Assembly: GCA_002205965.3 (NCBI GenBank)
Contig: NADL03000512.1
Coordinates: 1,488,001 to 1,552,000, forward strand
DNA: 64,000 nucleotides
Direction: 5' to 3'
Source: Kappaphycus alvarezii
Taxonomy: Eukaryota; Rhodophyta; Florideophyceae; Gigartinales; Solieriaceae
Part shown: piece by piece, positions 1-64,000 of the stretch
Layout of the letters: each line of letters starts with the position of its first letter
How positions within the stretch are numbered: position 1 is the stretch's first letter
Notes under the pieces: generated by a model
Told to the model about the DNA's origin: nothing
The model's input: only the letters and a program-made list of their open reading frames with translations
Database searches by the model: none
Made by a program: the position numbers and the translations under genes

Positions 1-27
1 TAAATAAAAAACTAGCAAGTGTCAAGA

Positions 28-62
28 GGGGGGAAATTTGGGTTGTTTCTAATGCATGAAAA
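28..62 (-). repeat. non-LTR 3' tail motif, reversed
   Basis: Read on the minus strand this ends in CATTAGAAACAACCC followed by AAATTTCCCCCC. It matches the terminal signature found at the 3' ends of the non-LTR elements in this window. No coding sequence is attached, so it is probably a severely 5'-truncated copy. Confidence 0.4.
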
Positions 63-639
63 ATATGGTCAGCTGTTCCCTGAGGGATGTCGTGATGGTA
101 AAGGCTTACAATGTCAAGGAATGGCGGGAAGCCGTCAAAACGCTAGAAAACTGGCTGGAGGGCGGCCAGCAAGATGAAAGGTACAGCAGCGCACAGTAAA
201 AATTCCTTATGGACACGTCTAAAATCCCGTAGAATTCATCTTCCAGCAAACGGTCTCAATCCTAAATCCGCAGAGCAGGATATCAAGACAATTTAAATTT
301 TGAGAATGAAAAGGAACAAAGTTAATGCAAGGTTGAAGTGTTTACGTGCTCGACTATTCAGGCATTTAAGGTTATTTGGCCAGGAGGAAGTATTAAGAGA
401 AGTGGCGTAGTCACACTATCTGTATAATTTCCTGGTGCCAACCTTATTTCATTCAGTCCACTGGTAACTATGTGCAGTATCAGGCGAACTGAGCGGTCTA
501 TTCATTGGTTCAATTTGAACTCTGGTCATGCTGAGTTGGAGGGATCCCTGGATCCAAATCGCTGTGGCGTTAAGATTCGCCTGAAACGACTTCCAGCAGA
601 CCACTGGCGTTACTCTGGACGAATCTCGCCGCGTAACGA
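63..639. other. no recognisable gene
   Basis: Short frames exist on both strands (for example a 107-codon minus frame covering 449-772), but nothing resembles a known family until the non-LTR tail begins at about 640. The stretch looks like decayed intergenic or transposon sequence. Confidence 0.4.
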
Positions 640-960
640 GGGGTTCATTTAGTGTACCAGATAAGCTGGCTGATATGCAGTAACCTCGTACGGTGCTGTG
701 CATGCGCGTTAAATGTTGCGACAGGCGCTTATGGTACTTCACTCTACCAGCAAGCAGAGGGGAGGCTAGCAAGTATACAAGCCGCGTTGGAGTTTACTGC
801 CGACGCGGAGTTTCGGTTTAAAAGAATACGGTGCCCCTCCCGAAGTCTAAGAGACTTTAAAAAATTTATGATGCGAAGTGAGGATGTTTGGAAAAGAATA
901 GCAACAGATATTGACGAACTTGCACGCCAACTTTCCTTCGCCAAAGAGAGATTGGAAAGC
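640..960 (-). pseudogene. lineage-1 non-LTR element, REL C-terminus and 3' tail
   Basis: On the minus strand about 33 residues ending NAACILASLPSACW match the C-terminus seen at 18.9 kb (NAACLLAGLPSTFW). A ~105-bp 3' tail follows, running through GCGACAGGCGCTTATGG to the terminal TGAACCCCTC near 640. This is the last part of a restriction-endonuclease-like (REL) domain of a non-LTR reverse transcriptase, 5'-truncated and inactive. Upstream residues (minus, 850-960) match less clearly. The same tail recurs at 22.44, 24.79, 35.69 (minus) and 47.14, 63.77 kb (plus). Confidence 0.65.
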
Positions 961-1394
961 AGAAATGTGGGAGAGAATTACTTTAATAGGTCAATAGATG
1001 GGCAGAAGATTGACTCACGCAGAAAGCTCACCGTTTACGCATGACTGCAAGCGTAAATACGGAGGATGTCGGGCACGGTATGATACCGCATACTCAGGTC
1101 CGATGAGGTTGCCGGACATCTTGCTGCAGTAAAACGGCAAAATCTGGAGATGTATTTTCTGTGGGTCCATGCTATGTTACAGAGAATCAAAGTTTTCGGA
1201 TAATCGAAGAAAATGTGAATCTGAGTTGAGCGGGCGGGCATTCAGAAGATTATACGGTAACGGATTTTTCAATACAGCAATATTGCAAATTGGGACTTAG
1301 AAGTAATTGATGGAGGCAAACTAGGACTTTAGAACAGCGGAATTTGATACGAAACTGACAAACATTAAAGATTTGACGTAATGTCAAGTTAAAA
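961..1394. other. no recognisable gene; left target duplication at its end
   Basis: No coding similarity was seen. The last ten bases (1,385-1,394, CAAGTTAAAA) are the left copy of the target-site duplication of the next feature. Confidence 0.5.
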
Positions 1395-1529
1395 TGTGCC
1401 ATCCACAGCTTTCGACGCATCGTACGGTTTCGCAAGTGGCTTGACAATGATACGATATCTACGCTCCGGTACAAATTTACTGGATACCAACCCACATATC
1501 TACCACAGTAAATTAACCCCCAATTTACA
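1395..1529 (+). mobile_element. 5'-truncated non-LTR tail with 10-bp target duplication
   Basis: These 135 bp are nearly identical to 18,987-19,121, the 3' untranslated tail of the lineage-1 element at 16.4-19.1 kb. They are flanked by CAAGTTAAAA at 1,385-1,394 and again at 1,530-1,539. The duplication fixes both ends of the insertion: only the tail was copied, as expected for abortive target-primed reverse transcription. The 3' end reads CAGTAAATTAACCCCCAATT and then ACA. Confidence 0.85.
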
Positions 1530-1539
1530 CAAGTTAAAA

Positions 1540-2055
1540 CTCGAAACTTTACTGTATTATTAGAGAGCTTACGAACAAAGAATTCAGAAATAAAACTGCC
1601 AACCTTCAGCAATAGAATTACAGTCTGTAATTCAATTGCAGAATTATGGAATGAAGTCGAGAGGTAAATTGCTGAAATGTGACCAGTTAGTGAAGACCCG
1701 TGAGAAATGGTTGTGAGGAATAAACATGGTGCATTCCCATTTGTCCATGCGTATACACGTTTTCAAATTTCAGAAAATAATTTCAGAAATACTTTTCAGA
1801 AATTTATCATACTACGTCTTTCTGAAGACCTTTCAGAATTCTGTTTTTGCGTAAGCTCACTATTAAGGCACAATGTTCATTAGAGGGATTGAAAGTGCAA
1901 GTGTTTCAAAGATCCTTATCCGCTTGGCGGATATATGAAACGGCAAGTTGCTTCAGGCCCTTACAGTGGTAGAAATGGTGACTACAGGAAAAGATCAGGT
2001 TTACCTGGAAGAATTGGTCAACAACAGGTGTAGAAATCTGAGTGAAAGAAGCTAG
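1540..2055. other. no recognisable gene
   Basis: AT-rich sequence with a local cluster of CAGAAAT/TTTCAGA words around 1,750-1,850 but no coding similarity. Confidence 0.4.
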
Positions 2056-2245
2056 TTACAATGTACCGTCAATTGCGGTCCTACAGCAGGGAATTTGGGT
2101 TTGTTCACGGCGAGTAGAGCCAGGTGCAAGTGTTACGGACATGCAGTCTACCGATGTCGCCATTATGACCGCCGCGAATTTCGGCCACCACAAAGTAGCT
2201 GCTGGTGTGGTGAGCGAGCAAGCGGCGTCGGGTATGGGCATTCAC
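2056..2245 (-). pseudogene. possible REL C-terminal fragment with tail
   Basis: On the minus strand DAACSLTTPAATLWW resembles the NAACLLAGLPSTFW end of lineage-1 proteins. It is followed at a similar distance by GAACAAACCCAAATTCCC, a variant of the non-LTR terminal signature. The match is short and could be chance. Confidence 0.3.
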
Positions 2246-2830
2246 GTGGGATGCTTCCGAAGTTGGAAAACTACCAGGTTGGTGCGGTGATGCTGAGAAC
2301 GGCGGGCGACCGTTCTGCTGCGGCGGATTTTCTGGACAGGGCCACCGTCCGAATGCACATGTTGGAGGGGTGCCGAGTGTGCTTCTTTACGGTGACCTGG
2401 GTCGAAACCACTGGAGGCTTCGTGTTGTGCATACTTGAGCAGCTTTTCGTCTCATCTTTGGATCGTAATTTGGCCTTTTGTCGAGGATAGGGAAACCAAG
2501 TTGAAGACTAGCTGTACTGTACAGTAGAGGGGTGATCCTTGCGTTGGTTGTCATACCGAACAGTATGACGGCGATAGCTGAGCATAAATGTGTCGCTTAC
2601 GTAAGCAGGTGATCGTGTACGGTGTACTTGAGACACACGAGTAAAAATGATTGATTGTCTTTTCGGGGGTTAGCCTAAAGAGAGGGCATACTTGCCCTGT
2701 ATTTTCTAACCTTGGACGGCGACACACTCCAAATATCAATAGCTTACACTGTCAGCTTGGCATTTTATGCTTTCTATACATCATAAAGTAAAGAATTTAA
2801 TGCACCTTGGAACATAGGCTAACCAAATTT
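2246..2830. other. no recognisable gene
   Basis: A plus-strand frame of 131 codons (2,095-2,490) is open but resembles nothing I know. CTGTACTGTACAGTA at 2,513-2,527 belongs to the TACAG word family. Confidence 0.35.
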
Positions 2831-2862
2831 TCAATCATTAAAAACCTCAATTTTCCCCCTTG
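2831..2862 (+). repeat. non-LTR terminal signature
   Basis: CATTAAAAACCTCAATTTTC followed by CCCC matches the terminal signature at 3,041 and 28,061. No coding region is attached. Confidence 0.45.
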
Positions 2863-3040
2863 AAGCAAAGATGAGTATTGTTTGTACTGTAATGACACTA
2901 GACGTACGGTATGTGGTGGTTTCTTGCAGAGACATTCAAGCAATGCTAACGTGAGCAGCATTTTATTTCAAACTCTAATGCAGTACAGTAGACAGACCTG
3001 TCGTCCTTTCTGTCGTCGGAAAATAGCCGTCCTGCATCCC

Positions 3041-3075
3041 TAATCAGTAAAGCACCCCAATTTTCCCCCCTTTTA
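3041..3075 (+). repeat. non-LTR terminal signature
   Basis: ATCAGTAAAGCACCCCAATT followed by TTCCCCCC is one of the clearest copies of the shared terminal signature. No coding region is attached. Confidence 0.5.
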
Positions 3076-3186
3076 TTTTCTGACGTTGACTCGAAGGAAT
3101 GACATCAGATTTCTAATGAGTAAGGATGTTTTCACAATACTACAACAGTACATAGTCATTTCGAAAGAATACTGTACGTACAGTAC

Positions 3187-3334
3187 TACTGCCAATCGAT
3201 GTCGCACGAAAGTGGCCGGTCGAGTGATGGAGACCTATGGCAAGCTTGGAGCGGTGCTCACCCAGAGGCACGCTGCCGCGGCCGTCATGTACAACGCGGC
3301 ATGCCTGCTCGCTGGCATTGAGACGCCCCTGTAA
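3187..3334 (+). pseudogene. REL C-terminal fragment (lineage 1 relative)
   Basis: The frame reads VAGRVMETYGKLGAVLTQRH and then NAACLLAGIE before a stop. This matches the last ~45 residues of the REL domain seen at 19.5-19.74 kb (VAVRAMETYGKVQAMLTPRH) and at 24.1 kb. It is the final helix-rich piece of the endonuclease-like domain, without the catalytic core. It sits just upstream of a duplicated tail motif (3,398-3,478), as expected for the 3' end of such an element. Confidence 0.6.
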
Positions 3335-3397
3335 GGAATGTTATTTAGTGTTACCCGTCAATGACTACTTATCCCGCAAAACGCATCAACGGTGGAT

Positions 3398-3478
3398 ACA
3401 ACCGACCACATCTTCTATGCATTAAAATAACCGACCACATCTTCCATGCATTAAAATAACCCAACAATTTCCCCGTAC
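3398..3478 (+). repeat. tandemly duplicated non-LTR tail
   Basis: The unit AACCGACCACATCTTC then ATGCATTAAAATAA occurs twice in direct tandem (about 3,399-3,430 and 3,430-3,460). The array ends in CCCAACAATTTCCCCG. The same unit recurs at 58,518-58,560. Confidence 0.6.
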
Positions 3479-3727
3479 CACGTCCTACCGTGGAGGAAAA
3501 GAATTGTACTCATTACTCCAGTCATCTAGAGTGTGCACTAAATGTCCTTGTACCCTGTTGATAGCTAGCTGGGCGGACCAGGTCGGCTACGTTCGGTGGG
3601 GATCGCGACATGATGGCCATAACCACTGACGACCTCAACGCGCGAGTGATACACTGGTAGATGCGCGTGCGAATATTAGCTTCCGAACGATGGCAACCTC
3701 TGGCAACACGGGATATAAACTCCTCGA

Positions 3728-5720
3728 TTAATAAGTCTCCGGAGAGGGGGCGCCGAGAAGGTCAAAACCAGGGGCTGAAATAGGAAACCCGGGTCGCAGG
3801 AGGCCTGGGATAGGGACACCAGGAACCTTGACAGCTTGGGTTGCAGGTCCCACATTGCGGTGTTGCGTGAGGGCGGCAGCCCCGCCGGCGACTTGCGTCG
3901 CTTTCATGAGTGAGGACTGCTTAAATGGGGACGCCATGGCGACGTCACAATAGATGGGCCGGTATGGGAGGCCGGATTCAGGATCACGGGGCGTTTGCAT
4001 GACGAGGACGTCGGCTGGCTTAAAGTGCATACCAAGGACGAGATTCTCGACTTATCCAAGCCTGCGGGGCGGAAAAAGTGCCACGCGTACACGTTGCGGA
4101 CGGAGCTGTGGCAGTAAATGTGTCAAAACTCTGAGACGCAGCGGTTTGTGCCAAGTTCGCAGTGGACATCTACTAGGTCCTGCTGGCAGTAGTGGCATTT
4201 CAAGGGCAAGTAGTCCGAGTAGACTAGGAGACCTAGGTGCCTGCGCAACGTAATGCCCCAGTGCTCCGGCGACACCTTCGTCGCAGTGGTTGAATGCGCA
4301 AATAGGAAAGCGGCAGCAACGCTCTGACGAAAGGCCAGGCCACGTATGCGGTGATGGTACCTTCCACGGAGTGGCAGCTGGGACGGTGCACTCTCTTCCG
4401 TAGATCATCTTCCCCAAACACCTTGGCCTTGACCTCTTGCTGTGCCCGATTTAGACGGGAATGAAGATTGACGAGCGTGTCAGTAAGGGAGGCAGGGTCA
4501 AAGGCACCTGGGTCGGTGACGAACGGATCACCGTGGATGCGGCGGACAAAGTTGAGCACAGCCCAGCGTGCCTGGTTAACCAGGATGGATCTATCCCCAC
4601 GAGCGCGTTTCCCAAGTACTGCGACGGAGCGGGGTGTAGAGTAGGCGGCCGTAGGTAATCGGGCGGGTGCAACGTCCAGAATGCTGGCAGTCTGGACGCT
4701 GCACCCGCTCGATCATGGAGAAGCCATGCTCTCCAAGATGGAGTTGGAGACACGCTTGTTCCCAGGCGTCATCCGCTAGGGGCACGTTATGGAACTCGAC
4801 ATAGGAGGATCGCTACAGAGAGTCAGACCCAGCTCAGCGGCGTGCCGAGAGTCAGCAAACTGGAACGCGTGAAGCACAAGGCATGCCGAGGCACATCGGC
4901 GATGCATGTGGAAACGAGGTCCCGGACTTGTTCCAGTAGCGCCAGGGTGCCAGGGTGCGGCGGTACTCCTCCACCTTGCTGGGCAAGAACGCCTTGGTGA
5001 AGGCAGCGTTTCCCAACGGGGCCCTGAGAAGCTCAAGACCGCCGCCTGGGCATTCCGAGATTGGAAAGTGGGCCAAGGAGGCGGCGCGTTCCACTGAAGA
5101 AATGTGCGGCCAGGAGATGCGGGTCTTTTGGTGGTTGATGAACAGACGGTAAGACGGGCGCTAGAGCGCAAGAGACTGCAGGGCTCGCCGCAGACCGTTG
5201 AGTGGCCCAATTTTTGTGCCGTCATCGGCGTCCGACTGATTGAATTTGATGCCTCCTCGGCGACCTGGCGGATGAGCGGTTGGATGGTCAACAGGAAAAG
5301 CAGCACGCTGGCAGGGTAACCCTGCTGGGTTCCGTGGGCACTAGAACGAATGGTTTGCTTGCGATTTGGAACAATGAGCGGTGGTTGGGAGCGATCGTAC
5401 ACCACGTTTGCAAATGGCAGAGGACAGAGCTGACGGCAATGGGGCGGATGTTCCCTGGGTTGGGCTGAAGCGGAAGGAGGGCGGACGCGTAGAGAAGGGG
5501 AGAAGCGAGTCGGGATGTTCTCCGCTTGCTTTGCGATTGACCAGTTTCGTGAACACTCCGATGCCGGTGACACCACCCTGGGGGCTGGGAGCGATTGTAG
5601 CATGTTGGCGGAAGCACCGCGGGTGCGTCTAGTCCAGGCCCGCCGTAGTGTCCCGCGGGATGCGATACGCAGCCCGCGCAACGGTGACATCAGTGAGTTA
5701 CGAGGGTGGTGGGAGGGCGG
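3728..5720 (-). pseudogene. lineage-3 non-LTR reverse transcriptase/REL element, frameshifted
   Basis: Read on the minus strand, pieces in several frames line up in the order of one protein. A reverse-transcriptase block has GNIRPIAV (about 5,440) and QQGYPASVLLFLLTIQPL (about 5,320-5,270). A post-RT segment (5,094-4,852) begins ERAASLAHFPISECPGGGLE. DDAWEQACLQLHLGEHGF follows near 4,780. The last block, KPADVLVM then YCDVAMASPF then GGAAA (4,020-3,880), is the restriction-like endonuclease core, ending FDLLGAPSPETY at the stop. The same C-terminal block recurs at 46.0-46.6 kb. At least four frame changes make it non-functional. The region is more GC-rich than its surroundings. Confidence 0.7.
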
Positions 5721-5821
5721 TGCTCGGGAGGCGGGGCGACTAGCCGCGGCGGAGACGGACCAAGTTGCTGCAGGAGCTGGATGGTAGCAGGTGCGTCAAC
5801 GTTGCTGTTGACAATCAGCAG

Positions 5822-5862
5822 TACGGGAAGTATTGGGTTATTTTAATAAGAGAGAAAGACGC
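5822..5862 (-). repeat. non-LTR terminal signature, reversed
   Basis: The minus strand reads ATTAAAATAACCCAATACTT then CCC, close to the lineage-3-type tail at 3,440-3,475. Confidence 0.4.
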
Positions 5863-5995
5863 TTTATTGTTTGTCGTGCTGAGAATTTTTTATTTTAATA
5901 ATATATGGAAGATGGTTGGTTGTACAGTATCCATGCCGCTGGAGGTGCGTTTCACGCGGCATACCGTTGAGAATTTTTTCCGACAGGGCCCGCCC

Positions 5996-6032
5996 AGGAA
6001 CAGAATACAGTATGTACAGTATTCTGTTCCTG
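5996..6032. repeat. imperfect palindrome
   Basis: AGGAACAGAATAC and its reverse complement GTATTCTGTTCCT face each other across about ten bases that are themselves a TACAG-type palindrome (CAGTATGTACA). The arms could form a hairpin. Function is unknown. Confidence 0.6.
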
Positions 6033-6129
6033 AGACCCTTGGTCGGGGTCGGGGCCAACAATTTAAGGATATTTGCGCTTCAAGCTGCTGTGTGTTGACA
6101 ATCGGCTGCATCATAGCCCAAACATGAGT

Positions 6130-6200
6130 TTACAGTGCAGCACCTTACTGTACTTAAAAAGTACGGTACAGCACGTACTGTACTGATACTGGAACATACC
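6130..6200. repeat. TACAG/GTACTG word cluster
   Basis: Repeated CTGTACT, GTACGGTACAG and GTACTGTACTG words. This is the first dense cluster of a pentamer family that peaks at 10.84-10.93 kb. Confidence 0.5.
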
Positions 6201-6399
6201 ATACCGATCCCAACAATGACGAATTGCTGGACAGTATTGGCCCGCTGCTCACGATGCAAATTGTAAGGTCAATAATGTACAGTTTCTATCACATTGGTTT
6301 ACATCACCAATTCTTATACATTGAATCAACCGATATTTTCATTTTCTCTGACTCGTAGTCCCAGTTTGTTCATTGTACTACTACAATATCTTTACTTCC

Positions 6400-6760
6400 A
6401 AACTGTGTCTACGGTACCGTTGTCCGATCCGGCGATTCTGCAAAAGGCTAACCGTTATCTCAAGCTTCAAACGCACATTGCAAATCCACCCTTTGAGGCA
6501 TCCATTTCGCACCTGTCCCTTTCTTTCCACCAGCTCTCACATACTTTCTTGTTGTTGGTCATAAATAATAAATCGCAAGTCCAAACCAAGATATTCAACT
6601 AATATGATTCTTGTGGTAGTAAGTCGTACCCCTGCCTCAAAACTGAAAGACCAAATCTGCCGATGCTTCAATAAAATCAACCAGCGCAAGACCCAATTCG
6701 CTCAAGCGAAAGGGGATGTGTTAAACTCCATATTAGCTCGTGTAAGCATTTCACAGCAGC
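6400..6760 (+). other. possible unrecognised coding segments
   Basis: Two stretches read like protein. The first (6,394-6,545) contains DPAILQKANRYLKLQTHIAN. The second (ATG at 6,604 to a stop near 6,757, about 50 codons) contains KLKDQICRCFNKINQRK and GDVLNSILAR. CAACTAAT followed by TGTGGTAG (6,596-6,621) resembles a branch point plus acceptor, and GTAAGC at about 6,740 resembles a donor. A small intron-containing gene on the plus strand, convergent with the FG-GAP gene, is possible. I do not recognise the protein, and no obvious donor separates the two stretches. Confidence 0.25.
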
Positions 6761-6940
6761 AATAACGTGCCCACCCACTCGACTACTACACCATCGGGCA
6801 TCTTCTTGACCTCATCCCTGCATACCACACCAGAAACCACATCATCACTCACTCTTGTCGTCATTTTTGCCAAGTCTCTTATTCACAATCAATCGCGCAC
6901 ATGCCACCCATCCACAGAGTCCTAGGGCCCGATATGGTGT

Positions 6941-8538
6941 CTACATAACACCAAACGTGATCTTTTGGTTCACCTGCACATTCCGCATCGAGTTTGCGAT
7001 ACGGCTCGTCCACCTTACCGTAACCCTGCCTACAGAACTTACACTTCCAAGTCCAAAGTGCACAGTGTCGAGGTAACTGCCCCCAGCTCCTTGCGCGCCT
7101 CGGGTTCCTACTCTCCTCACTATCTGTATCCGCCGTGGCATGAATATCGTGACGACTGCATGTAGTGACGTCGCCGCCCTGCTCGGGTCATTCAAGACTC
7201 TCACCAGTAAATAGTTGTTGCTGCCATCCAGCTCCATCATGTTTTTCAACAGCAAGTACGGCCCAAATTTGGGACCTGATACTTCTCCATGTCCGACAAT
7301 TGCATCCACCTTTCCATCCAAGTCGTAATCCACTGCCATAGCATTGTTGCCCACATCACCAGGCACCTTCGGGATCACGTTCTCCACTCTCCTGAATGTT
7401 TCGTCCTGGTTGTTGATGAGAAACACATCAGGCTCTTCATACTTTGCTACCAGAATGTCAATATAACCATCATTGTTAAAGTCTCCGACCGTGACACCGA
7501 TGCTGTTAGTATCTTCTGGTAGCATGGCAGCAGCTGTTACATCGACATACCTCCCTCGAACGTTTTTGAGCAATATGTCAGTACTTGGGGCATTGAGAGA
7601 AGGTCTCCTGGTAATCAGTGCACGATCAGCCCTGGCAATGTATAAATCAAAAAACCCATCGTTGTTAAAATCCAGCTCAACCGCGGCATTTGAGGTGAAA
7701 GCCGGTATGTTGAGGGAGCGAGGAAGAACACTCCTCGTAATCTCCTGAAATTCAAATGGTGCCGAAAGCCTAAAGAACCTCAACTCTTGGATACTTATGA
7801 GCTCCATCACCTGGTCCCTAGAAGTGTCTGTGAGCTCCGTGTTTGCTCTTGTGACCGCGCTGAGATCGCCAAGCTCTGTGACGAGTGAGTATTGTCCGTT
7901 GTTGTTGCTGTACGCATACTGGATTAAGCCATTCGGAGGCACTAGAAAGTTGACAAAGAGGGCATCAGGCCCTCCGCCCAACCTCCTTCTCCTCCCATTG
8001 GTGTTCAGCGACAAATCCATGAATTGGGTGTTTCTCATTCGACCCCCTTGTTGTCCGAGCCCTCTCAAATTGGTAGTGTCGAATATTTCACGCTGTGGAG
8101 TGATAATGTACATCTCTGCTGGCCTCGGATTGCCACCGCGACCTCCACCGACGGCGAATGACACGAGCATGTCCATGCTTCGAGCAGTGAGGCGGGCGAC
8201 ATTGATGCCATGGACATCCAGCACAATGGGACGGAAAATTCTGCTGTTGTTCTGGTTGATCAAAGGCACAAAATTGCCATTTCCATCGCCAAAGTAGATG
8301 CGAGTGAAATTGCGATTGTGAAAGTTGAGAATGATGTCGTAGTTGCCATCGGAATCCAAGTCGGCTACGGTGGGACCTCCAAACTTGAGCGAGCGGGAAG
8401 GGAACCGACTCCAAGGCCGGAGGCAGCAAACATATTTTGGAATACGAGCTCGGTATTGGGGGCATTGGTAGGGGCCTGGGCAAGAGAGGGAGTAAGGAGG
8501 AGGGCAAAGAGGATGGTGAGCATTGAGATGGAATACAT
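6941..8538 (-). CDS. secreted FG-GAP/VCBS repeat protein with ASPIC/UnbV-like C-terminus
   Basis: Probable start at 8,538, where a signal peptide reads MYSISMLTILFALLLTPSLA. The main frame then carries beta-propeller-type FG-GAP/VCBS repeats with calcium-binding signatures: DLDSDGNYD, DFNNDGFFD, DFNNDGYID and DYDLDGKVD. The last ~50 residues (VHFGLGSVSSVGRVTVRW then NVQVNQKI) match the ASPIC/UnbV module of CRTAC1-like extracellular proteins. Total is about 530 residues, typical for that group, so an extracellular or cell-wall role in adhesion or ligand binding is likely but not shown. A single frame change near 8,365-8,400 separates the signal-peptide frame (ending after FAASGLGV) from the repeat frame (SLKFGGPTVADLD). 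There is no room for an intron, so it is either a sequencing error or an inactivating indel. This is the only clear non-transposon gene in the window. Confidence 0.8.
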
Positions 8539-8771
8539 GTTGGACGATGATCGGCGGGGGGTGAGTGGGGGGAGTGGAAATGGAGGTGATGGTGGGTCAG
8601 ACAGGCAGAGCGATGGAAGGATTGGCCAACTAAATGGCCCGGCAGTGCAGGACTGGTACAGTGATGTGCGAATGGCTAGAAATGTTGAGTGAGAAGCTTG
8701 AAGCTCAATACAATCCAAACGGCTACGCACACTTAGTATTACCGACAAAGTTGTGTCGCGAGTCTGGACCA

Positions 8772-8790
8772 GGGGTATTTAAACAAGCCG
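8772..8790 (-). promoter_or_regulatory. possible TATA-like element of the FG-GAP gene
   Basis: The minus strand reads GCTTGTTTAAATACCCC about 240 bp upstream of the proposed start. The position is plausible for a promoter but rests on one motif. Confidence 0.25.
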
Positions 8791-8859
8791 ATTTGAAAAG
8801 AGATGAGTGTCGATTACTGGAATCGGCGAATAGGAATAGGTAAACAGCGTAGTAAACAT

Positions 8860-10340
8860 TACTGTACAATGAAGAAATTATAGCGGTGTGCAATTTTTGT
8901 GGTGGACTGACAGGGTAACCCATAGGCACGGGAGGCAGTAACCAAAGTTTAGTAGGAACAAAATGTACAGCTAGTCTATTCGAATAGAGAACGGTAAGTT
9001 GGCGTCAAGGGGAAAAGGGTTGGTACCGTAGGAGACTAGTATGATACAAGGGCGAAGGAAGACCAAAAGTAGAGGCAGAGGACTGGGATCCGCATCGGAT
9101 TTTGATAATATTAATACAGTGTGCAAAGTTGCATGCTAGCGGTGCCCCCTGTTTTCATATCTTTTATCTTTCTTTCATACGCTATTTCATACACCCTTTA
9201 TTGGATTCAATTAGTCGTAAATAATAAACATACATTCGTTTTTTTATGCAATTGCTATTTTAGAAAATCTGCAAAATATTCAAACCCACTCTTCATAAAA
9301 AGTTATCACCAAATTTGTTTATGCAACCAGCAGAGAAACAATCCACTGCAGGAGGGTCGTTTCATACAAATCTACTATCATCTACCACCTTTTCTGGGTG
9401 ACCCTCTTTCCTTATCTGTCTACGTGGGAAAACATTTCATGCTCAACCTCATTCCCTACTCACACAACAAATACACAGATCAATGCACTGCAAATTTCCC
9501 TGCAAGTCAACGTTTCATTGCCAAAAAACCAAACAGCAAATCTACCGTAAACCACCCTCGACCAACTCCCCACTTCAAGCTACAACGCAGTACAGTGTCG
9601 CGTTTCTGTCGCTTTGTAACAAAAGTGGCCATCTGTCCATTCGCGGGAATGCATGCGATGGTACAGTATCAACTAGACAAACAGCTGCGATTAGCCCAAA
9701 AAAAACACATGGATGCCTTCTAGACGCCATCCAAATTTGTTGCGTCCTGCTCGACAGTGCAGTGACGGCGCCCAGCCGACACAAGATTTTCGCTACCCTC
9801 ATGTTTATAGCACAGTGTATCTCTCCGTGCCCCAACTGGTCCTTGACAGATTGGCCATGTATTCGAGAGGGAGATGTGTGCAATGGATACCTCGTTTCCA
9901 TTGCTTATCGGAGGACTACCGTACTGCCCTTGCACAAGACTCCATTGTGTGCAGACAGTGCGCTGAGCAGTCTTTGCTGTACAGCACGACAGGGCTTGGT
10001 ATGGCACCTGCCCCTTCCCTTCTCCCCCTCCTGTTTCCCTGCCTTGCAGTCTGTAATCCTACTCCATGCAGCCATTATCCTCAGTTGCACTGCCAACGCC
10101 TGCGTCCCATCCTCTCCTCTGTAATCCATCAACTAACCTGCGATATTCCCTTTTCTTTCAACATGAATGTATTGTACAGTGGTCCATTTGTCAACGGCAA
10201 CCGCCCTGTCCATTGTTGACACACATGTTTTGTACATCTTTAGCTGAGATCCTTGTTAATTACGTGTCCATGTATTGTGTCTGTCCTCTTCAAAAATTCC
10301 AGTGCTTCATGGGCCATAACATCGACAATGCCCAAAGTCA
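8860..10340. other. C-skewed non-coding or unrecognised region
   Basis: The plus strand is rich in C and poor in G, so stop codons are rare and long plus frames open (for example 200 codons at 9,121-9,723 and 213 codons at 9,483-10,124). They overlap in different frames, show no family resemblance and follow the base skew. I do not call them genes. Confidence 0.4.
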
Positions 10341-10344
10341 TGCA

Positions 10345-10445
10345 CTTTGCACTGTACAGTATTCTGGGCAGGTACAGTATTTTATCGAGAGATCCCACGG
10401 CTCTGTCTACTTGTACAGTCCTGTACAGTACAGTACAACATTGTA
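10345..10445. repeat. TACAG pentamer cluster
   Basis: Repeated GTACAGTA words: CTGTACAGTATTCTGGGCAG, then GTACAGTATT, then TGTACAGTCCTGTACAGTAC. It belongs to the same family as the array at 10,838. Confidence 0.6.
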
Positions 10446-10560
10446 CGCCTAAATCTTTTGCGATGGCGGTAAATCTTTTGATGAATTTCCAACACTGGTC
10501 CTTACAAGTTTACTGTAATCATTCTATCCAATAATGTCTCTGTGCCAATTTTCGCTATGC

Positions 10561-10612
10561 AATACAGTACAGTACAATATTCTTGTGACATCACTACACA
10601 ACAGTACAGTGT
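10561..10612. repeat. TACAG pentamer cluster
   Basis: AATACAGTACAGTACAATA followed by ACAACAGTACAGTG. It is a short interrupted array. Confidence 0.6.
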
Positions 10613-10837
10613 AAGCTAGATTACTGTAAATTCGTTCCTTTTGGTCCTTGTTGAGATAAGTGTTACATACCTAATTTAATTTCAATTTGATACCCTTTCC
10701 CTGTTTGCAAATCCCTAAATTTTCTATCATTTTATGATACACTAAAGTTGCACACCGAATCAGACCAACCTTGTAAATTAACATTTTTCAGTCAACAAAG
10801 ACACACTTCTTCTTACCAGTTTCTGCATGCCAGTTCT

Positions 10838-10925
10838 GCACAGTAAGGTACAGTACAGTACAGTACAGTACGTACAGTATACAGTACAGTAGTACAGTTA
10901 AGTACAGTATACAGTACAGTACAAC
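10838..10925. repeat. (TACAG)n microsatellite
   Basis: This is the densest array: about fifteen near-perfect copies of GTACA/TACAG, with interruptions (GTATACAGTA, AGTAGTACAG). Because GTAC is self-complementary, either strand can fold. Similar isolated words occur at 2.5, 3.15, 6.15 and 59.2 kb. Confidence 0.8.
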
Positions 10926-11178
10926 AAAATCACTTGCGCCTTTTTTTCTCCACAAATTGATTCATTCTGCTGACAGTGGCCAAATCTAACGTCTCGACAC
11001 TCAACTTGACAGTCTCTCGCCTCTGAATCAACAACTGCAACAACCATCTTGTTGATGCGATACTTGTCCCAAATTTTCAGAAGATTCGAATGCCAACCCA
11101 AGTATCATCTGTAGAAAGCACTATCCACACATTCGTATTCCGCGTCACCGCGCCATCGCCTCTCTCCAATACAAACTT

Positions 11179-11317
11179 GTAAGTTCATCCTCTGCCTTCC
11201 GTAATTTACTGCTTCCGTTTCGCCCTCTGCATTTCACACATTTCCTGACCACATCCTTCACTCGAGCAAAGGTTATGTACTGTACGCTATTTACTAATCT
11301 GTTGCTTTATTTTGCAG
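11179..11317 (+). other. probable spliceosomal intron
   Basis: Donor GTAAGT at 11,179, branch-point consensus TACTAAT at 11,292-11,298, a T-rich tract and acceptor TTTTGCAG ending at 11,317 give a complete 139-nt intron signature. Joining the flanks keeps one frame open from an ATG at 11,090 to a stop at 11,409-11,411 (about 60 codons, reading FRKTPLDDIPSLTPVAHHQ just after the junction). The upstream flank itself follows an acceptor-like AATTTTCAG at 11,072-11,080. The host protein is not recognised, so a longer multi-exon gene or a spliced non-coding RNA is possible. Confidence 0.45.
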
Positions 11318-11711
11318 CAGAAAAACACCTCTTGATGATATTCCAAGCCTCACACCGGTTGCCCACCACCAATTTTACCATCTATCACTACAATATGTAC
11401 AACCAAATTGACAGCCTCAAAATGACAGCATCCGATCAATTTCCTTGCGGTTACCTAGATTTGCAACTTACGTCAAACTGCTCGATGCCTCATAAAACCC
11501 TACACTACTGTCCTCTGCCTCACTTTCCTCATCCATTTACACCTATCCTCCCCCACTATTTCGTAGATATCAACCTATCATCTGCTCCCATCTCCTTGGC
11601 ACCTCACTTGCTGCCAGACAGCAGTACTGTACTACTTTGCATTCAACCTACGGTACATACCACGTCTCGCTTAATTTAATCACTTCACCAAATTTCAAAT
11701 ATATTTTTTTG

Positions 11712-12080
11712 ATACTTAAATCCATACCTGCCGCATGTCCCATACCTGCCACCACCCATTACCACACCCAACCGCATCAATGACACCCATGTCCTGGTCC
11801 AACCTACCCCATTCATCATTCAAGCACACATTCCTTTCATTCCTTCTCCCACAACCAACACCTATATTCCCGTCATCCATGGCAAGGCTGCCCCATCTCT
11901 TTTGAGCTTTAAATTTTCCAATTGGATCAACAACATGAATGTATTTTGCCTACGCAGTCCCTCCGTGCCTGCACCCATAATGAATTGTGCTAACCATCTT
12001 ACAGTCCTTTCCAATCCCCCTGTCTACAGCTACCACGAGAAAATCGTTCCCGAGCCAATATCCTGCATGTGCCAATAAAT
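11712..12080 (+). other. open frame without start, unrecognised
   Basis: A plus frame is free of stops for about 122 codons from just after a TGA at about 11,710 to the TAA near 12,078. It contains HGKAAPSLLSFKFSNWINN and ends PEPISCMCQ. There is no ATG near its beginning, so it would have to be an internal or last exon. The C-rich, G-poor composition lowers the significance of the open frame. Confidence 0.2.
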
Positions 12081-13394
12081 ACAATCCAACTCGTCCGCTA
12101 TCCATTCAAATACACCCAATTAATACTTACACTACATCACAAAATTGACCAAGGCTTTCAGGCTGAATAGAAAGGCCACCGAATTTCCTTGTACGACTCC
12201 CTCTTAAGAATCTTCCAGTGCTGGAGAACTATCGTGACCTGGAAACCTTCTCATGACGATGGCAGACTTTTGCAATAACTCACCTTCACACAAATTCATT
12301 CCTCTCACCGATATTCCAAGAAATGTACACACAAAAACTCGATAACTTGCGTAAGAGATTCCCTATGTGGTGGTAGATCTTTATCAGTTGTACAGTATGG
12401 CACAGAAGCGTGCGACATTTAATACGTCAATAAATCTGCGCAGCATTTTTTGGAATGTCTGCAGTTGCTTGCGGTAAACTCCTTGTCTTTGGAGTTGATG
12501 AGTTAGAAACACATACGTTATACACAGAGCAAATCGATCAATGCCACACTGCTGTCAGGTCGCAAAACAACGTTGGGTTTTTACTTGACGACTTCTAGCG
12601 AGCTCGCCGAGTGAAGTCTCATGACAAAGAACAGAAATTGCGCCTTCAAGGGTTTACGGGGAAATCAAAGCCTTGAATGTTGACACCAGTTTTCGCCAAA
12701 GAGATATATTACTTAGGCTCCGGCTTTTATTCCCCGACACGTCCTAAATTATGACTTTCCCATTTGCTATCCAATAAGTTGTCGTGAGTGCAGAAAAGTA
12801 AGACGGGAACATGGGTTGGTCTACTGCGATGGTAAAGTAGCTGAAAGACCGTGCTTCGAGGCCCTTCGAGTCTTTGCATTTTAACCCTAGATCTGTCTCT
12901 CGGCAGTTCTCCCCCTAATCATGAATGAAAAGTGAGAGTACTTTGACGTTTGAAAGAGGAGTCGGTTAAATCTCGAGTTATTTTAGGGAGTGGTAAGTAT
13001 GACGCAACACTCTCTACAAGTCGGCAGTGTGAATAGACACCACCGAAGCAAATTGTAATTCCCTCTAACAGAGCAATAGAACACTTTACTACTTAACGGA
13101 GTTGAGCACCACCGCATGGCAAACTACTTTTGAGATCAAATGGTCACGGTTAACATGGATATGGGGCACGTTTTATCTTCAGAAACATGGCGACTGTTGC
13201 TACAGTACGGCAGCTACTCGAACAGAAACAGAAAACATATAATTCCTCTTACATATGGGGAATTTAGGTTGCTCACCTGCGAGAAGAGTAAGGGATCGAG
13301 TATTAAATAGTGCAAGACAATTCAAAAGAGAGAGACCTCTTAATCAATGTGTACGATAAAAAGATGAAATTTACGTCAGCGGGAACAGCTACGC
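12081..13394. other. no recognisable gene
   Basis: I see no protein family, no repeat array and no convincing splice signals here. Confidence 0.45.
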
Positions 13395-14072
13395 ATGGAA
13401 TGCTCAATGAAGCACATAGCAATTGAAGGCGATTTTCGTTCGATGTTGTACTTAGAAACTCAGGACGAGAAGAAGACGACGGCGTTCATCAAAGCGGCAG
13501 ATTCCTTTCCGGGCCATACAAGTCTCTGTACCAGTCCCAACAGAGCCGCAGATGTCGAATGGCATCGGGTAGAAATCCATCCTCGGTTCGTCACAAAGGG
13601 TGCATATCGTAGCTTTTTGGATTGCCCAGTAGAAGAGAGGACAAAGGAGGGATGTGGATCGTGGTTGCCGGCGTACGGCTCACAGTGGGGAGTAGTGATA
13701 GTAACAACAAAGTCCTGCGGGCGCGGGGAAATTTTGGAATCATCGAGTTTAAGGCCCGATCGGCGGCGACTCTCAGAGGGCTTTGCTGAGCTTTGGGAGA
13801 ACTTCCACTGGCGAACAGGGCGGAGACCAAGCCAAAGGTGTTTGCATATCGGTCAAAGGGTAAATCACGCAGCAGCCCCCACATTAAGTATAAATTTTCA
13901 TGTAGCATGCTTATTGCATGGAAGAGCACTTAACATAACAATTCAATTTAGTTTAACGGAAATCAAGGCTATACGAAGCAACGGAGGGACAGATTTCTTC
14001 GACTTTATATATCCAAAAGTAAAACACCCAAACCTTTCTCCCTTTATATTCGTGATTCCACTTGCTCTCTAA
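13395..14072 (+). pseudogene. open frame ending in a REL-domain/tail fusion
   Basis: The frame is 225 codons long. Its last third contains IKAIRSNGGTDFFDF, matching the catalytic opening of lineage-1 REL domains (IRAMGAAGGTDYFDV). It jumps straight into IYPKVKHPNLSPF, which is the translated 3' tail of the same elements. The whole segment between the catalytic motif and the tail is missing. The first ~150 residues (to about 13,850) are not recognised. The minus strand over 13,591-13,929 is also open but equally unrecognised. I read this as an internally deleted non-LTR copy. Confidence 0.5.
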
Positions 14073-14232
14073 CACATGGGCCCGATGTTTCATCCCCTTT
14101 TCATTCCTGAATACCGCGAAAGCGTCAAAGTTCAGGAAGAATCAAGAGTTTATCATCACACATGCGAGGTCTCGACTGATCATAGTACTAGAATTTTCTC
14201 TCGGAGGCAGACACCCCGACGCTTCTCTATCC

Positions 14233-14350
14233 ATATAGTTCCTTCCCCATTACTGTGTCGGTATAGCCTTTTTGAGTCGATTGTGGTCATCTGGAAAACC
14301 ATGGGATAGATCGGATATATCTTCCAAGAGTAAAACACCCAAACCTTCTC
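14233..14350 (+). mobile_element. 5'-truncated non-LTR tail with 11-bp target duplication
   Basis: 118 bp homologous to 26,563-26,684 and to the tail at 24.2 kb, ending CCAAACCTTCTCC. It is flanked by CTTCTCTATCC at 14,222-14,232 and at 14,351-14,361. The target duplication proves insertion of the tail alone. Confidence 0.85.
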
Positions 14351-14361
14351 CCTTCTCTATC

Positions 14362-14626
14362 CCGACGAACGTGTCTAGGCACGTTGCCGTGCAAGCCATA
14401 AAGACCTTCGGGCGGGTGCGACCTGTCTATTTGCAAACAAACGGTGCAGCAACGATTTCATTCAAAGAGGCATATCTTACGGCCGATCTTACACCAGCCT
14501 TGTGAGATAATCCCGCCTGATTACGTCTCCTTTTCAGACCCTCCAATACATAGACCTGCCACTCCGTCTCGGGAAAAATCCGTCATACATCTCTAATCAG
14601 CAAAGCATCCCTGACTCCCTCCCTTC
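14362..14626. other. fragmentary repeat sequence
   Basis: GACGAACGTGTCTAGGCACG then GCCATAAAGACCTTCGG resembles the REL C-terminal coding region near 24.1 kb (NVAVRAVEMYGKVRG). TAATCAGCAAAGCATCCCTG near 14,595 is a degenerate terminal signature. Confidence 0.35.
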
Positions 14627-15900
14627 TGATAAAAATAAATTACCGAGTATAAGGTTCTCGGAACCGATTAATCTCGGACAGATGTTTTGCGAGCGTCAAG
14701 GGTGACCGAAGTATGCTTGTGAGAACAAGAAGAGATGAATAAGGACAAGAGGCCAAGGAACCACAGTGAATATAGCAAAGGCAGTGTCTACTACCTGTTC
14801 TCAGTGACTACCATGAAAGCTGTTTCCCTCTCCTGGAAGAAGCGATTCATTCAGCTTATATTAAATTTCGACAAACGCTTAAGTCTCAAATAAAAGTCCG
14901 AAATACTATAAAATGCAGTTAAAGGAAATGCGTGAACGAAAAAGACTAACAGGACACACCATTAGGAAAATTATTTAGATCTACCAAAAATCCTAATTCT
15001 CGACATCAGAGCCAACCAATTATTCCAAAATATCCATACCCCCATTTCAGTCCCTATAACTATTTTGAACAGCCCAAAATAATAGATAGTCTTCTCAAAC
15101 AGATGTAGATCCTCTATCTCGCCTTGAATCCCCATAATCTACCCCCTATCCTCAAAAAAAGGAGTGAAAGGTTATGATTGTACCTTTAGTCTCCCATCGT
15201 TCCTCCACAGAAACTCCCTCACAGCTGTATATCAATGGCTCCTATGGTTCCACCCAGTCCTACTCATCTTCAGATCCCTCCACATCCACGCCAGCCTCCT
15301 TTGCCTCCTCTGTCTCCTCTGCCTTCTCAACAAAAATTGAAGGTGAAACTATTTCCGAACGCGTTCCCAGTCTATCATTCTGCGTTAGCAGTCGTAATCA
15401 GTTGGCCCATTCGTCTCCTCAAAGCCAGGTTTTTGATAGAATGGCGGGCATCAGTTGGTTCAGTCTCGGTGTGAGATGGGTGGAGGTTGGCCATGTTGAT
15501 GAAAAAGCAACGGGGTGTGTGGATGAGCCGATGGAGTGGTTGATGGTAGGGGTATTGCACAAATAACGTTTCTATCGCACTTTAAGAGGAGCAATGTCTT
15601 CGATAATTGTAACGACCTTAATGGAAAAAATGAAAGGGGACATATTGGCTTTGTAACAAAAAAATTGTCATAGAGTTGAAAGGTTTCTGTTCGGAAAAGG
15701 ACCCTTTTCAAACAAAAAACAAAAATAGAATCGTACAATGAATTTTGAGTAAGGAAAAGGACTCTTAGGGCTTCTTTTTTCGAAAGAAAAGTTAGGACCA
15801 TTGGTATAAAGAAGGGGAGGTCAAGGATGGATCTCGAAATGAAGGAAACAGAAATTTGAGGCATGGATCGACATCGCATCAACAAGAGCATATGTAGAGG
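14627..15900 (-). mobile_element. degenerate solo LTR, subfamily 2
   Basis: Reads as the reverse complement of the solo LTR at 42,471-43,774. It starts TGATAAAAATAAAT, carries GACAGATGTTTTGCGAGCG, then the conserved promoter-side segment and the reverse complement of the acidic ORF. The far end is uncertain because the sequence diverges after about 15,600. This is probably the oldest copy of the family in the window. Confidence 0.6.
14995..15475 (-). pseudogene. decayed LTR-encoded acidic protein
   Basis: The minus-strand translation retains pieces of the acidic LTR protein: an E/D-rich block with EKAEETEEAKEAGVDVEGSE around 15,265-15,330, and a C-terminal region matching the FADIC-DCL-GMDIL segment. 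Internal stops and frame changes show it is dead. Confidence 0.5.
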
Positions 15901-16187
15901 ACAAGAAAAATTCTGTTCTAGTGATATACCGCGCTAGTAGTCTCCGCTAGCACAGCATGTCTGGGGTCTGGTCTCCGCACATCCTCCTAGATATAATGAG
16001 GACTTCTTCCATCCATCTCGCTACACAACGCTTACCTCCAACAATCTTTCTATTCTCAGACCCTCGAACAATCTTTGTAAGCAAAAGACGTATACCACAT
16101 CTCTGTAAGCTACTGCTGTCTAGATGTTACCTGTAATTTTTTTAGAATGTAAGTATGTCTCTAGAATGTAGAGGGGATAGAGGGGGG

Positions 16188-16262
16188 GTTCGTTTACTGT
16201 GACAGATGTATTGTCGATAACAGGGGGCATGATAGGGTAGTATACTTCGTCGTCTCACACTT
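16188..16262 (+). repeat. dispersed ~70-bp repeat and tail motif
   Basis: GGGTTCGTTTACTGTGACAG is the reverse of a non-LTR tail end. It is followed by GGGGGCATGATAGGGTAGTA then CTTCGTCGTCTCACACTT, a repeat also found at 20,340, 48,283 (reversed) and 61,965. Confidence 0.5.
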
Positions 16263-16264
16263 GA

Positions 16265-16266
<2 letters not shown>

Positions 16267-16298
<32 letters not shown>

Positions 16299-16300
16299 TT
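16267..16300. repeat. poly-T tract
   Basis: An almost pure run of about 30 T with one A, 115 bp upstream of the zinc-finger ORF. Confidence 0.9.
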
Positions 16301-16414
16301 TTTCTCTGTGGAAAATGACAATAACCCAATCAAATTGGATATCTGAGAGTGTGGAAATCTTTTTCAAGAAACGAAATCCCCTAAAGCAAGTGGACTGTTC
16401 GCGCTTACAGCATC

Positions 16415-16921
16415 ATGGCACAGGCCGTAGGCAAGAAGAATACTTTTACTCTCGAACATCGGCCTTCGAGTGACAACGGCATTTACTGGCTCTCAACACG
16501 CAACTTGAAAAGGCCCCAACCCACCCGGGAACTACCTACTCCCGGTCAATGTATCCTCTGCAGCAGGCCCCAGCCGCAACTCCAGACTGTCGCAAACTTG
16601 CTGGCCCATCTGCGCACGACGCACACGCCACAATCCCGACACGGTCCGCCCCGCTGCCATGAGATCCACAAACTGCAGAAAAGTCTAGCTCAAATCGGAT
16701 ACTGGTACTGTGCCTGTCATCACAAATACCTCGGCTCCAAAGTACACGGTCCGGATCCGCAAGGCCTGTACTCCTTCTCGTACGTCCGCTGCCCTCAGTG
16801 TACCGTAGACACAAGGCCAAGGCAGTACGCTCCGTTGCACAAGTCGCAGTTGCAGGCGGATGAACCCCGCCAGTCTTCGGTCCCGGTCCCACGCCCGATC
16901 GCCGACGCCGATCAACACTGA
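16415..16921 (+). CDS. C2H2 zinc-finger protein of the lineage-1 non-LTR element (ORF1-like)
   Basis: 168 codons. A classical C2H2 finger has CILC followed by LLAHLRTTH (residues about 46-71). A second Cys/His cluster includes YWYCACHHKYLG and YVRCPQC (residues about 95-130). An N-terminal nucleic-acid-binding finger domain is typical of non-LTR reverse-transcriptase elements with a C-terminal endonuclease-like domain. Here it is separated by a stop and ~100 bp from the RT frame (17,023), so it may be a separate ORF1 or the broken N-terminus of one long protein. The minus-strand frames over this segment are shadows. The copy as a whole is defective. Confidence 0.55.
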   Translation: MAQAVGKKNTFTLEHRPSSDNGIYWLSTRNLKRPQPTRELPTPGQCILCSRPQPQLQTVANLLAHLRTTHTPQSRHGPPRCHEIHKLQKSLAQIGYWYCACHHKYLGSKVHGPDPQGLYSFSYVRCPQCTVDTRPRQYAPLHKSQLQADEPRQSSVPVPRPIADADQH

Positions 16922-17022
16922 GTGACTCCCTGTCGGTCGCCAGGCATGACGCAGCGTGGGCTTGTGCACACGGACATAATGATGCGGAAGAGAAGCTCTC
17001 TAAAGTTTTTCTTTTCCCTTCA

Positions 17023-17649
17023 GTGATGCTTTCCAATACTTCACCTTCCTCAGGTACTACCGGTTCGAACGTCGAAACGCAAGTCCAATCAACCAGTGAC
17101 TTAATCAGAGAACGGCTCGAATTGTGGAATGCAGGACAGTTCCAAACCTTATGGCAGAACGCACTTCAACAAGCGACCTCCCGAACAAAACGAACTTTAA
17201 CGCCCCAGGAACAGAAACAGGCCAACATCCGTCGTGCCATGAGACTCGCCCGCGAAGGAGCATATTGGAAAGCTGCTCAGGCATTAGGATCTCTAGGGGT
17301 GTTACCGGCCACTAAATCGGTGTCTGACGCCCTCCGAGCTAAACATCCTCAATCTTCCCGGGAGGATGAGGAACACTTTGAACCGCCTTCCGCACCCCCA
17401 TGTTTCTCAGCGATCACAAAGGATGAGGTTTTGCGGGCAGTTCGCTCTTTCAAACCCGGTTCAGCCCCGGGGGGATTCGGACTTCGCCCCTCTCACGTCG
17501 AAGAGCTTCTACGGACACCCACATCTTCCTCGCAGGGGAAATTCTTGGATTCATTAACAGAACTTCTGAACGTCCTGGCTTTCGGAAAAGCTCCTACTGC
17601 CCTCGCCCCGTGGATTGCTGGAGCCCCACTCACACCACTTGGGTTTTGA
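17023..17649 (+). pseudogene. lineage-1 reverse transcriptase, N-terminal part
   Basis: 208 codons. Residues about 66-112 (NIRRAMRLAREGAYWKAAQA then SLGVLPAT) and about 135-160 (EVLRAVRSFKPGSAPGG then GLRPSHVEELL) are the helix-rich lead-in and first RT block of a recognisable non-LTR family. It ends WIAGAPLTPLG just where the family would continue into the fingers and palm. The next sequence (17,643 on, another frame) resumes at the block that normally follows the palm. The catalytic core with the YxDD motif is therefore deleted, and the gene cannot encode an active polymerase. Confidence 0.75.
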
Positions 17650-18963
17650 ACGCGCCAATCGGCTCCCAAATGTTCATGGAACAATACTTCCTGGACCATG
17701 TATCCTCCCTTGAGCCTTTACTTAACGCTGTCATGGAAATCGAGGACGCGCAAGCTTCATTCCAACTACTGCGGAACTGCTTTGGGGTTTGCAAAGTGGG
17801 ATACCTCTTGCGAGTTGTGCCGCCCTCCTGTACGCGGAAAGGGGCCGAATACTTCGACAGCTTAATCGAGAGGTGCTGCCGCACTTTAGCGGGTGGAATG
17901 CTAGACAACTGTATATTCAAGGAGCTGCAACTGCCCATTAAGGCACTACGGGAGAAGAAGCCGACCTTGGGAGTCGGCCTCTCCTCCGCGCGAGATGTCG
18001 CCGCCACTTCGTTTCTTGCGTCCAGCGCCGCGACGCAGCAGTTATGCGAGAAGTCTTTGCCGTCCTGTGTTCAAGACCTGACGCAGTACGAGGATGCTAC
18101 AGCCGCCTTTACCGCATGGAGCGCCTCTTGTCGACCCTCAGAACGAATTCCGTTTAGCAATTTCTGCTCATCCAACCCACCATCGCAGAAGAAGCTAACA
18201 GATGCAATTCATATGGCTGTGCAAGAGGCCTTGCCGCTCGGAAACATCCGCACCCGCGCCTTCCGCGCTAGCATGTCCCTCCCCGGTGCCAAAGGCTGGG
18301 TATACTGTGCACCTTGCCCTGGATTGAGGACGCACATCAAGAGCAAAGACTTTTCCGTGTGGTTCCAGTACTTTTGCCAAACCCCCTTATTCGCCCCAGG
18401 TACCCCTTGCCCCAAAGCAGGATGCCATGAAATGCTGGATATCTACGGGGACCACTTGCTACATTGTCGCTTTGGCTGCGAGCGGAATACTCGCCATAAC
18501 AACCAGGTGACTTTACTGGGGAACGACCTTGCAAGAGCCGCCCGACGTCCATTCATCGAACCTCGTCTACACTACCAAAACTGGACGAGGCCGCATATCA
18601 GGGCGATGGGAGCCGCCGGTGGCACGGATTACTTCGACGTAACCTTTGTCAACCCGCTCGCTCCCTCCACGCAAGAGCCAGGGCTTTCAACCCACTCACA
18701 AGCCTCAACGCAGCTCACGCAGAGAAGGAGCGGAAATACCAAGGGTTCCTTGCTGAGCTGCCTGGGAGAAACAGGCTGGTTCCCGTCCCCATCTCAACGC
18801 TTGGAGGTTGGCATCCGGCGGCGTTCTCCGTCGTCAAGGAACTCGCGAGAACCGTTGCCATCCGCGCAATGGAACGGTTTTCGAAGGTTAGAGCCATTCT
18901 TTTACAGCGGCACTCCGCTTTGACAGTAACCTCCAATGCCGCTTGTTTGCTGGCTGGCCTCCC
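17643..18963 (+). pseudogene. lineage-1 RT thumb, Cys/His cluster and REL domain
   Basis: The open frame 17,610-18,923 starts with VLNAPIGSQMF. It continues through ASFQLLRNCFGVCKVGYLLR and KPTLGVGLSSARDVAATSF to a zinc-binding-like cluster (YCAPCPGL, CPKAGCHEML, DHLLHC, RHNNQV). The REL catalytic opening follows (GAAGGTDYFDVTFVNP). A frame change at about 18,675 moves the rest into another frame: AEKERKYQGFLAELPG, then VPISTLGGWHPAAF, then SNAACLLAGLPSTFW with a stop at 18,978-18,980. Asp in FDVT and Glu/Lys in EKERKY fit a PD-(D/E)XK-type fold. The copy is inactive because of the RT deletion upstream and this frameshift. Confidence 0.75.
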
Positions 18964-18986
18964 TTCCACCTTCTGGTAGATTGGAG

Positions 18987-19121
18987 TGCCATCCACAGCT
19001 TTCGACGCATCGTACGGTTTCGCAATTGGCTTGACAATGATACGATATCTACGCTCCGGTACAAATTTACTGGATACCAACCCACATATCTACCACAGTA
19101 AATTAACCCCCATTTACACAG
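18987..19121 (+). repeat. 3' tail of the lineage-1 element
   Basis: Untranslated 3' end directly after the REL stop, ending CAGTAAATTAACCCCCATTT then ACA. It is almost identical to the inserted tail at 1,395-1,529, which proves that this is a retrotransposed 3' end. Confidence 0.75.
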
Positions 19122-19500
19122 TGTCAGGGGGAAGACCAATAAAAACTACTCAGGCACGCGGTGGGTACTGACCTGGCGGGCCTGCATCCTATGAAGGCAA
19201 AACGAAAAGCGGGTAACTAAGTCCTGAAGCTCCAGCACTGGCGCCGAATTCCGGCGACTTGAAGTGAAAGATGCGAGAAGGCGGAAAAATTTTGTTCCGC
19301 TGGCCCCTAAAGCTCCATAGGAGTCAACACCTACCGGAAGGAGAAAGATGTCGTGAGCGCTTCAGTGCGGCCCGTAATGTCGGAACTTCGCTTGCTCAGC
19401 AAGATTTACAGCGGCGCTGGCGGAAGATGCGCTTCGGGAGATGCAATTGACGGAGTGAGGATGGGCCACAGTGACGTCCAGGGCAATATCACGAGAGTCG
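19122..19500. other. no recognisable gene
   Basis: One 61-codon frame (19,353-19,538) is unremarkable. I see nothing else. Confidence 0.4.
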
Positions 19501-19505
19501 AGCCA

Positions 19506-19760
19506 CTAGGTACCCGGAATGTAGAGGTCCATGCATAGAGACGGAGACGAGTTTGGATTGAGTGTTATACTTGGATGCATGTAGTGAGAAACCAAAAATG
19601 AAACCTCAACGCAACCCAACGGATAGGCTGCATTATACATAACTGCTGTTGCAACGTGCCTTGGAGTCAGCATGGCCTGGACCTTACCATATGTTTCCAT
19701 GGCCCTCACAGCCACGTCCCTCGCAATGCCGGTAAGCACGGCATATGCGTCCGGGTGTCA
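19506..19760 (-). pseudogene. REL C-terminal fragment
   Basis: The minus frame reads TGIARDVAVRAMETYGKVQA, then LTPRHVATAVMYNAAYPLG, matching the last helices of lineage-1 REL domains and the fragment at 3.2 kb. It is truncated at its 5' side and has no catalytic residues. Confidence 0.65.
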
Positions 19761-19889
19761 ACCGCGGAGCGTAGAGATGGGCATATGCACGATTCTACCT
19801 CTGCCGGAAGTTGGAAGAAAAGCTTGGTATCTCCTATGTTTTGCAGTGCTTTCCGCGTTGAGGGATGTCAATGGGTGGAAACAACGCAA

Positions 19890-20345
19890 TCTTCAGTTGA
19901 AGGGGAAATTTTCGGGTGTCTTTACCGCTGGAAGATATATTCCACCTACCCTAAAGTTCTCCAGACTCCAGACAACCAAAATCGACGAAAAAAGGTGCGC
20001 TGAAGCAGTAATGCTGGAGAAACTACGCTCCCTAAAAGGCCGCCTTCAGGCCAGCCATCAGGCAGGCACTTAAGTGTGTGAGAAAGCTCACAAAGGTGAC
20101 ATCGAAGGAGTCGATATCCCCTGCACTTCCTGTTGCTCGAATATAGGGCCTTGTGTGGTGAAGGCCTTCTCGATGCTCGAGAGAGAGGTAAAGAGAAAGA
20201 CTTTTGCTGACGCATGAACATATCAGGACTGCAGATTTACGGAACACGGCGGTGTAGCTTCCTGCGGTTGATTGCGATCGCAGTACGTTGGTGGACCAAG
20301 GAACTGAGAACGAGTAACAGGCGTTGACGTTCGGCAACAGGACTC
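19890..20345 (-). pseudogene. lineage-1 REL fragment with internal deletion, plus tail
   Basis: On the minus strand, HTRPYIRATGSAGDIDSFDV (about 20,150-20,095) is the REL catalytic opening. It then passes directly from VTFVSFLTHLSA into CLMAGLKAAF and a stop, so ~100 residues are missing. The translated tail follows (FLQHYC, NIYLPAVK), down to the terminal signature near 19,895 (GGTAAAGACACCCG, then AAAATTTCCCC on the minus strand). Confidence 0.6.
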
Positions 20346-20425
20346 GTCCCTTTCCGGCATGGAGTGATGGGGTAGTTTACTTTGTCGTCTGGCACTTCTA
20401 GCCGGGGGAATCTCAACGGAGTTTG
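20340..20425 (+). repeat. dispersed ~70-bp repeat
   Basis: GGAGTGATGGGGTAGTTTAC then TTCTAGCCGGGGGAATCTCA matches 16,220 and 61,965 (plus) and 48,283-48,358 (reverse complement). Confidence 0.6.
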
Positions 20426-20429
20426 GAGA

Positions 20430-20771
20430 GAAGGAAAGGAGAAAACAGAGACGGGTCTGCACCTCTGTGACCCTGTGACTACGTGGGCGTTCAGGGAAAA
20501 AAGGACTCTCGCTGTACTCCTGCTTAAAATTCTACCGAGTACTGGCCTCCAACAGACCCCGGTAGTGCCGTAGGCCACCACACAGTGCACCTCGCAGGGG
20601 CCGGATGCTAAACCCCGCTCGTTGTATCGAGTGACGTTAGGATTTCTACTACTTTGAGAAGATGCTCATGGCGTGCAATTATATACCCGTCGTCGCAGTA
20701 CCAAATCTGGAGCAGTAGATTTGCAGCGTTCCCTTCGTCCTCTCCGCCTGGCCTCTCTAACCTGAACAACT
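20430..20771. other. no recognisable gene
   Basis: Unremarkable sequence up to the solo LTR. CAACT at 20,767-20,771 is the left half of its imperfect target duplication. Confidence 0.4.
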
Positions 20772-21111
20772 TGTAATACAAAAAATGGTCCTCCCCTCAT
20801 TTAATACAGGAAATGGTCCTCCCTTCACGTAATACAGGAAATGGTCCTCCCCTCGTGTAATCCAGCAACCTACAACGAACCCGCCCCTAACTTCTCCCAC
20901 CGTCATTTCCAAATTTACTTCCATTTTATCTAGATATTTTTATACTGTATTTAACCCTCTGAATCGACCCCGAATCAAGTCCCCTTTCCCTTTTAGCTTA
21001 CCTCCTCCTCCAAATTCGCCTTTTTTGAGAAGAAGGGCGCAAATGCACTACTGCAAAATCCCTTGCAGATTTATTTTACCTATGCCTAATCTATAGAACC
21101 TGCCCCGGGAG

Positions 21112-21122
21112 CCTATTTAAAC
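21112..21122 (+). promoter_or_regulatory. TATA-like box upstream of the LTR ORF
   Basis: CCTATTTAAAC lies about 110 bp upstream of the ATG at 21,231 and is conserved in the other subfamily-1 LTRs (49,736 and 57,348). It could drive a transcript dedicated to the acidic ORF. Confidence 0.45.
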
Positions 21123-21230
21123 CCCTTTATTCTAAGTTCCAAATGCCCCCGATCATTTTACTCATCACCCCTCTCCCCCCACACACCCGAAACACCCTAC
21201 ATTGCCTCCTGTTCCCCAACGTCTATCAAA

Positions 21231-21839
21231 ATGAACAAACTTCGCCCCTCTGTCCCTATTTCCAAAAACCGCCCTTCCCGTCCCATCAATGGCCTTCGTC
21301 TCGCCGCCTACGGGCCAACCGATGCCGACGACTACATCCGGCGGCAAACAAAGAAGCAAATCATCGAGTTCGTTCGCCGCCTCTTCATAGAAGAAGAAGC
21401 GAGGGAGGTAAGTCAGGGAGAGGCTGAGAAGGTCGAGGAGGAGAGCTGGGAGTCCTTCGAGGAATGGTTAGCCCCTGAGCTAGTGTATGAGGCTCAGGAG
21501 GAGGAGGAGGAGGAGGAGGAGGAGGAGGAGGAAGATGAGGAGGAGGAAGATGATGAGGAGGATGAGGAGGAGGAAGAGGAGGAAGAGGAGGAAGAGGAGG
21601 AAGAGGAGGATGAGGGAACAGGGGGCATGGAAAGTGTTGGACTGGTGGGGCCTGGAATGGAGAGTATGGATCAAGTTGTGCCCACGATGGAACCGGATGG
21701 AGATATCTTTAGTAGTCTAGATATCTCCCAGGGGGGAATAGAGAGCTGTGAGCCATTCGCAGATATTTGTGGGGACTGCTTGGACAGCATGGATATTTTA
21801 GAGGAGTTGTTTGGATCTGATTTAGAGAATGGGAAATAA
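21231..21839 (+). CDS. LTR-encoded acidic protein, subfamily 1, intact
   Basis: 202 codons, entirely inside a solo LTR. Residues 1-60 are conserved between subfamilies and contain GPTDADDYIRR and a helix FVRRLFIEEEA. Residues about 84-126 are an almost unbroken Glu/Asp tract. The C-terminal ~70 residues are conserved: MEPDGDIFSSLDIS, FADICGDCLDSMD and ILEELFGSDLE. The alternation of acidic and bulky hydrophobic residues at the end resembles acidic transcription-activation domains, but that is only inference. I know of no characterised family with this architecture. The intact frame in a solo LTR, with its own TATA, suggests it can be expressed independently. Confidence 0.7.
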   Translation: MNKLRPSVPISKNRPSRPINGLRLAAYGPTDADDYIRRQTKKQIIEFVRRLFIEEEAREVSQGEAEKVEEESWESFEEWLAPELVYEAQEEEEEEEEEEEEDEEEEDDEEDEEEEEEEEEEEEEEEDEGTGGMESVGLVGPGMESMDQVVPTMEPDGDIFSSLDISQGGIESCEPFADICGDCLDSMDILEELFGSDLENGK

Positions 21840-21964
21840 GAGGACCAAATTAATTGTTAGTTTCTTAAGTATCTTTTGCTTAGAGTATATTGTCCACACA
21901 AAGTATTTTTATGCATTTCTTGGTATCTTCTGTAGTTTTGTTCGGACTTTAGGGGTAGCCAAAA

Positions 21965-21975
21965 GTCTATATAAG
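21965..21975 (+). promoter_or_regulatory. second TATA-like box of the LTR
   Basis: TCTATATAAGC lies ~130 bp downstream of the ORF stop. It is conserved in all LTR copies of both subfamilies and is the likely promoter of the genomic transcript in complete elements. Confidence 0.5.
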
Positions 21976-22439
21976 CTGAGTAAACTGCTTCCTCATGGAG
22001 AGGTCAAGCAAGTTGACAGACAAATTCAAGCCAAGTCCCGAGTAGTAGGAAGTTAAGAGTCAACTTCAGACCCAAGAAAACTTTTTCTTACGCTAGTCGC
22101 AGAGCGTCGGTGGTAGACCCTGCCCCTTTTATACTTGCTTTTAGCTTTCTCAACTTTCTTCTATATACACTCCCTTTTGTTCGTTCAAAAATACCACGGT
22201 AGCACTTTTGTCGCTCGCAACACCTTCTTCTCAGGGTAATTGGTTCTGAAGATCTCTTCCCCCGCCGATTTACCCCTATCACAGCTCCTCGATTTTTAGG
22301 ATGAGAGGGTGCAACACTAGATCAAATATAAGACCCCCCTGTTGTGTGCCGGAGACGCTTCAAATGATGCGGCGGACAATTCACAGAAATGCAGGTTTAT
22401 TGTCGAAGCGGTACGAGACCTAAGGAAAAAGGGGGAATA

Positions 22440-22546
22440 CGGGGGTTCATTTACTGCAACAGATGAGCTGGCTGATACCCAGTCAACTTGGATGGTGGTA
22501 GTGTGCATATAAGTGAGAGTTTGCCGCAGGTGCTGATGGCACTTGG
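22440..22546 (-). repeat. non-LTR 3' tail (lineage-1 type)
   Basis: Reverse complement of the tail at 47.14-47.24 kb. Plus-strand landmarks are GGGGGTTCATTTACTGCAAC, GAGCTGGCTGATACCCAGTC and CAGGTGCTGATGGCACTT. Confidence 0.65.
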
Positions 22547-22600
22547 GGTAGATCGGATATATCTTCCAAGAGTAAAACACCCAAACGTTCCCCCCATCTA
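22547..22600 (+). repeat. non-LTR 3' tail end
   Basis: TAGATCGGATATATCTTCC then GAGTAAAACACCCAAAC and a C-rich end. It is the last ~50 bp of the 122-bp tail defined at 26,563-26,684. No clear target duplication was seen. Confidence 0.65.
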
Positions 22601-22629
22601 CCAGCATGATCATCCTCGAAATACAAGAA

Positions 22630-24335
22630 CTCTTGAGTTCAGAGGAAGGGAAAGACGGAGATTTGGCAAAGTTGTTACTCGAACTTTAATAACACGACGA
22701 CGGATACATTATCGGGCGCAACCAGCAACTTGTCAAAGCCATCGATTTTCTTCGCTCCGTGGATGCTGAAAGCCGAAGACTGCACTTTTCGCTGCCGAAG
22801 TGCACTGTCTGGTGGCCTACGGCCCCTCTAGGGTCAGTACAGAGTCTCCACCCTGACGAGATTAAGCGAGAGAGCAGCGAGGGTACTTCTGCCCAGAACG
22901 CCCTCGTCTGTACTGAGGAATACGCCACGCGGTCCTTTACAAAACCTGTCTCGCCTCTCAGATCGTTTCTCCAGACCATTGCTGACCTTGAGAATAGGCA
23001 AGTTGCGTTCCAGCTACTGCGTAAGTGTTTCGGCGTCTACAAAATGGGCTATTTATTGCGCGTAATGCCCCCGTCCTGCACCGGAGAAGGTGCGGAAGAG
23101 TTCAGCCGGAATTTGCGAGGACTATGTTCGAACATTGGCCGGGGGAGTACTGGACTCTGATTTATTCCGAGAACTCAAGTTACCAATCAAACCTAAAGAC
23201 GCGAAAAATACCATTTCTTGGGATCAGGCTCATCTCCGCGATCAACATCGCGGCTGCGGCATTCTTGGCATCTAGCTCATCCTCTAACAAGCTTTGCAAG
23301 ACCTTGTTCCTAGCTCCTATTGAGGAACCGGGGAAGCAGCTGTAGACAATCATCGGAGGTTTCGACCACTTGCGAACCATGTAAGATTATCCCGTTCCCT
23401 GTAATTTGCTCACAAAAAAACCATCGCAAAAGACGTTGACGGATGCAATCCATTTGGCAGTACAAGAACGAGTTCCTTTTGGTGATTGCAGGAAGCAGGC
23501 GTTTCGCGCTTCTATGGCCCTCCCGGGTGCTAAGGAATGGGTATACTGTCCCCCATGCCCCGGACTCCAGGGACAAGCATTGAACCTCGAGAATTCTCGG
23601 TTTGGCTTCAATACTACTGCCAAGTCCCAGTTTTTCACCCTGTCAATCTATGTCCGAGAAAGAATTGCCCAGAAACACTCAATGTACACGGCGATCATCT
23701 CATGCGCTGCTTGCATGGAGCCCACTGGATCAACCGACATGATCGCCAAGTCACCCTTCTCGCAAAAGACCTCGCAACAGCTGCTCGTCATCCTGTCGTT
23801 GAGCCCCGCCATAGTCTCCATCGCACCAGACCGAACATCCAAGCAATGGGAGGCAGCGGAGGGACCGACTTTTTTGATGTCACCTTAGTGAATCCCCGCG
23901 CTCCCGCCAACAGGAGAGTGAGTGCCTTCAACCCGATGTCCTCTCTGAATGCGGCGCGAAATGCGAAGCAGAGAAGATATCAATCTTTTATCGCGACCTC
24001 CACAAGAGGTAAGCTCGTGCATGTACCAATCTCCACTCTCGGAGTTTAGCACCCGGATGCATGCGCAGTGGTAAATGATTTGGCAAGGAACGTGGCCGTG
24101 AGAGCAGTGGAGATGTACGGAAAGGTTCGGGGGTTTTGACGCAACGGCATACTGTAGCAGACCTCCTGTCCAATGCGGCCGGCTGGATAGCTAGCCTTAA
24201 GGTGGCCTTTTATGGAGCGTAGTTCCTCCCGCATTACTGTGTCGGCATACCTTTTTGAGTCGATTTGGGTTGTCTGGAAAACTTTAGGATAGATCGAATA
24301 TATCTTCCAAGAGTAAAACACCGTAACCTTTTCCA
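22630..24335 (+). pseudogene. lineage-1 non-LTR element, 5'-truncated, with RT active-site trace
   Basis: Begins just before the RT active site (HDDGYIIG, 22,692-22,712, preceded by two stops). It runs through LHFSLPKCTVWWPTAPLG, the block AFQLLRKCFGVYKMGYLLR and a Cys/His cluster (YCPPCPGL, CPRKNCPETL, GDHLMRC, NRHDRQV). The REL opening GGSGGTDFFDVTLVNP lies at about 23,850-23,900, followed by KQRRYQSFI and VPISTLGV. Pieces lie in at least four frames. Unlike the copy at 16.4-19.1 kb it keeps the palm end, so the two copies complement each other for comparison. A ~120-bp tail follows to 24,335. Confidence 0.75.
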
Positions 24336-24787
24336 TCTGCGGGCTGAACACAGTCGCCTCTACCTTAACAGGGGGATTCCACCAGTAAATAGAGGGTAGG
24401 CCAGCTAGCTGGGAAACAGAATGTAAACGTGCCTCACTAGAACTACAAACTTGGCACATAAGACGAGAGTGTACTTGATTCTGCGGGAAATCCAGCCACC
24501 TTCGAGCCATCCCTTTCCCTGTCCTTCTGGAAACTCCCTTCAACTCCCCCTTCTCCCTTGACAGGGACCCGAATAAATTTCTTTCCGTGTTATAGTTCTT
24601 AAAGCTCGAACATTTAAATGTACTCACAGTATATCATCTCCAGATTTATCATCCAGAAAACTCGTAGAAACCTCAACCTTTGCACCACTCGCACTGAACC
24701 AACCCCATTCACCATTATTCGGAATCGCGCAAAGTCTGCATTGATGCACTTGGATGAAAGAAAAAGGACATGGCAACTTTCGAAAGG
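24336..24787. other. no recognisable gene
   Basis: Minus-strand frames (24,046-24,627) run across the tail and are shadows. Nothing else was identified. Confidence 0.4.
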
Positions 24788-24965
24788 GGAATCACGGGGG
24801 TTTCATTTACTGTAACGAATAAGCTGGCTGATACCCAGTCTACTTGAATGGTAGTGTGCACGTACGTAAAATTTTGCGACAGGCGCTGATGTCACTTCAA
24901 TCTGCCAACAAATCCCCTAATCCTTGTGCCCACCCCACTCTACCAACAAGTAGAGGGGAGCCATT
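24788..24965 (-). repeat. non-LTR 3' tail (lineage-1 type)
   Basis: Plus-strand landmarks GGGGGTTTCATTTACTGTAA, ATAAGCTGGCTGATACCCAG, TTTTGCGACAGGCGCTGATG and CTACCAACAAGTAGAGGGGA mark a reversed 3' tail that continues into the last codons of a REL domain. Confidence 0.65.
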
Positions 24966-25480
24966 TTTGAAATGCTTAAGATAATAATGGTAGAAACATG
25001 TGTTGGAAATTATCTTTTCATGAATTCCAACTTGGAACTCACGAAAAGCGCCTAGGTATTGTTTAGGTGAAAGTATTATTGCTGGGAAGGATTTGTGGTG
25101 TGTATGATCGTGCAGAACAGGTTCAAGGGTTTCTTCCTGTAAACAGTCTCCTTAGATCACTGGCTTAGCTTCATAGTTACATAACTTGACCAAAGTAGCA
25201 CCATCTTTGTATGAGTTATTGCGTTTGCCGTAACGCTAAAGTCATGCCGTCTAGCTGGCCTCTCGCCAGTTTCTAATGCAGTAGGATTGAGAGAGGAATC
25301 TTTATTAAAGGAGGAAAGGGGTCAATCCGGAGTAGCCAGAGCAAGGGATCTAGAAGTTACGGCGTGTGCCTTGAGCTGTAGGTTGAGGGACGAGATTGAA
25401 GTGAGGAGGCGGAGATATTCAGTAGTCGAACCCGTACCACGGCGACGAGCGAAGTGGGAGCTAGGAAGGGGAGCAATATT
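24966..25480. other. no recognisable gene
   Basis: The sequence is AT-rich, then mixed. A 106-codon plus frame (25,287-25,607) and an 86-codon minus frame overlap, and neither is recognised. Confidence 0.4.
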
Positions 25481-25483
25481 GGC

Positions 25484-25530
25484 AATGGGGAGGTTTGGGT
25501 TTATTTTGCTGGAAGATATGTTCAACTCGA
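25484..25530 (-). repeat. non-LTR terminal signature, reversed
   Basis: The minus strand reads CATATCTTCCAGCAAAATAA then ACCCAAACCTCCCC, a diverged end of the 122-bp tail. Confidence 0.5.
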
Positions 25531-25885
25531 TTGACAAGTTGCCCAGGAGGCACCAACTATGCGGGTGGGGTGAACATTTCATTTACTCCCGACGAAGAGC
25601 CGTCTAGGGCTATGTTGTCGGGGAAAACTAAGATGGTAACTGTAGAGATATCGGTGCAGGGTTCGGGTGTAATTCTTGAGATCGGTCGGGTCCACGCGCA
25701 GGCCCAAAAAAGATCCAGTGGGAAAAAAACAGGCCTTGAACTCGAAACCGATCCTTCTCGTCTAGTGCTTTTCTTCGCGGAATTCTAAGAGTGTTAGGTA
25801 GTCCTTGTCCGAAAGGCAGTGTTTGAGCTTGTATTTGATCTTGTCCGTTCTTGTTTTGCTTGAGTTAGTGCTTCTGCGTTCGTGA

Positions 25886-27184
25886 ATGAGTTTTACGCCT
25901 TCCACTCAACCTCCGGGACTCGCCGCTAGCTTCGATCAGAAGAGGAGGGAAGCGTTCCACCGATTGCAGCTGCCCTGTCCAGAGCGAGCCTGGCTCCAAG
26001 CCTCTCTCCCCTTCTCAATGGGCGGTCTAGGTCTCCTGCAAACTTCAGACACTACCGAGGCTGCATACGCAGCATCTGTAATTGATTCTTTTGGACTTAT
26101 CTCCGACCTGCTTACTCTTTCCCAGGACCGCCACTTGGAAGAGATCCCTCGGTCTGCCATCTCGCTCTTATCCTCCCGCCACCCGCAGCTGTCTTCGTCG
26201 CTTACAGCTACGGCTCTTTTCGAGCGTTGTTCATCGCCCATCCCCGGCGAAAGGCTCCAGTCTGCGATCACAACTGAACTCATGCTATCGAAGTCCGATA
26301 GGTTGTTCTCGTCCGCGGCAGCCCACGACCGAGCACGGCTCCTCTCCGTGCGCACATCCTCCGCCTCATCTGTTTTCTCTTCGCTTCCTCACCCCCACCG
26401 CGGTACGCACATGTCCTCTTCTGCGTGGAAAGTCGCTCTGGCTCTACGTCTCGGCATCGCGCTATTCCCTGGATCTACTCGCTGTCCGGTCTGCTCCCGC
26501 CGCTCGGCCGACATCGCACCCGTCTTAGATCCAAGTGGTCAACACGCGTTGACCTGCAAATAAGAGCGTAGTTCCTTCCCCATTACGGTGTCGGTATACC
26601 CTTTTTGAGTCGATTGTAGTTGTCTGGAAAACCATGGGATAGATCGGATATACCTTACAAGAGTAAAACACCTAAACGTTTCCCACCTGCAAATACGAAG
26701 ACGGAATGACTCGTCATCACATCCTCCGCAACGTTCTTGCCCGCTACTGCAAGGAAGTTGGGATCGTCGCCCTCGTCGAACATCCGCTCCTCTACCAGGT
26801 TCCCAACTCGTCTGGGCATTCGGAGCCCCCGTGCTACGAATGGACATTTACATACCCGCTGCATACGGACTTCACAGTACCGATATCGTCGTCGACGTTA
26901 CTGTTGCCCACCCCTCCGCACGCCGCCACATTTCGCCAATTACGGTTAGTGCAGGCGCTGCCGCAACACTCGCAGAGCGCGAGAAACATCGTCATTACGG
27001 CACTTACTGCAACCAAGACGATATCCTCCTCTCCCCCGTCAGGATTGATATCTATGGCGCCTTGGGCAACGACGGCAAGGGGTTTTTCCGCCGCCTTGCT
27101 TCATTCGCTCCTTACCGTCGCGGTTCTTCCCCTCAACAGGAGCTGCGCGACTTCGTTACCGGTTTGCGTTTAGAGTCCAAATAA
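25886..27184 (+). pseudogene. lineage-2 non-LTR RT C-terminus and REL domain, interrupted by a tail insertion
   Basis: The first frame (25,886-26,563) contains ERAWLQASLPFSMGGLGL, EAAYAASV, ALALRLGIALF, then CPVCSRRS and DPSGQHALTCK. These are the thumb/connection and zinc cluster of a distinct RT lineage. The frame is broken by a 122-bp insert (26,563-26,684). Beyond it, YEDGMTRHHILRNVLARYC resumes in the same frame and, after one frame change near 26,820, gives STDIVVDVTVAHPSA, AEREKHRHYGTY and LSPVRIDIYGALG. That is a PD-(D/E)XK-type arrangement: Asp in VVDV, Glu/Lys in EREKH. It ends at 27,184. Without the insert and the frameshift the C-terminal half would be continuous, so this copy is comparatively young. 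The RT palm is not present upstream. Confidence 0.75.
26563..26684 (+). mobile_element. 122-bp non-LTR tail insertion with 11-bp target duplication
   Basis: Flanked by ACCTGCAAATA at 26,552-26,562 and at 26,685-26,695. It starts AGAGCGTAGTTCCTTCCCC and ends GAGTAAAACACCTAAAC then GTTTCCC. The same unit follows REL coding sequence at 24,215-24,335, so it is a 3' untranslated tail retroposed on its own. It interrupts the RT/REL frame between HALTCK and YEDG. Confidence 0.9.
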
Positions 27185-27199
27185 TGCAGGCGCGACAGG

Positions 27200-27675
27200 T
27201 TTCTACCCGCCGCCCGCATGCACTGGACAACAGTAGACCAGAGGCTCCTCAAAACAGGCGAATATGGGAGTCTAGGGGCTACTTTTTATATTTTGCTAGG
27301 AATTTAGTACCAATTTGTGCGTTTTAGAAAATTGCGAATCTGTGTATAAAGGCTGGTCGACTGGGGTGTGAGCCTCGACCGACATCAGCAACAACGACCC
27401 CACCCAAACACCACCATCCCAAACCCAAAACACTTAAACCCAAAACATCCAAAACCAACACCACCATCCCCAAACCCAACATCACAAACACCACATGCCT
27501 TGTCCTGTCTTCTGTCCTCAACGCAGTGGCGTCCCTTTTCTCTTTGAACATACGGTGTGCATACCGAAGTTCAAGAGGGTAATACCCATTATACTGCTGG
27601 TGTCCCTTGTCTCTTTGGACTTTCGTTGCTTAGCTCGAAGTTCCAGTGGGCAATACCCTCAGTGACTGCTAAAAT
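27200..27675. repeat. AC-rich low-complexity tract and flanks
   Basis: 27,384-27,495 consists of CCCAAAC, CACCACC and AACACCA words without a fixed period. Two similar segments (ACGCAGTGGCGTCCCTTTTC and CTGCTGGTGTCCCTTGTCTC) suggest a small local duplication around 27,520-27,665. There is no gene. Confidence 0.5.
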
Positions 27676-27812
27676 TTAAACCCTGAAAAAAACAAAGAAA
27701 ACAAAGAAAACAAAAACAAAAACCAAAAACCAAAAACCAAAACAAATACAAAGAAAAAGAGAAAAAGAGAAAAAGAAAGAGAAAAAAGAGAAAAAAAAGA
27801 AAGAAAAAAATT
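27676..27812. repeat. A-rich purine tract
   Basis: About 135 bp of AAAC, AAAAACC, GAAAAAGA and AAAGAAAG words, almost pure purine in its second half. Long Phe/Leu frames on the minus strand are artefacts of this tract. Confidence 0.85.
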
Positions 27813-28060
27813 AGGAGCCCTCGAATAGAGGTGCGAAAAGAAATTAGAACCCCTTCCAGTGCCAAACAAAAAAGCACTATTAATATTTAAGCTGCGCAAC
27901 ACATTTGGTAAACTCAATCGCCTGGACCAACAGCGGAGTCACTCGGAATCACGTCTCGTTCATCAACCAAAAACTATCTCAATCTTCACTTTGAACGGAT
28001 CGTCCTACAATCTTCCTGCACCAATTATTTGATTCGTTTTGGAATATAGGCTAACCTTTT

Positions 28061-28095
28061 TTTCAATCATTAAAACACCGCAATTTTCCCCCGTT
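28061..28095 (+). repeat. non-LTR terminal signature
   Basis: ATCATTAAAACACCGCAATT followed by TTCCCCC. It matches 2,831 and 47,676. Confidence 0.5.
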
Positions 28096-28099
28096 CCTA

Positions 28100-28325
28100 A
28101 ATGCCCCTAAAATTTCACGCGTACCTCTCCATACATACAGTTCCGAACTACCGAAATTTGTAGCAACTGCGCAGTAACTTTGCCTGCTCTGAACCACTAC
28201 AGTAACATGCAAAGCATCTATCTAAAAATAATCGAAAATAAAACTTGCATCCCAGTGCTAGGGCAGCCAGCGCAGCATGCCAAAATAAAATCCAAAATAA
28301 AATTGCCACGCTAAATTTGATTTAC
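28100..28325 (+). repeat. dispersed repeat with CAGCCAGCGCAGCATGCC
   Basis: Homologous to 41,245-41,480. Shared landmarks are AATTTGTAGCAACTG-like, TAAAAATAATCGAAA-like and CAGCCAGCGCAGCATGCC words. Here the CAGCC unit is single; at 41.4 kb it is expanded to four copies. Confidence 0.55.
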
Positions 28326-28649
28326 TTTCATGCGCGCTAGAGCCTCCACAGCCCTCTAGAACAACCCAGATGGTTCTGGATTGTTACAGTGAGGATAATA
28401 TCTGAAGTGATGTAGCATGCCCGAGACATCACGATAGATGTAAACAATCACATCCTCAATGCATTAAAGTAACAGAAAAATTTCCCGCGATAGATATAAG
28501 ACCCTTCAATGGTTATTAAGCCTTGCTTCTAGCCACTGTGATGCAGCTTCCTTACTTCAAACGCATCCAACGGCTGGCTAAAAAGTTCGCGCCGCCCATT
28601 GGAACATAACGTTCCACCGCCACCTCGGTCTCCCAGTCTACACAGTCTT

Positions 28650-29353
28650 GACGACGCCGAACTGTTACAACTGCCAGCAAGCGTTGGGCCTACAGTGATC
28701 ATGCTGCTGACAAATTCCCCTCTGATTTTGGACGCCGACACGGGAATGACGCTATTCGGAACGCGCTCGCCTATCAACTCCTCCGCAAAGCTGGTTTCAG
28801 CACACAGCTCGAGGTTTCTTACACAATCCCAGGCTCCGAACTTCCGCCTGAAGACATTTCTATGCAACCTCCCGCCTCCACCGCTGGCCCTTGCGATACA
28901 TCTGACTTACAACCCATTGCGGATGAAGTATTCATTACGTTGTCGTTTATGTCGGTCGCTGCTGCAAGTGCTACGCGAGAAACCGGGGGCGCGGCTCCCC
29001 AGGCATATCGTAGTAATATTCAGATGCTAGAACACGACCTTTCCAGGCGAATGGTCCCCCCTTCCTTGGACCCTTGCCGTGTTGCACGCAAATCCCGTAA
29101 ATCCCCTAAACAAACTTATTGTCCAGTTCCAAACCTTGACAACCTGAGAGTTGCATGCTATGATACGTTCCGATACCTTGATAATTTTATCGAACGGGCT
29201 GCGAAGAACGGTCACGTTTATCTCACCATCTTTCGCACGCGTATATATAAACGCCTCAGTTGGATCATATGCTCATCGGAAGCGATGGCCATCATTTCGC
29301 GAGCTTTACTGAACATGAAAGATGTGGTTCATCCAGTTAGATATAAACCTTAA
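28650..29353 (+). pseudogene. lineage-3 REL domain, nearly continuous
   Basis: One frame is open from about 28,650 to the stop at 29,353. It contains FGRRHGNDAIRNALAYQLL, RKAGFSTQLE, LPPEDISMQPP, ADEVFITLSF, ATRETGGAAPQAYRSNI and LEHDLS. It ends IYKRLSWIICSSEAMAIISR, then ALLNM. The end matches 46,500-46,642 (YQRISCTLWSSVAMAILSRA). It covers the zinc-cluster exit and the whole REL domain, but no RT precedes it. Several catalytic-type positions look replaced or shifted, and the ATG at 28,862 is internal. Probably a 5'-truncated dead copy. Confidence 0.65.
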
Positions 29354-29380
29354 TAGTCGGTCAATCAGTGTACAATCGAA

Positions 29381-32300
29381 ATGAAACATGAGAAAAATAT
29401 TGTTTTACTTGGACCACCCGGCAAACGTTTAGGTATCAAAATAGCCGGATCCTGCAGCGGGCACCCATCATACGAATGCCATAAAGTTGTTCAGATTACG
29501 GTAGAGTATCTTGCTCAAGCTGTCAGCGAGCTTCAAAGGCAGCTATCAGAGGCTCATAAACATATCTATGCACAGCAAAAACAGCCCAATATTGCTGTTC
29601 AGAAGGTAGAAGCCCTCTAGAATGAGATTTTTCTCGCCAGTACCAGTACAGGTAGCTCTAATGGTCAAGTAAAAGCAAGGAACCCCACTGAGAAGAAAAA
29701 AACTGGGGTCATTCAGCGGAAAAAGGTCTGTTAGGATCTGTTTTGTCAGGCTACCATTAACATTGAAATTTGCTATCTCTCTGGAAATTATCATGAGTGG
29801 TGGGCGGTCTATTCCAATACTGCGGAGGGGCAGGAAATTGGAACATGGAAGAACTAATGGTTGCTCTTCTCATGATCGTCCAAATAAAGGACTACAAAGA
29901 ACCACTGTAGTTTTCCGTGGGACCCATCAAGATACATGATGCAGTCCTGGGAAAGCAATTTTATGGTACACATAAAAAGTATTGAATATGCAAGTAATTA
30001 AGTTTCCTTCAAGCACAAGAATAAAAATTACTCTGTCACTGACAATTAAATATAAAAGCACCCTTTCGTTCCTGCAAACTTAGTAGTTAATGATTTGGAT
30101 AAAAAATGTAGCAATAACCTTTTGATAGTTCTGCCGTTATGCTCAAAGAAGGATATCCCATTTTCTTACCCAGAAGAATATTCAGAGCGCACTGAGAAAC
30201 TATGGAGATTTTCTCCCGGAAAAAATTCCGAAAAGCCTTCCTCCGAAGCGAAAGAATGCTTTTAAGATAGAATTGGAGAATGATGCTAAGCCAAAACAAA
30301 AGCGTCTGTGCATACTTTCAGAAAAAGAGAAAATGTAGCTTCGTATAAAGTAGATGCTGCACTGGAAAGTGACGTAATTATACCAAGAATAATCCCCTGG
30401 GGAGCAGCAATGCTGTTCGTAACGAGAAAAGGAGGATATTTGCGGATAAGTGTGGGTTGCAGAGCTCTTGTTCAGCTTATTGAAAAAACATTTACCTGTT
30501 TCCGCGCACCAATTACGTATCTGATCAGCTCAGTAGAGCCAGATCCTTCTACAAAATGGATCCGAGCATGTGCTACAATGATATCAGACTGGATGAATGT
30601 TCGGTCCCGCTCACTACGTTTTGAACCAGGTACTGAAAATTTTAATTCTTTTTACTACCGCTTGGATTAATCAACGTACCAAAAACCTCTTTTGACCTCA
30701 TGAAAGACATATTCAAAAATTTATTCGATATATTTGTTATCTTTATTTATATGATATCATTATCTTTAGTAAGACTTTGAATGAGGGTTTAGAGCAAATT
30801 GCTGCAGTACCAGAGAATCTTAGGAAGGTGAATCTATTCGCAAAATTGTCAAAGCATGTCTTCGGTGTTAATAAATTTGAGTACTTTGGACAGGTTACAT
30901 GTCAAGAACAAACCTCTGCGAATCCCAAAAGATAAAGGCAATCATGTAATGGCCCTCACAAAATAACAAGCAACGGCTTCAGTCATTCCTAGGACCCTTT
31001 AACTATTGTAGGAGGTTCATTACCGTCCGCGAATTAATTGCTAAACATCTTACTGAGCTGACGAATATTATTTCATTTCTCTAGACATAGTAGCTCAGAA
31101 CGAATCATTCTATACTGCCAAGAAATAGTTATACAGCACTCCAGTCCTTACAACCTTTGACTCTGAACTTCTAACATGTGTCACTATAGATGCCTCTCAA
31201 TATCCAACTAGAGCTTTACTAGAGCATTGAAATACAAACTAATGAAGGGCAGTTTCCATTGTATCTAGAACATTAAGGGATAATGAAAAAATTTAATGCC
31301 GCTCATGACTGAGAGCTCTTGGCCATTGCGGAGTTATTGAAACAGTAGAGAGCATATCTACACAGATAATATTTTACAGTTCACTCTGTAAATTACCCAT
31401 TGCGATACCTCGAGACCTACGATAATCTGTCGCAGAGATAAGCAAGGTGGTTGGAAAGTACAACAAATTTGGATTTCGAAATTATACCCATCTCCGGGAA
31501 ATCAAAAATCATTGCCGATGCCGTCCCAGGAAAACCTCGAATGAACCCTCACCTAACCATCCAAACAGAGAAGTAATCCATGAATTGATGACAAATACAT
31601 TAAAAGAATCTAAAAATTTACCATATATTCTCTTGAGAGTTCTGAGGTAGAAGATCTGACGAAAGATTACAGGATGGATTAAAACCTAAAAGACCATAAG
31701 AAAGGTCCAAAGGCACCTTTCGAAAGAAAAGGGTTCCTTTTAAGATGGCATACAAAGATTGGCGTTAAAGAAGTAAAACTTAAGTTAAGTTTATTACTTG
31801 ACTACCATTCTACTCCAATTACTGAATTTTTCGGAACTTCAAAATCAATCAATACAACATCACCGATTTTTTGGCTGGAAAATATTTCGAATAGATATCC
31901 GTTGCTACTTTATTTTTTTGCTACTGTCAAAGAGGAAAAGCATCCAATCAGAAACTCGCAGGTATTTTACAATCTCTTGATGTACCACAAACGAAATAGA
32001 CGCATATAGCAATGAACTTTATTACACCATTTCCAAGTCCACCGAAAGGAAGCAATGACATTTTTTTGTTGATAGATTACAAAAACTAACCAGAATAATC
32101 CCAAAAAGCCATAACTAATCCTCCTTCAACTGCTAAGCTGTTCAGAGATCACTTGCACAGAAACCACAGAATTTCGGCCAAAAATCATTTGCTATAGGGA
32201 TTTTATTTTAATTGATAAGTTTCGGAAGTGTCAGTTTTTCCTTCAAAGTGCCAATATATACCATTTTAAGCGCAGCAACCACAGAAAGATAGCCCATTTG

Positions 32301-33000
32301 AGAAAATTAAGAGAAAATCGAAGAAGTGATTTGTAATTTTGTTAGCTTTGAAAATTTAGATTGAAACAAACATTTGGGAGTCTTCAAAAATGCTTACAAT
32401 TCATCTATAAAAGCAACTGAAACATTCTTTCCTTTTTTCCTCGAGTATATAATTCACCCTAGAACTACCCTTTTGGACATCATTTCCGCAGACATCCCTG
32501 TGGCAACAAAATTTCTCAAAAGTATGCAAGAATCGCTGAAAAAGCCGAATGAAATATCAAAAACTAAATTATTTCACTATATCGTATTCAAAAAAGTTGG
32601 AATTTTGTCTACTCATAATGTTGTTGATAAATTATGGTTGTTCACAAAAAAAACTTCAGCACTAGGAGATGTTACAGGATCCCTAAAATGGAAACTCAAG
32701 TATTGAGGCCCACTCGGAATATATTAGGATATAATGGAGTTGTGTACCGCCAACTTCTTTCCCAGCCAATAATCGACAAAGAATTAAAAACGCTTTGCAT
32801 GCTAGTGTCCCTAATCAGAACGTTGAAGACGCTTTTTCTTGAGAAATTCCGCCGCCACCACCTATTCAGGTTCAGAATAAAGGAGAATAATGCGAGGTCG
32901 AAGCCATTCTCAATCACAAGGAAGAAGAACGAAGAAAAATTAATCGAATGGATAAGATATTCTGACGACACGAACCCATTGCAATCAGAAAAATAATTCA
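29381..33000 (+). pseudogene. decayed Ty3/gypsy (chromovirus-like) polyprotein
   Basis: Scattered frames line up in gag-pol order. A gag-like coiled segment (VEYLAQAVSELQRQLSEAH, 29,500-29,580) comes first. RT follows with LYLYDIIIFSKTLNEGLEQ near 30,740. RNase H has SFLGPFNYCRRFI and LTCVTIDASQYPTRALLE (30,985-31,225). An ARWLESTTNLDFEI block lies near 31,445. Integrase pieces include MNFITPFPSPPKGSND (about 32,010). The distal integrase and linker is the 110-codon frame 32,374-32,706. A chromodomain trace (EVEAILNHKEEERRKINRMD, about 32,898-32,957) closes it. Stops and frame changes are everywhere. I found no LTRs. It is AT-rich and much older than the complete element at 49.4 kb, and unlike that element it ends in a chromodomain. 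Confidence 0.7.
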
Positions 33001-34430
33001 AACTTGTGAAGATCTGCTAGACAGGTAGCATAATCGGGGCGATATTCTTCGCAGGGAGGATTGAAGTAACCATTATGTCCAGAAATACACTAAAATACCT
33101 TCAAACTATCCCGGCACTAACGGTTACCAAGGGTTTACACTGCACCAAGACATCAGTTAACTTTTGCACTGTACCCAGACACCAGTGTAAAACACAAGAT
33201 CATACCAATCTGTCTGTAAAGCCAATGAAGTGAAGCTATTGTGGCTATCTCGCCGGGTTCCCGAAACATTTCGCTCCTCACAAATCAGAAAATACTGTAT
33301 GCGTTCTCACTAATTGGGTCAATAGAACTTTTCCATTGTTTTTAATGCTTTTTACCTCACTGATTGTTGCTACTGCCCACTCAGAACATTTTATTTTGAT
33401 CCCTCTAGAGTATCTTCTTTAGAATACATTGCATTCAGTACTGTTTTCTTAAAATTCGTCTTTGCTGTCGTGGAGTACTTTTTCCATTTAAAACCCTGAC
33501 CTGAAGCTTCGCACTGGTTGCTGGAAGCACCAAACAACACTTAAACCATCGATTGCCTTTGATGCGCTCAAATACCCATATTAATTCAAAAAGAACCTGG
33601 ATCATTTGATATTAGCTTGTTTTACTTCATTTATGTTAAATAGAGAAATCAAAGGCTTCGTAGGATTACGATAGAGTTATTGCCCAATGAAGTCAACGGA
33701 AAGTTAATGAGAGGTACAAGCAGGGGGGAGTTACAATTCTTTGCACAAAGTTTTGCTCGCATAGCGCCGAGAAGAAAAGTATGAAGCGATATGAAAATAA
33801 AATACTGCATATAGATTCTAAATTTTGTAATATGTTAAAGAAGAAAGGTCTTCAGCATTGTTTTAGTTGCAATAATTGCAGTACAGTGGATGCAGAAGCG
33901 ATAATAAACTAGTTACGAACTGTTTATGATATAAATATTCCCTCCTTACATATATTCGCGGTAATCTTTGCTTCCAGATAAAGAAAAGATTCTATTTAAT
34001 AGGTTGAAAGCTATGATTAACAAAAGAAGTGTACCTAGATAAAATTTTGAAGCTGAAAATAAATAAAAACTGTTTTACAACTAGAAAAAAGATGAAAGGT
34101 GAGGCAGAACTTTAATCTGTCTCGTCAATGTATTGCTTTAGCAGTTTTCATCTTCGAAATTCAAATCTTTCCTAATATTTTTGCCCGAAGATACTTCAAA
34201 GATATTAGTGGCGAAATTGTTATGGGAATTAAACGCCAAAAAATTTCGCGAGTGATTTGGGAACATTTTTTACTGTCTGTTTATTTATCTTAAAAAGCTA
34301 ATTTAGTAGTTTAATGTTAGCGATCAGACAAAGATACAAGAGACTCAAGAATTTGTTCCGCGGTTTGCTTAAGTGCAATGTCTCTAAGATTTAGATAATT
34401 AGATCACGGAGAGAATTAGTAATAATCCTT
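33001..34430. other. AT-rich sequence without recognisable features
   Basis: It contains no frame above 64 codons and no family resemblance. It could hold the unrecognised downstream LTR of the chromovirus-like relic. Confidence 0.4.
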
Positions 34431-35195
34431 TGATTTTTTCGGATTAGGCGGATGTAGAGGGATCGGAAGGTGAGGGGTATTAAGTGGACCCATGGAAGCC
34501 ACTATTTTACAACAGTGGGGGAGCTGCTGTAGAGGACAGAGGAAATATTAAGGGAGTAACTGTTATTTCTGACTCCTCTGATATCTATGAAGCGGAGTTT
34601 GAAGGTCGCGAGGAGGGTTTAGAGGAGCTGGATATGTCCGAGGAGGCTATCTACTATTATAAACCGTTCGATGGAATTTGCAGAGACTACATTGGGGGTA
34701 TGGATATTGTGGAAAAATTGTTTGGCTTTGATTTCGAGGACTACTTGTGTAAGGATGAAACTAGATATTTATCCTGATAATATCTTATGTTATTCTTTCT
34801 TGTCCAAGCTTTTCTCTTAAATACATTTTATGATAATAATTATGTTTTTTCTTGCGATTTCAGGGTTAGCCAAAAAGTTCACATAAGCTGATTAAACTGC
34901 TTCCTCTTGGAGAGGTCAAGCAAGTGGAGGGACAACTTCAAATGAACACGCAAGTAGTCTAGAAGTTGAAAGTCAACTTCTGCCCTGAAAAGAATTTCTT
35001 CAACGCTGCTCCTGGAGCATAGGCAGTAGGCTCTGACCGCTTAATACTACCTGTAGTCTCTCGGTACTCCGGTTTCTTCATCTATTCTCGTCTCCACAAC
35101 CATACTTCTTTAGCAATCTCTTCGCTTGCAACGCCTTCAATATGGGAAAGATGGCGCTTAGAATATCATCCTCGGAATATCTATCCCTATTTCAC
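34431..35195 (+). mobile_element. 5'-truncated LTR, subfamily 2
   Basis: Collinear with the 3' two-thirds of the subfamily-2 LTR. It starts inside the acidic ORF, continues through GGTTAGCCAAAAAGTTCAC with the TATA-like region, AGTCTAGAAGTTGAAAGTCA and the distal segment, and ends near CTATCCCTATTTCA at about 35,194. The upstream part, including the promoter of the ORF, is missing or unrecognisable. Confidence 0.65.
34484..34777 (+). pseudogene. LTR-encoded acidic protein, truncated, with SUMO-interaction-like motif
   Basis: 97 codons starting at the segment MDPWKPLFYNSGGAA that lies mid-protein in the complete copy at 42,919-43,503. It keeps the SIM-like VTVISDSSD, an acidic stretch, and the C-terminus FDGICRDYIGGMDIVEKLFG. 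The N-terminal conserved block is absent. Confidence 0.6.
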
Positions 35196-35239
35196 CGATT
35201 AATTCGATGTCAAATGTTTTAACCCTTTGGCACCCTCTC

Positions 35240-35617
35240 ATTGTAGGACTAGGAACTTCACCCCCCTCACCAGCTTGAACGTCGCCTACGCGGAAAACCT
35301 CCGGAAATACCAGGAGGTCGTTGCTGGATTTCCGGGAAAGATTTGGTTGCTTCCCGTCACAATCTCAACCCTCGTCGGCTGGCACTTAGAGGCATTTTTC
35401 CCTAGTGAAGCAGATGGCTCGCTCAGTCGCTAATATTGCCAAGGACCACTTCTTCGAGGTCAGAGACATACTACTACAGCGAAATTCTGCGTTCATGGTC
35501 TCTTCGAACGCCGCATGTCTACTTACAGGGCTTGCAGCAACTTTTTCTTCACCGTTCCGTAGCAAGCCCATTTTGATCGGGGTGTTTTCTCCGTCGCCGC
35601 CACACCTCACAGGTTAA
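35240..35617 (+). pseudogene. lineage-1 REL fragment
   Basis: FTPLTSLNVAYAENLRKYQE, then LPVTISTLVGWHLEAFF. After a frame change it reads MARSVANIAKDHFFEVRDIL, then LQRNSAFMVSSNAACLLTGL. This is the distal half of the REL domain (the ...E..K.Y and PVxIStL motifs) of a lineage-1 element, truncated on the 5' side and frameshifted once near 35,400. Confidence 0.7.
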
Positions 35618-35687
35618 CAGAATTTCACCCTACGTTCCACTCGCAGCAAACTAACCAAAACGCTTCTCTTTTAAGGGTGGGGTACGG

Positions 35688-35765
35688 GGGGCTCGTTTAC
35701 TGTAACAGATAGGCTTGCTAATACCCACTCAACTTGTATGGCGGTAATGAGCAACTTGGTCGCCT
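35688..35765 (-). repeat. non-LTR 3' tail end, reversed
   Basis: Plus-strand landmarks are GGGGGCTCGTTTACTGTAAC, ATAGGCTTGCTAATACCCAC and TCAACTTG, matching the tails at 22.44 and 24.79 kb. Confidence 0.6.
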
Positions 35766-35899
35766 AGACCTTAGGATAATCCCCCAATGCTATGGCCAAC
35801 GTCTGCCCCTTGTTGGGGATCCCTTCTTCAATAAACTTTCAACCCACCCGATACAACTACTAATTTTACTCATTATGTCTCTGAAGTTTGCAATGTCTG

Positions 35900-36324
35900 A
35901 CCGACTATTTAGTTAAGATATTACTTCATGATCCACTTCGATTACCAGATTTCAGCTCCTACGCAGCTACTTCAGAGTCTGTAAGATCGGTTATTTATAT
36001 CGCGTAGTACCGCCATCGTGTACCACAGACTGGTCTACAATATTCTTCTGAATGATGGAGCGTGGCGTCCGAATGTTGGCTGGAGGATTCCTCGATTCTG
36101 AACATTGAAGGGAACTCTAACTACCCGTCAAATACAAGGAGGAAATAAACTTCCCTCTGACTAGGATTCACGTCCGCAAAAGATATCGCAGGTGATGCGC
36201 TTCTGACCTCCAGTGCAGCCGCCGACTGGCTGTGCGAAAATATTTTCCCTGCCTCTATCAAGAGCCTCACAACATATGAAGAAGACCTCGATGCTTACCT
36301 GATTTGGTCTCAATCCTGTCTACA
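35900..36324 (+). pseudogene. lineage-1 element, first third of a split copy
   Basis: FQLLRSYFRVCKIGYLYRVV, then PPSC (35,951-36,025). Further on, in shifted frames, come LAGGFLDSEH, SAKDIAGDALLTSSAAADWL and DAYLIWSQSCL. These match residues downstream of the RT palm in the copy at 17.7-18.2 kb. The sequence stops exactly at the copia LTR (36,325) and resumes at 41,926 with the next residues of the same protein, so all three parts (35.9-36.3, 41.9-42.5, 43.8-44.1 kb) were one element. Confidence 0.75.
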
Positions 36325-36667
36325 TGTTCTGGGAGAGGCGATGAATGAGTGAAATGAAAGCACCACAATTAATAAAACCTGAAGTGTAATCATTAGTAAT
36401 TTACTGACAATCATTTGTTTCAACGAGCATAAGATTGTTGATCGTTAATGTTGGGTCATGATTTATCACAAATAGCTTACCTACTCGGGACTGTGAAAGC
36501 AGACGGTGAATGTTCAGGTGAATTATTACTAATACAGCTTGGCGCCAAGCCTAAAAAGATAACCACAGAAAAGAACACCAACCAAGTCACTTTGAGTAAA
36601 ATCGACTGTTTCATCTTATGTGAAATCTAACTTCTGTGTAAATTGTCTAGATACCACCATCTTACCA
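36325..36667 (+). repeat. copia 5' LTR
   Basis: Starts TGTTCTGGGAGAGGCGATGA and ends CACCATCTTACCA. It aligns with 41,528-41,925 throughout (shared GTGAAATGAAAGCACCAC, AATCATTTGTT, GTAAATTGTCTA). The 3' LTR has about 55 extra bases, mostly around 41,710-41,800. AGTGGAAGCATCGC follows and could be a primer-binding site with one mismatch to an initiator-Met type. Confidence 0.75.
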
Positions 36668-36875
36668 GTGGAAGCATCGCTACCAAGTCAATAAATTGAT
36701 AATAAACTCATCTAAAGAAGATAAGCTTGTATTATCAAAGCTTAATGATCATCAGACAGAAAGCTTTCGGTTGTGAAAGCTTCGTATAGAGGCAGTACTC
36801 GAAACATTAGATTGTCTAAGTTCAGTCACTGATGAGAAGCAGCGCCCATAGGGAGACGACGCTGACTGTCAAGTC

Positions 36876-37142
36876 ATGATGCAACAAAAGAACTTTGATA
36901 TGAGTAAAAAGAAGGCTTCTGCAATCCCTACTGCCTCTCTGGAAAAAATTCTCAAAGTCGTTCAGAAATATTTGAAGTCTCCTGACGAAATATGGAAAGC
37001 ATTGTGCATGAGATATGCTAGTAAGACTATGAGCAACAACTTAGTTTATGCAAAAAAAAATTTTAGGAATTGGAAAGGTACGGAGTCTATTTCAGGCCAC
37101 ATTGCAGATCTAGAAACGATTTTGGCACACAGAACTAAATGA
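36876..37142 (+). pseudogene. copia gag fragment
   Basis: SLEKILKVVQKYLKSPDEIW, then KALCMRYASKTMSNN and a helix-rich segment, fits the copia-type gag capsid region (W-x-x-L-x-x-x-Y pattern). It is truncated by stops on both sides. Confidence 0.5.
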
Positions 37143-37664
37143 TGCAAATAACTTCTAATCAAGTTGATGCTAGTTTATATACTGCTCTCATCCACCAAAG
37201 ATGAAAAGGACCACGAGGCGGTAATTGCTGCAATTGGAACTATGCATGAGGACAAAAATACATGGGGGGCAGTCCGTAGCGACTGATGGAGGAGTACAAA
37301 AAATAAAGAAAAGAAAATGACTCTCTAGACCATACAGTGAGCACTGCAATTAATGCTGTAGCTAGTATGCTAACCAAAGGACATTGAATGTCTGGAAAAG
37401 ATGTATGTTGTTGCTGGAACATGGGCGGTCACTGTTTAGAGCAGTGATGGGAAACCCCAAATGGGAACAATTACAAACCAAAAAAGTCAATAAATCCAAG
37501 GACAGAACCACCAAAAATCCTCGTTTTGCTGTAGCATATAAGAAGAACACACATATAAGCAATTATAATGATGTCATAGCTTAAAAATGCACAATGTGGC
37601 ATGGCGAAATTATCAATTAATTGACTCGTTCTCGGTTGTCCTCATCAGCCCGAAAAGTTAATTT

Positions 37665-38285
37665 TCTACAGTGGTGCGACACACCACATGTATTCTCACG
37701 TGAAATACTTCAGAAAACGTATAGCTGTCCAGGATTTTTATGTCAATCTCGGATATGATATTGTTATCGAAGGAAACGAAGCAAGGGAAGTTGACTTTTT
37801 TCTGTATGAAACCGAAAACGTTGAAACTAAAAGTGTATCGCTGAGATTAACAAACGTTCTTTACATGTTGAACATGGGCTTGAATCTCGTATCAACGAGT
37901 GTGTTGGATAATCAAAACATTCAGGCCACCTTCAGAAAAAGATAGTTCTTCCTCTATGACGGCAACAATAATAAGCCGGTTAGCAAAGGGTTAAAACGGG
38001 ATGATGGACTATTTGAACTTCTTGGTTCAGTCGTTAAACATAATTTTTCCAATACCAAGAACTACTCAGCTGCTGCTGTGGCAACAAAAGAGAAAGGAGT
38101 TTGAATGTGTGGCATCACAGATTTGGATGCACATTTAATAGTGACCTTAGCAGTGTCATAAGAACTGGAATTGTAACTTGAATAACCAAAACGATAATAT
38201 ATCCAGAATTTATTGCGTTCCTTGCTTGTAACGGAAGAAATCGAGAAACAATTTCCATAGCAAACTAAATACATCATCTATTAAG
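37665..38285 (+). pseudogene. copia protease and GAG-pre-integrase region
   Basis: FYSGATHHMYSHVKYF is a damaged DSGATxHM protease site (Asp replaced). RLTNVLYMLNMGLNLVSTSV follows. VWHHRFGCTFNSDLSSVIRT (near 38,105-38,165) is the GAG-pre-integrase block with its expected W-H-x-R/H-x-G. Stops and frame changes occur throughout. Confidence 0.65.
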
Positions 38286-38760
38286 TTTGGAGATGTGATT
38301 TTCTCCGACGTGTGCGTTCCACGGCAAAAAAGATCTCTGTCTAAGGCATTTTATTTTGTGACGTTTATAGACGGTACTTCAGCTCATGTTTCTGTGTTCA
38401 CATTTATCTCAAGGCTGAGTTCATAGCAACATCAAAAATTCCTACAAATAATCTTTTGAAGTACAGTCTAGATTCAAGGTTAAACGTTTACACACCGACA
38501 ATGGGACTCGTTGGGTTAATAATGACATAAAACTATCCAGCCACACGCATGGTATTGCACATAGCACTACTACTCTGTACCATCCGCAGTCCAACGGATT
38601 GGCTCAAAGAGTGAACAGAACACCGCTGAACAAGGTACGCTGTATGCTTTCGCAAGCCTCACTTAGTTTTAAGTTCTTGAAAGAGCCTTTCCACCATGCT
38701 TTGTATATACGGAACATGCTTCCAGCTGGAGCATGCCATTTAAGTCCAATGGAATAGTCC
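38286..38760 (+). pseudogene. copia integrase core relic
   Basis: FGDVIFSDVCVPRQKRSLSK, then FYFVTFIDGTSAHV. After frame changes RLHTDNGTRWV and HPQSNGLAQRVNRTPL follow. These correspond to the D, D and E-containing blocks of copia integrases; the Glu position reads Gln (AQR), so the core is inactive as written. Confidence 0.65.
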
Positions 38761-38787
38761 TGCAAGCAAAGACTCGACGCCAGCCAA

Positions 38788-39231
38788 ATGAGGCTATCTG
38801 GTTGTCTCGTCCAGGATTATGTGCTCAATTCTCACAGAAGAAAAACAGATCATAAATCTAGATCTCTCATTCATGTTGGACATATCAAGCTTACAATGTC
38901 ACATGAATTCAACACAAGATCTGGGAAAGTACACATTGTTTGCCACGGCCATTTTGACGAAACTTTTTACCTGGGCACTGATGATCATCCAGAATATCTT
39001 CAAATATCAAGCGGGAAAAATACTAATGTCCACCTAAATAGTGAGGAACTTGAAATAGATATCTCAGATGATGATGATAAATACGTGTCTAACGTGTATT
39101 CGAAGGCATTACATGGTCAGTTAGAGCTGGAACTTATACCTCTTCCAGTTCCAGTATCTGAACCTGCTGTCGCACAGCCACCACGAAGAAACTGCCGAGC
39201 TCCATTCAGATATGGAGTAATTGCAAAGTAA
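38788..39231 (+). pseudogene. copia integrase-RT linker region
   Basis: 147 open codons corresponding to the region after the integrase core in copia polyproteins (SGKVHIVCHGHFDETFY resembles the ...rDVxFdE block). It ends in an acidic segment and a Pro-rich linker. There is no independent function. Confidence 0.5.
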
Positions 39232-39469
39232 AACGCCAAAACCAGTGACGATGACATGCCATCTGTAGCACAAGCACTGAAGTCGGAAAATTCAAATGCA
39301 CACATCTGCTATTCATGCATAACTTGAGACCACAAAAGCGCAGAACACATGAGAGTTGGTAACGAAGCCATAAGGGGCAAAGTTTTTACCATGTAAACTG
39401 ATATTAAAACTTAAGAATCATAGTAATAGAATTATTAACAATTAAAAATCCGGGTTGCTTTCAAGTTCC

Positions 39470-40081
39470 ATACCATGTTACAGAGACTCTCTCTCCGTTG
39501 CTTCATTTCACGTCAGTACGAGTTGCTTTGACTATTGCTGCTTTAACCAAATATGAAGAACATCAGATGGGTGTAACTGGATCATTCCTCCACGGTGAAA
39601 TTGAAAGGTCTGTATACATGATTTACTCCAAAAGCTTCAGGGAGATTGGACAAGAACATCTTGTCTGTAAGTTGCGACAGAGCATCTATGGTTTAAAGCA
39701 AGCAACGCGGATTTTATACAAAAACTTTAGAGCATATCTCGAAGGGCTTAGATTTAAAAGCTTACTCCACTCCGACTGCATATATGTCAAGTCTGAGAAG
39801 GGGGATATATATATCTACTGGTCTATGTGGACGACATGCTAATCATGATTGACTGCCCTCTCATGATTAGCAAGCTCAAGAAAGATTTAGTGAAAATGTT
39901 TAAAATGGAGGACCTTGGACGCGTGAAGCACTTTCTAGGAGTGATAATAGATACTGAAACAGGGTTTTTTGGTCTGTCCCAAAGCCACTACATTGGCAAA
40001 ATACCGGAAAACATGGGATGCAGGATTGCTGTCCTATTTATACACTCATGGATCCGTGTAACTACACGGAAATCACTATGA
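39470..40081 (+). pseudogene. copia reverse transcriptase relic
   Basis: VTETLSPLLHFTSVRVALTI, HQMGVTGSFLHGEIERSVYM, LVCKLRQSIYGLKQATR and then MDDMLIM are the ordered copia RT blocks. MEDLGRVKHFLGVII follows. The Asp of the HQMDV block is Gly here. One frame change lies just before the DD motif at about 39,825. Confidence 0.75.
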
Positions 40082-40229
40082 AGGTAGAACCGAGTCCAGA
40101 AGATGTCAAAAAAATTAAGGGTATACAATACCTTTAATCAATTGGTCAATTACTCAATCTATCATCTTATACTAGGCCGGAGATTGCAGTAGTTATTGGC
40201 ACTCTCAGTCGCCAAGTCTCAAATCCAAG

Positions 40230-40653
40230 ACCTATACATAGGGTTGGAGTCAAAAGAATACTAAGATATTTACGAGGTAGATCTGATCACTGCTTGATAC
40301 TTCGTCAGTCAAGCAATCAACTAACTGCATATGCAGAACCTGATTGGACAGGGAGCTCAGATTGATCATATATCACTGGTAACTTGCTACAGATCGGTGG
40401 CTCTACACTTTTCTGGGAAGGCTTGACGCAGCTCTGTACAGCACTATCTTCAACAGAGGCTGAATATATGAGCCTATTAGATTTGGGTCGAGAGGTAACG
40501 TGGTTATTAGAGGTACTTATTGGACTCAGAGCTCTGCAGCATCCACAGAGCACCATCTCTCAGGACAATACTGGATCAGTCGATTGGGCACCGAATATTG
40601 GACAGTTACGTAAAAGCAAGCATATAGATATTATACTTCACCATGTCCGGTGA
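40230..40653 (+). pseudogene. copia RNase H relic
   Basis: YLRGRSDHCLILRQSSNQLT, AEPDWTGSSD, ALSSTEAEYMSLLDLGREVT, then SQDNTGSV and SKHIDIILHHVR. The order and motifs are those of copia RNase H. There is one internal stop after SSD. Confidence 0.75.
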
Positions 40654-40889
40654 TCAAACAAAAAAATTCGGATTTCATTAATTGAAATCAAGTACAGGCT
40701 CGCGTATATGCTAACCCAGTCCCTTTACGGACCAAAGCTAAAGCTCGACACACAGCTCTTGGCATAAGCAGTCACTGCTCGAAAAGGGGAACAACGTCAA
40801 AGTCACAACTTCGAGAGCACAGTGAATATGATATCATGTGATCCATAATTATTCACTCAGAAAAACTAATATCGTTCTCTATCACACCC

Positions 40890-41160
40890 TGATAGGGTTA
40901 AATCGTCCGGAGAAGAGAAACCCAGAACCAACTTCCCCAATAAGGAGGTGTTGCAAGCGACAGCCCCCGTAGTATAGTTGAACGGACAAAACGCAGTGGA
41001 TAAGGAAGACAGTTGAGGGGGATAAAATCAAGTATAGAAGGGGCAGGGTCTACCATTGATGCTCTGCGACCAGCGTAGGAAAACTTTTTCTTGGGATTGG
41101 AGTTGACTCTCAACTTCCTACTACTCGGGACTTGACTTGAAATTGTCTTCCAACTTCCTT
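40890..41160 (-). mobile_element. LTR fragment, distal end (subfamily 1/2 family)
   Basis: Plus-strand TGATAGGGTTAAATCG, then GAGGTGTTGCAAGCGACAG, GGGTCTACCATTGATGCTCT and CTACTACTCGGGACTTGACT is the reverse complement of the last ~270 bp of the Ty3-family LTR. The rest of the LTR is missing. It lies inside the copia element. Confidence 0.7.
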
Positions 41161-41244
41161 TACGCTTAGTTTGTGACTTAGTTTGTTGAGCGCCCCGCTC
41201 GGGTATGCTGTCTCACAAGTACTCCTGCCATTTTGTGCAAACAG

Positions 41245-41490
41245 TCCCTTACATAGAGTTTTCAACCCTCACAATTTGTAGCACCTATACAGTACCTATG
41301 TGCCATATCGGCACCGCCACAGTACGATGCTAAGCATCCCCTAAAAATAATTGAAAGTAGAATTGTAACTACAGTGACAGCACAGCCAGCTCAGCATGCC
41401 AGCTCAGCCAGCGCAGCACGCAAGCTCAGCCAGAGCAGTATGCAAGCCCATCCAGCGCAGCATGCCAAATAATATCTAGAATTTTCAATA
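41245..41490. repeat. CAGCC minisatellite within a dispersed repeat
   Basis: Four tandem imperfect ~22-bp units of the form AGCTCAGCCAGCGCAGCATG (41,375-41,470) sit at the end of a repeat homologous to 28,100-28,325. Confidence 0.65.
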
Positions 41491-41527
41491 TATCCCACCC
41501 CTTCTACTCTGTACTCTTTAGAAGGGA

Positions 41528-41925
41528 TGTTCAAGGAGACGCGATGAACGGGTGAAATGAAAGCACCACAATTAATCAAATCCGAGGTATAATCAATTGA
41601 AAATTTAATTACAATCATTTGTTACAACCACCGGAAGATTGTTGATTGCTAATGTTGAGTTATGATTTATCATAGCTTGTCTACTACAGACTGAAAGCAG
41701 ACCTTGACTGTTTCGGTAGGGTGAACGTTTATTGAAACACGGACACCCAACAAGGGGCCACGTGGGCCGTAGCATTGGGCTGGGTTAGTATGAATACAGC
41801 CGGGTTTCAAACCCAAAAAACTAAACATAGAATAGAACACCAAGTCACTTTCGGTAAAATCGATTGTTTCATCTTGTTTCAAGTCTACTTTCTGTGTAAA
41901 TTGTCTATATAACACCATCCTATCA
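41528..41925 (+). repeat. copia 3' LTR
   Basis: Starts TGTTCAAGGAGACGCGATGA and ends CACCATCCTATCA. It is collinear with the 5' LTR but well diverged from it, indicating an old insertion. It contains an extra segment with GGACACCCAACAAGGGGCCA. Confidence 0.75.
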
Positions 41926-42470
41926 CTAACGTCAAGGATTCTTCCGTTCATTGCCTTTTGCTCAGACAAAATACACTCGCAAAAGACACTCACGGAAGTA
42001 GTCTACGAGGCTATGTAAGACTGTATACCTCTCAGAGAAGCTAACAGGCCGTCTTTTCGCGCTTCAATGGCGCTACCAGGGGCGAATGAATGAGCATACT
42101 GTTCCTCGTGCACGGGACTTTAGGTTTACCTTGAAAACCGCGAATTGTCGATATGGATTCAATACTACCTTCAAGGTCCACTTTTCGCCCCGGAAACACT
42201 GTGACCGAGGAGAAACTGCTCCCAAACACTTGATTTCTTTGGAGATCATCTCCTGCAATGCGTTCCCAGAGGTCACAGAATACGGAGACATGACCGCCAA
42301 GTTCGTTTGCTTGCCCAAGACCTGCAGAAGGCTGCTCACCACCCCGTCATTGAGCCGAGGGATGGCCTTCATCGTATAGGCCGGATATCAGGGCAATGTG
42401 AAACATTAGAGGAAAGGAAGAAAGAACTTTAATGCATTCAGTATCTGGGCACAGATATTTTTGATGTCAC
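41926..42470 (+). pseudogene. lineage-1 element, middle third of a split copy
   Basis: Resumes directly where 36,324 stopped: RILPFIAFCSDKIHSQKTLT, then a Cys/His region in several frames (FRASMALPGA, FGDHLLQC, RRHDRQVRLLAQDLQKAAHH, then PVIEP). It ends GTDIFDVT, the REL catalytic opening, where the solo LTR interrupts it at 42,471. Confidence 0.75.
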
Positions 42471-43774
42471 TGATAGGTATAAATCGGCGGGGGACTAGAT
42501 CCTCAGCAAAAATTACCCCAAGAAGGAGGTGTTGCAAGCGACAAAAGTGCCACCGTGGTATAGTTGAACGAACAATAAGGAGTGTATAGGGAAGACAGTT
42601 GAAAGGGCTACAAGCAAGTATGGAAGTGTCAGGGATTACCACCTATGCTTAGTGACTAGCGTAAAATAAATGCTTCTTGGTTCTGGAGTGAACTCTCAAC
42701 TTCCTACTACTCGGGACTTGACTTAAAGTAGTCTGCGAACTTGCTTGACCTCCACAAGAGGAAGCAGTTTACTCAGCTTATATAGACTTTCTGGCTAACC
42801 CTAAATTCTCAAAGAAACATACTAAGAACCATAAAATGCAACAAATGGAATCGTGTGAACGACAAAGACTAACAGGAGATACTATCAGAATAAATATCTA
42901 GAATATTTCCTTAATATCTTAGTCCTCTATATCAGAGCCAAAAAGTTCCCCCAAAATATCCATCCCACCCAGGCAGTCCACACAAATATCCGCGAACGGC
43001 CTAGAATTATCCATTGCCTCCTGTGAAATATCTAGATCACTGAGGACGCCCCCATCCGGTTCCAGAGTCAGGACCGCGTAGTCCATATTTTCTGGCTCCT
43101 TCCCCACTAATCCAGCACTTTCCATGTTTCCCTCCCCCTCATTCTCCTCATCCTCCTCTTCACTCCTCTCTTCATCTTCGTCAGAAGAGTCAGAGATCAC
43201 AATTACTCCCTCTGTCTCCCCTTCATTCTCCATGAGAGCCCCCCCACCGTTATACACTAGTGGTTCACACGGATCCACGCAGTCCTCCTCTTCTTCCTCC
43301 TCTTCCTCCTCTGCATCTTCTGCCTGCTCGAAGCAGTTACGGCGGACCCACTCCCGAACGCGTTCCCGGTCCAACCTTTTACAGTAATCATCGTAGTCAG
43401 TTGGGTCATTTTCCATCAGGGCCGAAGCATTGAGTGGATGACGGCCTCGGGATGACTTGGTGATGGTGAGGGAAGGGCGAATGTTGGTCATGTTAAGGGC
43501 CAAAAAAAGCGGTGGGCTGATGGGGTAGTTGATGGCGGGGGTTGCCCCAACGACGTCGATTTCGAACTTTAAATACTGCGACGTCTTCGAAAAGTAGGAC
43601 GACCTTGGACATGTACAGTAACGGCACCTATTAATGACACAGGGTCTTAAAACTAAAAATCAACCCATGATTTTGCGACACTCATCCAAATTAAAAATAT
43701 CTTCCAAATTCCGATACTGTATACAATTTTGGTCCTCTTCTAGATTTTTTCCGTGTGCAAATTTGCGCACGTCA
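42471..43774 (-). mobile_element. solo LTR, subfamily 2, with perfect target duplication
   Basis: Plus coordinates run from TGATAGGTATAAATCGGCGG to CGCACGTCA. GTCAC flanks it on both sides (42,466-42,470 and 43,775-43,779). Removing the LTR and one GTCAC restores the REL reading GTDIFDVTFVNPLASS. The LTR is 1,304 bp, minus-oriented, and contains an intact acidic ORF with a TATA-like TATTTAAAG upstream (43,568-43,576). Confidence 0.92.
42919..43503 (-). CDS. LTR-encoded acidic protein, subfamily 2, intact, with SIM-like motif
   Basis: 194 codons inside the solo LTR. Translation could start at 43,503 (MALN) or at 43,491 (MTNIRPS). The second start aligns with the other copies. Domains in order: a conserved N-terminal block (SLTITKSSRG, DPTDYDDYCKR, REWVRRNCFEQAE); an acidic tract of about ten Glu; CVDPCEPLVYNGGG; GVIVISDSSDEDEE, which fits the SUMO-interaction motif pattern of hydrophobic core then Ser/acidic cluster; a second acidic tract; and the conserved C-terminus LEPDGGVLSDLDIS, then FADICVDCLGGMD, then ILGELFGSD. 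The subfamily-1 protein lacks the SIM-like segment. Function is unknown; nuclear regulation is an inference. Confidence 0.7.
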   Translation of the reverse strand: MALNMTNIRPSLTITKSSRGRHPLNASALMENDPTDYDDYCKRLDRERVREWVRRNCFEQAEDAEEEEEEEEEDCVDPCEPLVYNGGGALMENEGETEGVIVISDSSDEDEERSEEEDEENEGEGNMESAGLVGKEPENMDYAVLTLEPDGGVLSDLDISQEAMDNSRPFADICVDCLGGMDILGELFGSDIED

Positions 43775-44105
43775 GTCACATTTGTCAACCCGCTCGCGTC
43801 ATCCAATAGGAGAATGTGAACCTTTAACCCGCTCACATCCCTCAACGCGGCAAAGGCTACAAATTATAAAGGATATGAATCCTTTATCGCGACCTCCTCG
43901 CAAAGCAGACTCATGCCCATCTCTACATCCACCCTCGGGGGTGCCACCCGGAGGCCCGCGCAGTGCTAACCGACGTGGCGCGGAACGTGTCTGTTAGGGC
44001 AATAGAGATTACGGGACGGTTCGAACGGTTTAAACCCAGAGGCATGGTGCAGCAGCAGTGAAGTGTAATACATTATGTCTGCTGACAGGCTTTGAGCCAG
44101 CCCTT
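43775..44105 (+). pseudogene. lineage-1 element, last third of a split copy
   Basis: Continues from the LTR as TFVNPLASSNRR. In other frames it then gives the distal REL segment (a PISTSTLGG-like stretch, DVARNVSVRAIEITGRFERF), ending in diverged sequence near 44,105. It is the 3' part of the element whose other parts are at 35.9-36.3 and 41.9-42.5 kb. Confidence 0.7.
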
Positions 44106-44189
44106 TAGGCGCACGAGTGACACTACCCATTATCCTGAACACGTTTAGCGTATACTCGGGGATAGCCGAGCCGCACCTTTCAAATATTA

Positions 44190-44550
44190 AAGAACCAAAT
44201 CGAACCACTTCTATCACGTGCAGTGGAGCCCGAGAAATGATGTCCATAGCCACCGATGACCTCAGAGCACAACTGATGCGCTGGTAGATGCGTGTGCGAA
44301 TCGCAGCCGCGGTGGTATGGTATCGGGCCGCAATGCGTGGTATGTACCCTTCAAAAAATCAGAATGTGTCCGGTGAAGGCGCACCAAATGAATCAAAGGC
44401 GACGGGTTGGAAGCGGGAACCCGGGTCGCGAGAGTTTTCCGAGGGAGCCGCTAGTCGGCGGGAGAGCCTGCGGTCGAGGTCGTGGACATTGCGTCGGTGG
44501 GTCTGAGCAGCGGCACTTGTAGTGTATTTCGTCGCATCTTCCATACATTA
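44190..44550 (-). pseudogene. lineage-3 REL fragment
   Basis: Minus frames read RRNVHDLDRRLSRRLAAPSE, GSRFQPVAFDSFGAPSPDTF and, after a frame change, AMDIISRAPLHVIEV. They match 46,330-46,640 (FQPLAFDSLGAPSPAS, AMAILSRAPLH). Only the distal half of the REL domain is present. CGCATCTTCCATACATTAAA just outside (44,532) is a terminal signature of the tail type at 3.4 kb. Confidence 0.65.
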
Positions 44551-45095
44551 AAATTACCCAAGCAGGCTAGTTCCTGTTCCAATCTCTACTCTTGGCGGAT
44601 GGCATCCAGATAAGGAAAACTGGCTTGGGTAGGACGATGGTGATAGCGAAATGTGGCAGTGGGCAAGGACGGATGGGAAATTGTGAGGCCTTCGAGGATG
44701 GTGGATCAAACTGGAGCACTGGGGGTCAAAGGTAGAACGTAGTGGAGCAGTGTGAGCCCTTTCTTTTGTGTGTTGAATTCTGTCTAAATGGTTAGCTATT
44801 GTAGAACTTAAGGTGGTACTTAAGTACCGAAAAGTTGGATATACACAAGCATTCGGGCTCGTCTCCAACTTGGGTCTTACATTGGTTCCACAGACAAGGT
44901 GAGCCTCCACGCAGTCATGATCTTGTCTACAAGCTAGTGAAACAAGTCTATTCAATCACAAAAACCAATAGAAAGCTAAGGTTGAGATATGTCTGGAGTA
45001 ATAAGCCGTAACCCCTTCTTATCAGAATGTTATTGCGCCAACATTAAACGTATCGAATGCTTGCATAGGATACATGCCACTAGAAGTGTACGGTT
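44551..45095. other. no recognisable gene
   Basis: A 133-codon minus frame (44,554-44,955) is open but resembles nothing. The plus strand begins with a short REL-like trace (LVPVPISTLGGWHPDK, about 44,568-44,615). Confidence 0.4.
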
Positions 45096-45169
45096 GTGAC
45101 CGTAAACGTCAGCAATAAGCTAGTTTGCCAGATTAAAACGGTAGCTAAAAACATTGAAACGGTAACTGA

Positions 45170-45420
45170 AAGCCCAAGTTTCATACCAGAGGCGTTTTCA
45201 GTGGTCACGGAGATTGCAAGAACCGTCGCCAGCCGCGCAATGGAACTGGTTGCGAAGGTTCGAGGCATTCTTCTACAACGACACTCGGCGTTAGTAGCAA
45301 CATCTAACGCTGCTTGTCTGCTGGCTGGCCCCCATCGACTTTCTGGTGGACTGCTGCTGGTGCTAGCATTCGACAGCAATGATTTCTATATTGCCTTGAC
45401 CATCAGTACATGTATTTATT
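45170..45420 (+). pseudogene. lineage-1 REL C-terminal fragment, copy a
   Basis: PEAFSVVTEIARTVASRAME, then KVRGILLQRHSALVATSNAACLLAG. Translated tail residues FDSNDFYIALT follow. It matches the C-terminus at 18.9 kb. The tail is of a third type, shared with copy b at 45.69 kb. Confidence 0.65.
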
Positions 45421-45689
45421 ATGACATGCAGATTTGCAACTCCAAATGGTTCCAGCCAATCCATACATCTCATTAATGACACCCCCCTTTTTCCCCAAAT
45501 AACCCAAGATTCCCCTGTACCCGAAAGGTTAATGGTACACCTTTGCCCCTACAGGGTAACCAGTTGCCCATACATGCTGAGTAGGTATCAGCGAGTATAT
45601 CTGTTACAGCAAAAGAAACTCCCGTCCTTCCCTTTAAGCTTCACCAGTTTTCAGTTCACCAAAATCCCGCAGTAGACACGCCCCTTATT

Positions 45690-45905
45690 CTTCTGCAGCC
45701 ACACTCGGCGTTGGCAGTAGCCTCAAACGCGGCTTGTCTTCTGACTGGCCTCCCATCGACATTCTATTTTTTTTACTGTAGATTGTTGATCGCGTTAGCT
45801 TTCTACAGCAATGAATTTTACATTGCCTTGACAGCCACTCTGCTGCTATTAGCCAACATATCCACTACAGCAATTGAACTCCCCTTTCCCTCCTACAATA
45901 TTTTC
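45690..45905 (+). pseudogene. lineage-1 REL C-terminal fragment, copy b, with tail
   Basis: LLQPHSALAVASNAACLLTG, then LPSTFY. The tail contains FYSNEFYIALTATLLLLA and ends near CAGCAATTGAACTCCCC. Together with copy a it forms a near-tandem pair of the same element end. Confidence 0.65.
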
Positions 45906-45956
45906 CCCTCAAGAATATTCTCAACCCCTTAGGAAACAACTGGCCTCTTTTTAGGA

Positions 45957-46003
45957 AAGATCGAATATATCTTCCAAAAGAAAAAACACCCTAAACTTTC
46001 CTC
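45957..46003 (+). mobile_element. short non-LTR tail insertion
   Basis: AGATCGAATATATCTTCC to CACCCTAAAC then TTTCC. Flanking CCTCTTTTTAGGAAA and CCTCTTTAGGAAAA are nearly identical, which suggests a 12-14 bp target duplication with a T-run difference. Confidence 0.6.
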
Positions 46004-46012
46004 TTTAGGAAA

Positions 46013-46642
46013 ATGGTTATCTGCGGGGACCACTTGCTGAACTGTCGTTCCAGCTTTGAACTCAGTTCTCGTCATAACCAGGTGACCCTCGCGGGACATG
46101 ACCTTGGGCCGACCGACGTCCATGCGGGCCTGGACTGCCAATACGAAGTCCCGCTCCTTGTCCCGGGAACGAATATCTGCCCTGCGGACATTCTCATACA
46201 ACCCCCCCTGCCCACAGGCCAACAGGTCCGCCTCATAGCCTGCGACCTAATCGTTGTCTCGCCGTTCAAACAAGGCGTGCGCACAAGGGCTACACAAATG
46301 GCCGGCGGCGCCGCCGACATTGCCCACCGAGACAAAGTCAAAGACCTGGGGCGCAAACTGGTACGCCGCATCCCGCACCCTTCGCACAACACCCTCCAGG
46401 AACCGAACTTCAAGTTTCAGCCCCTGGCTTTCGACTCCTTGGGTGCCCCATCCCCCGCCTCTATTTTGTTCCTCGAAGACTTCATCCCGCACATTGCAGA
46501 GAAGTTCAATACAACCACAGCAGTGATCCGCAGACGTATTTATCAGCGCATTAGTTGCACACTGTGGTCTTCTGTTGCAATGGCGATTCTATCGCGAGCC
46601 CCACTGCACGTGCCTGACGTGGAACATCCGGTTAGTTCTTAG
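46013..46642 (+). pseudogene. lineage-3 REL domain with zinc-cluster exit, intact frame
   Basis: 209 codons, the longest uninterrupted REL reading here. It begins CGDHLLNC then SRHNQVTLAGHD (Cys/His exit of the zinc cluster). It continues NICPADILIQPPL, then VRLIACDLIVVSPF. GGAADIAHRDKVKDL, FQPLAFDSLGAPSP and IYQRISCTLWSSVAMAILSR follow. Asp in PAD and CDLIV, Lys in DKVKD and the F-x-P-x-x-x-D-x-x-G block fit a restriction-endonuclease-like fold. The RT is missing upstream, so it is a 5'-truncated copy. The ATG is probably fortuitous. Confidence 0.7.
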
Positions 46643-46738
46643 CCGTATAGTCAGTCCTGCAGTGTACACGATAGATACTCAATGAAGTAAAGTTTCTCTT
46701 ATTCATTGAGCCTCGATTACACTGCAAAACACGGAAAA

Positions 46739-47130
46739 GGCCGGATATCAGGGCGGTAGGAGCGGCCGCCGGCACGGACTGCTTTGACTTAACCTTCGCC
46801 AACCCTCATGCCTCCTCCTTTGCCAAAGCGAAGAGGTTCAACCCACTCACAAGCCTCAAAGCAGCCCATGCGGAAGAGAAGCGGAAATACCAAGGATTTA
46901 TAGCTGAATTACTGGGGAAAATTAGGATAGCTCCTGTCCCCATCTCAACGCTCAGAGGCTGGCATCCGGCAGCGTTCGCCGTCGTCAAGAAACTTGTGAG
47001 GACTGTCGCCAGTCGTGCAATGGAACAGGTTTCAACGGTGCAATGTTTTCTCTTACAGCAACACTCCCCGTTGGCAGTAACCGCCAATTCGGCTTGTTTG
47101 CATGCTGGCCTCCCCTCTACTTGCTGGTAG
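46739..47130 (+). pseudogene. lineage-1 REL domain, uninterrupted frame, no start codon
   Basis: One frame runs from RPDIRAVGAAAGTDCFDLTF through ANPHASSFAKAKRFNPL, AEEKRKYQGFIAELLG, VPISTLRGWHPAAFAVV and FLLQQHSPLAV to CLHAGLPSTCW and the stop at 47,128-47,130. It is the best preserved lineage-1 REL domain in the window, with candidate catalytic D (FDLT), E/K (EEKRKY) and the PISTL block. It is 5'-truncated and so only a relic. Confidence 0.7.
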
Positions 47131-47245
47131 GTTGAAGTGCCATCATCGCCTGCCGCAACATTTCATGTACATACACACTACCAAAGAAGTTGACTGGGTA
47201 TAAGGCAGCTTATCCGTTACTGTAAATTGACCCCCCGTCTTTCCC
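47131..47245 (+). repeat. 3' tail of the lineage-1 element
   Basis: Directly follows the REL stop. CATCATCGCCTGCCGCAACA, GTTGACTGGGTATAAGGCAG and GTTACTGTAAATTGACCCCC mark the tail type found reversed at 0.64, 22.44, 24.79 and 35.69 kb and forward at 63.77 kb. Confidence 0.75.
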
Positions 47246-47254
47246 CTTTGGGAA

Positions 47255-48282
47255 ATGGCCTTACTTTCCAAATATCAAACTACCCAAACTTTTCCCCCCG
47301 AAGAATTTTGTGTACAACAGCCGATCCGTCTGATGGAAGGAAGAAAAATTAAATATCAGACTTCCATGCTGCGACTTGAATTGCACCTTGGCATTCATGA
47401 AAGCAAGGAATTCTTTGTTGTACCCGAATACCCTGGTAATTCAAGAAAACAGAGCTTATTCGACTTGCTGTACACCTGTTACAGTCAGATCACAGAAAAG
47501 ATCTCCAACACTTAAATGTAACCTCCATGCCTCCTCTAGTAGAGCGTTTGGTATCATTTCAAATAATTTATTCGTACTCCATTTTCCAATGGGGGGAGTT
47601 GCGGTAGTTCAGTATTTGGATAGTAGGATCACTCCCTAAAGGGGAGAAATGGGGAGTTCACTTACTGCAACCTATTTTCAATGATTGAAACACCCCAATT
47701 TTCCCCGCTTTCTGCAACAGATATGCTCGCTGGAATCGACTCAACTCGTATTTCCTAAAGTGAGGCCAGTTGCTCAGTAGACTTATCGGACGACATCAAA
47801 GGCTTTTCTTGATATTGAATGAGTAAATATCACCATCTTTTGAGTTCGCCTCTATTCTAGCAACATTAACATATTCTCTGTAACCATACTAGACGAGTTT
47901 GTGTGTTAGGGAACCCTTCAAGTGTAAAAACGGAGGAAGCTCCCAACGTTCTCTTTCACCCAAAGCAGATAGTTTATATTGGTACCCAGTAAACAGGTGA
48001 ATAATGTTTTACTTATTTCTCATTTTGAGTGTTCACTGACTTCTATGACACTGTAGATGTAGGTCAATGGTACGACGGGCACAGATGGCACACCATTCTT
48101 GCAGCACGTAGGGAGGAGAAGTCAATTTTTTAATTTTCGGTGTATGCATTGGGCTTTTGGATCATGAAACACAACGAAAGCAAATACTTGTAAGATCTGT
48201 CCCATTTCTTCTCGGGATCAACAATCGATTTGCAATTAGCCGTCCCAGTTGACTTGGTTTCAGTTCTCCTTTCCTTGTCTCC
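47255..48282. other. mostly featureless; isolated tail motifs
   Basis: Terminal signatures lie at 47,270-47,300 (ACTACCCAAACTTTTCCCC) and 47,676-47,708 (ATTGAAACACCCCAATTTTC, then CCC). An 86-codon frame (47,255-47,515) is not recognised. The rest is AT-rich. Confidence 0.4.
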
Positions 48283-48358
48283 AAACTCCGTTTAGATTCC
48301 CCCTGATAGAAGTGTGAGACCACGAATTAAAATACCCCATCATTCCCCCAGTTGCAGT
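48283..48358 (-). repeat. dispersed ~70-bp repeat, reversed
   Basis: Plus-strand CCAAACTCCGTTTAGATTCC, then GAAGTGTGAGACCACGAATT, then ACCCCATCATTCCCCC. It is the reverse complement of the repeat at 20,340 and 61,965. Confidence 0.6.
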
Positions 48359-48359
48359 A

Positions 48360-49025
48360 TATGAGCCCCTCCTGTTTCCCCTCAATTCGAATTAGTGATG
48401 TGGATAAGGTGAATTGATTTGGTTCTTTAATTTTTGAAAAGTGCGGTTCGGCTATCCCCCCTGGATAAGGTGATTATTACGAGAGCTGACGAGAGTGTGG
48501 AAATCTTTTACAAGCGAGAGTTGGGCAAATATATATATCATCTGTATTGAATTAATTTTGGAACATGGGGTTATGTCTCGTAGTTATCCCTACATACATG
48601 CTACATATGTACATCTTTATTTTACAGTATTTTGACGAATACATATTTAAAAGCACTGACTACCATCAAAAATAGTGAAAATGCCCAAAGCAACATCCAT
48701 GTTGGTTGGCTTCCAGTCGGTTCTTTGGGTAGTTCAAAGCGTATTGCTTTTTTGATTTTAAGACACAATAAGCTCCGCCCTTGAGATCTTCATTCATTGC
48801 TTATCTTGAATGTGCACCGACTGACTGAGTAAGGTAGTATTATGATTCATACAACATGTCTCAAAGGGTGTTTTTCCATAGGTTGCGAAGTTGCTAAGTA
48901 TTCCTCGTCATCAATCTAGAAGCAATTTGATGTAAATCATTTGATCGAATATATTTCCGGATATGAACACCAGAAAAATTTGAGGCGAGATTGCCCAGTC
49001 TAATTCCACCATATTTTATAAAAAA
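48360..49025. other. AT-rich sequence without recognisable features
   Basis: No frame of note and no repeat was recognised. Confidence 0.4.
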
Positions 49026-49092
49026 CGGGGAAAACAGGGGTTCGTTTACTGTGAATTTCTAATGGGGGGAATTGTGCGGGCGTTTTAATGTC
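49026..49092 (-). repeat. non-LTR tail motifs, reversed
   Basis: GGGGTTCGTTTACTGTGAAT is followed at once by GGGGGGAATTGTGCGGGCG and TTTTAATG, two tail ends in the same orientation. Confidence 0.45.
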
Positions 49093-49135
49093 TTAGAGGG
49101 TTAATGGTGATTGAAAGTCCAATTTGCCAGCAAAG

Positions 49136-49365
49136 TTACCGGATATCTTGTATGAAGCAAAGTGCTTTGAGCATTCCACGAGATATGCCTGCCCCGTACT
49201 CATCCTTCTCCCCACCGACTTCTAACCCCTCCAGATCGTCAACGACATCACCGACGTCGTCGCATTCTGAAGAGCTGAGATCAGACCAGTCCGTCAGTCC
49301 ATCCAGCGAGTAGGCACCCACAAATGGTAACCAGTAATCCTCTAAGATATCCCGGGCCTCAACCG
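49136..49365 (-). other. acidic reading frame cut by the Ty3 insertion
   Basis: The minus frame reads EARDILEDYWLPFVGAYSLD, GLTDWSDLSSSECDDVGDVV, then DDLEGLEVGG. It looks coding-like and is unlike the transposon shadows. Its upstream side is interrupted by the 9.15-kb element inserted at 49,366. Beyond the element (58,523 on) the sequence is a non-LTR tail rather than more of this frame. The origin is unknown; the end of another element's protein or a host-gene fragment are both possible. Confidence 0.3.
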
Positions 49366-50896
49366 TGTAATACAAAAAATGGTCCTCCCCTCATTTAATA
49401 CAGGAAATGGTCCTCCCTTCACGTAATACAGGAAATGGTCCTCCCTTCACGTAAGACAGGAAATGGTACTTCCCTCGTGTAATCCAGCAACCTACAACGA
49501 TCCCGCCCCTAACTTCTCCAACCGTCATTTCCAAATTTACTTCCATTTTATCTAGATATTTTTATACTGTATTTAACCCTCTGAATCGACCCCGAATCAA
49601 GTCCCTTTTCCCTTTTAGCTTACCTCCTCCTCCAAATTCGCCTTTTTTTGAGAAGAAGGGCGCAAATGCACTATTGCAAAATCCCTTGCAGATTTATTTT
49701 ACCTATTCCTAATCTATAGAACCTGCCCCGGGAGCCTATTTAAACCCCTTTATTCTAAGTTCCAAATGCCCCCGATCATTTTACTCATCACCCCTCTCCC
49801 CCCACACACCCAAAGCACCCCATTGCCTCCTGTTCCCCAACTTCTATCACAATGAGCAACCTTCGCCCCTCTGTCCCTATTTCCAAAAACCGCCCTTCCC
49901 GTTCCATCAATGGCCTTCGTCTCGCCGCCTACGGGCCAACCGATGCCGACGACTACATCCGGCGGCAAACAAAGAAGCAAATCATCGAGTTCGTGCGCCG
50001 CCTCTTCATAGAAGAAGAAGCGAGGGAGGTAAGTCCGGGAGAGGCTGAGAAGGTCGAGGAGGAGAGCGGGGAGTCCTTCGAGGAATGGTTAGCCCCTGAG
50101 CTAGTGTACGAGGATCAGGGATGAGGATGAGGAGGATGAGGATGAGGAAGAGGATGAGGAAGATGAGGAGGATGAGGAGGATGAGGATGAGGAGAAGAGG
50201 ATGAGGAGGAGGAGGAGGAGGAGGATGAGGCAACAGGGGGCATGGAAAGTGTTGGACCGGTGGGGCCTGGAATAGAGAGTATGGATCAAGTTGTGCCCAC
50301 GATGGAACCGGATGGAGATATCTTTAGTAGTCTAGATATCTCCCAGGGGGAAATAGAGAGTTGTGAGCCATTCGCAGATATTTGTGGGGACTGCTTGGAC
50401 AGCATGGATATTTTAGAGGAGTTGTTTGGATCTGATTTAGAGAATGGGAAATAAGAGGACCAAATTAATTGTTAGTTTCTTAAGTATCTTTTGCTTAGAG
50501 TATATTGTCCACACAAAGTATTTTTATGCATTTCTTAGTATCTTCTGTAGTTTTGTTCGGACTTTAGGGGTAGCCAAAAGTCTATATAAGCTGAGTAAAC
50601 TGCTTCCTCATGGAGAGGTCAAGCAAGTTGGCAGACAACTTCAAGCCAAGTCCCGAGTAGTAGGAAGTTGAGAGTCAACTTCAGACCCAAGAAAACTTTT
50701 TCTTACGCTGGTCGCAGAGCGTCAGTGGTAGACCCTGCCCCTTTTATACTTGCTTGTAGCTTCCTCAACTCTCTTCTATATACACTCCCTTTTGTTCGTT
50801 CAACAATACCACGGCAGCACTTTTGTCGCTCGCAACACCTCCTTCTCAGGGTAATTGGTTCTGAGGATCTCTTCCCCCGCCGATTTACCCCTATCA
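49366..50896 (+). repeat. 5' LTR of the Ty3 element
   Basis: 1,531 bp. Contains TATA-like CCTATTTAAACC (49,735-49,746), the acidic ORF and a second TATA, TCTATATAAGC (50,581-50,591). Confidence 0.93.
49852..50454 (+). pseudogene. LTR-encoded acidic protein, frameshifted copy in the 5' LTR
   Basis: The frame is open from the ATG at 49,852 but shifts inside the GAG/GAT repeat tract, ending in a stop at 50,122-50,124. The conserved C-terminus (MESVGPVGPGIESM to LFGSDLENGK) lies in another frame at 50,242-50,454. The 3' LTR copy is intact, so the change followed insertion or arose by slippage in the repeat. The N-terminal 60 residues are identical in content to the 3' copy. Confidence 0.8.
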
Positions 50897-50898
50897 TT

Positions 50899-50916
50899 TG
50901 GTACTCTTGTGGAGGG
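50899..50916 (+). promoter_or_regulatory. candidate primer-binding site
   Basis: TGGTACTCTTGTGGAGGG begins two bases after the LTR, where a sequence complementary to a tRNA 3' end (…CCA) is expected. I could not match it to a particular tRNA. Confidence 0.4.
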
Positions 50917-50984
50917 GGTTGCACCCGAGGTATTCGAGTTGAGCAGTAGTAAGGAACACTTCGGGGGATTTCTTTTCTGTAATC

Positions 50985-52657
50985 ATGGATCTCAACGCTG
51001 CTCGTATAACGTTCACAGGGGCAAGACTGAAGACGTTGAGGAGTTTCTTTACACATATGTCAACGTTGTGATGCGAGAGAAGGGCGATGAAGAGAAGGCC
51101 GCAAGTATCTTCGCCTATCTTCATGGTGACGCAAAGCACAAATATAAGTCCAAGTTTATCGACGGGTGGTCTCTTAACGGGAATGGGCGTAACTTCGGTG
51201 AGGTATGTGAGTGGCTTGTGAAAGAGTATGCTAAGGAGGTAGAACCAGATGAGATGATTCGTACCGCCATAGAGGCCCGGCTCAACTTCGACGATTTGTT
51301 AAGCTCATTGGTGTACTTGTGTGATCTTTATGAAAAGGCTGGGTTCAACGCCCAAGCCAAGTACGGAATGCTGCGTAAGGCGGCTATGGGGGATAAGCGG
51401 CTCTCCGATTTCCTCCTCATCAAGGGCCCTCACACTTTTGATGAACTGAAGGGTACCATAGTAGAATTTGTCAAAAATTCGGAGACGTTTCAGTCACTGA
51501 GTGAGGTACCGAGGGAAACCCGCACATCGATGTCTATCGTACATCCTGAAAAGAATTATCAAAGGCCGGCTACTAGTGCAGCGGCATTAGAATCTGTCAG
51601 GAGCGATGTCAAAAACTTGGAAGAAAGGTTGGAAACCCGATTCGATAATCGACTTGACATGATAACCTCGCAGTTGGAAAGCCTTACTCTTACCATTAAG
51701 AAGAACCAGTCTGGGGCCCCTAAGGCCGCAGAAGTCTGTTCTTACTGTCACAAGCCTGGACACTTTGCAAACAGGTGTCCTGATAATCCACATAGAAACA
51801 CTCGTTGTGCAAAGTGCGGTCGATATGGGCATCATGAAAGTAACTGCTGGTCTAAAGACAACAGAAGAGCAAATTTATCGGAAGCAAGGAGTGAGTCAGG
51901 ACCAGAGGTGAAAATCTTACAAAATAGAAGGGATCAAAGGTTGACGGATGCCGGTAACGTATCCATCGCTGAAGAGATTAGTCAAGTCAATGTGACAAAA
52001 AGGGATGGGGAAGGGAACATTTTATCGAAGAAACCTAGGCTAGAGTATGGAATGCTGGAGCATATCCCAGCACCTGTACCTCCTCGAACCAAGAGGTCTG
52101 ATCAAGTTGTTCCAGGAGTGGGAGTCACTCCGGCCAAGAAGACGAAAAAGAGTAAGAAAGTTAAGAGTATCTCTAAGGACGTACTAGAGTATGTGAAGAG
52201 GTACAATTTGGTGGCTGAGCTTGCATCGGCCCCAACTGGGATAACGTTTGGTCAACTTTTGAGGGGCGACGCAGAGGATGCGAGAAAAGAACTCAAAAAA
52301 ATTATCAGGTCTAATAAGTCCGCTAAGGGTAAGAAACTGTTTCTTCAATCGGCCTCGACAGCACCAAGACGTCTTAAGCTGGTACCAGTCAAAGTATTGG
52401 GTATGAAAACCCAAGCTCTCTTCGATTCGGGTGCTGTTCCAAACCTCATTTCAGAAACTTTGGTGACAGATCTAGGTCTCGAAATTACTCCAACGACTCG
52501 AAAAATAACTGTAGCGGATGGAACCGTCTCAAAATGCATGGGCACTGTTGACAAGGTTTCCGTGTTCTTTGGGGACTCTAAAGTTGATGTAGACTTTCTT
52601 GTCATGCCGGATCTCCCTTTCGATGCAATCATTGGCTGCCCCACATGGAAAGACTAG
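50985..52657 (+). CDS. Ty3 gag and protease
   Basis: A gag-like start MDLNAARITFTG is at 50,985. A single-base shift in a G run at about 51,013-51,017 leads into the long frame from KTEDVEEFLYTYVNVVMREK. The capsid region follows (to about 51,500), then a coiled segment (SVRSDVKNLEERLETRFDNR). Two CCHC zinc knuckles follow: CSYCHKPGHFANRC at 51,736-51,777 and CAKCGRYGHHESNC at 51,805-51,846. A basic segment (AKKTKKSKKVKS) comes next. The aspartic protease has DSG at 52,424-52,432 and ends DAIIGCPTWKD at the stop. Protease sequence appears to continue in the +1 frame (IDLGNQMVSVNI, to 52,859), so either programmed frameshifting or a mutation separates it from pol. Confidence 0.85.
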
Positions 52658-52905
52658 GACATGCATTGACTTGGGCAACCAAATGGTTTCAGTTAATATT
52701 GACGGCAGAACCGTGAAGATGCCCCTGGATTTCGACAAAAGCACGCATCCTGAAGATTTAAAAGAAACGGACAGTGAAGATTTCACTTCTAGCTATGACA
52801 GCGAAGATTCGGAACCAACTAACACTTTCGGAAGTGGAAAAGGGTACCCTCGGGGGTAATGAACATGGCATGGGACGATTATGATTCCGGGTTTGAAACA
52901 GATGA

Positions 52906-54755
52906 CGACTGGATTCTAGGATAAGTTTGAAACCCGAATGTGTTTCTTTTTGCGATGATATCGAATCAAAGGACAGAATTCGGAGCATGAAAGAAGATTA
53001 CCTTTGCAAAGAAAATAAGAATACGTCGAATTCCATATATGAAGATGTGAGCACGACGGAAGAGGTCCTTCAAAATATTGAGGTTGAGGATCAAGAAGAA
53101 AAAGGGCGCCAAATGGCAGAAATCCAAGGAAAAGTGCAGCACCTTCCCGCCCCCGCCTCACTGAAAATATCCGACATGTTAACATCTTCCGAAGTAATTG
53201 CATGGAGCGTTTCAGATTTAAGACAAGCAAGTGTACCGGTTACTCACTCGTTCGAACTTACCGACACTCAACCGATTTACCACAAGCCTAGACGTCAACC
53301 GCCAAAATATGACCAATTTATCTCAGAAAATGTTACAAGTATGCTGAAAAATGATATTATTCGACCAGTTTCATCCCCATGGTCGTTTCCAGTTGTGGTC
53401 GCACCAAAGAAGGATGGAAAGCTGCGTTTTTGCGTCGATTACCGACAACTGAACCAGAGAATGATACCCGATCGATTTCCGATTCCGAACATGGAGGAGA
53501 TCCTCGAGGACCTGAAGGACGGGAGATATTTCACCTCAATTGACCTTTACACTGGCTATTGGCAGATTCCATTGGATGAAAAATGTAAGGAAAAAACAAC
53601 CTTTACCAGCAAAGCCGGTACGTTCAGGTTCGAAGTGATGCCTTTTGGTCTCATGAATGCACCAGCTACATTCCAAAGAATGATGAACGAGGTTTTGAAA
53701 GGACTTCCATTCGCAAGAGTCTATATCGATGATGTCGTCATATTCTCAGAAACATTGGATCAGCACATCTCGCACGTCAAGACAGTTGTGGAGAGGATAT
53801 CGGAGTATAGCTTGAAAATTAAGTTGAGCAAATGCTTCTTTGCGAAAACTTCTATCCAATTACTCGGTCATATCGTCGACCAAGAGGGAATTAGAGTGGA
53901 TCCAGAGAAAACGAAAAAAATAAAGTTGGCACCAAGGCCCGCTTCAAAGACGGAGGTCCGAAGCTTCTTAGGACTGGCCTCATATTACAGAAGATTTATC
54001 AAAGATTTCGCCAAGACTGCAGCACCGTTACATGCCAGCACTACGAAGAACGGAAAATTTTACTGGAACAAGGAAATGGAAACTGCATTTCAGGAGCTTA
54101 AAGATAAGCTATGTGTCCCCCAGTTCTCATGTACCCAGATTTCAAGAGACCATTCGTTGTGGAGACAGATGCCTCAGAACGGTCTTTGGGTGCCGTTTTG
54201 TCCCAAAAAGATGAAAACGGAAGACTACACCCTGTTCAATTCGCAAGCCGAACTCTGAATGACGCGGAAAAGAGATACTCAGTCTGCGAGAAAGAAGCGC
54301 TAGCTGTCGTCTTCGCGCTGAAAAAGTTTCGCGTATACCTTTTATCACTCGAGAAATTTGTCTTGATAACTGATCACCAGGCACTTAAAACAGCATTCCA
54401 AAAGAAGGATGTACATCACCGCTTGGCCCGATGGCTCGACATTTTCGCAGAATATCGGTTTGAAATTGTGTATAGACCCGGACGCAATAATCAGCCTGCC
54501 GATTACCTATCCCGCTTGAGGGACGCACTGATTCCAAATGAAAAAGCTTCGGAGGACATCGTCGGAGTCGCCGAGTTGCAGTTGCCGAACGATAACGAGT
54601 ACGAAGCTAATATTCACGGACTGATCAAATTCCTCGATGGACTAGAAATGAGAAAGGTTGATCTTGAACACCGAAATTGGGTACGCAGGAATCAAAAGGC
54701 TTTTACATTGTGGAATGGGAAACTTTCCGGCACACTAAAGCCGGTCCCCGACTAG
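52906..54755 (+). CDS. Ty3 reverse transcriptase and RNase H (one frameshift)
   Basis: The frame is open from 52,906; no ATG near the start, as expected for a polyprotein. RT motifs: KLRFCVDYRQLNQ, FTSIDLYTGYWQIPLD, FRFEVMPFGLMNAPATFQ and YIDDVVIF (YIDD at 53,722-53,733), then LLGHIVDQEGI and RSFLGLASYYRRFI. A one-base change in the CCCCC run at 54,117-54,121 moves RNase H into the next frame: YPDFKRPFVVETDASERSLG, EKEALAVVFALKKF, TDHQALKTAF and GRNNQPADYLSRL. The frame stops at 54,755; a second shift near 54,720 continues into integrase. All domains look otherwise intact. Confidence 0.9.
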
Positions 54756-55870
54756 TGGCCCCTTTGAAAGAAAGAATGAAGATCTTGAGGACTTTCCATG
54801 ATGAGCTAGGGCATTGGGATCTCGAAACAACCAAAAAATTCGTAACTGAGAGATTCTGGTGGCCCGGTATCCATAAGGACGTCTATAACTTCGTGAAAAG
54901 CTGCGACAACTGCCAAAAATTCACTCCAATACGGAAGTATAAGACAACTCTAAGTTTTCCAGTTTCCGGTCTCTTTGAAACCTTCTCAATTGACTTCGCG
55001 GGCCCGTTCAAGGAAACTTCTTCCGGAAACAAATATCTCCTTATAGGGGTGGAACATCTTACTGGATGGCCAATAGCAGTTGCAGTCGAGGAGGCAAATG
55101 CTGAGGTGGTACTGAGATTCATCGAAAAAGAAATAATTGAACCGTTTGGTCTTCCAAAAAGGATCATCTCGGATAACGCCCTTTGTTTTACTGCAACTTC
55201 ACTGCTTCGTTTTTTGGAAGAGAAAGGGATTCAGCTGAAGACCGTTCTCGCATACGCTCCTATGTCCAACGGGAAAGCGGAGAGGATGGTTGGAACCATC
55301 AAACGAGCAATATCGAAAACTATGTTGGAGAATGAAATCCAGTGGGAAGATGCCTTACCAAAAGTGTTATACGGCTACCGTCGAAGAAGAGGAAGAAATG
55401 GACGCTCACCATTCGAGCTAATGTACGGAAGGGCTCCTAGAATGTTACAGAGAGACATGGAAACAAATATTATCGATGAAGAGAGTAGGGAAGTTGAACT
55501 ACTGGCCACCGAAGGCTGGAGATCACACCGCGCGCTAACACAGACAAGAAATAAGGATGCAGAACCTGCAGTCAGAACCTTTTCAGTTGGCTCTAAAGTA
55601 CTTGTAGTACATGGAAAAGCAATGCAGCAGGCTGTGAAGTGGCCGGCCTTCCAAACCAAGTACTCGAACCCTTGCATCGTCACGGAGGAAAGACACCCGC
55701 ACTATCAGCTCTGTTCAAGCTCAGGGAAGAGATCAAGGAGGGCCATCCATGCACGTCGTCTGGTCCCTTACCATCAGAGGCCTGAAGAATTCCTTCTCAC
55801 ACAGGACTATGCGCAACCACGGGGCATACTCATCTTTAACTATAGAATGATTCCTATGGGAGGAAAAAGG
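54677..55870 (+). CDS. Ty3 integrase (first half of a 755-codon frame)
   Basis: Zinc-binding HHCC: FHDELGHWDLE, then CDNCQKF. Catalytic core: IDFAGPF (Asp at 54,992), ISDNALCF (Asp at 55,172) and NGKAERMVGT (Glu at 55,280), all present. GYRRRRGRNGRSPFELMYGR follows. A GPY/F-like module (VKWPAFQTKYSNPCIVTEE, then RRAIHARRLVPYHQ) follows at about 55,640-55,770. Residue 1 of the frame is internal, since true coding comes in from the RNase H frame by a one-base shift near 54,720. The frame runs on without a stop into the extension described next. Confidence 0.9.
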
Positions 55871-55873
55871 GCC

Positions 55874-56944
55874 TGGGAATGGATCATCTCGGTTACGCGG
55901 GACTACTACGAACTCCACGTAATCATCCATTTCTACATTAATATATGCCTATGTTTTCGTACGTTGAACGGACCATTGCTACCTGAAGAAGATTTCCGAC
56001 TATTAATAAGAGTTCTATTTTCATTCCAAAACGGAAGGTTCACGGAAGCAGGTCCAGAGTTTGTGGAGGTAATATATCATTACTCTATAGGAAGATATGG
56101 AATGGTAGCTGCTGGAGACTTGTCGCAAACGTATCTGAATATTATCCGTCCAATTTACGTATTTCTCAAGAACAACCAAGACGTGCGACTGAGAGGTTAC
56201 GCCTTACCCCCGGATATGGAATACAGGCTGGTCCCGTATCCTCTATGGGAACCTTACGTTTCTCCGCCACAAATTGGGAACGTTGGAGGCGGCGAGGATC
56301 CTCCTGAAGCAGTGATGATGACCAGAGGAGGACCTTCAGGAGACAACAACCCGCCCAGAAGAGGTTCCGGTCGTCCCCCGAGAGGACCTCGTGCAGGTCC
56401 CAGTACGTCAGGAGCTGGTCGCGGCCATTCATCGGGACCGTCCACCACAACTTCATCTCTAGCTCTCCTTCACAACCATGCACAGCATACAGTCGGAAGA
56501 AGAAGATTATCTTTTTGGCTGCGCAATATCTCCGAGGATGCGAACGATGCGCAGGTCATTTCTTATTTCATGATAAGCATCTGTTTATGTTTTAGGGCGC
56601 TACATGGACCGCACTTATCTTACGAAGATTCGTTCTTGATGATGCGCGTCTTCTTTTCTTATCGACATCCATTCCTCCGGCATCTTCCAGAAGAGTTTGC
56701 ATATCACATATATTTTTTCACTCTTGGAAGATTCGGAAGAGTCACGGAAGAAGAATGTATTCAACCCCACCTCGATGTGATCAAACCAATATATGAGGCT
56801 ATGCTACAAAGTGAGGTACCAGTAATGCGAACCTACTTTTTAGAGCATCATATTGGTAATCAGTTGCATCCGTACCCGTTTGAGAGACCATACATCTTAT
56901 CAATAAGACAGCGAACACTAACGGAAGCAGAAGAAGAGCAGTGA
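55874..56944 (+). CDS. C-terminal extension: two copies of an unknown domain
   Basis: In frame with integrase. Copy 1 (55,874-56,260) and copy 2 (56,513-56,905) share INICLCFRTLNGP / ISICLCFRALHGP, then an ED pair, RVLFSF / RVFFSY, a PEF/PEEF stretch, IGRYGMV / LGRFGRV, IRPIY / IKPIY, and YPLWEPYV / YPFERPYI. About 250 bp of Pro/Arg/Gly/Ser linker (PPRRGSGRPPRGPRAGPS) joins them. Each copy is ~130 residues, probably alpha-helical, with one hydrophobic stretch too short to be a convincing membrane span. I see no signal peptide, so an envelope protein is unlikely. I do not recognise the domain. It replaces the chromodomain found in other Ty3 elements and could serve in targeting or as a structural protein. 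Confidence 0.75.
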   Translation, partial: WEWIISVTRDYYELHVIIHFYINICLCFRTLNGPLLPEEDFRLLIRVLFSFQNGRFTEAGPEFVEVIYHYSIGRYGMVAAGDLSQTYLNIIRPIYVFLKNNQDVRLRGYALPPDMEYRLVPYPLWEPYVSPPQIGNVGGGEDPPEAVMMTRGGPSGDNNPPRRGSGRPPRGPRAGPSTSGAGRGHSSGPSTTTSSLALLHNHAQHTVGRRRLSFWLRNISEDANDAQVISYFMISICLCFRALHGPHLSYEDSFLMMRVFFSYRHPFLRHLPEEFAYHIYFFTLGRFGRVTEEECIQPHLDVIKPIYEAMLQSEVPVMRTYFLEHHIGNQLHPYPFERPYILSIRQRTLTEAEEEQ

Positions 56945-56962
56945 CGACCCGGGACGTTCGCC

Positions 56963-56977
56963 TTGAGAAAGGGGGCG
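56963..56977 (+). promoter_or_regulatory. polypurine tract
   Basis: GAGAAAGGGGGCG directly before the 3' LTR, the usual primer site for plus-strand synthesis. Confidence 0.7.
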
Positions 56978-58517
56978 TGTAATACAAAAAATGGTCCTCC
57001 CCTCATTTAATACAGGAAATGGTCCTCCCTTCACGTAATACAGGAAATGGTCCTCCCTTCACGTAAGACAGGAAATGGTACTCCCTCGTGTAATCCAGCA
57101 ACCTACAACGATCCCGCCCCTAACTTCTCCAACCGTCATTTCCAAATTTACTTCCATTTTATCTAGATATTTTTATACTGTATTTAACCCTCTGAATCGA
57201 CCCCGAATCAAGTCCCTTTTCCCTTTTAGCTTACCTCCTCCTCCAAATTCGCCTTTTTTTGAGAAGAAGGGCGCAAATGCACTATTGCAAAATCCCTTGC
57301 AGATTTATTTTACCTATTCCTAATCTATAGAACCTGCCCCGGGAGCCTATTTAAACCCCTTTATTCTAAGTTCCAAATGCCCCCGATCATTTTACTCATC
57401 ACCCCTCTCCCCCCACACACCCAAAGCACCCCCATTGCCTCCTGTTCCCCAACTTCTATCACAATGAGCAACCTTCGCCCCTCTGTCCCTATTTCCAAAA
57501 ACCGCCCTTCCCGTTCCATCAATGGCCTTCGTCTCGCCGCCTACGGGCCAACCGATGCCGACGACTACATCCGGCGGCAAACAAAGAAGCAAATCATCGA
57601 GTTCGTGCGCCGCCTCTTCATAGAAGAAGAAGCGAGGGAGGTAAGTCCGGGAGAGGCTGAGAAGGTCGAGGAGGAGAGCGGGGAGTCCTTCGAGGAATGG
57701 TTAGCCCCTGAGCTAGTGTACGAGGATCAGGAAGATGAGGATGAGGAGGATGAGGATGAGGAAGAAGAGGATGAGGAAGATGAGGAGGATGAGGAGGATG
57801 AGGATGAGGAAGAAGAGGATGAGGAGGAGGAGGAGGATGAGGAGGATGAGGCAACAGGGGGCATGGAAAGTGTTGGACCGGTGGGGCCTGGAATAGAGAG
57901 TATGGATCAAGTTGTGCCCACGATGGAACCGGATGGAGATATCTTTAGTAGTCTAGATATCTCCCAGGGGGAAATAGAGAGTTGTGAGCCATTCGCAGAT
58001 ATTTGTGGGGACTGCTTGGACAGCATGGATATTTTAGAGGAGTTGTTTGGATCTGATTTAGAGAATGGGAAATAAGAGGACCAAATTAATTGTTAGTTTC
58101 TTAAGTATCTTTTGCTTAGAGTATATTGTCCACACAAAGTATTTTTATGCATTTCTTAGTATCTTCTGTAGTTTTGTTCGGACTTTAGGGGTAGCCAAAA
58201 GTCTATATAAGCTGAGTAAACTGCTTCCTCATGGAGAGGTCAAGCAAGTTGGCAGACAACTTCAAGCCAAGTCCCGAGTAGTAGGAAGTTGAGAGTCAAC
58301 TTCAGACCCAAGAACACTTTTTCTTACGCTGGTCGCAGAGCGTCAGTGGTAGACTCTGCCCCTTTTATACTTGCTTGTAGCTTCCTCAACTCTCTTCTAT
58401 ATACACTCCCTTTTGTTCGTTCAACAATACCACGGCAGCACTTTTGTCGCTCGCAACACCTCCTTCTCAGGGTAATCGGTTCTGAGGATCTCTTCCCCCG
58501 CCGATTTATCCCTATCA
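56978..58517 (+). repeat. 3' LTR of the Ty3 element
   Basis: 1,540 bp, collinear with the 5' LTR. Differences cluster in the GAG/GAT tract. TATA-like boxes are at 57,347-57,357 and 58,202-58,211. Confidence 0.93.
57464..58075 (+). CDS. LTR-encoded acidic protein, subfamily 1, intact in the 3' LTR
   Basis: 203 codons from the ATG at 57,464 (MSNLRPSVPISKNRPSRS); upstream in-frame codons to 57,377 are not conserved as protein. The conserved N-terminal block carries GPTDADDYIRR. The Asp/Glu tract (residues about 86-126) is encoded by GAGGAT repeats. The conserved C-terminus has MEPDGDIFSSLDIS, FADICGDCLDSMD and LEELFGSDLE. It lies in the U3-like part of the LTR, between its own TATA and the conserved second TATA. 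An ORF inside an LTR is rare among retrotransposons; the best-known parallels are accessory genes of complex retroviruses. An AG-GTAAGT donor-like site lies inside the frame (57,639-57,646). Confidence 0.75.
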   Translation: MSNLRPSVPISKNRPSRSINGLRLAAYGPTDADDYIRRQTKKQIIEFVRRLFIEEEAREVSPGEAEKVEEESGESFEEWLAPELVYEDQEDEDEEDEDEEEEDEEDEEDEEDEDEEEEDEEEEEDEEDEATGGMESVGPVGPGIESMDQVVPTMEPDGDIFSSLDISQGEIESCEPFADICGDCLDSMDILEELFGSDLENGK

Positions 58518-58522
58518 AACCG

Positions 58523-58565
58523 ACCACATCTTTCAAACATTAAAGCACCCAAACATTTCCACCCT
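58523..58565 (+). repeat. non-LTR tail end adjoining the Ty3 insertion
   Basis: ACCACATCTTTCAAACATTA then AAGCACCCAAACATTTCC. With AACCG in front it matches the duplicated unit at 3,399-3,460, so the Ty3 element inserted into a pre-existing non-LTR tail. Confidence 0.6.
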
Positions 58566-59022
58566 CAAATGCACCGTGCCGCAGGGTCCCATCACAGGCA
58601 GGTTAGTGTCCTTCTCCGTGGCCGTAATAATCCCACTCTTGCGCCATAACGTCTACCCACAGACGCCTTTGGGTGCTGTTTGGTAGTCGGAGGCTTCCGC
58701 CAAGGTGGAAGATTGGAGCTTCCCGCCACTAAATGGCGGGCGGGGGTGTTCGGTACCACAGGGTAGTTCATTATGGGCCTGCTTCTTTGGGGAACAGACG
58801 GTGCCGAGTGAGAATCCGAGTTAAGCCGTCAAACATTGCGAACAAAAGGTCCCCAGGGAGCGATTCAAACCACACTTTGCTAACTTTGACGCTTTCACAC
58901 GAGGTAGAAGATCACATATGATTGCCGCCACCACATGACCGATCCCGTAGTCACGCCACACAGTTACACTATGCAGGCGGGTGAACCGTTGGAGTTCAGA
59001 CACGAGGCGCTTGACTTGTACA
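58566..59022. other. no recognisable gene
   Basis: The minus frame of 96 codons (58,821-59,111) and the plus frames show no family resemblance. Confidence 0.4.
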
Positions 59023-59068
59023 TAGATCGGATATATCTTCAAGAGTAAAACACCAAACCTTTTCCCCT
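59023..59068 (+). mobile_element. short non-LTR tail insertion
   Basis: AGATCGGATATATCTTCAAG then AGTAAAACACCAAAC and TTTTCCCC. Flanks TTGTACAT and TGTGCAT are similar, which allows an imperfect target duplication. Confidence 0.5.
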
Positions 59069-59817
59069 GTGCATGTAACCTGTTGAGGTCTTGTTCCGGC
59101 TCACGGAACAATTTCTAATGTGGATGTCCACCACTATTGTAATAGATGTATTGGCTGTAACCCAATCATATTTCATATCTGAGTGTTACTGTACTTTATA
59201 GTACTGTACTGTACAATAGATGCATGTAGTGAGAAACCTTAAAGCGAACCTCAAGGCCACTCATTAGACAGGCTCCATAGGAAGTAACTGCTTATAAAAA
59301 TCACCAAGCAATACTAATCAATAAATGCACAATTTCTTGAGACAGTTTACACAGATCTGCCCCTTGAACGCTTTGGAAGTAACCTCTTTTCATCTCTAAT
59401 CAGTAAATTACCCCAATGTTCCCTGTTTATGTTCTTCAACTGTGACACGGAGTACTTTAAAGTTCGTTAGTGGATCAGTTCGTGTTGTTTATTGTATTGT
59501 GAGAATGCTTGCTAAGGCAAAATGAGGCGCCTAAACAAGCTTGTCAATGGTGACATCTCCCCAAGGGAGAAAATGTGGGGTGACTTAATATTTGAAAAAT
59601 ATGATCGGTGGTGGCCAGGAATATCCAAGGAATGTGAATTGGATTCTAACAAATATACATATGAAGAGTGCCAGCTACACTAATCCGTAATTTACCAGTC
59701 ATGCATTGGAATTTGGGCGAGAGAGTAAAACAAATGAATTCACGCCAATTTCTAGTAAATTACAGTAACTACGAGCCTTCATTTTTTACAGTCTTCACGG
59801 GAGCCTGTTCCATTTCA
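59069..59817. other. no recognisable gene; one tail motif
   Basis: TACAG words lie at 59,186-59,216 and a terminal signature (ATCAGTAAATTACCCCAATG) at 59,398-59,425. GATGCATGTAGTGAGAAACC then AAAGCGAACCTCAAGG (about 59,218-59,257) matches the tail at 19,575-19,615. There is no gene. Confidence 0.45.
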
Positions 59818-59822
59818 TCATC

Positions 59823-61319
59823 TGTTGTTATAAAACGGCTCTTTCTGTAGGAGAGCGGCCCTTCTCATAAACTTCTGTCTTCTGCTTCCTATGAGGTTTC
59901 AAAACAACTCTTCCCCCCTATTTTCTTTTAAGAACAAAATCATGAAACGAAATTTCCCCTATGAATCCAAATTCACTGTACAACTCCATTTCCATTTTAA
60001 CTCTGAGGATATAGGTCCTCCTTTTCCAAAAAAGAAATCTTTCTACTCTTGATCTGCTTCGTTCTCCAAAATCAGTTCCGATGTTTTCTCAAGCAGATTT
60101 TTTTTGTTATTTATCTGATTGCATGCAATCTCAAAGCTGCAACATTATCTCACATTTCGTATTCCGTCCAAGACCATGATATTTTTCGAAGGCGTCGCCC
60201 TAGTTAAAGTTCCAAATCAACGTCGCTGAGGCAAAACCCCCTGCCATCAAATACCTCATCGCCTCATACTTTTTCTCCCTCAATATGACCAACCTCCCCC
60301 TCACCATCACCAAGTCATCCCGAGGCCACTGCCCCTCAATGCTCTAGCTTTGATTGCCAATGGACCAACTGCCTATGATGATTATTGTACAAGAAGTTAT
60401 GGGGAACGCGTTCGGGAGTGGGTCCGCCGGTACTGCTTCGAGGAGGCAGAAGAGGCAGAGGAGGAGGTAGAAGAAGAGGATGCAGAAGAAGAGGTAGAAG
60501 AGAAGGACGGGGAGGACTGGGTGGACCCCTGGGAGCCACTAGTGTACAACGGAGGGGAGTTGCTGTGGAGAGCGAAGGGAGGCTGAGGGAATAATCGTTA
60601 TTTCTGACCCTTCTGACAAAGATGAGGAGTAGCACGAAGAGAAGGGTGAGGAGGATGAGAAAGAGGGAGGCATGGAGAGTTTTGGAATGGTGGGGAGGGG
60701 GCTGGAACGTATGGAACACGTGGTTTCGACGCTGGAACCTGATGGGGGCATCTTTAGTGGTTTAGATATCTCCCAGGAGGAAATAGAGAAGTGGAAGCCG
60801 TTCGCGGATATTTTTGAAACTGCTTGGGTGGAGTAGGTATTTTAGAGGAATGTTTGACTCTGATCTTTAGAACTAAGATTGGAAGGAATAAATGTAGGTA
60901 TTTATCCTGATAATATCTTTTACTAGTCTTTCTCTCTCAAAAGATTCAGTTTGATGCATTTTTTGGTACTTAGCATGTTTGTTTGAGACTTCACGGCTAG
61001 CCAAAAAGTCTATATAAACTTAGTAAACTGCTTCCTCTTGTGGAGATCAGGCGAGCTTGAAGACAACTTCAAGTCAAGTCCCGAGTAATAGGAAGTTGCA
61101 AGTTAACTTCAGACCTAAGAACCATTTTTCTTGCACTAGTCACAGTGAATCAGTGGTAGACCCTACCCCTTTTATATTCTCTTGCAACCCTCTCAGCTGT
61201 CGTTCTTATACACCTCTTTTTTCGCTCAAATATACTACTGTATCACTTCTGTCTCTCGTAACACCTCCTTGTTGAGATAATTGGTTCTGAAGATCTCTTG
61301 CAACGATTTATCCCTATCA
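59823..61319 (+). mobile_element. solo LTR, subfamily 2, with perfect target duplication
   Basis: Starts TGTTGTTATAAAACGGCTC, ends TTTATCCCTATCA, and is flanked by TCATC at 59,818-59,822 and 61,320-61,324. 1,497 bp. It is collinear with the minus-strand copy at 62,096-63,351 over its whole length. Confidence 0.88.
60285..60862 (+). pseudogene. LTR-encoded acidic protein, subfamily 2, broken
   Basis: MTNLPLTITKSSRG starts at 60,285. The frame stops after ~20 codons and resumes shifted at 60,350 with NGPTAYDDYCTR, REWVRRYCFEEAEEAEEE, WVDPWEPLVYNGG. Another shift gives the SIM-like IIVISDPSDKDEE, and the C-terminal LEPDGGIFSGLDIS and FADIF follow. Three or more lesions. Confidence 0.75.
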
Positions 61320-61324
61320 TCATC

Positions 61325-61685
61325 CAAAAGCTCCCGGTTTGATGTAATTTGAGGTCAATTTTTTCAAAGCAAAGAATACTACCTGCCAAAAGGCAAAAGT
61401 TTAGCAGAAAACTATTGCTTTGCTTTACATCGATACGAAGTCACGATAATACTTTCGTATCCCAGAAGACAACATCTCTTGAAGTAAATGTATCCTTAAA
61501 ATTAAATTTCTAGGTCAAAAAATTCGAGTTTGAAATTTGTCTGCATAGAGAGCTTTGTGGTGTCTTTTTGCTTTACACGTTACCAAGACGCAAGTATATT
61601 TGCGATATTTGAAACAAAATCTGAAGAGCATAACTCTTTGCATATCTCTCGTTCGATCCGAATTATACCTTCTCATTCAAGTAGA
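61325..61685. other. no recognisable gene
   Basis: AT-rich, with short frames only. Confidence 0.4.
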
Positions 61686-61689
61686 AAAT

Positions 61690-61917
61690 GGGGAAGGTTC
61701 GATTCGACCATATCCCAAAGGGATAAAATCCCCCCCGTCAGAGGCTGCAAGCCGTCCCCGTTCGCCGTCGTCAAAGAACTTGTGAGGAATGTCTCCAGCG
61801 ATGGAACAGGTTTCGACGGTGCAAGTTATTCTCCTACAGCAACACTCTTCATTGGCAGTAACCGCCAATGCGGCTTTTTTGCATGCTGACCTCCCTTCTA
61901 CTTGTTGGTAGGGGAAC
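61690..61917 (+). pseudogene. lineage-1 REL C-terminal fragment
   Basis: PFAVVKELVRNVSS, then (shifted frames) a segment matching MEQVSTVQ, LLQQHS and the NAA-F-HA-LPSTCW end at 46,970-47,130. Only the last ~70 residues are present, with two lesions. Confidence 0.65.
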
Positions 61918-61959
61918 ATTAGGGAGTTTTAAGGATTGAAATAGAGGTTATCCTATGTT

Positions 61960-62035
61960 CCAAAGGGGGAATGACAGGGTATTACTTCGTGGTCTGACAA
62001 TTCTAGCGAGAGGAATCTAAACAAAGTTTATGTTC
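61960..62035 (+). repeat. dispersed ~70-bp repeat
   Basis: GGGGGAATGACAGGGTATTA, then CTAGCGAGAGGAATCTAAAC, AAAGTTT. Fourth copy of the repeat also at 16.2, 20.34 and 48.28 kb. Confidence 0.6.
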
Positions 62036-62095
62036 CAAAGCACATCAAATAATTGGCACAAGGTGTAATTGCTGAGTTTTTTAATGTATGGAGGA

Positions 62096-63351
62096 TTATA
62101 GGGGTAAACATTCGGGAGAAGAGATACTGAATACCCACTGCCCCAAGACGGATGTTTTGCAAGCGACAAAAGTGCTACCTTGGTATCGTTGAGCAACCAG
62201 AAAGAGTTGGATAAGGAAGAAAGTTGCGAGGGCTATAAAAGGGGTAGGGTCTACCACTGATGCTCTTTGACCAGCGCAAGAAAAATTTTTCTTGGGTCTG
62301 AAGTTGACTCTCAATTTCCGAACTACTCGGGACTTGACTTAAAGTTGTCTGCCAAATTGCTTGACCACCACAAGTGGAAGCAATTTACTCAGCTTATATA
62401 GACTTTTTTGGTTAACTTCAAAGTCTCAAACAAACATACTAAGTACCACAAAATGCATCAACTGTAATTTTGTGAAACAGAAAGACTAACAGCAGATAAC
62501 ACAAAGATAAATATCTTTATTTTCTCCTTGCAATTTTAGTCTTCGAGATCAGAGCCAAAAAATCCCTCCAAAATATGCATTCCCCAACGCAGTCCCGCAA
62601 ATCTAAATGAATGGCCCAGAATGATAAATATCCTTACCTTCTGATCATTCAACCCCTGTCTCAGACTCCTCCTCTTCTACCTCTTTTTCTGCCTCCTATT
62701 CCTCTATCTCCTCTTCTGCCTCCTCGAAACAGTGCCGGCGGATCCACTCCCAGGCGCGATCCCGGTCCATTCTTTTACAATAATCATCATAGTTGGTTGG
62801 CTCATTGGCCACCAAGACCAGCTTGTTGAGGAGGCTGCGGCCTCGGGATGACTTGGCAGGTGAGGGACGGGCGGAGGTTGGTCATTTTGAAGGCAAAAAG
62901 GGGGTGAGCCGGTGGGTGGCTGATGACGGTATTTTTGCCTCAAAGACATCGATTTAGAAGCTTAAGTAGGGCGATGTCTTCGAAAACTTTCACAGTCTTG
63001 AACGAAATTAAAAAATGTGAGTCAATGCCGCAGGTTTGAATTTGCATGAAATCAGGGCAATGACTAAAAATCTGCTTGATGAAACATTGGACCTGATTTT
63101 GGAGTACGAAACGGATCGCCAGTCGAAAATCTTCTTTTTTGAAAAGGAGGATCAAAATCCTCGGAAATAAAATGGAAATGGGTTTTTACAGCGAATTTGG
63201 ATTCATAGAGCAAAATTCGTTTCATAATATCTTTCTTAAAAGAAAATCGGTGGGAGGATTTGTTTTGAAAAATCAGCGGTCAGGGATGAAGAAGAAAGAA
63301 GTTTGTGGAGAGGACTGCTCTCCTATAGAAAGAAACTTCTTTATAACAACA
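62096..63351 (-). mobile_element. solo LTR, subfamily 2, older copy
   Basis: The reverse complement begins TGTTGTTATAAAGAAG (at 63,351), as the copy at 59.8 kb does, and ends at 62,096 (CCCCTATAA instead of CCCTATCA). Flanks GAGGA and GTAGA agree at three of five positions. 1,256 bp. Confidence 0.8.
62536..62885 (-). pseudogene. LTR-encoded acidic protein, subfamily 2, internally deleted
   Basis: MTNLRPSLTCQVIPRPQPPQ shows an early shift. NEPTNYDDYCKRMDRDRAWE, then WIRRHCFEEAEEEIEE and stops follow. The SIM-like region is missing. The C-terminus LEGFFGSDLED is still readable before the TAA at 62,536. Dead copy. Confidence 0.7.
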
Positions 63352-63437
63352 GTAGATATAGTCGGTTGTATTCTCGCCGCTAGTGCGATGTGCGGAATAA
63401 GAGGTCACTCATTGGTAACATTAAATATCATTCCTTA

Positions 63438-63755
63438 CAGGGCCGGCTCAACGCCAGCAAGCAGGCATACCGCGTTAGCCATGACGGCTGCGGTAGCCTG
63501 CCCTTGAGTAAGCACCGCTCTAACCATTGGTACAAGTGGTCACGATGTGGGGACCAAGAAACGGAATTAATCCGATTTTGGGTGGCTAGAAGGCTGGTCC
63601 GAGGCCATCCAGCAGGCAGGCCGCGTTGGACGTGGCAGCAGCCGCTGCGTGCCTTGGCATGAATATCTCGCGGGACTTCCCGTATGATTCCATGGCTCTG
63701 ACTGCAACTCTTCTCGCCACTGCGGTTATGACGGGATATGTGTCCGGATACTGTT
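63438..63755 (-). pseudogene. two REL C-terminal fragments
   Basis: The minus strand from 63,755 reads VARRVAVRAMESYGKSREIF, MPRHAAAAATSNAACLLDGL. A second, shorter repeat of the same end lies at 63,505-63,438 (AVLTQGQATAAVMANAVCLL). Both match 19.5 and 3.2 kb. Confidence 0.6.
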
Positions 63756-63759
63756 AGGG

Positions 63760-63865
63760 TGAAGTGGCATCATCGCCTGCCGCAACATTTCATGTTAATG
63801 TGCATTACCATACAATATGACCGGTTGTCGGTCAGCTTATCTGTTACTGTAAATTTACCGCCAAT
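63760..63865 (+). repeat. non-LTR 3' tail (lineage-1 type)
   Basis: AGTGGCATCATCGCCTGCCG, then GCAACATTTCATGTTAATG, CAGCTTATCTGTTACTGTAA and ATTTACCGCC. Same tail as 47.14-47.24 kb. Confidence 0.7.
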
Positions 63866-63935
63866 CTTGCCCTTCCCTGTCTATTCCAATGTATCCCAGA
63901 CAACGGCAATCGACCAGAAGATTCATAGCAGAAAA

Positions 63936-64000
63936 GCGGGAAATGGCTGGGTGTTTTGCTCTTGGAATATATATAATCGAATCTATCAGCCAGCTTAGTA
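63936..64000 (-). repeat. non-LTR 3' tail end, reversed, cut by the window edge
   Basis: Minus-strand TTCCAAGAGCAAAACACCC then AGCCATTTCCCGC matches the end of the 122-bp tail. Confidence 0.6.

Follow-up and report, generated by a model that had tools for sequence, protein, structure and literature searches.

LTRs are usually taken as non-coding (PMC4667437, PMC3485330), and in the accessible parts of these sources the sag gene of MMTV (mouse mammary tumour virus) is the exception described. This superantigen gene, also present in related betaretroviruses, lies mostly in U3 and makes the LTR unusually long (approximately 1.3 kb), it is found in genomes mostly as solo LTRs (490 of 527 contigs), and the available sections of the two reports give an overall omega of 0.289, indicating purifying selection, but no sign of it among 25 orthologous copies inserted in bats (PMC3026287, PMC4667437). 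Plant LTR retrotransposons can have extra ORFs too (Grande gene23, RIRE2, Retand and env-like), some of them nuclear and Grande's with its own promoter; in the part of the source that treats them, these belong to the internal region, where most lie after pol and ahead of the 3' LTR (PMC7264820). LTR retrotransposons of bdelloid rotifers, with LTRs of 159-551 bp, also carry extra genes, namely captured ORFs of enzymatic origin or env-like ones; an LTR-contained ORF is not described in the accessible sections of that paper (PMC5408684).

The Ty3-like element studied here, located in a 64-kb window (the whole stretch of DNA analysed; Table 1), is best explained as a member of a lineage that carries an accessory gene in the U3 part of its LTRs, an explanation we consider likely. 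The closest parallel is MMTV sag, as expected from the original prediction that retroviral LTR genes would offer the best comparison, and the LTR-borne gene found here is apparently independent of it. As with sag, the ORF of the window element lies inside U3 if the U3/R limit is placed at the downstream TATA box (P2), the LTR is unusually long, and a tree of 20 ORFs suggests purifying selection in spreading lineages and neutrality after insertion. Unlike MMTV, the element is Ty3-like without a recognised envelope, its LTR protein is very acidic and a TATA-like box (P1) stands directly before the ORF; no Sag-family Pfam match was present among the matches listed, with E up to 1 for the ORF of the window-element type (L3 type) and up to 0.1 for that of the diverged C type. 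Sag function depends on vertebrate T cells. The foamy virus Bel/Tas and lentiviral Nef genes are 3'-end accessory genes that only overlap the LTR or U3; they resemble the present ORF as accessory genes that reach into U3, whereas here the whole ORF is inside the LTR, and no Bel/Tas/Nef-family Pfam match to it was among those listed. Plant elements such as Grande (gene23), RIRE2 and Retand are alike in having an extra gene and unlike in its position, which in the window element is inside the LTR. Such a gene in a Ty3-like element, apparently unrelated to sag, would be a second case and would make U3 a repeatable site for an accessory gene, and the very many copies would provide a system for testing how selection acts when a gene begins each insertion in duplicate. 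Masking of LTRs in repeat annotation can also hide coding genes, and it becomes a testable question whether U3-encoded proteins act on their own U3.

Table 1. Features of the window element and its LTR relatives in the 64-kb window
Feature	Position	Strand	Remark
Decayed LTR relative	14700..15650	-	ORF broken; LTR limits not set
Solo LTR, same type as window element	20772..22281	+	95.6% identical to 5' LTR; target duplication CAACT/CAGCT (4/5)
Intact LTR ORF in this solo LTR	21231..21839	+	202 codons
Truncated LTR relative	34400..35190	+	C-terminal ORF part open past in-frame 99-nt difference
3' fragment of LTR relative	40890..41163	-	Without ORF
Solo LTR, diverged C type	42471..43774	-	Perfect target duplication GTGAC
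Intact C-type LTR ORF	42919..43491	-	190 codons
Left target-site duplication	49361..49365	.	AACCG
5' LTR	49366..50896	+	1531 bp, TG...CA
LTR ORF of 5' LTR	49852..50454	+	ATG at 49852; stops in acidic repeat
Gag-protease ORF	50855..52657	+	Gag-like part, weak CCHC-type match, aspartic protease; gag start codon uncertain
Putative primer-binding site	50897..50915	+	Start TTTGGTACTC
Reverse transcriptase ORF	52927..54258	+	
RNase H ORF	54111..54755	+	
Integrase ORF	54677..56944	+	Long C-terminal tail
Integrase tail	55847..56944	+	Two tandem repeats of ~135 aa, mutual identity 36%
Purine-rich tract	56965..56977	+	Adjoins 3' LTR; probable polypurine tract
3' LTR	56978..58517	+	1540 bp
P1, TATTTAA	57348..57354	+	TATA-like box upstream of 3' LTR ORF ATG
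Intact LTR ORF in 3' LTR	57464..58075	+	203 codons, pI 4.05
P2, TATATAAG	58204..58211	+	Past 3' LTR ORF stop; likely genomic RNA promoter (predicted)
Right target-site duplication	58518..58522	.	AACCG
LTR relative	59823..61319	+	ORF broken; perfect target duplication TCATC
LTR relative	62096..63351	-	ORF broken; imperfect target duplication (3/5)

The direct LTRs of the window element are 99% identical and the 5-bp target duplication flanks it on both sides. Profile matches for protease, reverse transcriptase, RNase H and integrase give the domain order gag-PR-RT-RH-IN, and by its LTR ends, target duplication and domain order the element fits Ty3/gypsy. The internal genes are split over four ORFs in three frames, some of them overlapping. 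A complete Ty3-like element with two LTRs of about 1.5 kb had been predicted; the LTRs, target duplication and domains are all present and the copy is structurally complete, yet it is broken as a coding unit, gag-pol included. The start of the putative primer-binding site also occurs directly after one C-type LTR elsewhere (L084/L114), and no tRNA was found in the window by a scan under the bacterial code. GGGCG, the end of the purine-rich tract, is likewise found ahead of the 3' LTR for 11 of the 13 partner 3' LTRs that were fetched by distance. The structure model of the integrase tail (mean pLDDT 34) was too poor for a fold search and the integrase ORF had no relatives among the viral contigs searched.

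Eight LTR copies with ORF sequence, and one further 3' fragment lacking it, were found in the window, and three of the eight (the 3' LTR, 20772-22281 and 42471-43774) have an intact ORF. Of the ORF of approximately 200 codons expected in both LTRs of the element, the 3' copy is intact, while that of the 5' LTR is broken in the acidic repeat, where the two differ by gaps of 2, 3 and 4 nt. None of 1000 dinucleotide shuffles of each of the three LTRs with an intact ORF gave an ORF as long as the longest one of that LTR, so chance does not account for it. Gaps in the ORF among these three copies (3, 18, 3, 15 and 3 nt) are multiples of three, as is the 99-nt gap against the partial copy at 34400, with downstream gaps being 1-4 nt, although the period-three acidic repeat favours such a pattern and broken copies also show gaps of 1-2 nt.

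The ORF recurs at the same LTR place in anciently diverged LTR types of the 336-Mb genome, solo LTRs included (150 scored per search from 9,862 and 11,049 first-look candidates for the two U3 types). Upstream non-coding U3 is almost unalignable between LTR types, and no other U3 DNA is as well conserved as the ORF's second half. Compared with an element of the other U3 type, non-coding U3 is 34-56% identical where it can be aligned, and R/U5 76-90%; the ORF shows 40-52% identity at positions 501-650 and 60-78% at 651-750 and 851-1100, the DNA of its first part being no better conserved than non-coding U3. Downstream of one C-type LTR come the primer-site start seen in the window element and 2.8 kb of internal sequence that shares 87.8% identity with it, indicating that the C-type and window elements belong to the same element lineage. 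In the one C-type element examined, divergence is much greater for the U3 ORF than for the adjoining gag (dS approximately 2 vs 0.15-0.29). Taken with the step in identity at the TATATAA box, this looks like recombination of U3 modules in which the ORF is nevertheless kept. Amino-acid identity between the U3 types is 49% for the LTR ORF and 83-85% for gag. A broader and rather unlikely extension would be that, independent of retroviruses, a Ty3-like lineage evolved a U3-encoded regulator with its own promoter, that U3 modules of promoter and regulator are joined to differing gag-pol backbones by recombination at the U3/R limit, making every LTR a self-contained cassette for control, and that the protein acts on its own U3 type, driving rapid co-divergence of protein and promoter.

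Judged by its recurrence and its codon evolution, the LTR ORF is a genuine gene. In a tree restricted to 20 intact ORFs (121 codons), omega was 0.86 on terminal branches, 0.36 on internal branches and 0.22 on the stem between the two U3 types; two branch classes fitted better than one (p=2.5e-5), and omega of 1 was rejected for internal branches and stem jointly (p=3e-10) and not for terminal branches (p=0.38). Since omega is low on internal and stem branches and about 1 on terminal ones, the ORF appears to be under purifying selection along transposing lineages and in near-neutral drift once inserted; selection would thus see only the source copies that transpose. By the criterion originally proposed for a functional LTR-borne gene (dN/dS well below 1), purifying selection is supported between U3 types and on the internal and stem branches. 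Pairwise GY94 comparison of the window 3' LTR with the C-type LTR, with the acidic repeat left out, gave an omega of 0.226 (p=2.8e-8), and 0.146 and 0.205 for the N- and C-parts, values that are rough between U3 types as synonymous sites are near saturation. In a DNA-guided alignment of the 3' LTR with the C type, the ORF frame had an omega of 0.29, compared with 1.11 and 1.22 for the two alternative frames, and the R/U5 region read as codons gave 0.93-1.37 (not significant). For this comparison pN/pS was 0.47, lower than any value from neutral simulations run 500 times under each of three ts/tv ratios (minima 0.55-0.63). All five diverged window copies had their lowest pN/pS in the ORF frame, both for the N-part (0.48-0.69) and for the C-part, there clearly in four (0.38-0.47; 0.82 in F15), control stretches outside the ORF ranging from 0.61 to 1.63.

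No significant selection was detected among young copies (N:S 12:6 vs 3.7:1 expected), between the window 3' LTR and the window solo LTR (omega 1.13 with the acidic repeat excluded; test against 1, p=0.86) or between two C-type copies (window copy vs L084, omega 0.92). Within the C type alone, the contrast of terminal (0.73) and internal (0.48) branches was not significant (p=0.28). Two tree runs were not relied on. One included L119, with its acidic repeat out of frame (21 ORFs; terminal 0.79, internal 0.60, stem 0.43; three classes vs one, p=0.11; internal and stem of 1 rejected, p=1.9e-4), and in the other the C-terminal anchor of the L3-type sequences was misplaced (terminal 0.56, internal 0.80, stem 0.21).

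The LTR protein is very acidic, and its last 50 residues carry a net charge of -12 to -14 and include 15-17 large hydrophobic residues. No known domain was recognised in it by Pfam search, and its structure model (mean pLDDT 46) was not good enough to look for similar folds. The C-terminal part has a relative (P0099, E=2.3e-12) in another public assembly, possibly of the same species; no relatives were found in viral contigs, either by protein or by P2 motif, or in the genome contigs searched, and acidic proteins overwhelmed the search made with the ORF unmasked. The protein's composition suggests a regulatory protein, probably acting on transcription: a small, very acidic and probably nuclear product that would aid the element's own expression. 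A transcriptional activator is the role tentatively favoured. The product may instead be an anti-host-defence, assembly or nuclear-import factor, a possible if somewhat doubtful alternative with which the fast divergence relative to gag noted above would agree, though dS differs in the same direction. Proteins that confront host defences commonly diverge fast. A set of 13 intact C-type ORFs shares, with minor variation, a stretch around VIVISDSSDEDEE that resembles a SUMO-interacting motif and would also suit such a factor, but it is missing from the L3 type.

A TATA-like box about 110 bp upstream of the ORF and a second TATA about 130 bp downstream had been predicted, and both were found in the 3' LTR (TATTTAA 116 nt before the ATG and TATATAAG 128 nt after the stop). 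A TATA-like box lies 55-130 nt upstream of the ATG in 38 of 42 C-type loci vs 23 of 336 background windows, the loci sharing ancestry, and 32 of the C-type boxes sit at -84 or -85. The ATG position is conserved, with A at -3 in 39 of the 42 loci. Identity between two LTR types steps up at the P2 box (TATATAA), from which we infer that P2 marks the U3/R limit, so that the ORF lies inside U3. P1 would then drive the ORF mRNA and P2 would start the genomic RNA, placing the gene at the 3' end of that RNA, as sag in MMTV. It is improbable that the genomic RNA starts at the upstream box, making the ORF a leader ORF in R and not a U3 gene; the conserved place of that box in the C type would fit such a start, whereas the identity step falls at the downstream box, as expected for a U3/R limit, and the three window LTRs whose ORF is intact agree in a spacing of 314 nt between P2 and the LTR end.

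With the gene in U3, reverse transcription would copy it into both LTRs, giving two gene copies per new insertion, and the claim that the ORF is copied with every insertion is supported for an LTR-borne gene upstream of the likely genomic promoter. Its survival as a stand-alone functional gene in solo LTRs, also part of the original prediction, was not supported, given the terminal omega, the near-neutral comparison of the 3' LTR with the solo LTR, and a broken ORF in three of three further young solo LTRs with a target duplication. Very improbable for its part is domestication, in which the host would retain the ORF of solo LTRs as a gene of its own: some solo LTRs flanked by perfect target duplications do have an intact ORF (42471-43774 in the window, L075, L093, L097, L108 and L109), but the terminal branches fit an omega of 1, the further young solo LTRs are broken, and 29 of the 42 C-type loci were not counted intact (three of these for altered ends, not an early stop). 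Under the accessory-gene explanation, an ORF still open in solo LTRs and dead copies would be so by chance, and in time point mutations or changes in the unstable acidic repeat would break it.

Least credible of all, and rejected by the tests outside the repeat, is an accident of a GA-rich microsatellite without coding function: the acidic repeat consists of GAG/GAT units that are stop-poor in one frame, is very variable (41 of 126 sites among 41 young copies) and has the first stop in or after it in 16 of 19 broken copies, and young copies evolve near-neutrally, but the selection tests exclude the repeat and are frame-specific, the stem and internal omegas contrast with values near 1 in the other frames and R/U5, and the longest acidic run is just 10 residues in the window C-type ORF vs 39-40 in the L3 type, with both protein ends common to the two types. 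A higher frequency of intact ORFs in 3' than in 5' LTRs (12 of 15 vs 8 of 21) was dropped as an artefact of copy choice. For paired LTRs of 27 elements (26 pairs matched by distance plus the window element; C862 was left out, having no partner LTR at the expected place), the discordant pairs were split 9 vs 4 (p=0.27).

The Ty3-like LTR retrotransposon of the window is structurally complete, and its two LTRs, which are 99% identical, contain an ORF of about 200 codons that is intact in the 3' copy. In this LTR a TATTTAA box (P1) lies 116 nt upstream of the ATG, and a second box, TATATAAG (P2), which was proposed as the genomic-RNA promoter and U3/R limit, lies 128 nt past the stop codon and 314 nt from the LTR end. 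Dinucleotide shuffles matched the ORF length in 0 of 1000 trials for each of three LTRs. The original prediction placed the ORF in both LTRs, which is wrong for this element because the 5' copy is disrupted; all of the disruption falls within the acidic repeat. Over the remaining sequence of the two LTRs there are six differences, and the ORF contains none of them. The acidic repeat (57722-57851 and the homologous places) is hypervariable and was observed to be the chief site of ORF breakage.

Positions of the LTRs and intact LTR-borne ORFs in the window
Feature	Position	Details
5' LTR	49366-50896	TG...CA ends; 5-bp target duplication AACCG
3' LTR	56978-58517	TG...CA ends; target duplication AACCG
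Intact LTR ORF	57464-58075	in 3' LTR; 203 codons
C-type solo LTR	42471-43774 (-)	perfect target duplication GTGAC; intact 190-codon ORF

The window holds eight LTR copies with ORF sequence, three of them with the ORF intact, and a ninth copy that is a 3' fragment. They include the LTR type of the element itself (L3 type) and a diverged type (C type). The L3-type LTRs begin at their 5' end with a 28-bp tandem repeat (20772-20865, 49367-49487 and 56979-57086), with about one unit fewer in the solo LTR at 20772.

The pattern of substitution indicates that the LTR ORF is a gene under selection, as had been predicted. Pairwise codon models of the window 3' LTR ORF against the C-type ORF, with the acidic repeat excluded, gave an omega of 0.226 (p=2.8e-8). 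A DNA-guided alignment of the same pair put omega at 0.29 for the ORF frame, against 1.11 and 1.22 for the two remaining frames, while the R/U5 region of the two LTRs, read as codons, gave 0.93-1.37. The observed pN/pS between them (0.47) fell below every value from neutral simulation, run 500 times for each of three transition rates. In comparisons with each of the five diverged window copies, the ORF frame also had the lowest pN/pS, for the N-part and the C-part alike, with a weak contrast in the C-part of one copy, F15 (0.82 vs 0.89-1.03 in the other frames); control stretches outside the ORF ranged from 0.61 to 1.63. Gaps in the ORF are multiples of three among the intact window copies and against a partial copy at 34400, a pattern partly favoured because the acidic repeat has a period of three, and broken LTR copies also show gaps of 1-2 nt.

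The main tree, built from 20 intact ORFs (7 L3-type and 13 C-type; 121 codons), gave omega values of 0.86 for terminal, 0.36 for internal and 0.22 for stem branches. Two branch classes were better than one (p=2.5e-5); an omega of 1 was rejected for the internal and stem branches (p=3e-10) and was not rejected for the terminal branches (p=0.38). A 15-ORF tree agreed (0.83, 0.42 and 0.41; p=0.018). With the 13 C-type ORFs alone the contrast was not significant (p=0.28), and neutrality overall was rejected (p=0.006). Locus L119, in which the acidic repeat lies out of frame, was for that reason left out of the main tree, and the weaker contrast of a 21-ORF tree including it (p=0.11) was not relied on. 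Its repeat is read as an Arg/Met-rich stretch, with both protein ends still in frame. Polymorphism in the ORF within the young burst (12 N, 6 S) was uninformative. These branch values suggest that selection acts on the transposing element lineage and that individual insertions then drift. The proposal that the ORF survives as a stand-alone gene in solo LTRs finds no support, yet intact ORFs do occur in solo LTRs.

The sag gene of MMTV is alike in showing selection overall and near-neutral inserted copies: in the sections covered of PMC4667437, its omega is 0.289 overall, most copies are solo LTRs, and in bats none of 25 orthologous LTR copies differed significantly from an omega of 1. Literature searches for genes or ORFs inside LTRs and for MMTV sag turned up cases of the MMTV type as well as retrotransposons carrying additional ORFs. 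A Ty3-like element with a gene contained in its LTR was found neither in the sections covered of PMC7264820, PMC5408684, PMC6875170, PMC3026287, PMC4667437 and PMC4016481 nor in those of PMC12037069, PMC1560396, PMC5408686 and PMC13195028, this being mostly open literature; none is described in the part covered of PMC3485330, leaving aside the position of Retrosat2 ORF0.

The genome searched comprised 336 Mb in 884 contigs, the window being 1488001-1552000 of contig C508. First-look candidates numbered 9,862 for the C-type and 11,049 for the L3-type protein, with 150 scored for each. The 42 C-type loci consisted of the 30 best-scoring, the window copy included, and 12 fetched separately, whose matched parts had all been listed as free of stops; the ORF was counted intact in 13 of the 42, excluding L082 and L088 (different end) and L107 (different start). 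The LTR end was located in 32 of these loci, and in 17 the five bases following it recur directly before a TG start resembling the C-type LTR start. Among the other 15, L084 is followed by the primer site, 13 lack any 5-base repeat, and L106 has a matching repeat at a site unlike an LTR start. The L3-type ORF is intact in 22 of 41 copies (38 from the genome, 3 from the window), and at least one intact copy is present in 17 of 27 elements with both LTRs, the LTRs being paired by distance. Two L3-type LTRs on contig C822 (L012 and L042), both with intact ORFs, share the duplication GAGAC; as their starts are only ~3.8 kb apart, this shorter element is possibly non-autonomous.

L084 is a C-type LTR whose ORF is interrupted by a stop codon. 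Downstream of it are the primer-site start seen in the window element and internal DNA that matches this element at 87.8% identity over 2.8 kb, after which the similarity ends; no 3' LTR was found within the 8 kb fetched. Between the two elements, dS is 0.15-0.29 in gag-PR vs ~2 in the LTR ORF, where omega is 0.18. Along the LTR, upstream non-coding U3 is 34-51% identical where it can be aligned. The ORF reaches 40-52% in its first part and 60-78% at LTR positions 651-750 and 851-1100; identity is then 49-56% from the ORF to P2, and 76-90% from just past P2 to the end. In retroviral replication, reverse transcriptase switches templates at the U3/R limit. The simplest reading of this one element (L084/L114) is that the U3 types diverged long ago and were swapped between backbones at the U3/R limit, the gene apparently being kept in both. 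Between LTR types no part is better conserved than R/U5, despite its greater variation among the 41 young L3-type copies (35 of 310 sites variable at LTR positions 1231-1540, vs 18 of 486 in the ORF outside the repeat).

With a pI of 4.05 and a net charge of -44 to -63, the LTR protein is extremely acidic. The N-terminal 60 residues are neutral to basic; the C-terminal 50 have a charge of -12 to -14 and include 15-17 large hydrophobics, a composition familiar from acidic activation domains. The C-type stretch around VIVISDSSDEDEE, which we take to resemble a SUMO-interacting motif, is replaced in the L3 type by the long acidic repeat. Domain searches recovered no known domain, and the predicted structure was unusable. 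Judging from its sequence, we commit to a regulatory protein that would act on the element's own expression; that it activates transcription specifically is a tentative suggestion, towards which we are slightly sceptical.

Between the LTRs, a domain search recognized protease, reverse transcriptase, RNase H and integrase in the Ty3 order. With the internal genes spread over four ORFs in three frames, this copy is not intact as a coding unit. The integrase ORF extends into a tail (55847-56944) of two tandem repeats of ~135 aa, 36% identical, with no family in Pfam and no match in PDB sequences. The doubled tail also occurs in P0100, from another public record, and the related proteins P0101-P0104 stop soon after integrase.

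Elsewhere in the window, a retroelement-like ORF piece at 4776-5690 (-) gave a weak RVT_1 match (E 0.07), and ORFs at 17026-18923, 25886-26563 and 46013-46642 resemble, by eye, pieces of other retroelements. An ORF at 6941-8176 (-), which contains FG-GAP repeats as well as an ASPIC/UnbV domain, is possibly a host gene.
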